A DNA stretch of 41,004 nt from Thermodesulfobacteriota bacterium. GTDB taxonomy: Bacteria; Desulfobacterota; Dissulfuribacteria; Dissulfuribacterales; QOAL01. The translations under genes were made by a program, and so were the position numbers. Location of the stretch: positions 1 to 41,004 of the forward strand of contig JAADCZ010000017.1 of assembly GCA_013154175.1 (NCBI GenBank). Reading direction: 5' to 3'. Within the stretch, counting starts at the first letter, position 1. Each line of letters starts with the position of its first letter. Below, one piece after another: positions 1 to 41,004 of this stretch. The notes below the pieces were generated by a model that saw only the letters and a program-made list of their open reading frames with translations, was not told the origin of the DNA and searched no databases.

Positions 1-85
1 TAAGTGTGGTCTTACCATGGTCGATGTGACCAATAGTACCTACGTTTACATGCGGCTTCTTGCGCTCAAATTTCTGCTTGCTCAT
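1..85 (-). CDS. tuf: Elongation factor Tu, N-terminal fragment (partial)
   Basis: Reading the minus strand from the ATG at 83-85 gives the N-terminus of EF-Tu: MSKQKFERKKPHVNVGTIGH followed by IDHGKTTL, the P-loop of the GTPase domain. EF-Tu delivers aminoacyl-tRNA to the ribosomal A site. Only about 28 codons are present and the gene leaves the window on the left. A GAGGAG ribosome binding site (96-101) lies 10 bases before the ATG. Four tRNA genes lie directly upstream on the same strand, so tuf is probably expressed from a joint tRNA-tuf transcript, as in E. coli tufB. Identification is secure; only the length is unknown. Confidence 0.96.
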   Translation of the reverse strand, partial: MSKQKFERKKPHVNVGTIGHIDHGKTTL

Positions 86-147
86 GACCTATTTGCTCCT
101 CAGGTGTTAATTTTGGATTATTTTGGTAATGGCTTATCGTCCCTCAA

Positions 148-223
<76 letters not shown>

Positions 224-228
224 AGTGA

Positions 229-305
229 TGGAGCGGGAAACGGGACTCGAACCCGCAACCCTCAGCTTGGAAGGCTGATGCTCTAGCCAATTGAGCTATT
301 CCCGC
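229..305 (-). tRNA. glyT: tRNA-Gly (anticodon TCC)
   Basis: The minus strand gives a 77-nt cloverleaf with encoded CCA. The acceptor stem is GCGGGAA with TTCCCGC, the anticodon stem is TCAGC/GCTGA around loop CTTCCAA, and the T loop is GGTTCGAGTCCC. Anticodon TCC reads GGA/GGG glycine codons. It lies 5 bases from tRNA-Thr(GGT), so processing from a common precursor is likely. Confidence 0.95.
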
Positions 306-363
306 AATCCAAAACTTTTTATTTTCAACCCCTGTTTTCTAAAGGGATTAGAGCCGAAAAAAA

Positions 364-448
364 TGGTGGAGAGGGGAGGATTCGAACCTCCGAAGGCTTC
401 GCCAACAGATTTACAGTCTGTCCCCTTTGGCCACTCGGGAACCTCTCC
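364..448 (-). tRNA. tyrU: tRNA-Tyr (anticodon GTA)
   Basis: The minus strand gives an 85-nt class II tRNA with a long variable arm and encoded CCA. The acceptor stem is GGAGAGG with CCTCTCC, the anticodon loop is TGTAAAT, and the T arm contains GGTTCGAATCC. Anticodon GTA with a long variable arm identifies bacterial tRNA-Tyr. Confidence 0.95.
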
Positions 449-458
449 ACACCGTTTC

Positions 459-534
459 TGGAGCTGGCGATGGGACTCGAACCCGCAACCTGCTGATTAC
501 AAATCAGCTGCTCTACCAATTGAGCTACGCCAGC
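459..534 (-). tRNA. thrU: tRNA-Thr (anticodon TGT)
   Basis: The minus strand gives a 76-nt cloverleaf with encoded CCA. The acceptor stem is GCTGGCG with CGCCAGC, the anticodon loop is TTGTAAT and the T arm contains GGTTCGAGTCCC. Anticodon TGT reads ACA/ACG threonine codons. It is the first gene of the tRNA-tuf unit, directly behind the promoter at 551-578. Confidence 0.95.
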
Positions 535-550
535 CCAAGCTGAGCAGACA

Positions 551-578
551 ATAATAGTCTCAAAAATGGAAATTGCAA
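551..578 (-). promoter_or_regulatory. Sigma70-type promoter of the tRNA-tuf operon
   Basis: On the minus strand a -35-like TTGCAA (573-578) and a -10 TATTAT (551-556) are separated by 16 bases, just before tRNA-Thr(TGT) and just after the terminator that closes the qmo unit. The boxes are read directly; promoter activity is inferred. Confidence 0.65.
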
Positions 579-586
579 GTACTTTT

Positions 587-619
587 TCAATAAAAAATGG
601 GGCCGCTGAGGCCCCATTT
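587..619 (-). terminator. Rho-independent terminator after qmoC
   Basis: An AAATGGGGCC / GGCCCCATTT stem (595-604 with 610-619) with a 5-base loop is followed on the minus strand by a run of T. It lies 26 bases past the qmoC stop and ends the sulfur operon before the tRNA-tuf promoter. Confidence 0.85.
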
Positions 620-644
620 CAAGACGCTTATTTAAACAGGATAG

Positions 645-1931
645 TTATTCCTTGTCCTTGGCCTCAGCTTCTGCCTCTTCACCAGCGGACTCTTCCTCTG
701 GTGGAGGACCAACAGGAAGCACATCCTTTTCCATTCCGAAGCCAGCCTTACCCTGCCTCATGTCATCCTCATAACGCTGATAGACATAAGCTGTCGTCCT
801 GTACAGCAAGTGAGCGAACTTGCTGTAGGGTACAGCCAGGAACAGGGTCACGACTGTTGCCAGATGGAGAATATACGTCGGATATGCGATGGCTGCAATA
901 TTCATTAGCCTGAAAAGTTCAGCCAATACACCTGTGATACCTACTGCAAAGATCAGCCAAATAAGCAACCAATCCTGCTCGGAGCTCTTTAGTACACCAG
1001 CTGCAGTCTTTTCTTTTCTCATCTGGTAAATCATCCAGATGCCCACTATGAGCATAACTGCTGCCACGTTGGCAAATATCTTTATAGGATTCCAAAGTGG
1101 CATTGGTGTAAAGTGCTTATGAAGCAAGGGCACATAGATCACGTCGTTGATGACAAAGACCGTAGTGGTCACTATGAAGAGCATGATAAAGGACCATAGT
1201 AGCAGTTTGTGGCCCTTGGCCCTTGCATTGAGCTCCTTACATTCCTCAAACCTCTTGTGCTCGAAGATCTCCTGAAGAGCAGGCACAAGATACTTGGAAA
1301 ACAGTGGCCCAAGTGCAGGCTTTGGAGCCGTTCCGGTGTAGGAAACAACTCCTGACCCCTTGGCTATGTCTTCCCAGAAGTTTGATATACCCTTGTATGA
1401 GGCCCATACAATGAGACCTACAATGGGTAATACAACCAAGTCAATGGGCACGAATGTCAAAATCTTGTGATATGCAACTGTTCCCTCTGGGAAGGGAAAG
1501 CCTTCTCCTGTGTGAAGTGACCAGAGAAAGGCAACGATATACCATACAACGAATGCTGCTATGACTGTGCCCAAAACACCCGCAGTGTTGGAAAGCATGT
1601 CTGCAAGCGCCTTTGGCTCCGCATAGTACTTGATAGCGTTGAGCCTAATGGCACCCAGAACATCTCCTGGCTTGGCATCCCTAGGACAGTAAGCAGAGCA
1701 ATCGCCACACTGATGGCACAACCAAACGTCTGCATCACCTGCTATCTTTGATGCCAAACCCCACTGTGCCCATAACATTTCCTTACGGGGGAATGCCCTC
1801 TCCTCTGTGGAGAGAGGACATACCACCGAGCATGTTGCACATTGGTAGCAGCGGTTAACTGTATCACCGCCAGCTTCCATCAACCCCCTGATGAACGATA
1901 AATCCGGCTGTATCTTCTTTGTCTCAGCCAT
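645..1931 (-). CDS. qmoC: QmoC, membrane subunit of the quinone-interacting Qmo complex
   Basis: Membrane subunit of the QmoABC complex, which passes electrons between the (mena)quinone pool and APS reductase at the inner face of the cytoplasmic membrane. The 428-residue protein starts with an HdrC-like ferredoxin part: cysteines 28, 31, 34, 38 and 72, 75, 78, 82 form two [4Fe-4S] motifs. A heme-b-type membrane part with about six hydrophobic segments follows (roughly 107-135, 158-180, 246-270, 288-308, 325-345, 350-375). The C-terminus is a short Glu/Ala-rich cytoplasmic tail. The ATG has an AGGAGGT site overlapping the qmoB stop, so translation is probably coupled. Last gene of the sat-apr-qmo cluster. 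Confidence 0.95.
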   Translation of the reverse strand: MAETKKIQPDLSFIRGLMEAGGDTVNRCYQCATCSVVCPLSTEERAFPRKEMLWAQWGLASKIAGDADVWLCHQCGDCSAYCPRDAKPGDVLGAIRLNAIKYYAEPKALADMLSNTAGVLGTVIAAFVVWYIVAFLWSLHTGEGFPFPEGTVAYHKILTFVPIDLVVLPIVGLIVWASYKGISNFWEDIAKGSGVVSYTGTAPKPALGPLFSKYLVPALQEIFEHKRFEECKELNARAKGHKLLLWSFIMLFIVTTTVFVINDVIYVPLLHKHFTPMPLWNPIKIFANVAAVMLIVGIWMIYQMRKEKTAAGVLKSSEQDWLLIWLIFAVGITGVLAELFRLMNIAAIAYPTYILHLATVVTLFLAVPYSKFAHLLYRTTAYVYQRYEDDMRQGKAGFGMEKDVLPVGPPPEEESAGEEAEAEAKDKE

Positions 1932-1943
1932 TTTAACTACCTC

Positions 1944-4262
1944 CTACCAGCCCTTGAATGGATTGGGTCCCATTCCTAATACTTCCTCTACGAAGTCGTC
2001 TATTATCTGTGGAACCTTATCATACTCATCTATTGCGATTTCACGGAGCTTGACCCTTTCTGGCTCCATGCCCAGGGAGTTGAGTGACTCTGCCACGTTG
2101 TCCATACGCCTGTTGGCTAGCTCACTACCCTTAATAAAGTGACACTGATACTCATCGCCGTAACGGCAACCTAACAGCAATGCACCGTCGAGTCCGCTTG
2201 ACATGGCGTCTTTGATCCAGGATACGTTAACAGATCCGAGGCAACGTACAGGAATGATCCTGACCAGTGGTGACCAGGTCAGTCCCTTGCGAGCTGCCAT
2301 TTCCAGAGCTGGGTAGGCGTCGTTCTCACATGCAAAGCAGATCATCCTCAGCTTGTCATCGTCATCATCTGGAACCTCGATTGCCTTAATCATGGAGCCT
2401 ACGATATCGATATTGTAGTCCTTGAATCCAATGATACGCTCTGGACAGGCACCCATACATGTACCACAACGGCGACACCTTGATGGATTGGGCTTTGGCG
2501 TACCCTTTTCATCATCGTCTAGGGCACCGAACGGACACTCCTCTGTACAGCGCTTACACTGTGTACAACGCTGGAAGTAGAAGTCTGGATAATCGTAATC
2601 CCATGTACGAGGATGTACTGCATGACCTTCCTCGGCTGCAACCACAGACTGAATAGCCTTAAGTGATGCACCTGTGGCATCCTCCATGGCCTCTTCGATG
2701 GTCATGGTGCGGCGAACACCACCTGCAGCGTAAACGCCAGTACGGCGTGTCTCGTATGGGAAGCAGATAAAGTTTGAATCGCAGTAACCGCCAAACAGAT
2801 CCAGATCTCTGAATGCCGGACCCTGCCTGTAAGCAAAGTTGACTACCGGCTCAAACTTGGTGGTTGGAACCATACCAGTGGCAAGAACCACCATATCCAC
2901 GTCAACATTAATATCTTCACCAAGTATGGTGTTTTCTACTGTAACATTGAGTCCATCGCCTGCTGGCTCAACCTTGGTAACAGCACCCTTGGTGAGGAAC
3001 ACACCAGGATCATTCTGGAGTCCTTTATAGAAGTACTCATACTGACCTGGAGTCCTCATATGCTGATAGAATACGTAGGCCTTTCCATCATCGGGATTGT
3101 CTTCCCTCACATATTTGGCCTGCTTGAGAGCGACCAAACTTGTGACTGCACCAGCATATGGGAAGTCAGCATCGTCCTCATTAGCGCCTGGGCTGAGAAC
3201 GAAGGCTACGGACTTAACTTCCTTTCCGTCAGATGGCCTCTTGATTTTGCCCTCTTTGGCCAACTCCTCAAACTGGACATTGGTGACTACATTTGGGTTA
3301 CCCCAGCCAAGATGCTCAAACTCGCCTTCTTCAGGCTCATAAGGCTTCCATCCTGAGGCGAGAACGATTGCGCCAACGATTTCTGCATTGGGATCTACTT
3401 CCATGTAGTCGTGGCGACCCTCGTTCTTCTCTTCATATTTTTTCTTCTGCTCGTCTGCAGAAAGCTCGTTTCCATTCTCGTCCAGTTTTTCCTCTTCGGT
3501 AAGAGGCACAGGAGCATCCCATTCGCTCTTAGTGCCGGCTTCCTTCAAGGAAATCCTGAATGCGCCAGGAGCTCCAGCAGTCCTGGCTACTTCGGTGCTG
3601 GTACGGACATCGATATTTGGATGGTTCTGCACCTTCTCAATTAGATCGTTGACGATTGGATCCACTAGATTGTCATAAGGTGGTCCTACAGGTACCTGCT
3701 TGCGAAGCTTTGCTGCAAAACCTCCGAGCTGTGGCTCCTTCTCAACGATTATAACCTTGTGGCCTGCATCAGCTGCTTCTAGTGCTGCAGAAAGGCCAGA
3801 TACACCACCACCAATTACTAAAACATCCTCGCTGGCATCTTCCATCTTCTCTGGTGTTGGCAGTTCAGCCTTCTGGCACCTGGTGATAGCCATACGGACA
3901 TAATCCTCGGCTAGTTCCTGAATATGTTCCTTTTCCTTCTCTGGATCTTCCGCATCCTCTTTAACCTTCTTAGACCAGGCAACCAGTTCCCTAATGCCTA
4001 CTCTTTCTACATAAACTCCAGGGAATTTCAGGCCTTCAAAATCGTAACGGAAGGAAAGGCCAAGAATCGCAAGAGCGTTGAGCTCCTCTGATTCTACATC
4101 TGCCTTGATCATGGCAAGGCCTTCAGCACCGTAAAGATCGTCGTGCTTTTTGGCGACTGCCACACCCATATCTTCAGTGGCAAGCTCTAGGAGCTTGTCC
4201 ACATCCACAGCCTCACCGATACCATCACCTGTATATATATATACACCTATCTTTTTTGACAT
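1944..4262 (-). CDS. qmoB: QmoB, flavoprotein/iron-sulfur subunit (HdrA-MvhD-like)
   Basis: Large soluble subunit of the Qmo complex (772 residues), related to heterodisulfide reductase HdrA. A divergent HdrA-type N-terminal part comes first, followed by an FAD-binding region with GGGVSG at 151-156. Two ferredoxin-type clusters begin around residues 567 (CTQCKRC) and 597 (CRRCGTC). A C-terminal MvhD-like domain starting near residue 640 contains MICFACEN and LLGCRYGDEYQCH. The N-terminal 90 residues contain no cysteine although the HdrA-like fold is recognisable. An acidic stretch (VPDDDDDKLR) precedes the MvhD part. It overlaps qmoA by one base (TAATG) behind an AGGAGG site, so the two are translationally coupled. 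Confidence 0.95.
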   Translation of the reverse strand: MSKKIGVYIYTGDGIGEAVDVDKLLELATEDMGVAVAKKHDDLYGAEGLAMIKADVESEELNALAILGLSFRYDFEGLKFPGVYVERVGIRELVAWSKKVKEDAEDPEKEKEHIQELAEDYVRMAITRCQKAELPTPEKMEDASEDVLVIGGGVSGLSAALEAADAGHKVIIVEKEPQLGGFAAKLRKQVPVGPPYDNLVDPIVNDLIEKVQNHPNIDVRTSTEVARTAGAPGAFRISLKEAGTKSEWDAPVPLTEEEKLDENGNELSADEQKKKYEEKNEGRHDYMEVDPNAEIVGAIVLASGWKPYEPEEGEFEHLGWGNPNVVTNVQFEELAKEGKIKRPSDGKEVKSVAFVLSPGANEDDADFPYAGAVTSLVALKQAKYVREDNPDDGKAYVFYQHMRTPGQYEYFYKGLQNDPGVFLTKGAVTKVEPAGDGLNVTVENTILGEDINVDVDMVVLATGMVPTTKFEPVVNFAYRQGPAFRDLDLFGGYCDSNFICFPYETRRTGVYAAGGVRRTMTIEEAMEDATGASLKAIQSVVAAEEGHAVHPRTWDYDYPDFYFQRCTQCKRCTEECPFGALDDDEKGTPKPNPSRCRRCGTCMGACPERIIGFKDYNIDIVGSMIKAIEVPDDDDDKLRMICFACENDAYPALEMAARKGLTWSPLVRIIPVRCLGSVNVSWIKDAMSSGLDGALLLGCRYGDEYQCHFIKGSELANRRMDNVAESLNSLGMEPERVKLREIAIDEYDKVPQIIDDFVEEVLGMGPNPFKGW

Positions 4263-5509
4263 TAGCTTGCCCTCCTAGCGATTGTCTGTACGGCCTTAAG
4301 TGCCGCAGCGGTTGCACTCTGACCAGAAGATACAACATCTATTGGTCTTTTTGCGCATCCGCAGGGTATGATCCCCTCCTTAGGCACGACGAAACCATCT
4401 GCGTCGTACTCAATTCCTGGAATCTGCGCCTCTGCGCCAACAGGCTGCATACCTGTTGCCAGTACGGCCATATCCACTTCCTGCTCCTTCTTTCCGCCGC
4501 CGATGGTATCTTCGGCAACAAGCTTGACCGCTCCTGGCGCATCACCGGGAAGTATATCTGCAACCTTACCCTTGATGAAATGGACCTTGTCCATTTCCTT
4601 TACCTTCTTGTAGAACTTTTCGTACTTAGCGCCAGGGGAGCGAATGTCTATATAGAATACGTAACATTCGCAATCAGGATTTTGCTCTTTAATATATGTA
4701 ATCTGCTTCAGTGTGGCCATACAGCAAATATATGAGCAGAAGCCAAGGTGATTCTCATCCCTGGAACCTGCGCACTGTACGAATCCTATACTTTTGGGAG
4801 CTTCATTGTCTGATGGGCGTACAATTTTTCCGCCAGTTGGGCCAGACGGGGATGCCAGTCTTTCCATCATCATGTTGGTGATGACGTTTTCATAATCGTT
4901 GAATTTGAGATTGGTCAACTTGGTCGGATCATAGGGTTTCCAACCCGTGGCAACGACTATAGCCCCTACGTTCAAATTGACTGTCTCCTCAGACTGGCTG
5001 GTGTCAATATGTCCTGGAGGCATGGCTGCCTTTATGGCCTCAAGCTCGTCTCCTGATACATTCTCTAGATCCAAGACGCACTGATTTGGGAAGGCCATAG
5101 GATGGGGCATGTAGATAGGCTTGCGAGTAGTAAGGCCGAAGTTGAATTCATCTGGAACTTCCGTCTTGGCCGCCTGCTCACCAGCCTTGCAGTTTGTACA
5201 CTGTGGCGTAGTTCCTCTTGGGCGTACCTTGATGGTGACATTGAAGTCTCCAGGTCCGCCAGATATAGATTCCACATCTGCCATTGTGTAAAAGGTGATT
5301 CTGGGATTGGTCTTGATTCTCTTAAAGTTGATCTCTAGACCGCACGTGGGCGGGCAGAGCTTCGGAAAGTACTTGTTGAGCTGGGCAACGCGCCCGCCAA
5401 GATAACTTTCCTTCTCTACCAAATACACATTATAGCCCATTTCGGCGGCTTCGACGGCGGCTGTAACACCACTGAAACCTCCGCCAATTACTAGGATGCT
5501 ATCGCTCAT
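4262..5509 (-). CDS. qmoA: QmoA, FAD-containing subunit of Qmo complex
   Basis: HdrA-like flavoprotein subunit of QmoABC (415 residues from the chosen start). The dinucleotide-binding motif GGGFSG is at 9-14 and an FAD-stabilising VEKESYLGGR follows. The family-typical CPPTCGLEIN and a Cys-rich FVQCAGSRDE...CSYICCM segment are present. The open frame reaches back to 5527, but that first ATG would place the AAGGAG ribosome site inside the gene. The ATG at 5507-5509 has AAGGAG 7 bases upstream and begins at the usual position before the FAD motif, so it was preferred. It is the first gene after the aprA terminator, so qmoABC may have its own promoter or depend on read-through. Confidence 0.95.
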   Translation of the reverse strand: MSDSILVIGGGFSGVTAAVEAAEMGYNVYLVEKESYLGGRVAQLNKYFPKLCPPTCGLEINFKRIKTNPRITFYTMADVESISGGPGDFNVTIKVRPRGTTPQCTNCKAGEQAAKTEVPDEFNFGLTTRKPIYMPHPMAFPNQCVLDLENVSGDELEAIKAAMPPGHIDTSQSEETVNLNVGAIVVATGWKPYDPTKLTNLKFNDYENVITNMMMERLASPSGPTGGKIVRPSDNEAPKSIGFVQCAGSRDENHLGFCSYICCMATLKQITYIKEQNPDCECYVFYIDIRSPGAKYEKFYKKVKEMDKVHFIKGKVADILPGDAPGAVKLVAEDTIGGGKKEQEVDMAVLATGMQPVGAEAQIPGIEYDADGFVVPKEGIIPCGCAKRPIDVVSSGQSATAAALKAVQTIARRAS

Positions 5510-5536
5510 CTCCCCGCTCCTTTTCAAATTTTTTTT

Positions 5537-5561
5537 CCAAATGGGATCGATTTCCCTTTGG
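5537..5561. repeat. Imperfect inverted repeat just upstream of qmoA
   Basis: CCAAATGGGA (5537-5546) pairs with TCCCTTTGG (5553-5561) with one bulged base. It lies about 27 bases before the qmoA start, next to an A/T tract. It may fold in the qmoA leader RNA or bind a protein; the function is not known. Confidence 0.5.
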
Positions 5562-5577
5562 CAAGTAGCTCACGGCC

Positions 5578-5593
5578 TTGAATTTAAATTCAA
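5578..5593. promoter_or_regulatory. 16-bp perfect palindrome between aprA and qmoA
   Basis: TTGAATTTAAATTCAA is a perfect palindrome between the aprA terminator and qmoA, about 70 bases before the qmoA start. A dimeric regulator could bind here. I cannot name the regulator, and no clean -35/-10 pair is visible beside it. Confidence 0.5.
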
Positions 5594-5611
5594 CCCCGTC
5601 AGCCACCTGTA

Positions 5612-5649
5612 TTTAAAAAAATGCCAGGCACCGCCTTAACGGTGCCTGG
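5612..5649 (-). terminator. Rho-independent terminator downstream of aprA
   Basis: A perfect 10-bp stem CCAGGCACCG / CGGTGCCTGG (5624-5633 with 5640-5649) with a 6-base loop is followed on the minus strand by CA and seven T. It should end or attenuate the sat-aprBA transcript before qmoABC. Confidence 0.85.
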
Positions 5650-5675
5650 ACAGTTATACTAATTTCCAGGTCGTT

Positions 5676-5693
5676 TGCCAATATTTATTGGCA
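5676..5693. repeat. Short inverted repeat after the aprA stop
   Basis: TGCCAAT / ATTGGCA with a 4-base ATTT loop lies 7 bases past the aprA stop codon. It lacks a T run on the minus strand, so it is more likely a 3'-end stabilising or processing hairpin, or chance, than a terminator. Confidence 0.4.
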
Positions 5694-5700
5694 TCCGATT

Positions 5701-7689
5701 TTATTCACTAATGATCTGGTAGCACTTCTTCTTCATACAGGTCCACTCACCAGTCTTTGGATCGTACTTGGAGTTGACGAAGCACTTCCAACCGCCCTCG
5801 TCAAAATCCTTGTCGTCAGCCTGCATGAAGTCACCGCGATAGTAGAAGCCAGGATACCTGGACTCTTCACGGAACTGGATGTGACGGAGGTGATCCTCAA
5901 CGGTCCAGATCCTGTGGAGGTTCTCCCATGCACGGAGAAGCTCATGGAGACCACCAGCAGCCATCTTCTCGGAGTCCTCACGGAGCCACTGCAGATGCTG
6001 CATTACGATCTCGAGGAGCTTGCCATTTGTCATGTAGTATGGAGACCAACCTCCACCGTACTCGTCGGTGTACTTCATCAGCCTTTCCATCATGTGGCGA
6101 GGCTTGATGTAGTTGGGGTTGACCATCTCGTGAGTGGTCTTCTGGTAGTTCTCATAGTATACCTTAACTGGTTTGTAGATCTCCTCCTTGAGCTCATCAG
6201 CGCTCTCTTTGATAGTAGGAGTGAAATCTGCATTGTCGCGGATGTAGCGAGCCATTGCCTTAGCAGCAATACGACCCTCAGCATGAGAACCGGAGGAGAA
6301 CTTGTGACCGGATGCACCAACACCGTCACCAGCGGTGAAGAGACCGTTAACGGTGGTCATCCTGTTGTAGCCCCACTTGTACTCATCTGGTACCCAGTCC
6401 TCATTTGGACCGCTGACCCAGATACCACAGCAACCGGAGTGAGAACCCAGCATGTAGGGCTCAGTTGGCATAATCTCAGAACCAACCTTCTCAGGCTCGA
6501 TGTTCATGGAAGCCCACAGACCTGCCTGACCAACGGACATGTCAAGGAAGTCTTCCCAAGCTTCACTTTCGAGCTCTTTCCAGTACTTCTTGAGGGCCTT
6601 CTCATCCATACCCTCTTTCTTCTTCTCTTCGAGGAAGGCGTTCAGAGCAGCAGCAGTATCCATGTAGATAGGACCGCGGCCTTCCTTCATTTCGAAGAGC
6701 ATCAGATGGTTACGGAGACAGGTAGGTGTAACAGGAGCAAGTCCGTAAGGAGCGTACTTCTCGAGCTCTTTCTTAGCCCTTTCGCTCTTTACATAGTGCT
6801 CACCATAACCGTTGGTAACTGTGGCCTTGAAGAGCAAGAACCAAGCACCAACTGGGCCGTAACCATCCTTGAAGCGGGATGGGGTGAAGCGGTTTTCCAT
6901 CATGGTCATCTCGGCACCAACCTGCATACACATGGTGTATGTGGAACCCGCGTTCCATACTGGGTACCAAGCACGTCCCTTACCTTCGTCAGTTGAACGT
7001 GGACGGAAAATGTTAACAGCACCACCACAAGCTACCAAGATTGCCTTGGCCTTGTAGATGCATACCTTGTTCTCACGTACGCTGAAGCCAACAGCACCAG
7101 CGATGGTGTTGTCCTTGTTGGCATCGAGGAGAAGCTTAACGATGAAGATACGCTCATGGAGATCATATCCCTTTTCCTCAAGTGCTGCCTTTGCTGCCTC
7201 AGCAACGATGCACTTGTAGGACTCACCGTGGATCATGATCTGCCACTTACCGGTACGGACAGGTACGCCACCTTCGGTAAGCTTTTTGCCTTCGCTTCCC
7301 TTCTTCTTCCAAATTGGAAGTCCCCACTCCTCAAAGTGGTGAACTGAATCATCAACGTGACGACCGAGGTCGAAGATCAGGTCCTCACGGACAACACCCA
7401 TGAGGTCGTTCCTGACCATACGAACGTAGTCAGAAGGTGTGTTCTCACCAATGTAGGTGTTAATAGCGGAAAGACCCTGAGCAACAGCGCCTGAACGCTC
7501 GAGAGCAGCCTTGTCAACCAAGCAGCAAGTAGCTCCGTCGGGTAACCACTTTCCAATTTCCCAGGCAGCACCGCAGCATGCCATACCACCACCTACTAAG
7601 AGGGCATCATAGGAATACTCTTCTACTGGGACCTTTGAAAGGTCTGGCTCAGCCAGAAGTTCCCATGTCGGTTTATTGGGTAATGCCAT
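5701..7689 (-). CDS. aprA: Dissimilatory adenylylsulfate (APS) reductase alpha subunit
   Basis: Catalytic FAD subunit of APS reductase (662 residues), which converts APS plus two electrons to sulfite and AMP in the cytoplasm, or the reverse in sulfite oxidation. The FAD-binding GGGMACCGAA lies near residue 35. Family blocks include CLVDKAALERSGAVAQG, RFTPSRFKDGYGPVGAW and the SHSGCCGIW block that carries the family's active-site histidine. GVGASGHKFSSGS completes the fumarate-reductase-like fold. Length matches the family. The ATG has AGGAGG upstream, and aprB lies 56 bases before it. Strong identification; the direction of the reaction in vivo cannot be told from this gene alone. Confidence 0.98.
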   Translation of the reverse strand: MALPNKPTWELLAEPDLSKVPVEEYSYDALLVGGGMACCGAAWEIGKWLPDGATCCLVDKAALERSGAVAQGLSAINTYIGENTPSDYVRMVRNDLMGVVREDLIFDLGRHVDDSVHHFEEWGLPIWKKKGSEGKKLTEGGVPVRTGKWQIMIHGESYKCIVAEAAKAALEEKGYDLHERIFIVKLLLDANKDNTIAGAVGFSVRENKVCIYKAKAILVACGGAVNIFRPRSTDEGKGRAWYPVWNAGSTYTMCMQVGAEMTMMENRFTPSRFKDGYGPVGAWFLLFKATVTNGYGEHYVKSERAKKELEKYAPYGLAPVTPTCLRNHLMLFEMKEGRGPIYMDTAAALNAFLEEKKKEGMDEKALKKYWKELESEAWEDFLDMSVGQAGLWASMNIEPEKVGSEIMPTEPYMLGSHSGCCGIWVSGPNEDWVPDEYKWGYNRMTTVNGLFTAGDGVGASGHKFSSGSHAEGRIAAKAMARYIRDNADFTPTIKESADELKEEIYKPVKVYYENYQKTTHEMVNPNYIKPRHMMERLMKYTDEYGGGWSPYYMTNGKLLEIVMQHLQWLREDSEKMAAGGLHELLRAWENLHRIWTVEDHLRHIQFREESRYPGFYYRGDFMQADDKDFDEGGWKCFVNSKYDPKTGEWTCMKKKCYQIISE

Positions 7690-7745
7690 TTTTTATTCCT
7701 CCTTGCTAAAAATTTTTGTGTTTAAGTTCAAATTAGCCCGTAAAA

Positions 7746-8195
7746 TTAATCGAAGTCGGATGGCTTGCAGGTAGCCCTTGAGCTATCTGCAGTCTCTGTG
7801 AAAAGAAGCTCGTTGTCGAGCTGATCTGCACCAGGTGATGGCTTTCCATCATAGGGCTTGATTGAACCTTCAGGAGTTGTCCTGATGGGGAACTTAAAGC
7901 GCTTCATGTTTCCATTCCTGAACTTGATGGTCCACATGATGGAGTCGGTACCACGCATGGGCTGTACGTAACCACCCATGGGGCAGATGTCAGCATAGTG
8001 ACGCACTTCAATTGCACCCTGAGGGCAGATCTTTACACAGGAGTAGCACTCCCAGCACTGATCTGGTTCCTGGTTGTAGGCCCTCATCTCATCGGGATTC
8101 AGGACCATCAGGTCATTGGGGCAGATGTACATACAAGCTGTTTTCTCCCCACCTTTGCAACCATCACACTTTTCTGGGTTGACAAAGCTTGGCAT
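7746..8195 (-). CDS. aprB: APS reductase beta (iron-sulfur) subunit
   Basis: Ferredoxin-like electron-transfer subunit that forms a heterodimer with AprA (149 residues from the chosen start). Cysteines 10, 13, 21, 25 and 47, 50, 53, 57 bind two [4Fe-4S] clusters. A C-terminal extension that wraps around AprA in known structures follows. The open frame extends to 8231, but those extra codons contain the AGGAGGT ribosome site; the ATG at 8193-8195 lies 6 bases after it and gives the family-typical MPSFVNPEKCDGC start. Expressed with sat and aprA. Confidence 0.97.
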   Translation of the reverse strand: MPSFVNPEKCDGCKGGEKTACMYICPNDLMVLNPDEMRAYNQEPDQCWECYSCVKICPQGAIEVRHYADICPMGGYVQPMRGTDSIMWTIKFRNGNMKRFKFPIRTTPEGSIKPYDGKPSPGADQLDNELLFTETADSSRATCKPSDFD

Positions 8196-8235
8196 TTTAA
8201 TACCTCCTACTTTTTTTATTTTCGTCCACAATCGT

Positions 8236-8254
8236 GGGCGGGGGCTGCCCGCCC
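8236..8254. repeat. GC-rich hairpin in the sat-aprB spacer
   Basis: GGGCGGG (8236-8242) pairs with CCCGCCC (8248-8254). The T run follows it on the plus strand, not on the coding strand, so it does not look like a terminator for sat. A second small dyad CCAC/GTGG lies beside it. It may be an mRNA processing or stability element in the aprB leader. Confidence 0.5.
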
Positions 8255-8268
8255 TTTTTCATGATAAA

Positions 8269-9534
8269 TTATTTGAGGTCTTCGAAGGCACCCTTCTTAA
8301 TCTTGACCTTACGTGCCTCTGGATCAGAGTAGTATTCGGCCAAAATTTTCAGAACCTCAGGCCTTGAGAATTCAGGTGGAACCTCGTCGATCTTTCCTTC
8401 ACTCATGAGACGGCGGAACTTAGTACCGGAAACAACAACGCGGTCTTCTTTGTCGTGGGGGCAGGTCTTGAGTGAGGCCATTCCTCCACACTTGTGGCAC
8501 CAGAATGTCCAGTCAATCTTCAGTGGCTGAAGCTCGAGTGCTCCATCCCACAGCTTGTCATAGATTTCCTGGGCCTCAAACAGACCGTAGAAGTCGCCCA
8601 CACCTGCGTGGTCCCTACCGATGATGAGATGAGAACATCCAAAGTTCTGACGGAAGACACCATGGAGCAGTGCTTCCTTAGGTCCACCGTAACGCATCTC
8701 GAGAGGATAAACACCGAGAACGGTCCTCTCCATGTTGTAGTAGTTGTCCAAGAGTGCCTTGTAGCACTTCATTCTCCACTCGCCAGGAATGTCGCCAGGT
8801 TTCAGCTTACCAACGAGAGCGTGGATGAATACACCATCCAAAACTTCCTGAGCAATCTTGGTGAGGTATTCATGGGAGCGGTGGATGGGGTTCCTTGTCT
8901 GGAATGCTGCAACTGTGCTCCAACCCCTATCCTCAAAAATCTTCCTGGAAACTTCTGGATGCATATAGGCTTCGCCGTATTTCTGTACGAAGTCCTTCTC
9001 AGAAAGGGCCTTTATTGGTCCACCAACGTAGTACTTTCCGGAGTTGAGCACCTGCTGTACACCAGGATGCTCTTTCTCAGCTACCTCCCAGAACCTCTCG
9101 GAATCTGGACCAGAACCCTTGAAACAAAGCTCGCACTCCTTCCTCTTGTCAGGCTCCCAAATCTCCTCAATCTTCATGGTTGCCATGAGCTCGCCCGTGT
9201 CACTGTCATGCAGAGCGACCTCATCGCCCTCTTTGATCTCTTTCCTGACATCTTCGTCAACTGCTAGAGTCACAGGCAGAGGCCACATGGTACCGGGGTC
9301 AACCTGGCGGAGCTTCATCTCCTCTACACAACCATCATAGTCGTCCTTACACATAAAACCATTTAGCGGTGTAAAGGCGCCCATGCCGAGCATCAGGATG
9401 TCACCTGACTCCCTAGAAGAAATATTGATTTTCTTCATTGCTTTTGCGCGGCCTACTTCGTCCTCCCTCTCAGCGCCTTTTAAAAGAAGAGGCATAAGCT
9501 TCTTCTGCGAACCATGTGGATTAACTAAAGCCAT
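8269..9534 (-). CDS. sat: ATP sulfurylase (sulfate adenylyltransferase), dissimilatory type
   Basis: Makes APS and pyrophosphate from sulfate and ATP, the activation step before APS reductase; in sulfur oxidation or disproportionation it can run backwards to yield ATP. The 421-residue protein has the nucleotide-binding QTRNPIHRSH at 212-221 and GRDHAG at 306-311. A CHKC...C set (Cys 346, 349, 358) suggests a zinc site, as in other single-domain Sat proteins. There is no APS-kinase domain, as expected for the dissimilatory form. The ATG follows AAAGGAG by 10 bases. First gene of the sat-aprBA-qmoABC cluster, behind a strong promoter. Confidence 0.98.
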   Translation of the reverse strand: MALVNPHGSQKKLMPLLLKGAEREDEVGRAKAMKKINISSRESGDILMLGMGAFTPLNGFMCKDDYDGCVEEMKLRQVDPGTMWPLPVTLAVDEDVRKEIKEGDEVALHDSDTGELMATMKIEEIWEPDKRKECELCFKGSGPDSERFWEVAEKEHPGVQQVLNSGKYYVGGPIKALSEKDFVQKYGEAYMHPEVSRKIFEDRGWSTVAAFQTRNPIHRSHEYLTKIAQEVLDGVFIHALVGKLKPGDIPGEWRMKCYKALLDNYYNMERTVLGVYPLEMRYGGPKEALLHGVFRQNFGCSHLIIGRDHAGVGDFYGLFEAQEIYDKLWDGALELQPLKIDWTFWCHKCGGMASLKTCPHDKEDRVVVSGTKFRRLMSEGKIDEVPPEFSRPEVLKILAEYYSDPEARKVKIKKGAFEDLK

Positions 9535-9593
9535 TTCCCTAATTCTCCTTTCTTAAAGATTTTTTGGATTTTGCCTACTACCCGTGAATTTTA

Positions 9594-9611
9594 AATGAAT
9601 GCTCATTCATT
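9594..9611. promoter_or_regulatory. 18-bp dyad (possible operator) in the sat leader
   Basis: AATGAATG-CT-CATTCATT is a perfect 8-bp inverted repeat with a 2-base centre, 60 bases before sat and about 40 bases downstream of the main -10 box. The shape resembles operators of TetR-type repressors. No regulator gene lies nearby, so binding is inference only. Confidence 0.55.
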
Positions 9612-9651
9612 AAGGTTTGTAATGAATCTCCGCTCAGAAAATGTCAAGGAA

Positions 9652-9680
9652 TTTATATTCCCAAAAGGAAAAAATGTCAA
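9652..9680 (-). promoter_or_regulatory. Strong sigma70-type promoter of sat
   Basis: On the minus strand TTGACA (9675-9680) and TATAAA (9652-9657) are spaced by exactly 17 bases. A second TTGACA begins 33 bases further in (9642-9647), with a poor -10 (CATTAC) that would place a start at the edge of the 9594-9611 dyad. This is the closest match to consensus that I see in the window. Confidence 0.8.
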
Positions 9681-9721
9681 GGGGAATAATTCGTCACAAC
9701 TTTGAAGAACTTGCGATATAA

Positions 9722-9808
9722 TGGTGCCGAAGGGGGGATTCGAACCCCCACGGGCGGTTGCCCACTACCCCCTCAAGATAGCGTGTCTACCAATTCCACC
9801 ACTTCGGC
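9722..9808 (-). tRNA. leuU: tRNA-Leu (anticodon GAG)
   Basis: The minus strand gives an 87-nt class II tRNA with long variable arm and encoded CCA. The acceptor stem is GCCGAAG with CTTCGGC; the anticodon stem CTATC/GGTAG (one wobble pair) surrounds loop TTGAGGG. Anticodon GAG reads CUC/CUU. It lies 8 bases after the secG stop, the same arrangement as secG-leuU in E. coli. Confidence 0.95.
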
Positions 9809-9816
9809 ACTATTAA

Positions 9817-10299
9817 TTAATGTTCTGTTTGGCTTCCACCTGCTGGCGGAGCCGTATTTTGGGCCTGCCCTGCGGCATCTGCGCCAGCGGGCATACTTTC
9901 AGACGGGACTCCCCCTCCCGTCTTGTTCACTGATTGACTATTCAGTTTTTCACCTGCCTGTCCAGAGGTTGCTGGCATTTGCCCACCTGTAGCTCCAGGC
10001 ACAGGCACTGCCTGATCAGGCAGCTTTGGTGCTACAGGCACCTGCTGGACATTTCTCATCACCGACTGACCCCTATTTTGTATGGACAGATAGGTCAGCG
10101 AAAGAGAAGTCAACATAAATATAATGGCGCATACCGTCGTCACCTTGCTGAGCAGAGTTGCCGGGCCAGCACTTCCAAAAATTGCCTCACTGGAACCAAA
10201 GACTGCGCCTACTTCAGCGCCTTTTCCCTGTTGCAGCAGCACAGTGACAACCAATATTATACAAGTAATCACGTGGACTGCTATAAGAAATGCCTGCAT
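9817..10299 (-). CDS. secG: Protein translocase subunit SecG
   Basis: Small membrane subunit of the SecYEG channel. Two hydrophobic segments (about 1-22 and 52-73) flank the conserved QQGKGAEVGAVFGSSEAIFG loop, which is diagnostic. At 160 residues it is longer than typical SecG: from about residue 85 there is a Pro/Gly/Ala/Gln-rich, low-complexity hydrophilic tail. The ATG is preceded by AAGGAAG and lies 16 bases after the tpiA stop. The tRNA-Leu gene follows at once, so the tRNA is probably cut from the secG transcript. Confidence 0.93.
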   Translation of the reverse strand: MQAFLIAVHVITCIILVVTVLLQQGKGAEVGAVFGSSEAIFGSAGPATLLSKVTTVCAIIFMLTSLSLTYLSIQNRGQSVMRNVQQVPVAPKLPDQAVPVPGATGGQMPATSGQAGEKLNSQSVNKTGGGVPSESMPAGADAAGQAQNTAPPAGGSQTEH

Positions 10300-10315
10300 T
10301 AATCTTCCTTATCGG

Positions 10316-11080
10316 TTAGTCGATTTCAAACCTTACTATTTTAGTAAAACTTTCCGGAACCAGTGAAGCGCCTCCTACCAAGGCACCGTCAACATCGTCG
10401 AGGGCCATTATCTGCCCAACATTATCCGGCTTGACCGAGCCACCATACAATATTCTTAAGTTTTGTGCAATATCTTCTCCTGCAAGTTGTGAAATCTCTT
10501 GCCTAACAAGGGCATGGGCCTCCTGAATCTGGTCGGTTGATGCGGTTTTCCCAGTCCCAATGGCCCAAACTGGCTCATAGGCTACGGCTACCATAGAAAA
10601 ATCATCTTTACTGAGCCCTTTCAACCCTTCCTCGACCTGGGACTTCAAAACCTCCGATGTCTTGCCAGACTCGCGCTCATCCAAGGTCTCGCCAATGCAA
10701 TAAATGGGTGACAGGCCATGTCTCACAGCGGACAACACCTTCTTGTTGATGGTCTGGCCATCTTCTTGGAAAATGTGCCTTCTTTCTGAATGTCCTAAAA
10801 TAACCCTTTTCACCCCGACATCCCTGAGCATCAGAGGGGACACCTCCCCTGTATATGCCCCTTGCTCTTCATGAAACATATTTTGGGCACAGGCATCAAC
10901 ATTGGAACCAGCAAGTATTTCAGCCATCTTCATAAGGCACACAAAACTCGGGGCAAGAACGATATCCCTATCGGTCACATCTGAGACCAAAGGCAGGAAC
11001 CTTTGGAGATAATCCTCCATCTCAGATACTGTCTTGTGCATCTTCCAATTTGCCGCCATGAGCGGCCGTCTCTTTGTCAT
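10316..11080 (-). CDS. tpiA: Triosephosphate isomerase
   Basis: Interconverts dihydroxyacetone phosphate and glyceraldehyde 3-phosphate. The 254-residue TIM barrel has the active-site Asn11 and Lys13 in AANWKMH, His97 in GHSERRH, Glu169 in AYEPVWAIGTGKT, and the phosphate-binding YGGSV. It starts 9 bases after the pgk stop with GAGGTG as ribosome site. With pgk and the two gap genes it forms a lower-glycolysis/gluconeogenesis block. Confidence 0.98.
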   Translation of the reverse strand: MTKRRPLMAANWKMHKTVSEMEDYLQRFLPLVSDVTDRDIVLAPSFVCLMKMAEILAGSNVDACAQNMFHEEQGAYTGEVSPLMLRDVGVKRVILGHSERRHIFQEDGQTINKKVLSAVRHGLSPIYCIGETLDERESGKTSEVLKSQVEEGLKGLSKDDFSMVAVAYEPVWAIGTGKTASTDQIQEAHALVRQEISQLAGEDIAQNLRILYGGSVKPDNVGQIMALDDVDGALVGGASLVPESFTKIVRFEID

Positions 11081-11089
11081 GATATCACC

Positions 11090-12283
11090 TCACGACCCTG
11101 CACATTTTTCCAGTGCTACTATGCCGGGCAGCTCCTTTCCCTCAAGCAAGGTCAAAAATGCTCCACCGCCAGTTGAGATATAGGATACATTGTCGCTCTC
11201 GCCGGCAACCTTGACCGCCGCCCCAGTATCCCCGCCACCAACTATGGACAGTGCAGGGCTGGAGCCCACTGCCCTGGCTATAGCTACGGTACCCCTATCA
11301 AAGGGCTCTATTTCAAAGGCACCCATTGGACCATTCCAAACGATGGTCTGGGCCTTTTTTATCTCATCTACGAACATATCCACAGTCTTGGGGCCAATGT
11401 CCAGCACCATCATGTCGTCTGGAATCTTGTCCACTGGCACCTCGTCATAGGGCACGTCGGGGCCAAGCTCTGGCGCCACCACTACGTCCACCGGAAGCAA
11501 AAGGGTAGTGGACGAATTTTCGGCCATTTTCATTATATCCTTGGCCGTTTCCACAAGGTCTGGTTCAACCAAGGATTTGCCAACCGAATACCCCTTGGCC
11601 AGCAAAAAGGTATTGGCCATGGCCCCCCCAATTATCAGGCTGTCCACCTTGGGGAGTATATTTTGTATGGCACCCAATTTACTGGAAACCTTTGCTCCGC
11701 CCAGGATAGCAAGAAGGGGGCGCACAGGATCTGCCATAGCCTTGTGAAAATAGGTTATCTCATTCTTCATGAGAAAACCTGCGCCGCACACCTTTGTCCT
11801 TTCAGGGACTCCCACCACTGATGCATGGGCCCTGTGGGAAACCGCAAAGGCATCATTTACGTAAACCTCACAAAGACTGGCCAGGGCATCGGCAAAGCTT
11901 GGATCATTCTCCGTCTCCCCCTTGTAGAAACGGAGATTTTCAAGCATGAGCACCTCGCCGTCCTGGAGGGCGTTTGCCATCTTTTCTACTTCATAACCAA
12001 TACAATCTGGCGCCATCTCGACCTTTTGTTCCAGAAGCAACCCCAGTCTCTCTGCAACAGGGGCCAGACTGAGTTCTGGCACCCTTTTTCCTTTGGGCCG
12101 CCCTAGATGCGACGCCACAATGAGTCTGGCACCATTTTCGAGTGCATTCCTTATGGTGGGCAGTGCCGCCTTAATTCGGTTGTCATCGGTTATCTCAAGT
12201 TTTTCATTGAGAGGCACATTAAAGTCCACACGTAAAAATACCTTCTTGCCTGCGAGCTCAAGCTCGTCAATAAACCTAATCAT
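11090..12283 (-). CDS. pgk: Phosphoglycerate kinase
   Basis: Transfers phosphate between 1,3-bisphosphoglycerate and ADP. The 397-residue protein shows the N-terminal substrate motif VFLRVDFNVPL, the SHLGRPKG block, LAILGGAKVSSK, and the C-terminal nucleotide site GGGDTGAAV with STGGGAFLTLLEG. It lies 17 bases after the gap-like gene and 9 before tpiA, so it is clearly in one operon with them. Confidence 0.98.
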   Translation of the reverse strand: MIRFIDELELAGKKVFLRVDFNVPLNEKLEITDDNRIKAALPTIRNALENGARLIVASHLGRPKGKRVPELSLAPVAERLGLLLEQKVEMAPDCIGYEVEKMANALQDGEVLMLENLRFYKGETENDPSFADALASLCEVYVNDAFAVSHRAHASVVGVPERTKVCGAGFLMKNEITYFHKAMADPVRPLLAILGGAKVSSKLGAIQNILPKVDSLIIGGAMANTFLLAKGYSVGKSLVEPDLVETAKDIMKMAENSSTTLLLPVDVVVAPELGPDVPYDEVPVDKIPDDMMVLDIGPKTVDMFVDEIKKAQTIVWNGPMGAFEIEPFDRGTVAIARAVGSSPALSIVGGGDTGAAVKVAGESDNVSYISTGGGAFLTLLEGKELPGIVALEKCAGS

Positions 12284-12300
12284 GGCGGCCTCCTTAATAC

Positions 12301-13551
12301 TTAAAGCATAGAGTCTGCAATAGACGTCGTTCTCTCCCCAAGCATGTTGGTATAGCTGCCTAACTCGTTATCATACCAACCGTATATCACGACCTGGGTG
12401 ACAGGAACGCTTATGGTGTCACATATTATCTGGGTTGACTCGTCGAGCCCGCGACATGCCTTTCTAGGATCAATCTGGATGGCTGCCGTCCTGGTATGAG
12501 TCTCAGTACCCTCTATTATCGCTGCTGCAGCAGGCATTCCGATTATATCGGCTGATACGTGCTGGGTGTCTGTGTATATGAGGCGGCCTTTCATGGGCCC
12601 TTCTGCCGCATTCTTGTAGATAGAGTTTATCACATTTCTGTTGATTGGATCTTCAAGGCTTTCATCATGAATGGTCAACACGAGCACTATGAGAGAGCCA
12701 GTGTTTGTTGGAATGCGCACAGATTCGGCAATGAAGCCAATATTTTTCATCTCGGGTATAACCAGAGACAGTGCCTTTGCCGCCCCAGTTGTTGTGAGGA
12801 TGATGTTGTTGAAGATGGAACGATTCTTTCTGAGATCTGTAGCGCCTGCCTTGGGAAGCCTGTCAAGTACCTGCTGACTGCCTGTGGCTGCGTGAACCGT
12901 CACCATGGATGCAGAAAGGATTCGATTGGCGCCAAAATGGTCGAGAATGGGCTTGACCATATAGGAAAGACAGGTCGTCGTACATGAGGCTGCTGAGATA
13001 AGTTTGTGTTTTTCCGGGATATAATCATCTTCATTTATACCCATCACAGTGGTTACAGCATCCTCGGGCATCTCTGCTGCCTTGTCCTTTATCTTAAAGG
13101 GTGCAGACAAGATCACCTTTTCTGCCCCTGCCTCGAGATGCCCCCTCAGACTGCCCCGCGGTTCATCTGGCGGAGCTGTGGGATCCCTGAAGACGCCTGT
13201 AGTATCCACAACCAGCCTGACATCGTGCTCAGCCCATTTGATGCCTCGAGGGTCACGGCTTTCGCGCAATATGGTCACAGGTACCCCATCGACTGTCATA
13301 CGACCTGTTTTTTCATCGAGATTTTCAATTACTCTGGGACACTTGTAACCGTAGAGATAGCTCCCGAGCCTGCCATAGGTGCTATCCATCTCTATTGAAT
13401 GGGCAATGTCAGCAAGCCCTTGACCTACCTGCCGGCCTATGTTGATTACTATTTCGGAAAAATCTTTCTTGCTGACGTGATACCATAAACTAAGCTTTCC
13501 TATTCTCCCAAGTCCATTTATCCCAAGTTTCATAGGGCGGGCTTCAGACAT
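12301..13551 (-). CDS. Divergent, long glyceraldehyde-3-phosphate dehydrogenase paralogue
   Basis: GAPDH family protein of 416 residues, about 80 longer than the classical enzyme upstream (17942-18949). The Rossmann start GINGLGRIGK is clear, and the catalytic Cys190 (ASCTTTC, where most have ASCTTNC) and His220 (VTVHAAT) are present. The aspartate that normally follows in the VND motif and favours NAD is absent; the aligned stretch is IVINIG at 34-39. Insertions occur around residues 96-108 and 122-135 (Pro/Arg-rich). The ATG at 13551 follows GGAGGT by 7 bases. The family is sure; cofactor and direction are open. By analogy to GapB-type enzymes it may prefer NADP, or serve a different direction or condition from the other copy. 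Confidence 0.88.
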   Translation of the reverse strand: MSEARPMKLGINGLGRIGKLSLWYHVSKKDFSEIVINIGRQVGQGLADIAHSIEMDSTYGRLGSYLYGYKCPRVIENLDEKTGRMTVDGVPVTILRESRDPRGIKWAEHDVRLVVDTTGVFRDPTAPPDEPRGSLRGHLEAGAEKVILSAPFKIKDKAAEMPEDAVTTVMGINEDDYIPEKHKLISAASCTTTCLSYMVKPILDHFGANRILSASMVTVHAATGSQQVLDRLPKAGATDLRKNRSIFNNIILTTTGAAKALSLVIPEMKNIGFIAESVRIPTNTGSLIVLVLTIHDESLEDPINRNVINSIYKNAAEGPMKGRLIYTDTQHVSADIIGMPAAAAIIEGTETHTRTAAIQIDPRKACRGLDESTQIICDTISVPVTQVVIYGWYDNELGSYTNMLGERTTSIADSML

Positions 13552-13657
13552 TTAGGGTACCTCCATAGTCGTAATTTTGAATTTGTCTTTTGCCTTTTTT
13601 TAAAAACAAACTCTCTAAAAGTCTATAGTTGATACACATAAACCACTAGATTCTGCC

Positions 13658-16600
13658 TCAGATAATGGAACTGTCCTCTTCCGTCCGTATTTCATGCTTG
13701 CCTGAATAAACAAAGCCTTTTCGCCCGTCAATACTAATATAATCTCCCGAGCGAATTGTGTGGCCATTTATTTCTGCCTTACCATCCAATTCATAAACCT
13801 TTAACTGCTCGCAGCCAACGACACACGTCTTATCCAACCTGAAGGCCACAATTGATGCATGGGATGTCTGCCCTCCCTTTGCCGTAAGAATCCCGTCTGC
13901 AGACGATATCTCTTTAATATCATCAGGAACCGTGTCCGATCGAATAAGAATGAGCTTTGTCTCAGGCTCTTGCTTCCTAATTCTCTCAATCTCCTCCAGG
14001 GTAAAAACGGCCTTGCCACTGAGGGCCCCGCCACTGACTCCAATTCCTCTGCCCAAACAGCTCCGTTCCAGCTCTGCCGTGGGAATGAAGACGGAAACCC
14101 GGGTACGTCTCTTGGTGACCATATCCCTGGTCTGAAGTATATACAGCTGCTCGGGCTTAGGGCCCTCAAAGGTAAACTCTATTTCCTGGGGTGTCCATTT
14201 CTTTTCAGAAATCAAATACTTGACCCATTTGAGAAGAGCGCCGTAAATCTCTGGAAATCTCTTCTCGAGGCTATCTTCCACGCTCAGGCCCAGCTCTTCA
14301 CTCTGCTCCATGGAGATGGGATTCGTTGCAACAAGTCCGCTAACAATATCCTCACCCTGGTTCCCGACTGAATAGTCGCCCCACAGGCTCACCCTGTCTA
14401 GCTTCTTATAAGGATTTGCCGTAAACAGAACCCCAGTTCCCGATTCATTGGAAAGATTTCCATAGGCCATGGCCTGAATTATCACAGCAGTGCCCCAGTG
14501 GTCGGAAATCTCCATAATCTCCCTGTAGGCCCTGGCCTTTTCAGAATTCCAGGAATTGAGCACCAACCTGATGGAAGTAAAAAGCTGTTCAAAAGGATCG
14601 TCTTCTATCACCAGGCCCTTGGCTATCACTGCGTCACGATATGCAAGGGCAAGCTCCTTCATCTGCTCGCCAGTAAACTGCCTCTTTTTTTCCACCTTGT
14701 ATTTTGCCTTATGGGCCTGCATAAGGGCTGTGAAAACCTCCCTTTCGAGCCCAAAGGACATTGCCCACGACTGGACAAACCTTCTGTAATTGTCCCAGGC
14801 AAACCATAGATTTCCATATTTCTTTGCTAGCCCTTCAGCAATCTCGAAGTTCATTCCAACATTGATCACTGTGGACATCATACCAGGCATCGAGATGGCT
14901 GCTCCACTCCTTACCGATAGCAGAAGGGGGTTAGAAGGGTCACCAAAACGCATGCCGGAGCGCTCTTCAATTTCCCGTATGCCCTCTCTGACCTGGCGTT
15001 TAAAGTTTTTGTACGCTCCCTGGAGCTTGTAGAACAGGGAATAATACCTGAAGACCTCTGTGGTTACGATAATCGCCGGCGGCACGGGAATCCCCGCCTG
15101 GGCAAGAAGCAGCAGGTTATAGCCCTTGTTGCCAAGTTGAATGAGGTTGCCTGTAACCTTATCTGGCTGATGAATGGAACAAAGATCCTGCTTCGGGTCG
15201 TAACTGAGAAGCATGTCCAGCTCCCTCGGGCTCAGATACTCCCTCTGGCTCGACAGGGCCTGGTAGAGCCTGGCAACAAAGTTGTCCAGATGCTGAAGGC
15301 CAAAGGTTGAAGAGATCAGCCCCCTTAAAAAGGCCTCTGAGACCTGGTGGACCACCTCTTGAATCGATGCGTCTGGCCTTACGGAATTTTTATATTTTGG
15401 AAGTAGCTTGTCTGGCCAAAGCTGTCTGATAATCTTGTTCAGGTTTTCCTCATGGGGGCTTAGATAATAGACATAGATCATGTCCTTTACGCCCTCGGAA
15501 AGCCCCTTCACAATGTCCAGATATTGGGTGAATGAAAAACGTCTGACCCCAAGGGATTTTTCAAGAAGTGTGAGATAGGTGGCAAATTTTTTGGAATAGA
15601 CTCCATTTAGCTGCACGGCCCGCCAAAGAAGCTTCAGGTGCCTCAAAAGGCTTACAAAGGTGGACCTTGTAATAAAGGGCACCTCAACCTCGGCGATTAG
15701 ACGCTCAAAAAAGAGATTTGCAAGATTTTCCAGGCGGAATGTGAGGCCCAGGGCATCGAACTTTCTTTCATGGTACTTCCCATACATGGACGGGATGTCA
15801 GCGGCGATGTGGCGCTTGTGATAGATGGATTCTTGAACCTCATACCTTTCCTTTGAAAGGATAATGTTTTTGAGCTCCTCTATCTCATCCAGGATGACCT
15901 TTAGTGCCTCCTCGTTGTCGTCTGAATCTATCACCTTGAGCACCTTGTCCATCCCTTCGAAGCCGAGCTTCTTGGCCTCTTCCAGATTGAACCGTATCTC
16001 CTGGACCCCAAGGTTGTACTTCATGTACTCTAGGCGGTACATCTTTATGAGAAGTTCCACCCGTCGCTTCTCATGAGGGGGGACGTCCTCCACCTCGTCT
16101 ATCAGCTGGCGAATCTCCTCCTCTGAGGAACTTAGAAACAGATGCACCTTCTTGGCAAAGGGCTCGAGGCCAAGGCGTGATGCAAGGTGGCGAATTATCT
16201 TGTGAACATGGTCCACATATGGCCCATAGGGGCTTATCTGCTTTAGAATTTCCGGCGGTAGAAAGGGCTCGAGGCCCTCTTTCTGCCTGCTGTACCAGAA
16301 GGAAAATATTGCCTCTATGAAGTCTACTATAAGGTTGTTGCTTTCAACATGACTCTGTTTTCTCAGGAAGTGAATTAGGATGTCTCGGCGCTTTGAAATC
16401 TCATCGAGCTCGGTTGAAACGTCCCGCAGGAGGCCCTCGGCGCCAATCTCGTTGAAATATACAGGGATGGATCTGCAAAACTCCTTTACCAGATTGTAGA
16501 TGGGCTCGATGTCACTGTTTAGGAGCTTTGTGATGTCACGCTGAAAAAGATCCGTATCCTTTATGCATGTTCCCCCAAGCTGCAGATTGATGGTGAGGGC

Positions 16601-17938
16601 AGAGAGCAAGGTGGAGCAGACCTTGGGCTTTTGACACACGAGATCCAGCCACGCCCTGATGTTTTGCAGATGAGCCGGGTTCGAAATCACGTGCCACTCT
16701 GTATCCACACCCTGGACACCAGGGGTCTGGAAACCAAAGGCGACAACCTCCTGGAGGAATAGCTCTATTAACCGCGTATTCTCCCTCTGGAGAATCTCTG
16801 TTCCAAGGGCGTTGATGCACTGAAGGGCAGTCCTCGGAAACTGGCCAATCTGCTGCTTCAAGAGGGCAAAGCTCTTGGGGATGATCTGTCTCAGTTCATC
16901 GAAGTCTGCTGTCTTTACCAGACATACAAGGTTCTTGTTGAGCTGACGAAGGACCTCTTCGTGTATGATATTAAGACCCTCCATCTCCACCATGTGAAAG
17001 AGGAAGAGGAGATAAATGGAAATACCGTCAACATATTTCCCCTTGTCCTTGTCAAAGGAAAGCCTGCAGGAAACCTGCCCCAGGGCCCGGGCAATATCCT
17101 TATACCTTTTTACCACGTCCACGTGGCCAGGCAGCTCCGCCAGGGCAAGCGCAGCCTCTCTGTAATTTTCCATTGCCTCTATCTGCCTCGTCTCTTCCAG
17201 CAGGACCTTGAAGGTCTTGTGGCTGACAGGCTCGAGCATCTGCATTATCCGTTCATAATCCTCCGGCTCTATCCAGAGTCCATACTGTTTGAGACTGGCC
17301 TTCAGCCATTTCTGGGGCCCATCCTGGCTCAACCAATACTCGTATGTGATGCGTCTGGTCTTTAAGAGGAGCCTCTTACACCACTTCCACAGTTCATGGT
17401 TGTCATCCAGATTTGCCAGGCGCCTAGAAAGATTCTTTACGAGCCGTGCAAGTGGATGAAAGCTGGTGGCAATTGCATAGGCAATGGTATCATCGACCTC
17501 GGACAACTCCTTGAACACATGGGTAAAGGCTGGTACCAGGGCTTCGAGGGTCTCCTGTTCCCCTGCCCTTACAATCTTTTCCATATAGGCCAGAAGCCCA
17601 TCGGCTGCCCGCTTCTTTTCCTTCTCCCTTGGAGCATCCTCGATGAGTTTCAAGAATGTCTCGAGCAGGACCTTGCATGCCTGTACCCCATATTCGGAAC
17701 GCACATATGTACTGAAGTTCTTCAGGGAAAAGGAACGCAGATCGTAAACCAGAGCGGCCCAGTTCTTATAGGGGTGATGAAGCTCGAAAAGTAGGTAGTC
17801 GGCCTGGCGCAACATGCCCTTGTAGCCTTCCACCGCCTTTCTGATGACCTCATATTTCTGTTCTATCTCTACCCTGTCAACCTGGGTTTCCTTCAGGTTC
17901 GTCTTCAGGGCCTTTGATTGGGCTATTATATCCGTCAT
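13658..17938 (-). CDS. Giant PPDK-like PEP/pyruvate-binding domain protein
   Basis: A 1426-residue protein. The C-terminal 500 residues look like the ATP-grasp and phosphohistidine parts of pyruvate phosphate dikinase. LGNKGYNLLLLAQAGIPVPP begins near residue 932; SVRSGAAISMPGMM is near 1008; NESGTGVLFTANP and GNQGEDIVSG follow; EQLYILQTR closes the ATP-grasp part. The mobile domain carries GGQTSHA with the probable phospho-His near residue 1359. No C-terminal PEP/pyruvate-binding TIM barrel follows; the protein stops soon after. Residues 1 to about 925 are predominantly helical-looking, charged, and not recognised by me. It starts 3 bases after the classical gap gene without a good ribosome site close by, so it probably relies on coupling. 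It is likely a dikinase/phosphotransferase with an unknown acceptor, or a regulator of the glycolytic enzymes; neither is shown. Confidence 0.8.
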   Translation of the reverse strand: MTDIIAQSKALKTNLKETQVDRVEIEQKYEVIRKAVEGYKGMLRQADYLLFELHHPYKNWAALVYDLRSFSLKNFSTYVRSEYGVQACKVLLETFLKLIEDAPREKEKKRAADGLLAYMEKIVRAGEQETLEALVPAFTHVFKELSEVDDTIAYAIATSFHPLARLVKNLSRRLANLDDNHELWKWCKRLLLKTRRITYEYWLSQDGPQKWLKASLKQYGLWIEPEDYERIMQMLEPVSHKTFKVLLEETRQIEAMENYREAALALAELPGHVDVVKRYKDIARALGQVSCRLSFDKDKGKYVDGISIYLLFLFHMVEMEGLNIIHEEVLRQLNKNLVCLVKTADFDELRQIIPKSFALLKQQIGQFPRTALQCINALGTEILQRENTRLIELFLQEVVAFGFQTPGVQGVDTEWHVISNPAHLQNIRAWLDLVCQKPKVCSTLLSALTINLQLGGTCIKDTDLFQRDITKLLNSDIEPIYNLVKEFCRSIPVYFNEIGAEGLLRDVSTELDEISKRRDILIHFLRKQSHVESNNLIVDFIEAIFSFWYSRQKEGLEPFLPPEILKQISPYGPYVDHVHKIIRHLASRLGLEPFAKKVHLFLSSSEEEIRQLIDEVEDVPPHEKRRVELLIKMYRLEYMKYNLGVQEIRFNLEEAKKLGFEGMDKVLKVIDSDDNEEALKVILDEIEELKNIILSKERYEVQESIYHKRHIAADIPSMYGKYHERKFDALGLTFRLENLANLFFERLIAEVEVPFITRSTFVSLLRHLKLLWRAVQLNGVYSKKFATYLTLLEKSLGVRRFSFTQYLDIVKGLSEGVKDMIYVYYLSPHEENLNKIIRQLWPDKLLPKYKNSVRPDASIQEVVHQVSEAFLRGLISSTFGLQHLDNFVARLYQALSSQREYLSPRELDMLLSYDPKQDLCSIHQPDKVTGNLIQLGNKGYNLLLLAQAGIPVPPAIIVTTEVFRYYSLFYKLQGAYKNFKRQVREGIREIEERSGMRFGDPSNPLLLSVRSGAAISMPGMMSTVINVGMNFEIAEGLAKKYGNLWFAWDNYRRFVQSWAMSFGLEREVFTALMQAHKAKYKVEKKRQFTGEQMKELALAYRDAVIAKGLVIEDDPFEQLFTSIRLVLNSWNSEKARAYREIMEISDHWGTAVIIQAMAYGNLSNESGTGVLFTANPYKKLDRVSLWGDYSVGNQGEDIVSGLVATNPISMEQSEELGLSVEDSLEKRFPEIYGALLKWVKYLISEKKWTPQEIEFTFEGPKPEQLYILQTRDMVTKRRTRVSVFIPTAELERSCLGRGIGVSGGALSGKAVFTLEEIERIRKQEPETKLILIRSDTVPDDIKEISSADGILTAKGGQTSHASIVAFRLDKTCVVGCEQLKVYELDGKAEINGHTIRSGDYISIDGRKGFVYSGKHEIRTEEDSSII

Positions 17939-17941
17939 GAC

Positions 17942-18979
<1,038 letters not shown>

Positions 18980-18993
18980 TTATTAGAAGTTAA

Positions 18994-19446
18994 TCACTGA
19001 GAAAGGGATTTCATCTCCATGACACAAAATTCTCCCTTGACCCTGCGGGGATTGCATACAAAAGAAAATCCGTGGCTCTGGTAAAAGGAGATTGCAAGAA
19101 AGTTATCCTTGTAAACATCCAGCACGACCTTTTTGGCCCCGCGTCGCCTTGCATAGGTCAGGAGACATTTCAGCATGAAGGAGCCAAGCCCTCGCCCCCA
19201 ATAGTCTTTGTCCACTGCAATATTCAACAAATAACACTCTTCAAAAAGAATACGAAAACAGATGTAGCCAACTATGCGCTCCCTATTGTCCTTGGGACAC
19301 AGACACCAGAACCTGGTTGATCTTTCCTGGGCCAGGTGGAATTCAAACCCCGCTGTCGGCCAGGGTCTAAACTGACACTCTTCTTCGATACGATGGATGG
19401 CTTCTATATCGGCAGGTTCTACCCTTCTGAGAATAAAACCGTGCAT
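18994..19446 (-). CDS. rimI: GNAT-family N-acetyltransferase, RimI-like
   Basis: About 150 residues with a complete GNAT fold. An N-terminal FILRRVEPADIEAIHRIE strand-helix is followed by LLNIAVDKDYWGRGLGSFML, which contains the acetyl-CoA loop (Q/R-x-x-G-x-G/A class). The C-terminal DNFLAISFYQSHGF is typical of RimI, which acetylates the N-terminus of ribosomal protein S18. The frame continues to a TTG at 19461; neither candidate has a clear ribosome site, and I chose the ATG at 19444-19446 because it gives the usual distance to the first strand. The acceptor of the acetyl group could also be a small molecule. Confidence 0.78.
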   Translation of the reverse strand: MHGFILRRVEPADIEAIHRIEEECQFRPWPTAGFEFHLAQERSTRFWCLCPKDNRERIVGYICFRILFEECYLLNIAVDKDYWGRGLGSFMLKCLLTYARRRGAKKVVLDVYKDNFLAISFYQSHGFSFVCNPRRVKGEFCVMEMKSLSQ

Positions 19447-19483
19447 AAGAAGGTGTTTCAAATGGAAGAAGAAAAAAATCTAC

Positions 19484-19882
19484 CTAACGGTTGAGAATCT
19501 GGGTAGCCTGATTGATGCTTTTTCGGGCATATTCCACAATTGACTGTGCAGCCTCTGCCAATGTCATGGACTCCCTGCACTGGGACAGCCTTATGAGCAT
19601 GGGCAGATTGACACCCGTTATGACCTCCACCTTGCCTTCCTCCAAAAAGCTGAGGCTCATGTTGGCAGGTGTTCCGCCAAACATGTCTGTGAGTATGAGG
19701 ATGCCGTCACCTGTATCCACCTGTTTTATGGCCTTCTTTATGGCCTGCTTCATTTCCTCAACACTTCTGGAAGGGTCCACGGTCAAGGCAACCACATTTT
19801 CCTGGTCTCCAACAATAAAACCTGTGGTCTGAACCAGTTCCTGGGCTAGGTTTCCATGGGCGGCCACCACAACTCCAATCAT
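19484..19882 (-). CDS. Mannose-type PTS EIIA domain protein
   Basis: A 132-residue stand-alone EIIA of the mannose class. The phosphorylation site is His9 in VVAAHGN; LILTDMFGGTPANMS and the ITGVNLPMLI block are conserved for the family. No EIIB/C/D permease genes are near. It sits directly behind rapZ and ptsN, where E. coli has the HPr paralogue gene npr. A regulatory role in a sugar-free phosphorelay is therefore more likely than sugar transport. Confidence 0.88.
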   Translation of the reverse strand: MIGVVVAAHGNLAQELVQTTGFIVGDQENVVALTVDPSRSVEEMKQAIKKAIKQVDTGDGILILTDMFGGTPANMSLSFLEEGKVEVITGVNLPMLIRLSQCRESMTLAEAAQSIVEYARKSINQATQILNR

Positions 19883-19885
19883 GTA

Positions 19886-20770
19886 TCATCCCTCTCTGTC
19901 CAAATCTCGATGGGTGACAATAACCTCTTCACCCCTCTGTGTAAACATGTCTCCCAACCAGCGGGCAATTGCAACACTCCGATGTCGTCCTCCTGTACAC
20001 CCCACACCCACCACGAGATAGACCTTGCCCTCAGCGTGGTACTGGGGGATGAGAAAGCCGAAAAGGGACTCGAGGTGTTTCAAAAATTCCTTGGTCTGCT
20101 CCTTGTCGTGCACATATCGATACACCTTATCATCGAGGCCGCTAAGACCCCTGAGCTCTGGAACGAAATAAGGATTTGGAAGAAAACGAACGTCTAACAC
20201 CAGGCTGGCATCAGCCGGAACTCCATATTTGAACCCGAAGGAAATGACATGTATGAGGGGTTTGGTCAGATCCTCTCTGTAGGAGTACATGTCCAGGACG
20301 ATTTGCCTCAGCTGGTGAACATTCCTGTTGGATGTATCAATATAGTTGTCTGCATACTCCCTCAGGCCACGAAGCCTGCGCCGTTCTTCTGCAATGGCCT
20401 GAAAGATGTCCCCCTTTGACTGGAGGGGATGTTTCCTGCGGGTCTGACTGAAACGCTGAACCAGCACATTGTCTGCAGCGTCCAGGAACAAAACCTCGAG
20501 ATGAAACCCCTTGGATTTCACTTGGGAAAAGATGGATTCATACTTATCGAGAAACCCCTTCTCCCTAACGTCCATTACAAGGGCCACCCGAGTTGGAATT
20601 TCAGTGCTCTTCTCGGTAAGGGACAAAAACTCTGGAAGAAGGGCAATGGGCAGGTTATCCACACAGTAGTAGCCCATATCCTCGAAGGCCCGTAGAGCAG
20701 TGCTCTTTCCCGAGCCAGACATTCCCGTGATTATAACTGTTTGTATGTTTCTCGACTGGTGCTGTGTCAA
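19886..20770 (-). CDS. rapZ: RapZ/YvcJ-type RNase adapter, nucleotide-binding protein
   Basis: A 294-residue P-loop protein with Walker A GMSGSGKST at 16-24, the RQTRRKHPL-like basic stretch, and the C-terminal signature GVGCTGGRHRSV. In E. coli RapZ binds GlmY/GlmZ small RNAs and controls GlmS levels; in other bacteria the homologue's role is less clear. The frame opens with TTG, overlapping the ptsN stop by four bases (TTGA), without a good ribosome site, which suggests translational coupling. Order ptsN-rapZ matches E. coli. Confidence 0.93.
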   Translation of the reverse strand: MTQHQSRNIQTVIITGMSGSGKSTALRAFEDMGYYCVDNLPIALLPEFLSLTEKSTEIPTRVALVMDVREKGFLDKYESIFSQVKSKGFHLEVLFLDAADNVLVQRFSQTRRKHPLQSKGDIFQAIAEERRRLRGLREYADNYIDTSNRNVHQLRQIVLDMYSYREDLTKPLIHVISFGFKYGVPADASLVLDVRFLPNPYFVPELRGLSGLDDKVYRYVHDKEQTKEFLKHLESLFGFLIPQYHAEGKVYLVVGVGCTGGRHRSVAIARWLGDMFTQRGEEVIVTHRDLDREG

Positions 20771-21243
20771 GCTAGAACACCGTAAGACCTATTTTCAGCT
20801 GCTTGTATCATCTGGAAAATCTCCATGGGATCCCTTGCACCAGATAATCTCTTTATCAGCTCTCTGTCTTTTAGAAGTCTAGCTATCTTGGCAAGGAGCC
20901 CCAGATAGCTCGTAGTGGCCTCTTCAGGCGCCAAGAGGAGAAATATCACATATACGGGCTTTCCATCCAGGGAGTTGAAGGGAACACCTTCCGGGCTTAT
21001 GCCCGCTACCACCAGCAATTCATCGAGCCCCACAATTTTCGCATGGGGAATGGCTATGCCCCCACCAATGGCCGTCGTACCCAAGGCTTCCCTTTCCTCG
21101 ATTACCCTGAAGATCTCCTCTTCGGGCAGGTCGGCCACACATGTGGAGACCTTCCTTGCCAAGGCCCTGATAACCTCGGTCTTGGAGGCCCCCTCCAGGG
21201 GAAAAATTATGCACTCATGCCTGATATATTTTACTATTCGCAC
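20767..21243 (-). CDS. ptsN: PTS IIA-like nitrogen regulatory protein
   Basis: EIIA-Ntr family protein of 158 residues with the phosphorylatable His67 in GGGIAIPHAK. The fructose/mannitol-type EIIA fold blocks (EREALGTT, LLAPEEATTSYLGLLAKIARLL) are clear. It starts with GTG; a GGAG lies 9 bases upstream at the end of hpf. It stands between hpf and rapZ as in E. coli. No EI-Ntr or NPr gene is inside the window, so the phosphate donor must be encoded elsewhere if the relay works. Confidence 0.94.
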   Translation of the reverse strand: MRIVKYIRHECIIFPLEGASKTEVIRALARKVSTCVADLPEEEIFRVIEEREALGTTAIGGGIAIPHAKIVGLDELLVVAGISPEGVPFNSLDGKPVYVIFLLLAPEEATTSYLGLLAKIARLLKDRELIKRLSGARDPMEIFQMIQAAENRSYGVLA

Positions 21244-21246
21244 TAC

Positions 21247-21774
21247 TTACGGCTCCAGAAGCCCGAGTCCGCCATCCTTTCTCCAGTAGATAACATTTAC
21301 GCGATTTGTTTCAGCATTGATAAAGGCCAAAAAGCCCTTTCCAGTTATTTGCAGCTGATCGGCTGCCTCTTCTATGGACATAGGCTTTGGGTTGATCTTC
21401 TGGATGGTGATGACCTGATCCTGATCCCCTTCTTCTGCCTCCTGGGCAGTGAGTGGCGGAGCAGGAGCCACATTCTGTGCACTGGTTCTCCGGCTCTTGA
21501 CCTTTTCCCTGAACTTCTTTAGTTGCCTTTCAATCTTATCGAGGACGAGATCTACGGCTGCCCTCAAATCGTCATGTTCCTGCTTGGCAGCAGCCCTGAT
21601 TCCATCACCGGTAATGACAACTTCGGCTGTCTTGCGAAACTTTTCAGCGGTGAGCACCACATTCACATTCATTGGTGAATCGCTGTATTTCTTCAGCCGT
21701 GAGAATCTATCTTGTATATAGTCTTTCAGTTCATTGGAATGCTCCATATGACGAAAGGTTACATTAATCTGCAT
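21247..21774 (-). CDS. hpf: Long-form ribosome hibernation promoting factor
   Basis: A 175-residue HPF/YfiA-family protein. The N-terminal S30AE domain (about 1-100: INVTFRHMEHSNELKDYI, HDDLRAAVDLVLDKIERQLKK) binds the 30S decoding region. A flexible Pro/Ala/Glu linker follows, and a C-terminal domain (KPMSIEEAADQLQ...FLAFINAET) typical of the long form makes 100S dimers without RMF. E. coli HPF at this locus is the short form, so the long form is a difference. GGAGG lies 10 bases before the ATG; it lies between rpoN and ptsN. Confidence 0.94.
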   Translation of the reverse strand: MQINVTFRHMEHSNELKDYIQDRFSRLKKYSDSPMNVNVVLTAEKFRKTAEVVITGDGIRAAAKQEHDDLRAAVDLVLDKIERQLKKFREKVKSRRTSAQNVAPAPPLTAQEAEEGDQDQVITIQKINPKPMSIEEAADQLQITGKGFLAFINAETNRVNVIYWRKDGGLGLLEP

Positions 21775-21807
21775 AAGGATTTTTCCTCCATTTTTTTATG
21801 CGACTCG

Positions 21808-23277
21808 TCAGATCTTGGGCCGCTTCCTACGACTTGAGGGCAAAATTCCCATAAGATCCCTGTACTTTGCCACTGTTCTTCTGGCAATCTTGATGTTGTC
21901 TTTGGCAAGGATCTCAACGATCTGTTTATCGCTAAAGGGTTTTGTGGGATCCTCATTTTCAATAAGCCGCCTGATGCGTTCCTTGACACTCTGGGCAGCC
22001 ACATCCTTGGATCCATCCTTCCTGGTAAGACCTGTGCTGAAGAAAAACTTGAGCTCGAATATCCCCTGAGGAGTATGGACATACTTGTTGCTTGTCACCC
22101 GGCTGATCGTGGATTCGTGCATGCCCACATCTTCAGCCACGTCCTTCAAGACCATTGGTTTCAAATAGGCGATGCCCTTGTCCAAAAACTCCCGCTGGAA
22201 CTTCACTATACTCTGGGTGACCTTGTATATGGTCTTCTTCCTTTGATGGATGCTCTTTATTAGCCACAAGGCCGATTTCATCTTCTCCTGGATGAATTCC
22301 TTGGCATCTTGTGGCACATCACCATTCTTGGCTGCATCCTTATAGACGGGATTGATGCGAAGATTTGGCAGATCTTCCTCGTTGAGGGCCACGACATATT
22401 CGTCGCCCACCTTGTAGACGTAGATGTCTGGCACTATGTACTGGACTTCTTCAGAGGAATAGGCACGCCCTGGCTTTGGCTCCAGGGACTTTATGACCTC
22501 AATTGCCTTGACCACGTCCTCTGGCTTTCTGCCAGTTGCCTTGGCAATCTGCTGATAGTTGTGTAGCTCCACCTGATGCAGGTGTTTGGACACCAATTCC
22601 TTGACCAGAGGGTCCTCTATGCCAAGATGGTCTATTTGTATGAGAAGGCATTCCCTAAGGTCCCTGGCTGCAACGCCCACTGGGTCAAATTCCTGGACCT
22701 TCTTGAGCACGCGTTCCACATGCTCCACATCGGTGCCACTGTCTTCGGCTATTTCCTCCACAGTGGCCTTCAGGTATCCATCCTTGTCGAGGTTGCCTAT
22801 GATGAGGCTCGCAATCTTGCGATCCTCTTCGGACATATCTGACAACTGAAGCTGCCAGGTCAGATGATCCTTCAGATCGGACTTGGAGGCAACGATATTT
22901 TCGTAGTTGGGTACTTCCTTTTCCTCAAAGGAATATGAGGGCAGAGAACGCCTGTATTCGTCGTCCCATACCTCTTGCCAGTTGGTATCCTTGATGGCGT
23001 CCTTTTCCCAAGGTGTCTTCTCTGCCTCAGTTGCAGCAAGCCCTGGCACCGCTTCAGAATCAGCCCAATCCTCCTGGCCCTGTTCGTCACCCCGGGTGTT
23101 TTTTTCCAAGTCTGCAGTGGTTGCCTCTTCCAGGAGCGGGTTAGCCTCAAGCTCTTGGTTAATGGTTTCTATGAGCTCGAGACGCGATAGCTGAAGCAGC
23201 TTGATAGCCTGCTGCAGCTGAGGGGTCATAACGAGCTGCTGTGTAAGCTTGAGGTTCTGTTTCAGTTCAAGGGCCAT
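21808..23277 (-). CDS. rpoN: RNA polymerase sigma-54 factor
   Basis: A 489-residue sigma-54. Region I at the N-terminus is Gln/Leu-rich (LKQNLKLTQQLVMTPQLQQA), an acidic region II follows (about 50-110), then the core-binding part, a helix-turn-helix (MHESTISRVTSNKYVHTP), and the RpoN box ARRTVAKYR near the C-terminus that contacts the -24 element. It lies 3 bases after lptB, exactly as in E. coli lptB-rpoN-hpf. Confidence 0.97.
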   Translation of the reverse strand: MALELKQNLKLTQQLVMTPQLQQAIKLLQLSRLELIETINQELEANPLLEEATTADLEKNTRGDEQGQEDWADSEAVPGLAATEAEKTPWEKDAIKDTNWQEVWDDEYRRSLPSYSFEEKEVPNYENIVASKSDLKDHLTWQLQLSDMSEEDRKIASLIIGNLDKDGYLKATVEEIAEDSGTDVEHVERVLKKVQEFDPVGVAARDLRECLLIQIDHLGIEDPLVKELVSKHLHQVELHNYQQIAKATGRKPEDVVKAIEVIKSLEPKPGRAYSSEEVQYIVPDIYVYKVGDEYVVALNEEDLPNLRINPVYKDAAKNGDVPQDAKEFIQEKMKSALWLIKSIHQRKKTIYKVTQSIVKFQREFLDKGIAYLKPMVLKDVAEDVGMHESTISRVTSNKYVHTPQGIFELKFFFSTGLTRKDGSKDVAAQSVKERIRRLIENEDPTKPFSDKQIVEILAKDNIKIARRTVAKYRDLMGILPSSRRKRPKI

Positions 23278-23280
23278 AGT

Positions 23281-24012
23281 TTAAAGCGAAAATTCCTCTC
23301 CTAAATATATCTTTCTAGCTATTTCACTCGTGGCAATCTTCTCTGGACTGCCATACTCGATAACTTTTCCAGAACTTACAATATAAGCGCTGTCACACAC
23401 AGTCAAGGTTTCCCGGACGTTGTGATCCGACAGGAAGATTCCAATCCCCCTGCCTCTTAACTCCTTGATAATACCTTGAATATCTGCCACTGCCAAAGGA
23501 TCGACACCGGCAAAGGGCTCATCGAGAAGAACGAACTTTGGATCCGTGGCAAGGGCCCTGGCAACCTCCACTCTGCGCCTTTCCCCGCCAGATAGGGACT
23601 CTGCCTTCTGTTTCGCCAGGGATGTAAGACCCATATCCTCAAGTAGCTCCTCTACCCTTTCTTTTCTCTCCTTCTTGGGCAATCCCCTGTTCTCAAACAC
23701 TACCTCTATATTTTCAAAGACGGTCAGTTTTCTGAAAACAGAGGGCTCCTGGGGCAGATAGGTGATACCCATATTTGCTCTCTTGTGCATGGGCATATGA
23801 GTAATTTCCGTGTCGTCCAGAAAAACCTGCCCGCCATCGGGCCTTATGAGCCCGGCAATCATGTAGAATGTCGTTGTCTTGCCTGCCCCATTGGGCCCAA
23901 GTAGGCCGGTTATTGTGGAGCTTTTGAGAACCAGGCTCACGCCATCCACAACAGCTCGGCCCTTGTAGATCTTTTTGAGCTCCTTTGCCTCAAGACAGCT
24001 CTGGCCAGACAT
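23281..24012 (-). CDS. lptB: LPS export ABC transporter ATPase LptB
   Basis: A 243-residue ABC ATPase that powers lipopolysaccharide extraction by LptFG(C). Walker A is GPNGAGKTTT (39-48), the signature is LSGGERRR near 143, Walker B is FVLLDEP near 163, and the switch His is in LSDHNVRE. These blocks and the MGITYLPQEPSVFRKLTV motif are LptB-specific. It overlaps lptA by one base (TAATG). Confidence 0.96.
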   Translation of the reverse strand: MSGQSCLEAKELKKIYKGRAVVDGVSLVLKSSTITGLLGPNGAGKTTTFYMIAGLIRPDGGQVFLDDTEITHMPMHKRANMGITYLPQEPSVFRKLTVFENIEVVFENRGLPKKERKERVEELLEDMGLTSLAKQKAESLSGGERRRVEVARALATDPKFVLLDEPFAGVDPLAVADIQGIIKELRGRGIGIFLSDHNVRETLTVCDSAYIVSSGKVIEYGSPEKIATSEIARKIYLGEEFSL

Positions 24013-24542
24013 TAGTCACCTTCTGAAAATACAACGGCTTCAACCCTATCCTTGCCAGAGCTTTCAACAACGCTTCTGCTCTCATTCACATAGAGGACTA
24101 TCTTGTCCCCCTTGATGGTATTGGGGCCGTCCCAAACCTGTGCATTCTTCAAAAGAACTATCTTCTCTTGTGGTTTGTAATAGATGGCCTCCTTTGCCGT
24201 TGCCTTTCTGCGCCCCTGGACGATTTTCAGGTGACCCATGAAGACTATCTTCTTCAGCCGCCTCTTTTTCTTGTTATCGGCGGTTTTCTGCTGATCGTAA
24301 AAGACCTCCAGACGGTCGGCATAAATGGTAAGATTTCCCTTTTTGGCAACGACGTTGCCTGTGAAGACCACGGTACCCTTCTGGTCATAGGCCTCCATCT
24401 TGTCACTGCTGATTCGTATGGCCTGCGAAGGCTTCTTCTTGGCCTTTTTGACCTCCTTGCAGATGCCACTGGTGGCTCCAGTAAAGCAAAAAAGGACCAT
24501 CAATATCAGGAGCACCCTGACCGTTTCTCTAAATATTTTCAT
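24012..24542 (-). CDS. lptA: LPS transport periplasmic protein LptA
   Basis: A 176-residue OstA-type beta-jellyroll protein that bridges inner and outer membrane in LPS transport. It has a signal peptide (about 1-28, hydrophobic VLLILMVLFCFTGATSG). The fold is seen in KMEAYDQKGTVVFTGNVVAKKGNLTIYADRLEV-type strand pattern and the C-terminal IKGDKIVLYVNE. Placed between lptC and lptB as expected. Confidence 0.92.
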   Translation of the reverse strand: MKIFRETVRVLLILMVLFCFTGATSGICKEVKKAKKKPSQAIRISSDKMEAYDQKGTVVFTGNVVAKKGNLTIYADRLEVFYDQQKTADNKKKRRLKKIVFMGHLKIVQGRRKATAKEAIYYKPQEKIVLLKNAQVWDGPNTIKGDKIVLYVNESRSVVESSGKDRVEAVVFSEGD

Positions 24543-24579
24543 TGCCTGACATCACCTCTATTGTGCATAAAATCACCAG

Positions 24580-25146
24580 CTAGGTGCCTATATCTCCTTC
24601 TTCTTTTATAATTGCCCTAGGGAAATAAAGCAAAAGTTTGTGTTCGCTCAAAAGATACACCATATTTTTTCCAACGAGCTCGTTTCCATTGTCTCCCTTG
24701 AGCCTTACCTGCCCCGGCGCCTCGATTGTCTTTTTGCCAGGGTAGTAAAACAAAAGGTCTGTGGTCAGGACATAGTCTCGGACGCCTGTGACCTTCACGT
24801 TCCCAGAGACGACCACGACCCCAGTGGAAATCCGATACTGCCCCCGTTTTGCAGACACCATCACCGGATGGTTGGACTGGGGCTGAAAGGTTATGTTGAC
24901 CTTGTCGAAGTCAACCTCCTTTTCCTTCTCATAAAAACGGGCAAGACTCGCCTCAACCAGCCACTGGGCTGCCTTGTCCCGGGCATCCCGCCTGTATCTG
25001 ACCCCGTAGAGGACCAGCGCAGCCTTCAATTTCTTGAGTTCAGGGGAAAAAAACGATTGTTCCTGATCCTCTGACTTGAAGAAGATTACCCCGACTGCCA
25101 GGGTAAAAAGAACAACTGCAATCCAGAAATAGATTCTTTTGTTCAA
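24580..25146 (-). CDS. lptC: LPS export protein LptC
   Basis: A 188-residue bitopic protein. One N-terminal membrane anchor (about 6-24, FWIAVVLFTLAVGVIFF) is followed by a periplasmic jellyroll with LptC/YrbK-type strands (VDFDKVNITF, GVVVVSGNVKV, VLTTDLLFYYPGKKTIEAPG, VELVGK-like KGDNGNELVGK). Sequence conservation in this family is low, so the call leans partly on position between kdsC and lptA, which is the standard order. Confidence 0.87.
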   Translation of the reverse strand: MNKRIYFWIAVVLFTLAVGVIFFKSEDQEQSFFSPELKKLKAALVLYGVRYRRDARDKAAQWLVEASLARFYEKEKEVDFDKVNITFQPQSNHPVMVSAKRGQYRISTGVVVVSGNVKVTGVRDYVLTTDLLFYYPGKKTIEAPGQVRLKGDNGNELVGKNMVYLLSEHKLLLYFPRAIIKEEGDIGT

Positions 25147-25159
25147 CTTGATTCCCGAG

Positions 25160-25717
25160 TTAGTAGGCGGAATTCAAATAGAGCTGAAAACTCTTTTCCA
25201 AGAGTCCCTTTGACATAAGAATCAGTTCGCACACCTCTCTAACGGCTCCCTGGCCACCAGGAGCCTTGGTAACATAATCCACGTGTTCCTTCATGCCAGT
25301 TGCAGAATCTGCTACTGTAACCGCTAAACCACATCTTTTCAAAAGGGGCAGGTCGACCCAGTCATCTCCAATTGCACAAACCTGCTTTGCGTCGAGCCCA
25401 AACTCGATGAGGAGCTCATTGAGACATTCCACCTTGCCTGCAACTGCCTGAAACACATGGCTGATTCCTAACTCTGCACACCTCTTTTCAAGGGCCTTTG
25501 ACTTTCTGGCGCTAATTACTGCACTCTTTATGCCGTGAAGGGCAAGTAACTTGATTCCTAGGCCATCTTTGACATGAAAGGACTGAACCTGCTGGCCTTG
25601 GTCAGTATAGACTATCCTGCCATCCGTTAACACCCCATCCACGTCCAACACGAGAAGTTTGACATTGGACGCCTTGTGCTTTACCTCATCGCTTAGTTGC
25701 ACCGAATCAAATGACAT
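25160..25717 (-). CDS. kdsC: 3-deoxy-D-manno-octulosonate 8-phosphate phosphatase
   Basis: HAD phosphatase (185 residues) removing phosphate from Kdo 8-phosphate. Motif I is LLVLDVDGVLTDG, followed by ISARKSKALEKR and motif IV IGDDWVDLPLL. The small size without a cap domain fits the tetrameric KdsC type. An in-frame TTG at 25723 lies too close to the GAGGT site; the ATG at 25715-25717 has it at 8 bases and was chosen. It overlaps kdsA by 11 bases. Confidence 0.94.
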   Translation of the reverse strand: MSFDSVQLSDEVKHKASNVKLLVLDVDGVLTDGRIVYTDQGQQVQSFHVKDGLGIKLLALHGIKSAVISARKSKALEKRCAELGISHVFQAVAGKVECLNELLIEFGLDAKQVCAIGDDWVDLPLLKRCGLAVTVADSATGMKEHVDYVTKAPGGQGAVREVCELILMSKGLLEKSFQLYLNSAY

Positions 25718-26555
25718 CTGCAACTACCTCAAAGAGCCTGTGTAATTCACCAAGGAGGTCATCTGCATCCTTAAGAGACAAGCTGTTGGCACCATCGCAT
25801 CTGGCCCTTTCAGGCTCTGGATAGACCTCCATGAAGACGCCGTCGCAACCGCATGCCACAGCGGCCCTGGCAAGATAGGGCACAAATTCCCGCTGACCGC
25901 CCGAACAGCCCTGGCCACCCCCTGGCAACTGAACACTGTGGGTTGCATCAAATATGACAGGGAAGCCCAGGGACCTCATTATGGGCAGGGAACGCATGTC
26001 CACAACCAGATTGTTGTACCCGAAACATGCACCCCTTTCTGTCAGAAGGATATTGTCATTGCCCGACTCCTTCACCTTCCCCAAGGCATGCGCCATATCC
26101 CACGGAGCAAGGAACTGGCCCTTCTTGATATTAACCACCTTGCCAGTCTTGGCGGCTGCCACGAGGATGTCTGTCTGCCTGGACAAGAATGCAGGGATCT
26201 GAAGACAGTCGACCACCTGGGAGACCGGCTCGGCCTGCTCTGGCAGATGGATATCTGTTGTGACAAGACATCCCAGGCGTTCCCTTACCTTGGACAAAAT
26301 CTCGAGCCCCTTATCGAGGCCTGGCCCACGAAAGGATGAAATAGAGGTACGGTTGGCCTTGTCGAAGGACCCCTTGAACATATAGGTGAATCCATGCTTC
26401 TGGGCAGCAGCCTTCATGAAGGAGCCTATCTCCAGGGCAAGCTCCACGTTTTCCAGCACACATGGCCCGGCTATGAGAAGGGGCGGAGCTCCAGGGCCAA
26501 CCGTCGCATCTCCAAGGGTAATGACTTTCGGGTTGTCTTTAGGATTTTTGGTCAT
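25707..26555 (-). CDS. kdsA: Kdo-8-phosphate synthase, metal-dependent type
   Basis: A 282-residue aldolase-type enzyme joining arabinose 5-phosphate and PEP to Kdo 8-phosphate. It shows [41 protein letters not shown] and [11 protein letters not shown]. Cys32 in IAGPC stands where the metal-independent E. coli enzyme has Asn. Together with the His of DATHSV, Glu of FMEVYPEPE and a following Asp, this points to the metal-dependent class (as in Aquifex). It overlaps the pyrG end by 17 bases. Confidence 0.96.
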
Positions 26556-28182
26556 ATTTCTTCTTCAAGGCAGCCCCTATAAAGGATACGAAAAGCGGAT
26601 GAGGGTTCAGGGGCCGCGATTTGAATTCAGGGTGGAACTGGCACCCCAAGAACCAGGGGTGATCCTGTATCTCCACAATCTCGACAAGTTCCCCATTTGG
26701 GCTCAGACCTGAAATTTTAAGACCTGCCTTCTCGAGGCTTTCCCTGTAAAAATTATTGAATTCATAACGGTGCCTGTGCCTTTCAAATATTTCTTCCTTC
26801 TGGTAGGCATCATAGGCAGTGGTGTCGTGCACGAGCCTGCAAGGGTAGGCGCCAAGGCGCATCGTTCCGCCCATCTGGCTGTTTTCGTCCCTCTTCTGGA
26901 TGGTGTCGGTCCGGTAGTCGTACCACTCCTTCATGAGGTAAATTACCGGGTCTGGAGTGTTGGGAGCAAACTCGGTACTGTCCGCCATAGATATTCCAGC
27001 CACATTTCTTGCAAACTCTATGACTGCCAATTGCATTCCAAGGCAGATCCCGAAGAACGGTATCTTGTTTTCCCTGGCATATTGAATGGCCTCCAGCTTT
27101 CCTGGGATTCCCCTGCTTCCAAACCCGCCAGGAACGAGCACGCCATCCACAGATGCGAGCCTGTCTTCGAGCTCCTTGCCCTTTACCTCGTCGGAATTGA
27201 CAAAATCTATCTCCACCTTGGTGTTATTGGCTATGCCTCCATGAAACAGGGCCTCGTTGAGGCTCTTGTAAGACTCCCGCAGATTGACATACTTGCCAAC
27301 CATGGCGATCTTGACCGAGTACTGGGGCTGCTCAATCTTTGCCATGAGATTTTCCCAGGCAGTGAGCACGGGTTGCCTCGTCCAGATGTTGAGACATTCG
27401 ACGATTCTCTCATCGAGCCCCTCCCTGTGAAAACAAAGGGGCACCTCATAAATGCACTTGACATCCTTGGCCGTGATTACCCTGTCTTCCTTGACATCGC
27501 AAAAGAGGGCTATCTTTGCCTTTATTTCCGGTGCGAGATCCATCTCTGTGCGGCAAAGTATTATGTCGGGCTGAATACCTATCGAACGCAACTCTTTTAC
27601 GCTGTGCTGGGTGGGTTTTGTCTTTAGCTCCCCTGCAGCCTTGATAAAAGGCACATAGGTGACGTGGATATAGAGGGTGTTGTCACGTCCAAGGTCCCCA
27701 CGAAGCTGTCTTATGGCCTCGATAAAGGGAAGGCCCTCGATGTCTCCGATTGTCCCTCCGATTTCCACAATGGCAATGTCTGCCTCGCCATTCAGCTGGA
27801 GTATGGCCTGCTTTATCTCGTCGGTGACGTGGGGAATTACCTGGACTGTGCCTCCAAGATAGTCCCCTGCGCGCTCCTTGGTGATTACGCTGTAATAGAT
27901 GCGCCCAGAGGTGTAGTTGTGGCGCTGGCCACACTTTACACTGGTGTAACGCTCATAATGCCCCAGGTCTAGGTCTGTCTCAGCACCATCGTCGGTAACA
28001 TACACCTCGCCATGCTGAAACGGGTTCATCGTCCCTGGATCAACATTGATATAAGGGTCAAGCTTTTGAAGGGTAACGGTCAACCCCCTAGCCTCGAGCA
28101 GCGCCCCGATGGAGGCAGCTGCCAGTCCCTTACCCAAAGAAGATAAGACTCCTCCTGTCACAAATATGAATTTAGTCTTCAT
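26539..28182 (-). CDS. pyrG: CTP synthase
   Basis: A 547-residue CTP synthase making CTP from UTP, ATP and glutamine. The N-terminal synthetase part has [17 protein letters not shown] and [19 protein letters not shown]. The C-terminal class I amidotransferase has the nucleophile Cys near residue 380 in FFGICLGMQ and the late HPEFKSRP block. First gene of the long minus-strand run; CTP feeds CMP-Kdo formation, which may explain the link to kdsA. Confidence 0.98.
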
Positions 28183-28219
28183 CTCTGCCCTACCACACCC
28201 TTCTTTGTTTAAAGGCCAA

Positions 28220-28254
28220 AATCAAAAAGCCGGACTACCTATCGGCGGCCCGGC
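28220..28254 (-). terminator. Rho-independent terminator after the ACT/paaK pair
   Basis: GCCGGGC / GTCCGGC (one G-U pair; 28248-28254 with 28229-28235) encloses a 12-base loop and is followed on the minus strand by TTTTTGATTTT. It separates the paaK-ACT unit from pyrG. Confidence 0.7.
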
Positions 28255-28274
28255 GATTTACAAGCCACGATTCG

Positions 28275-28718
28275 TTAGTCGTAAAAAAACATTGGCTCAA
28301 CAAGCCTTATACCTGCCTCGTCCAGGGCCTTGAGCGCCTCCTCAAGCTTATGGGAGGGCACCTTGAACACCAAGACGGCCTTGCTGGAATCCCCAACGAA
28401 GGCATAGGTATAATCGATGTTTATGTCTGCATCTGAAAGGACCTTAACGACGCTGTAGAAGCTACCTGGTTCGTCAGGCACTTCCACTGCGAAAACGTCC
28501 TGCTCCCTGAGGGTGAAGCCCGCTGATGACAGAACGCTCTTGGCCTTTTCCGGATTGTTCACCACGAGTCGAAGTATGCCAAACTCTGCCGACTCGGCAA
28601 GGGCCAAGGCCCTGATGTTAATGGAGGCATTCTTAAGGGCCTCGGTTACCTCGAGCAGCCTTCCCTTACGATTTTCCAAAAAAATGGAGAGTTGTTTGAC
28701 GCCATATTTGTTAATCAT
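28275..28718 (-). CDS. Tandem ACT-domain protein
   Basis: A 147-residue protein made of two ACT domains (about 6-70 and 74-140), with [20 protein letters not shown] and [17 protein letters not shown] as their starts. ACT domains bind amino acids or similar small ligands. It overlaps the paaK end by 8 bases. This ACT/PaaK pairing recurs in anaerobic bacteria and archaea, and a ligand-sensing role for the CoA-ligase step is reasonable but not shown. Confidence 0.88.
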
Positions 28719-30024
28719 TTTTCTTCAACCCCTCTGCCTCTCTCTTGTCGATAATCCTCTTGGCCTTTCCCATACTCCTTTCAAGGGTCTTGGGCTCTAC
28801 CAACTTGATTCTGACATTGATGTACAGGTCGTTGAGCATCTCTTGCTGGAGTTTTGCCTTGAGCTGCTCAAGGGCCCCGATTCCATCCTTGAAGACCCTG
28901 TCATCAACCTCGACCCATACTTCCAGTTTATCGAGAACACCCTTCTTGTCGAGAACAATCACATAGTTTGGAGTAACGCCCTCGACCTTTGTAAGAACGT
29001 GTTCCACCTGGGATGGAAATACGTTTACGCCGTTGACAATGAGCATGTCGTCGGCCCTGCCCTTGACAGACTCCATAACGGTTAGGGTGCGTCCACATTT
29101 GCACGGCTCCCTGTGCAAGACTGTTATGTCTTTGGTACGGTAACGGATTATGGGCAGTGCCTGCTTTGTGACTGTGGTAAATACGAGCTCCCCTTCTGTT
29201 CCGTCGGGCAGAACCTCGCCGGTGTTGGTATCGATGACTTCTGGAATGAAGTGGTCTTCGAATATGTGCAGATGTCCATAGGGGCAGCCTGCAGCAACGC
29301 CAGGCCCTATGATTTCAGAAAGACCATAGGCCTCGATGTAGATGAGGCCCCAAACATCCCTAAGGGCCTGTCTGAGCCCTTCGCTAGCAGGCTCGGCACC
29401 GAAGAAGCCTGCCCTTATCTTGAAGTCCTTTGAAAGATCATAACCTTCTTCCTTTGCCACCTCGGCCATGTGAAGGGCGAAGGACGGAGTGGAACAGAGG
29501 ATGGTTGCTCCAAAATCCTTCATCAAGAGGAGCTGTCTCTTGGTGAATCCGCCACTTGAAGGTACAACTGCTGCACCAACCTTCTCTGCACCATAATGAA
29601 ATCCGAGGCCTCCGGTGAAAAGCCCATATCCGTAGGCATTGTGAACCACGTCCTTGGGGCCCACGTCCACCATTTTCATTGACCTTGCCATGACCTCTAT
29701 CCACACCTCCATGTCATGACGTGTGTAACCCACAACGGTCGGCTTGCCGGTCGTACCTGAAGAGGAGTGGATTCTCACTACCTGATCCATTGGAACAGTG
29801 AAGAGTCCAAAGGGATAATGGTCACGCAGGTCCTGCTTGGTGGTAAAGGGCAAGCGTTGAAGGTCATCCAAGGACCTGACATCCTCTGGCTTGATGCCCA
29901 ATTCATCGAACTTCTTCTTATAGAATGGCACCAAGTGATAGACCCTTTGAACCGTATCCTGCAGCCGTTTCAATTGCAGCCTTTCAAGCTCCTCCCTGGG
30001 AGCCCCCTCGATTTGATTCCACAT
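28711..30024 (-). CDS. paaK: Phenylacetate-CoA ligase family protein
   Basis: A 437-residue adenylate-forming enzyme. The phosphate loop is [15 protein letters not shown], and the PaaK-type blocks [29 protein letters not shown] and the C-terminal [19 protein letters not shown] are present. It activates an aryl acid (phenylacetate or related) to its CoA thioester with ATP. In anaerobes it is often linked to aromatic amino acid breakdown through indolepyruvate:ferredoxin oxidoreductase, which is not in the window. GGGAGGAG lies 10 bases before the ATG. Confidence 0.92.
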
Positions 30025-30221
30025 TGTCTCAGTACTCCTCCCGACTTGTATTAAACCCCTTGAAACAGATTACGACCTTAGGACGCTCTTCTTTTTTTAT
30101 GCATATTTCATGCACACTTGATAAAAACTTCACCATTGCCCAAGGCCAATAGGTGTTTCAAAAGATCCACGGATTTTTAAAAAATATCAATCTGACAGCT
30201 TTACCATACCAAAAAATTTGT

Positions 30222-30881
30222 TCAAGACCCTGTTGACCCACTGACAGGTGGCTTGATGGCCAACCTTATGATTGCATTGATGGCTGCCACTGCAACTGGA
30301 GTTCCACCTTTTCTTCCAACACAGGTTATAAAGGGGACCCTCGAGCGTTTCAGCAGCTCTTCCTTCGACTCGGCTGCATTGACAAATCCAACAGGCACCC
30401 CAATGACCAGCTGCGGCAGGAAATTGCCCTCTTCCATGAGATCCAGCAGTTTCAGGAGGGCTGTGGGCGCATTTCCAATGACAACTACGCCTGCCTCCAT
30501 CCTGGCTGCAAGCTCCATGGCGGCCTCGGCCATTGTCCCGCCAAGTTCAGTGGCAAGACTTCTGCATTCGGGCGTTCCCATGGGGGATGTCACTATTGTG
30601 CCCTGCCGAGGAAGCAGGCGTGAACTTATGCCAGAGACTGCCATCTGGGTATCGGCAACTATGGGGCGCCCTTGCCTTACGGCTTCCATGCCTGCCTCGA
30701 TGGCCTCTGGATGAAATCTCAGGTTTTTGGCAAAATCGAAATCGGCAGTGGCGTGAATAATCCTTTTGACAACTTGCAGCTCATCCTCGGTGAAGGATGT
30801 TGGCCCAAGCTCCTCTTCGATAATTTCCATGCTGAGCCTTTCTATCTCTGGCCCTGTCAATCCTTTGATGAGTGGCGACAT
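30222..30881 (-). CDS. cobH: Precorrin-8X/cobalt-precorrin-8 methylmutase
   Basis: A 219-residue CobH/CbiC family mutase that moves a methyl group from C-11 to C-12 in corrin synthesis. The catalytic His43 lies in RIIHATADFDF, and PIVADTQMAVSGI, IGNAPTALLKL and IGVPVGFVNAAESK are family blocks. No other cobalamin genes are near, so it is isolated here. The ATG is preceded by GGGGAAAG. In an anaerobe the cobalt-early (CbiC) name may suit better. Confidence 0.93.
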   Translation of the reverse strand: MSPLIKGLTGPEIERLSMEIIEEELGPTSFTEDELQVVKRIIHATADFDFAKNLRFHPEAIEAGMEAVRQGRPIVADTQMAVSGISSRLLPRQGTIVTSPMGTPECRSLATELGGTMAEAAMELAARMEAGVVVIGNAPTALLKLLDLMEEGNFLPQLVIGVPVGFVNAAESKEELLKRSRVPFITCVGRKGGTPVAVAAINAIIRLAIKPPVSGSTGS

Positions 30882-30943
30882 TTAGAACTTTCCCCTTGCT
30901 AAGAATTGTCTGCTCCTATCTGGTGCAGATTTGGCACCTGAGA

Positions 30944-32005
30944 CTATCCACTCCCGCTGCCTTCGTCCACCTTGTTTGACCTTTTGAGCAGTGCCTCTGC
31001 CTCTGAATTGGTTCCAAGCAATACTGCGAGCCATTTGGTACGCTTGTTGACGCCCATGGCTATCTTTAGAGACATTGTGATGGGCACTGAAAGAAACATG
31101 CCCACTGGGCCCAAGACCCACCCCCAAAATGCCATCGACAAGAATATTACCAGGGGAGAGAGCCCCACGCCCTCGCCCATTAGCCTAGGCTCAAGGATAT
31201 TTCCAATGGCTATGTTCACCACTATGTAGATGGTCAAGGTAATGAGGCAGTGCCCAAAACCCAGTTTGACTAGGGCTAGCAACACAGCAGGCACAGCAGC
31301 GATTATTGAGCCAATTGTGGGAATGAAGTTCAGGGCAAATGCACACACGCCCCACAGGGCAGGAAAATCAACGCCCTGTATCATGAGCCCCAGCCAAATT
31401 AGGAGTCCTGTGAGGAAGCTCGTGAAGGTTTTGATGGCAAAAAAGTTGTTTATGCCATTCATTATGAGCTTCAGCTCCCTGGTCTCGCGAAAGCCCAGGC
31501 TGTTCAATGCCTCTATCTTGTAGATCATGCCTCCTGCCTCTAGGAGCATGAATATAAGAGTCAAAATTATGACAAAGGTGTTGGTAATGAGCACTCCCAT
31601 GCTCTTCAAGGTCGAGGCCGCAAAGGACATGACCTTGGATACATCGAGCTCCTTCAAGACTGCAAGCTCTACGTCGGTAAACCCAAGCTTCTTTGCAAAC
31701 TCTGTCACCTGCCCGTAAATGGCCCCAAGCCTCTGCTGATACACAGGAAGTTCCCTTGTGAATTCGGCAACAGAGGTCCCCAAAAGGGCCCCGAGACCGG
31801 TTTCCATGAGAATGAATATCAGTATGAGAAAAACTATGGAGAGCCAGTCGGGCAAACCCTTTTTCCTGAGCCAGAAGAGTATGGGGGATGCCAGGACGGC
31901 AAAGAAGGCTGCCAGCAAAAATGGCACGATGACAGAGGTGCATGCCTTTATTCCGGCAATAATGACGATAAATGCTGCCAAATTGATTAAAAACGAGCTA
32001 ATCAC
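30944..32005 (-). CDS. AI-2E family membrane permease
   Basis: A 353-residue membrane protein of the AI-2 exporter-like family (PerM/TqsA/YdiK group) with about eight hydrophobic segments in the family pattern: two pairs near the N-terminus, a soluble helical stretch (about 85-135), and the conserved NFIPTIGSIIAAVPA and GNILEPRLMGEGVGLSPL blocks. Starts with GTG behind GAGGTG. The substrate cannot be told; family members include sodium/proton antiporters as well as putative AI-2 exporters. Confidence 0.88.
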   Translation of the reverse strand: MISSFLINLAAFIVIIAGIKACTSVIVPFLLAAFFAVLASPILFWLRKKGLPDWLSIVFLILIFILMETGLGALLGTSVAEFTRELPVYQQRLGAIYGQVTEFAKKLGFTDVELAVLKELDVSKVMSFAASTLKSMGVLITNTFVIILTLIFMLLEAGGMIYKIEALNSLGFRETRELKLIMNGINNFFAIKTFTSFLTGLLIWLGLMIQGVDFPALWGVCAFALNFIPTIGSIIAAVPAVLLALVKLGFGHCLITLTIYIVVNIAIGNILEPRLMGEGVGLSPLVIFLSMAFWGWVLGPVGMFLSVPITMSLKIAMGVNKRTKWLAVLLGTNSEAEALLKRSNKVDEGSGSG

Positions 32006-32093
32006 ACGCCCACCTCAGCTCCATCGTTGGAAACAAGACATGCAAGATACCGATGAAAGGGACTTACAATTGCGCCCACAACCTGGGCCATCA

Positions 32094-35000
32094 CTAGTGC
32101 ACCATATTGAAGGGTGCCGTGAGCACATTAAAAATCAACTTCTTAAACAGGTCCGTGACGGCCTTTGTCTGCAAGGTATCCACCTTTGGGTCCCTCCAGT
32201 TGCCACTCAACTTTACCGGTATGGCAAAAAGGGATTTATTCTTTCCCCCGATGATACCCCCAATTATGGGCAAACTGGTAATTATGGTATCAACGGTTTT
32301 CAAAGGCTGTATAAATATTATCAGATCCAGGGTCTTTTTATCCAGAAATACATCGCCTGTACCGTAAAAATTTATACCAGACCCCTTGATGTATGCCTTT
32401 TCGAGGTGCACCCTGCCAGACTTGATCTTGGCATCCACCAGCATCTTCTTGTAGGGGGATGAACCTTCCAGCAGCCCCTTGTTGAGAGAGAAGATGTCAA
32501 CCACGTTCACCACACTGAATATCTTTGACAAAAGCCCGAACTTGTGGATGTAGCCATCCCTTGCCTCGATCTTGAGTCTGCCATTGCCCAATAAGACCCT
32601 GTTTGCTCCCCTAAGATACAGATCCAGGCTGAGCCTGCCTGTTATAAGGTCCTGTTTTATCCCCAGACAGTCCAGCACTTCCTCGAAACGGGCCGTCTTC
32701 TTAGGGGGTGTGATTGCTGAAAACTCTGTCATGAAGGAGCCATCTACCCTTTCCTTCCTGAGGTAGACGTCGAGTCCGCAGGTGTCGTCTGAATAAACGT
32801 CCATTTCCTCAAGGACGTTTCCATCGAGCTGCGCCTGGCCCCTTAGATTTCTGAGCACAATTACATGGGGCTTTCCCGTTTTTGATTTGGCAAAGTCCGT
32901 TACGGCATATCTTGCCTCACCTATGTCGAAGGCAAGGTTTACATCCAGGGCCTTTAGCATTGCCTCAACGAGTTCATTTGAATTCGAAGAGGCCTTTCCC
33001 GAATGTCCACGCCCGGCTTTGGACTTCTTTGCCTGGCTTTCGGCAGACTCCTGAATCATGGAGAAGACCCTTGGGGACAGCACTGGGCAAACGAGCTTCA
33101 GCCTGCCCTGCAACCTGTGGGGATGGGTCTCGAAGCGGCCCTGCAAGGTCATTTCATCGTCGAAGACCTTGAATGAAGAATCAATGCGACCCTTTCCATC
33201 CACTGCCTCAAGGTGCAGGGTATCAAAGAATAGATCCACATCCTTGCTCCAGATCCACTTCAGCTTTTTAGCATCCAAAACGCCCTGCACCACCAGGTTC
33301 GGAGCCCCCTGTGCCAACTCGAAACCAAAGTCAAAATCCCCCTTGGCATCACCAAAGAGCAGGGTATTCTTCTTGAGAATCTTATCGAGAACCTCCCCTT
33401 CCAACTCGCCCCTGAAGGAAAATGACAGACGCTTCTTCCTTCTTTGAGTCGAGCGGGCAAAACCTATACGGCAAGACCTCTCACCTCGTGTGATATCGAT
33501 CTTGCTGAGCTCCAGAAATCCAGGGCCGTTCTTGCCAGCGAGTTCAACCTGCACCCCAGAGGACATCCACCTGAGCCCACCCTGAAAGGCGGTTATATGG
33601 CCATTATCCACAGTCACCTTGAAGGCCCTTGCCTCAAAGGGAAGACGGGGCTCAAACTCGTCGAGATGAAGCCCCTTGGCCCTAAACCATTTCCACAGCC
33701 CCCTGTTCACCAGGGTGTCTGCCTTTATCCACCCCTTCCAGTGTCTAAAACCACGATGGTGTAGATCTGCCCACAACCTGGCCTTGTTTCGGCCAAGGCG
33801 TAGATTGAGCTGTCTTGCCGCCACCTGGTCTGTTGAAACAGTCAGCTGCCCAGCTCCCAGCATTACTGGCATGGGAACCAACCTCGACTGCACGTGCACT
33901 GCTTCCGGATTCAGGGTGAAGAGAAACCTTACAGAAGCTGGGTCACTGGCGCGAAAGTCAAGGTTCGCCCTTCTCACCTTCACGTAACCCGACATGGCCA
34001 GGCGCATCTCTTTGATGAAATCTGTATGAAAGTTGAAGCGATTACACAACTCGAGAACAGACTCTGTCTTTATGTGCCCCCTTGCCCTGGAAATTTTCAC
34101 TCTGAGATCATGTCCCTTCCAGGAAACCACACCAGACAAACCCTTTATTGAGTTTGGCCCTAAAGAGCCACTTAGGTCATTTATGGACAGCTCATCCTGA
34201 AAGTAGCTCGCCCTTGCCCCATGAATGGCCACGGGCATACCCACTGTCTCGTAGAAACCGGCAAGCTTCACACTTTTCACATCTATCTTCACATGCTTGT
34301 CATGTTTGCGGTCTCCTATCCTGAGCCTACCAGAAAGCACCCCCTTGAGCTTTGCGAGACGCGACAGCTCTTCATGCACCAAGTCGTTATGACTGAACTT
34401 CAAAAGGGCCCATTTCACATCCTGTGCAGGGCTTACCACCTGGATATCCAGCTTGAACTGTTCCCGACCCTTTGAAAGGCCAAGGACAAGGGAGCCAGCC
34501 GTCCCTTTGCTCGACCTTAGTGACGCCACGACATCCCGTGCATAAAGAACTCCATCCAGTATCTCAAAGGAGCCAGTTGCAGAGTCCACGAAGAAGTCCT
34601 CGTCCTTGACGTAGAGCTTCACACCCTTGGCCCTGCCCCTGATTTCCATATCGGACAGGGAGTGCCACTTGACGGCAGGTGCATCCATGTGAAGTGTTGC
34701 CTGCGTCACCATACCTGCCCTGACTGCCCGGCAATAGTCCGTAACGTCCTTGTCCTTTATCGATAGTGCCAAGAGGGCCTGTCTTATCTGGGCCAGATCA
34801 AAGTCCTTGCCAGACAACTCGGCCCAAATACGATAGCCGTTATCCTTCTTGTAAAGCTTTATCTCACCCTTTACGAAGAACTTGGGCCGTTGAAAGGTGA
34901 GCTCCTTTAGCTCGACATGCCCTGTGCCATGTTTGTACTCATAGGCCATGTCCAGGCTGCCACATGAAAATATTGCCTTTGAAGCCCCACCTTTCGTTAC

Positions 35001-35747
35001 AAAGCAGTTGGAATATGCCTTAACCTTTCCCCTGGACCACTCGAGGCCCTTGCCCTGTGCCTCGAGGTGAAAATTCAAAAATCCGTAGGAAGGAAACTGC
35101 TTCTTCGTCGTCACATCCTTGACCTTGAGTGCCGTAAGATCCAGCTGCTCCACTGTGCCCTTGAACTCATAGCCAAGATCCTTGAGATTGACATGGCCTT
35201 CCAGGGCAACCCGTTTTGCCTGTCGCGTGTTTCCCTGAAGCTTTGCCGCCACCACATCTCCCTCTATTTCAAGGGAACCGTAAAGGTTTTTTACATAAGG
35301 GCGCCTGTCCTTAAAGGGGAACAGAGGCAGTGTCACCTTCTTTGAAATCTCCACAAAGCCGTTTCTTACGCGAATCCACCTGGGCAGAGTCGTCTCTTTT
35401 TCTTCCTTCTTGGTGATTTTCAGGATGATTAAGTGGACATCCTCCAAACTGATGCCTCCGATGGCAGGTTTGCCTGAAATGACAGAGATCCAGTCTGGAT
35501 AGACGCTTGCATAGGATGCATCCAGGGAAAATTCCTCACTCTTGATGCTGAGGTTGCTAAAGGCCAGATGAGGTGTGGGAAGCCAGTACCAGTTGAGGTC
35601 TGAATAGGAGGTAGTTGCGTGAAGCTCCTTTTTCAGCAAATCAACAATGGCATCTCGCGCCTTGACTGAAGAGGTTATCCAATGGGGAACGAACAGACCA
35701 CCGACCAAAAAAAGAAAAAGAAGAATACCAAAAAACCAGCGTTTCAT
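32094..35747 (-). CDS. AsmA-like large inner-membrane-anchored protein
   Basis: A 1217-residue protein with one N-terminal membrane segment (about 3-22, WFFGILLFLFLVGGLFVP) and a very long beta-rich periplasmic part of repeating strands. The C-terminal AsmA-like domain (about 1050-1180) includes NGRLKIEARDGYI, LVDAKIKSGRVHLEKAYIKG, NFYGTGDVFLD and IPVKLSGNWRDPKV. Such proteins (AsmA, YhdP, TamB relatives) are thought to form grooves that carry phospholipids to the outer membrane. A Ser/Lys-rich linker occurs near residue 910. No recognisable partner genes nearby. Confidence 0.82.
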   Translation of the reverse strand: MKRWFFGILLFLFLVGGLFVPHWITSSVKARDAIVDLLKKELHATTSYSDLNWYWLPTPHLAFSNLSIKSEEFSLDASYASVYPDWISVISGKPAIGGISLEDVHLIILKITKKEEKETTLPRWIRVRNGFVEISKKVTLPLFPFKDRRPYVKNLYGSLEIEGDVVAAKLQGNTRQAKRVALEGHVNLKDLGYEFKGTVEQLDLTALKVKDVTTKKQFPSYGFLNFHLEAQGKGLEWSRGKVKAYSNCFVTKGGASKAIFSCGSLDMAYEYKHGTGHVELKELTFQRPKFFVKGEIKLYKKDNGYRIWAELSGKDFDLAQIRQALLALSIKDKDVTDYCRAVRAGMVTQATLHMDAPAVKWHSLSDMEIRGRAKGVKLYVKDEDFFVDSATGSFEILDGVLYARDVVASLRSSKGTAGSLVLGLSKGREQFKLDIQVVSPAQDVKWALLKFSHNDLVHEELSRLAKLKGVLSGRLRIGDRKHDKHVKIDVKSVKLAGFYETVGMPVAIHGARASYFQDELSINDLSGSLGPNSIKGLSGVVSWKGHDLRVKISRARGHIKTESVLELCNRFNFHTDFIKEMRLAMSGYVKVRRANLDFRASDPASVRFLFTLNPEAVHVQSRLVPMPVMLGAGQLTVSTDQVAARQLNLRLGRNKARLWADLHHRGFRHWKGWIKADTLVNRGLWKWFRAKGLHLDEFEPRLPFEARAFKVTVDNGHITAFQGGLRWMSSGVQVELAGKNGPGFLELSKIDITRGERSCRIGFARSTQRRKKRLSFSFRGELEGEVLDKILKKNTLLFGDAKGDFDFGFELAQGAPNLVVQGVLDAKKLKWIWSKDVDLFFDTLHLEAVDGKGRIDSSFKVFDDEMTLQGRFETHPHRLQGRLKLVCPVLSPRVFSMIQESAESQAKKSKAGRGHSGKASSNSNELVEAMLKALDVNLAFDIGEARYAVTDFAKSKTGKPHVIVLRNLRGQAQLDGNVLEEMDVYSDDTCGLDVYLRKERVDGSFMTEFSAITPPKKTARFEEVLDCLGIKQDLITGRLSLDLYLRGANRVLLGNGRLKIEARDGYIHKFGLLSKIFSVVNVVDIFSLNKGLLEGSSPYKKMLVDAKIKSGRVHLEKAYIKGSGINFYGTGDVFLDKKTLDLIIFIQPLKTVDTIITSLPIIGGIIGGKNKSLFAIPVKLSGNWRDPKVDTLQTKAVTDLFKKLIFNVLTAPFNMVH

Positions 35748-35877
35748 GAAATAGCTTTTATAACCGTTAACCTAACCGAGCTCCCTACTCCCTTGGGCAA
35801 ACAACCTAAACCGAATACCGACATTCAAGCCTTTATATTTGCTTTACCTGGCCCTGCCCACAACTAGACCGCTTCAA

Positions 35878-36849
35878 TCAAAGGTTGGCCCTCAATGTGT
35901 GACACAACTCAATTGTGGCAGGCATCTGGAAGTCGAAGTTTTCATCCAAAATCATTGTCAAATCGTCTAGGGCGGGTCTTATGAAGGATCTGAAAAACTC
36001 CTTGCCTTTTTCAAGGCTCAAAAATGAATAGGCACCAAGGGCCTGCATGAGCCTCAATGCTGAAAGCACAGGCCATTGCTCCATCACTTCATCTGCCGCC
36101 TCTGTTAAACCAGTCTCCATGAGCCTGTTGACATAATAATTCAATAAACCGATTCTAACACCCTTATCAAGGCCCGCATAGGGATCGTTCAAGAGCGAAG
36201 CAACATCATAACCAAGTGGCCCGAATCTTCCTGCCTGAAAGTCGACTATCCCTATCGACCCGTCTGGCCTTACCATGACGTTGCGGGACTGAAAATCCCT
36301 GTGAAGGAAAAATCTGTCGCAAGTAAAACCCCGAACCCGTTGCACCAGGGATTTGAGCTCGGCCACGACAGCCTCGGGGATTTCACATTTGGCCCAATCC
36401 TTCACAAAGGCATTCAAAAAATAGGAAGCCTCCTTCTCATATGCAAGGTCTGCATCATAAATTGGCCCCTGCCAGCACCATTCAGGCTCCAACCCCTGGC
36501 CACCTCTTAGCTGCATCTGGACAAGCACGTCGAGGGTTGCCTCATAGAGGGCTATGATGCTTGGTTCGCCATTTTTCCCGTGCCTTCCGGCGACCATATC
36601 GTAGAGCATCACATCTCCAAGGTCTTCTACCAGCAAGACCCCCGTTGCCTCGTTGAAATGATAAATTTGGGGAACAGGAATATCCTTGGAATAGAGATGC
36701 CTGCCAAGCCTGTAAAAAGACCAGGCCTCGGCGAGCCCTGCATCACCTTCTGAAGGTTCTATCTTGATTGCGCCCTTGCCTTGCCAAGACACCCTGGAAA
36801 ATTTCCGGTCGGATCCGTCTGGCCTGATGGATGGCAACTCCCTGTGCAT
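35878..36849 (-). CDS. Aminoglycoside phosphotransferase-fold kinase, AmgK-like
   Basis: A 323-residue kinase of the APH fold. The catalytic loop is FLHRDFQSRNVMV (HxDxxxxN) and the metal-binding IVDFQAGRFGPLGYDVASLL follows. The N-terminal SDRKFSRV and LLVEDLGDVMLYDM resemble the cell-wall sugar kinase AmgK (N-acetylmuramate/N-acetylglucosamine 1-kinase). The partner uridylyltransferase MurU is not beside it, so the substrate stays open. The frame extends to a TTG at 36885, but the ATG at 36847-36849 has an AGG-containing site and fits the domain start. Confidence 0.75.
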   Translation of the reverse strand: MHRELPSIRPDGSDRKFSRVSWQGKGAIKIEPSEGDAGLAEAWSFYRLGRHLYSKDIPVPQIYHFNEATGVLLVEDLGDVMLYDMVAGRHGKNGEPSIIALYEATLDVLVQMQLRGGQGLEPEWCWQGPIYDADLAYEKEASYFLNAFVKDWAKCEIPEAVVAELKSLVQRVRGFTCDRFFLHRDFQSRNVMVRPDGSIGIVDFQAGRFGPLGYDVASLLNDPYAGLDKGVRIGLLNYYVNRLMETGLTEAADEVMEQWPVLSALRLMQALGAYSFLSLEKGKEFFRSFIRPALDDLTMILDENFDFQMPATIELCHTLRANL

Positions 36850-36945
36850 TCCAACTACCTGAAAAGTTTTTATTAAAAGACACAATAACAGGGTAAATGT
36901 AAACTGGTAGTTGGAAGATTGTTCAGACCCCGTGGTAATAGTTTT

Positions 36946-37668
36946 CTAGTCGAGTCTCTGGCGGGTGGCGAGCCGTGCGGCTATTTCCTCCACAGTCAGT
37001 TGAGTCTCCTTCTTCTCCAGATGTAAACGGCCAAGCTTTGTGCGCAGCTGAGGACCTGGGTCTCCCTTTGCAGGTGCCCAATTGGGAAACTCAACCCCTG
37101 CTATCCAGTGAACCAGCCATGCCTCGCCGGTTACAAGAATCGAAGCCAAAATGAAGGCCAAAATATTAATGGGATCACCCAAGTATCCGAATACTATTAG
37201 TAAGGTCGTGGATGCTGCAGGTGGGTGAAGCACACCACTCACCCCCATAATGGTTCCGCATGTACCTACGGCCGCCCCCAGGATGGCGATGTTTACCAAA
37301 TCGACGGTGCCGGGTATGTGGCCTGTGACAAGGGTGACCCAATAGAAAAAAAGCCCTACCAGGCATCCGATAATATGGCCCAGAATGGTATTCCTTGGTG
37401 ACGACATCGGAGAGCTTGGGGCATAGAACTGCATGAAGATCGTGGGGCCGAGAGAAGGAAAAATCAGATTCACTGAACAAAACTTTGCAGCCAGTCCCAA
37501 AGATAAAACAGCTACAAAACATGTGAGCAAAAGATACAGATAACTCAGAACCCTTGCATCCACGCGGGTTGCAAGGAACCAGAAGCGAAATCGAAATATC
37601 TTGCTAATTTTCCATAAAAAATTATCGTGATGTATCTTTTGGCATTTGCAATTTTTGTTATAATCCAT
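36946..37668 (-). CDS. HPP family membrane protein
   Basis: A 240-residue protein with about four to five membrane segments between residues 44 and 190, and the family-naming HPP motif in GVLHPPAASTTL. Other family blocks are FPSLGPTIFMQF and a conserved GHIIGCLVG. A relative in cyanobacteria and chloroplasts carries nitrite, but the role in heterotrophs is unclear. The C-terminal 50 residues are soluble and charged. No ribosome site is evident at the ATG, which lies on top of the opposite-strand promoter at 37656-37664. Confidence 0.8.
   Translation of the reverse strand: MDYNKNCKCQKIHHDNFLWKISKIFRFRFWFLATRVDARVLSYLYLLLTCFVAVLSLGLAAKFCSVNLIFPSLGPTIFMQFYAPSSPMSSPRNTILGHIIGCLVGLFFYWVTLVTGHIPGTVDLVNIAILGAAVGTCGTIMGVSGVLHPPAASTTLLIVFGYLGDPINILAFILASILVTGEAWLVHWIAGVEFPNWAPAKGDPGPQLRTKLGRLHLEKKETQLTVEEIAARLATRQRLD
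37656..37664 (+). promoter_or_regulatory. Extended -10 promoter for the HDOD/DUF389 pair
   Basis: TGTTATAAT (TGn plus consensus TATAAT at 37659-37664) lies about 50 bases before the HDOD start; the -35 region is weak. It overlaps the start of the opposite HPP gene, so transcription of the two could interfere. Confidence 0.6.
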
Positions 37669-37714
37669 GTCAAATTAAGAGAACAAAAATATTTGTAAAG
37701 TTGAGATTGTGAAA

Positions 37715-38599
37715 ATGAATTTTTTCAAAAAGTTCCTCGACTATGCCAAGTTCGCCACTGGAGACTTTGAAGAACTGTTCTCTGGAATCGAGATGCCCCC
37801 GTGTCCCAAGGTTGTGGCAACCCTCCTAAAAAAGCTCAACGAGCCTGATATTGATATCGAACAAATTGTCCCCATCCTTGAATCGGATGCGAGCCTTGCA
37901 GCCCAAATCCTGAAAATCGCCAATTCAGCCCTTTATGGCCTTCCAGGCAAGGTCACCTCCATTTCAAAGGCCGTCTCACTGTTGGGTCTAAAGGAAATCA
38001 AAAACATTGCAGTAGGTTATGCGATGACTAAGACCATCAAGGACCCGTGCCGAAAGGGATTTGACATTGAACGGTACTGGTCCGACACCATCTTCAGGGC
38101 GGTATTTTCCAAGAAGGTAGCGGATTTCATTGGAGTGGAAGCAGACGAGGCATTTTCTGCGTCTCTCCTGCAAGACATTGCCATTCCCATGCTCATGGAA
38201 CGATGGTTTCATCTCTATAAGGGGGTATTCGAAAAATGGCTCCAAAGCGATGAACCCCTCCATGAGATTGAAGACAAGATACTTGCGTGGAATCATGCCC
38301 AGGCAGGGGCATGGATATCAAAATCGTGGCAACTCCCTGATATTTTTACATGTTGTATTGGCCTTCACATCTCCACCATCAAGGATGTGGAAAGACTCGG
38401 ACTTGAAAAGACCGTGGTAGCACCAGTCACCCTCTCGAATAAGATTTCCCTTTCCTTTCAGGAGAGAAAGCCTGCGGAAAAGGCAGTGGAAGAGGCAAAG
38501 GCACTGGGAATAGATGAGGATGCACTGGAGGATCTCATAGAGGATTCAAAGGAGATGGTTTCCTCCCTGGCTGAGGCCCTTGGCATAAGGGCCAGTTAG
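37715..38599 (+). CDS. HDOD domain protein
   Basis: A 295-residue protein with an HDOD domain over about residues 20-220: PPCPKVVATLLKKLNEPDIDIEQIVPILESD-type start, ILKIANSALYGLPGKVTSISKAVSLLGLKEIKNIA as core. HDOD domains are HD-superfamily relatives without the catalytic HD pair and act in signalling, often with cyclic-di-GMP or stress systems. A GTG at 37709 is also in frame, but it would leave only 3 bases to the weak GAG site; the ATG at 37715 was preferred. It is 8 bases ahead of the DUF389 gene. Confidence 0.85.
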   Translation: MNFFKKFLDYAKFATGDFEELFSGIEMPPCPKVVATLLKKLNEPDIDIEQIVPILESDASLAAQILKIANSALYGLPGKVTSISKAVSLLGLKEIKNIAVGYAMTKTIKDPCRKGFDIERYWSDTIFRAVFSKKVADFIGVEADEAFSASLLQDIAIPMLMERWFHLYKGVFEKWLQSDEPLHEIEDKILAWNHAQAGAWISKSWQLPDIFTCCIGLHISTIKDVERLGLEKTVVAPVTLSNKISLSFQERKPAEKAVEEAKALGIDEDALEDLIEDSKEMVSSLAEALGIRAS

Positions 38600-38607
38600 C
38601 GGTTGAG

Positions 38608-39639
38608 ATGTCCCTGCGTCTGGTCGAGATCTTCCACCAGAAGGGTAACCCCGACGACCTGAAATTCCTCCTGCAGGATGTACCCATCTATGAATTTTGG
38701 GTGGATACCCTCCCAAATGGAAGGATTAACGTCCGTCTCCTCCTGAGTGCCAGGGATGTCGACAAGGTGATAGACGTCTTCAAATCCTTCTTCAAGGATC
38801 AGGATCACTACCGAATAGTCGTCCTGCCAGTAGACGCATCCGTCCCCAGGGTCAAGGAAGAGCATCAGGAGGAGACGGCAGGGAACGGGGATGAGGATGA
38901 GGATGAAAAAACCCCAACTGACGGCATTGGCATCGAGGAGCTCTACCAAAAGATTAGCCCCTCGGCCCTTTTGACAAAACAGTTTGTAAGCCTTGCAATA
39001 CTTTCGAGCATAGTGGCAGCCATTGGTCTCCTAAAGGACGATGTTGCCGTCATAATCGGTTCAATGGTCATTGCACCACTCCTAGGGCCCTTTGTTGGCC
39101 TTGCCCTGGCAAGCGTCATGGGAGACTTCGATCTCATGAAAAAATCCCTTGCCACAGTCATGGCCGGTGGCCTCATTGCCGTGACAATTGGCTGGATCTC
39201 CGGAACCTTCGCCCCTCTTAATATGGCCCTTTCAAATGAGGTGCTCTCAAGGGCGCAACTGGACTTCCTCTTCATACTTTTGGCTATCACCTCTGGCATT
39301 GCCGGCGCCTATTCCCTGGCACAAGACATGGCCGAGGCCCTGGTGGGGGTCATGATGGCCGTCTCCATACTGCCGCCCCTCGTGGCTTCAGGCATAATGC
39401 TCTCAAAAGCCCTCTACATTCAGGCATCGGCAGCATTCATTCTCTTTCTCATAAATGCTGTGTGCATAAACCTGTCTGGAGTCATCACCTTTGCAGCCAG
39501 TGGCATAAGACCAATGAAGGTGTGGGAGGCGAAAAAGGCAAAAAGGGCATTTGTCTACTCGGTTATCATCCTGATTGCATGCCTGGCCCTTCTTGCCCTT
39601 GCAATATCCGTGGAGCAAAGGCTGGCAACACAACTATAA
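38608..39639 (+). CDS. DUF389 family membrane protein
   Basis: A 343-residue protein of the DUF389 (TIGR00341-like) family. A soluble N-terminal domain (about 1-105) ends in an acidic Glu/Asp-rich linker (NGDEDEDEKTP). Five to six membrane segments follow with the signature IIGSMVIAPLLGPFVGLALA, DFDLMKKSLATVMAGG and a conserved SILPPLVASGIML. The function is not known for the family. It is co-transcribed with the HDOD gene. Confidence 0.87.
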   Translation: MSLRLVEIFHQKGNPDDLKFLLQDVPIYEFWVDTLPNGRINVRLLLSARDVDKVIDVFKSFFKDQDHYRIVVLPVDASVPRVKEEHQEETAGNGDEDEDEKTPTDGIGIEELYQKISPSALLTKQFVSLAILSSIVAAIGLLKDDVAVIIGSMVIAPLLGPFVGLALASVMGDFDLMKKSLATVMAGGLIAVTIGWISGTFAPLNMALSNEVLSRAQLDFLFILLAITSGIAGAYSLAQDMAEALVGVMMAVSILPPLVASGIMLSKALYIQASAAFILFLINAVCINLSGVITFAASGIRPMKVWEAKKAKRAFVYSVIILIACLALLALAISVEQRLATQL

Positions 39640-39678
39640 GTTTTGCCAGACTCAATGTCTTACCAGCCCTACGAAGGC

Positions 39679-41004
39679 TCATCTTGAACTGGCCCCCTTC
39701 CAGCCAACTGGAAGACGCACAAGGCTACCTTCCTTGTTCTTGAAGAGCAGGTAGCCACTTCTTTTGCCAAAGATGAAAAGATCCCTCGTCAGGGCCACAT
39801 CCTTCTTGCAATACTCGATAATCTTTCTCACCTTCCCCTGCTTCCACCACTTCAGGGCCATGAGGCCGTTTGCCGACTTCTTGGCCCCCAAGGTGGCCTT
39901 TGCAAGGCTATCCAGGGAAAGTCTGTAGCCCAAGCGGTTAGTCACCTCTTCAAGGATGTCGAGGGTGGGAAGGGCGTGGAGATCTGGCGGGGAATAACGG
40001 GAAAGAACCTTGTAGTCGAATCTCTTGATATTGAACCCCACCACCAGATCAAGGCGTTGAAGGAGGCAAAAGAGGTGATGGAGCTGCCCTTCCTTAAAAA
40101 CGGCAAAGGCCCTTGTGCCAGAATCCCAGACCACAGCGCAGCTCACCCTCATGTGCTCGGCCCGATGCCAGCCCCCAACCTCCTGTGCAGAAAGCTGGGT
40201 TTCGATGTCGAGGACCCCGTAGCGAAGGTCTGAATCAAGGCCAAAATCCGGGGCCTCAGCCCCCTTTTGTGCCTCAGCCCCCTCGACTGGAGATTTCCCG
40301 GAAACCAGCCTCACCCCGGCCCTCGAGGGCTCTGGTCTTGCCCCCTCGGTAAAGGTTTGAACAGGCCTTCTGACCACCTTTGATTTCTTCTCCATCTCTT
40401 TTAGGAGAAAAATGGCTGCGCCTTTATCTATGGGCCTGTTTCCTGAACCGCACTTTGGGGAATGGACACAGGAAGGGCAGCCATTTTCACAGCTGCACCC
40501 CTCGATTGTCTTTTTGGTAAGCATAAAGAGATCCCTTGCCCTCTTATAGGCCTCCTCAGTGAGCCCCACGCCTCCAGGGACCCCGTCGTAGACAAATATT
40601 GCACCTGAAGCAAGCTGTGGATGAAAGGTAATGGAAATTCCCCCAAGGTCGTTTCGGTCGCAAAGGACGAGAAGGGGCATTACGCCAATGAGCGCATGCT
40701 CTATTGCATGGATGCCGCCCATGAAGTGAAGCAGGGATCGCTCACACGCCTCCTTCACTACCGGTGGTATCTCTATCCAGAGCCCCTCTGTTTCAAAACG
40801 CTGTGGCGGCAGGTCCAGATCCACCCTGCTTATAAGGCGCTGGCCCCTTATCTGGCGCACATCGTAGCCCACCACGCGATCTGTGATCAAAAGCCTGCCC
40901 CAGTAGCATCTTGCGCCAAAGAGCTCCTTGTTCTTGACCACCTGGATTATCTCTGTCTCCTTTGAACTCCGCACCCTGGTGAAGTAGTCCACCTTCACAG
41001 GCCT
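39679..41004 (-). CDS. C-terminal part of DEAD/DEAH helicase (DUF1998) fused to RNase H-like exonuclease (partial)
   Basis: Open frame continuing beyond the right end; the start is outside, and the GTG at 40998 is internal. The visible 442 residues begin in a DUF1998-type region: IHAIEHALIGVMPLLVLCDRNDLGG, YDGVPGGVGLTEEAY, then a four-cysteine cluster CSCENGCPSC/KCGSGN (around 40440-40500) as in MrfA/YprA-type helicases. After a Pro/Ala-rich linker comes a DnaQ/RNase H-like fold: motif I GVLDIETQ, motif II VVGFNIKRFDY, motif III YCKKDVALT (YxxxD). In Bacillus subtilis these two activities are separate proteins, MrfA helicase and MrfB exonuclease; here they appear joined. DNA repair is the likely role. 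The helicase motor itself is not in the window. Confidence 0.85.
   Translation of the reverse strand, partial: RPVKVDYFTRVRSSKETEIIQVVKNKELFGARCYWGRLLITDRVVGYDVRQIRGQRLISRVDLDLPPQRFETEGLWIEIPPVVKEACERSLLHFMGGIHAIEHALIGVMPLLVLCDRNDLGGISITFHPQLASGAIFVYDGVPGGVGLTEEAYKRARDLFMLTKKTIEGCSCENGCPSCVHSPKCGSGNRPIDKGAAIFLLKEMEKKSKVVRRPVQTFTEGARPEPSRAGVRLVSGKSPVEGAEAQKGAEAPDFGLDSDLRYGVLDIETQLSAQEVGGWHRAEHMRVSCAVVWDSGTRAFAVFKEGQLHHLFCLLQRLDLVVGFNIKRFDYKVLSRYSPPDLHALPTLDILEEVTNRLGYRLSLDSLAKATLGAKKSANGLMALKWWKQGKVRKIIEYCKKDVALTRDLFIFGKRSGYLLFKNKEGSLVRLPVGWKGASSR

Follow-up and report, generated by a model that had tools for sequence, protein, structure and literature searches.

To which acceptor does a PPDK-derived enzyme transfer its phosphoryl group if it has no PEP/pyruvate barrel? 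The question is raised by a gene in the window analyzed here, a 41,004-nucleotide stretch of a Thermodesulfobacteriota genome (GCA_013154175.1, contig JAADCZ010000017.1). We use the name DIK for its product, a giant, predicted phosphotransferase derived from PPDK (table 1). DIK is a large conserved protein whose gene belongs to the triose-phosphate operon in many sulfate-reducing bacteria and related organisms, among them cable bacteria, and its setting suggests an uncharacterized phosphate-transfer step amid sugar metabolism. Relatives are encoded in at least 553 candidate stretches in GTDB; in the best 80 of these 553 loci, nearly all are full length and most are, judged by title, from Desulfobacterota (the old Deltaproteobacteria), with a few having generic titles only. 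Across the phylum, DIK is present in 91 of 296 sampled genomes. A search of the available literature found no paper on the family and no biochemical data for any full-length homolog, and no further context was obtained for one distant homolog (L203).

Table 1. Positions in the window of DIK, its segments, and the neighboring triose-phosphate genes.
Feature	Position	Strand	Basis
DIK, giant PPDK-derived phosphotransferase, 1,426 aa	13658..17938	-	ORF; full-length homologs across phylum
DIK residues 1-385, variable all-helical N-terminal flank, possibly docking	16784..17938	-	AlphaFold2; 3.6% invariant positions
DIK residues 386-745, highly conserved core, proposed acceptor site	15704..16783	-	Invariance (147 sequences); AlphaFold2
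DIK residues 746-925, helical segment linking core with ATP-grasp	15164..15703	-	AlphaFold2; conservation
DIK residues 932-1285, PPDK-type ATP-grasp domain	14084..15145	-	Pfam, TIGR01828, phmmer; conservation
DIK residues 1290-1421, swiveling phosphohistidine domain, GGQTSHA	13676..14071	-	Pfam, phmmer; conservation
DIK H1360 codon, predicted phosphorylated His (= PPDK H455)	13859..13861	-	phmmer alignment; invariant 147/147
GAPDH-416, divergent type I GAPDH with insertions, DIK partner	12301..13551	-	Sequence comparison; co-occurrence 91/91
gap337, ordinary type I GAPDH (ND motif, NAD type), directly upstream of DIK	17942..18955	-	Sequence comparison
pgk, phosphoglycerate kinase	11090..12283	-	Family match; synteny
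tpiA, triose-phosphate isomerase	10316..11080	-	Family match; synteny

Domain architecture of DIK

The ORF begins with an ATG located 3 nt past the stop codon of gap337, and a Shine-Dalgarno-like GGAG lies inside the end of that upstream gene. An earlier note on this DNA had described a dikinase-type ATP-grasp and a phosphohistidine (PHis) domain in PPDK order with the PEP barrel missing, and this description is borne out. Residues 932-1421 hold both domains with key residues kept, the protein ends at residue 1426 right after PHis, and no barrel family was matched in Pfam. The only Pfam matches are PPDK_N (best stretch 978-1215, E = 2e-29) and PEP-utilizers (1328-1408, E = 6e-18), and phmmer aligned residues 935-1421 to residues 18-513 of Clostridium symbiosum PPDK (E = 4e-82). 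Beyond this point PPDK proceeds into its PEP barrel. Because full-length homologs share the same end, DIK is not a truncation or an assembly artifact.

The catalytic residues of the PPDK ATP-grasp and PHis domains are all retained; K22, R92, E323, Q335, R337, and H455 correspond to K938, R1010, E1254, Q1269, R1271, and H1360 of DIK, and these positions, along with R1052 and R1053, are identical in 147 of 147 homologs. Near-invariant positions in the 147 sequences make up 22.6% of the ATP-grasp and 20.5% of the PHis domain. DIK scores 383 bits against the NCBIfam model of PPDK (TIGR01828) versus 87 against PEP synthase and 27 against rifampin phosphotransferase (RPH), with the PPDK score being below the equivalog cutoff (382.9 vs. 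843.45 bits). The ATP-grasp is about 36-41% identical to that of PPDK-sized proteins of the same phylum. Judged by these scores, DIK is a derivative of PPDK and its catalytic homology is specifically to that enzyme.

Residues 1-925 matched no Pfam or NCBIfam family, PDB sequence, or PDB fold. Likewise, no Pfam family was matched by residues 1-930 in any of 30 family members, and a profile of the N-terminal region compared with PDB returned designed helical proteins only (E ≥ 0.2). Fold searches of PDB with residues 1-930 and 385-925, done without a positive control, yielded nothing at E ≤ 0.001 (TM-scores normalized to the query < 0.2). The statement in the earlier note that the first two thirds match nothing thus holds for curated families and solved structures, but not for uncharacterized proteins, as hundreds of genomes encode this region in conserved form. 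That note had also proposed structure prediction as a check, and AlphaFold2 predicts with confidence an almost entirely helical structure (pLDDT of about 84 for residues 1-930; pLDDT of 87 and pTM of 0.82 for residues 385-925). The 541-residue region 385-925 therein gave no match to solved structures.

The region is also not the single block it had been taken for. A core of residues 386-745, with 19.4% invariant positions across 147 sequences, is conserved like the catalytic domains and lies between variable helical flanks (3.6-5%). The N-terminal flank resembles helical repeats, which are often protein-binding. The core is predicted to contain a beta hairpin (residues about 702-723) and includes the motifs GAEGxLRDxST..DE, IHFLRKQSHVESN, and E.IY.KRH..IPSMYG.Y.E.KFDAL. 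R, K, H, D, and E are frequent among its invariant positions (R505, H523, R526, K527, H530, K708, R709, H710, E724, and K726), a composition that fits an active site binding an anionic ligand. Since its invariance is comparable to that of the catalytic domains, the core probably holds the acceptor site, which supports the suggestion that the N-terminal part is an acceptor module.

Known systems share parts of this architecture. DIK resembles PPDK (TIGR01828; PDB 1KBL) in the order of its ATP-grasp and PHis domains and in its catalytic residues, but differs in lacking the PEP/pyruvate barrel and in having 925 extra N-terminal residues of no known fold. VadK (Rv1127c) of mycobacteria, about 50 kDa, is a barrel-less PPDK derivative with two domains only and has methylcitrate synthase and dehydratase as partners (PMC13400623). 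DIK is like VadK in having PPDK-derived ATP-grasp and PHis domains, no barrel, and central carbon enzymes as proposed partners; unlike VadK, it has a conserved 925-residue N-terminal region, is paired with a GAPDH, and is found in different organisms. In RPH and the two-component dikinase HpeHI, an ATP-grasp and a swiveling His domain are reused with a new acceptor domain (PMC4844700, PMC12167813). The order in RPH is ATP-grasp, acceptor, and C-terminal His, whereas that in DIK is acceptor, ATP-grasp, and His. RPH was not among the results of sequence and PDB fold searches made with the N-terminal module, and the RPH model NF041857 scores 27.2 bits on DIK against a cutoff of 999. Glucan water dikinase has its acceptor region N-terminal to the ATP-grasp, as does DIK, but its His domain precedes the ATP-grasp and it carries carbohydrate-binding modules; in DIK the His domain follows and no such modules were seen. 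The comparison with glucan water dikinase and RPH drawn in the earlier note holds only for the reuse of modules; DIK is by score a PPDK derivative with an order unlike that of RPH or PPDK. In comparison with PTS enzyme I (TIGR01417), only PHis matches, weakly (17 bits), and neither an HPr-binding domain nor a PEP barrel was found.

Pairing of DIK with a divergent GAPDH

The analysis bears out pgk, tpiA, and two gap genes as neighbors, and co-occurrence across genomes makes the proposed link to triose-phosphate metabolism far stronger than adjacency in one genome could. One GAPDH subtype, GAPDH-416, is encoded in 91 of 91 genomes with DIK and in 0 of 205 genomes without it (Fisher's P = 9e-77, a value that treats genomes as independent and is inflated by shared ancestry). 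The lowest-scoring GAPDH-416, at 425 bits, is far above the next GAPDH, at 158 bits; the subtype thus separates cleanly from other GAPDHs. In the window, its gene is about 106 nt downstream of DIK and has its own GGAGG. GAPDH-416 retains the catalytic Cys and His and has a conserved NxGR cofactor motif versus ND in gap337. The motif, taken by itself, suggests that GAPDH-416 is NADP-dependent. Its fold family, catalytic Cys/His, and loss of the NAD-type Asp are shared with NADP-dependent reductive GAPDHs (plant GapA/GapB and cyanobacterial Gap2), but GAPDH-416 carries insertions, exceeds them in length by about 80 residues, and falls short of the cutoff of every NCBIfam GAPDH model.

The pairing holds where presence varies. 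In at least six families (f12, f20, f21, f43, f58, and f63), some genomes have both genes and others have neither. DIK adjoins GAPDH-416 in 70 of 91 genomes and the two are nonadjacent in the assemblies of the other 21. The adjacent cases include lineages L180-L182, L201, and L202, in which GAPDH-416 is on the opposite strand to DIK, so more than one inherited operon keeps them together. Genomes of family f2 provide a further case, in which a second DIK (43% identical) is located beside a GAPDH-416 (65%) and the nearest relatives of both are in the same other lineage (L163, L169, and L197). A single copy of GAPDH-416 is present in 9 of 10 f2 genomes tested. This second pair appears to have been acquired together, behaving as a unit. 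Correlation of distance matrices with that of DIK is no better for GAPDH-416 (0.88) than for gap337 (0.89) and is therefore no evidence of partnership by itself. Many GAPDH-416 genes adjoin pgk-tpiA, and second copies are found in Calvin-cycle operons with phosphoribulokinase and RuBisCO.

Proposed reaction and alternatives

DIK is likely to be active as a phosphotransferase and to be coupled in function to GAPDH-416. With somewhat less confidence, we suggest that the findings as a whole are best explained by an AMP-forming, PPDK-derived phosphotransferase that has a new acceptor module and GAPDH-416 as its obligate partner. The phospho-acceptor site would be provided by the N-terminal helical module in place of the PEP/pyruvate barrel. 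H1360 would be phosphorylated by ATP (together with Pi, by analogy to PPDK), with release of AMP and PPi. The charged His domain would swing over to the core, where the phosphoryl group would be moved to the acceptor.

The favored candidates for the acceptor are 3-phosphoglycerate and GAPDH itself. In the former case, the carboxylate of 3-phosphoglycerate would be converted to 1,3-bisphosphoglycerate and passed to GAPDH-416, which would be obligately partnered by DIK, probably NADP(H)-dependent, and reductive (gluconeogenic or Calvin-type). DIK would then be a reversible two-bond alternative to phosphoglycerate kinase, a relation like that of PPDK to pyruvate kinase. The 1,3-bisphosphoglycerate/3-phosphoglycerate couple connects gap337, GAPDH-416, and pgk, and its energy suffices for a PPDK-like reaction to be reversible. 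Counted against a small acceptor, a helical module of 925 residues with a repeat-like flank is large for a small ligand, and a DIK active on 3-phosphoglycerate would be redundant because pgk is present and usually adjacent. Our choice of 3-phosphoglycerate as acceptor is tentative. The complete scheme, a reversible 3-phosphoglycerate dikinase (ATP + Pi + 3-phosphoglycerate = AMP + PPi + 1,3-bisphosphoglycerate) with a new acceptor fold and channeling to a dedicated reductive GAPDH, is more tentative still.

DIK may possibly be a regulatory kinase that binds and phosphorylates GAPDH-416, or that binds it when DIK itself is phosphorylated, with the triose-phosphate node being switched between glycolytic and gluconeogenic directions by ATP/AMP/PPi/Pi status. 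This would resemble the proposal for VadK and the methylcitrate cycle enzymes, where His autophosphorylation and interaction with metabolic enzymes set a precedent (PMC13400623). Such a role is consistent with the helical, repeat-like N-terminal flank, with the position of DIK between genes for ND-motif (NAD-type) and NxGR-motif (NADP-type) GAPDHs, and with the finding that DIK strictly co-occurs with a single enzyme subtype and not with a whole pathway. However, the best-conserved part of the module is the compact core with its many invariant charged residues, not the flank, and neither a phosphosite nor a docking motif was recognized in GAPDH-416. Apart from VadK and PTS enzyme I, known dikinases also act mostly on small molecules or polymers. 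It is rather unlikely that DIK feeds GAPDH-416 another small molecule, such as a different carboxylate reduced as an acyl phosphate. The acceptor core is new, and the insertions and changed cofactor motif of GAPDH-416 imply that its own substrate may differ, but the second copies in Calvin-cycle operons and the adjacency to pgk-tpiA favor ordinary glyceraldehyde-3-phosphate chemistry.

The remaining readings are much less probable. A glycogen/starch synthase gene is just upstream of gap337-DIK in 27 of the best 80 of 553 loci, as might suit a glucan or glycogen dikinase like the plant glucan water dikinase. We regard this function as very unlikely, since only some of the loci have the glgA context whereas the association with GAPDH-416 is universal in the sample, none of 30 N-terminal regions has a carbohydrate-binding module, and the catalytic homology is to PPDK. 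Genes for EIIA and rapZ near DIK in the window, and DIK in 15 of 19 genomes without enzyme I, raised the prospect of a substitute for PTS enzyme I that uses ATP to charge HPr and the upstream-encoded EIIA-Ntr, EIIA-Man, and RapZ regulators. That role is largely refuted, and we give it very little credence, because both the window's own genome and 76 of 91 DIK genomes contain an enzyme I match; many other DIK loci also lack the EIIA/rapZ neighborhood. Least probable of all, despite the missing barrel, is that DIK is a noncatalytic relic or truncated PPDK, given that 147 homologs show no or almost no variation in the catalytic residues examined, hundreds of homologs have the same ends where read, and half of DIK genomes also retain a strong PPDK match. 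Such a match in 50 of 91 DIK genomes means that there is no exclusion pattern, and replacement of PPDK by DIK was rejected as well.

Because DIK is strictly paired with a single GAPDH subtype, the question can be addressed using two purified proteins. A new acceptor fold and reaction, or phosphohistidine control of GAPDH, would either way change models of central carbon metabolism in these organisms. If the 3-phosphoglycerate scheme is true, a second route with different energetics would connect 3-phosphoglycerate and glyceraldehyde-3-phosphate in Desulfobacterota. Many Desulfobacterota make AMP and PPi in bulk through sulfate activation. A strict tie of DIK to that process was rejected: aprA is present in 66 of 91 DIK genomes and absent from 25, thus sulfate activation is enriched among them, not required.

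DIK architecture

The PPDK-derived protein (DIK) starts 3 nt beyond the stop of an ordinary GAPDH gene (gap337), with a Shine-Dalgarno-like sequence inside the end of that gene. Downstream on the same strand are genes for a divergent 416-residue GAPDH (GAPDH-416), pgk, tpiA, and secG, confirming the setting among pgk, tpiA, and two gap genes described in the earlier note, all on the DIK strand. Pfam detects PPDK_N and PEP-utilizers in DIK and nothing else. Clostridium symbiosum pyruvate, phosphate dikinase (PPDK) aligns over its first 513 residues with DIK residues 935–1421 (E 4e-82), and DIK ends at the point where PPDK runs on into the PEP/pyruvate barrel. Homologues, mostly 1,400–1,450 residues long, share this end point, and the barrel-less form is thus a stable architecture; the note's reading of an ATP-grasp and His domain in PPDK order without a PEP barrel holds. 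Residues of PPDK catalysis in both domains, including H1360 and the R1052-R1053 pair, are identical across 147 DIK sequences (placed on C. symbiosum numbering by alignment and by eye). The catalytic half is of an already known kind.

Features of the window and of other genomes
Feature	Location	Strand	Description
DIK	13658-17938	-	reading frame, 1,426 residues
GAPDH-416	12301-13551	-	divergent GAPDH, 416 residues
gap337	17942-18955	-	ordinary GAPDH, 337 residues
Sulfate-reduction cluster	645-9534		directly downstream of triose-phosphate operon; sat, AprB-type subunit, aprA match, QmoABC-like flavoproteins, Fe-S protein
GNAT-EIIA-RapZ-RpoN cluster	18994-24542		upstream; GNAT (RimI-like), EIIA-Man, RapZ, EIIA-Ntr, RpoN
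1,217-residue protein	32094-35747	-	sole match, C-terminal YhdP (AsmA-like)
Calvin-cycle cluster, G023	L199:1980-5724		extra GAPDH-416 copy
Calvin-cycle cluster, G027	L198:3669-8500		extra GAPDH-416 copy; glpX-type FBPase
Glycogen/starch synthase locus	L187:2027-9278		synthase gene precedes gap337-DIK
Distant DIK homologue, G314:C33	L203:3873-8330		1,485 residues
Split DIK	G305:C9:32220-34941		N-terminal region split as assembled
Split DIK	G109:C1:682950-685596		N-terminal region split as assembled

The N-terminal part was earlier said to match nothing recognizable, and searches upheld this: Pfam gave zero matches to the region in any of 30 members tested, a PDB search with its profile returned nothing real, and Foldseek of its models against the PDB, run without a positive control, found no significant match. 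Structure prediction, proposed beforehand for residues 1–925, was confident and nearly all-helical for residues 1–930 (AlphaFold2, pLDDT 84), with a single beta hairpin at about 702–723; residues 385–925 (65 sequences) reached pLDDT 87 and pTM 0.82. Across 147 sequences, near-invariant positions make up 19.4% of residues 386–745, 3.6% and 5% of the flanks, and 20–23% of the two catalytic domains. Mainly because this conservation and the numerous charged residues among the invariant positions fit a second active site, we infer from sequence that residues 386–745 form a putative acceptor module. In two genomes the N-terminal region is split by a TAA stop or into two frames, either genuinely or through sequencing error.

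Pairing with a divergent GAPDH

Synteny first suggested the link. A survey of homologue neighborhoods, also proposed beforehand, found a GAPDH adjoining DIK in distant families as well, and likewise beside a paralogue that is 43% identical. Within the one phylum surveyed (Desulfobacterota, 296 genomes), 91 genomes have a strong DIK match and one more has a weak, distant match. GAPDH-416 scores fall into two separate classes (≥425 bits vs. ≤158 bits), and the upper class comprises exactly the 91 strong-DIK genomes, with no exceptions in either direction. The control for phylogeny consisted of families mixed for DIK (f12, f20, f21, f43, f58, and f63), in each of which GAPDH-416 tracks DIK. The specific partner of DIK is the 416-residue GAPDH. 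Of the 91 genomes, 70 have the two genes side by side, in some cases in opposite orientation; in the remaining 21, some pairs lie at contig ends and some are truly distant (e.g., G059 and G211). In single-contig genome G312 they flank the sequence origin.

GAPDH-416 belongs to the type I GAPDHs, carries insertions, and retains the catalytic Cys and His. In all 30 aligned sequences, NxGR replaces the ND of the neighboring ordinary GAPDH, suggesting a preference for NADP rather than NAD. Two genomes have an extra copy in Calvin-cycle clusters encoding RuBisCO large subunit and phosphoribulokinase. Given the motif and these operons, GAPDH-416 is most likely a reductive, biosynthetic enzyme.

Candidate reaction and place among dikinases

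DIK departs from PPDK, rifampin phosphotransferase, glucan water dikinase, enzyme I, and VadK (a barrel-less PPDK derivative of mycobacteria), from each in one or more of the defining features tested, and is therefore classed outside them, as a new variant within the dikinase group. We found no description in the literature of the acceptor module, the order acceptor/ATP-grasp/His, or the obligate GAPDH partner.

DIK is probably active as a dikinase-type enzyme and works in functional coupling with GAPDH-416. By analogy with PPDK chemistry, ATP with Pi as co-substrate would phosphorylate H1360, yielding AMP and PPi; the His domain would then swing over to the N-terminal core and phosphate would move from H1360 to the acceptor. 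1,3-Bisphosphoglycerate and 3-phosphoglycerate connect both GAPDHs with pgk, and a PPDK-like reaction is reversible only if its product is high-energy. For these reasons 3-phosphoglycerate/1,3-bisphosphoglycerate is the single most likely acceptor, though a tentative choice. An equally likely and equally doubtful alternative, for which VadK offers a precedent (PMC13400623), is regulatory, with DIK acting on GAPDH-416 itself. Roles as an enzyme I substitute, PPDK replacement, or glucan dikinase, and an obligatory tie to sulfate activation, were excluded or weakened, as was a relic, the latter by residue conservation across the 147 sequences.

Distribution, paralogues, and neighboring genes

DIK relatives occur in nearly all sampled genomes of Dissulfuribacterales and are encoded by at least 553 GTDB candidate stretches, the best 80 of which are, by title, mostly from Desulfobulbales, Thermodesulfobacteria, cable bacteria, Desulfocapsa, and unclassified Deltaproteobacteria. 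The G314 homologue (26% over ∼1,000 residues) has the overall architecture of DIK with altered motifs and adjoins a GAF/sigma-54 regulator. Its genome lacks GAPDH-416, and none of 197 phylum genomes has a close relative; it possibly represents a second subfamily.

Several f2 genomes (G041, G039, G029, G035, G044, G019, G043, G045, and G038) have two DIK paralogues. The second DIK has its own GAPDH-416 alongside, and both genes resemble the pair of one other lineage; the simplest reading is acquisition as one unit. At one locus of the first DIK that was checked (L057), gap337 and pgk are retained and GAPDH-416 is not alongside. Nine of 10 f2 genomes tested have a single GAPDH-416 copy, and G038 has two.

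The regulatory GNAT-EIIA-RapZ-RpoN cluster keeps its linkage to gap337-DIK in Thermodesulfobacteria as well as across much of the order. At L187 and 26 other genome loci (Desulfobulbales-type), gap337-DIK is preceded by a gene for glycogen/starch synthase; in those checked, GAPDH-416 is elsewhere, with pgk-tpiA-secG.
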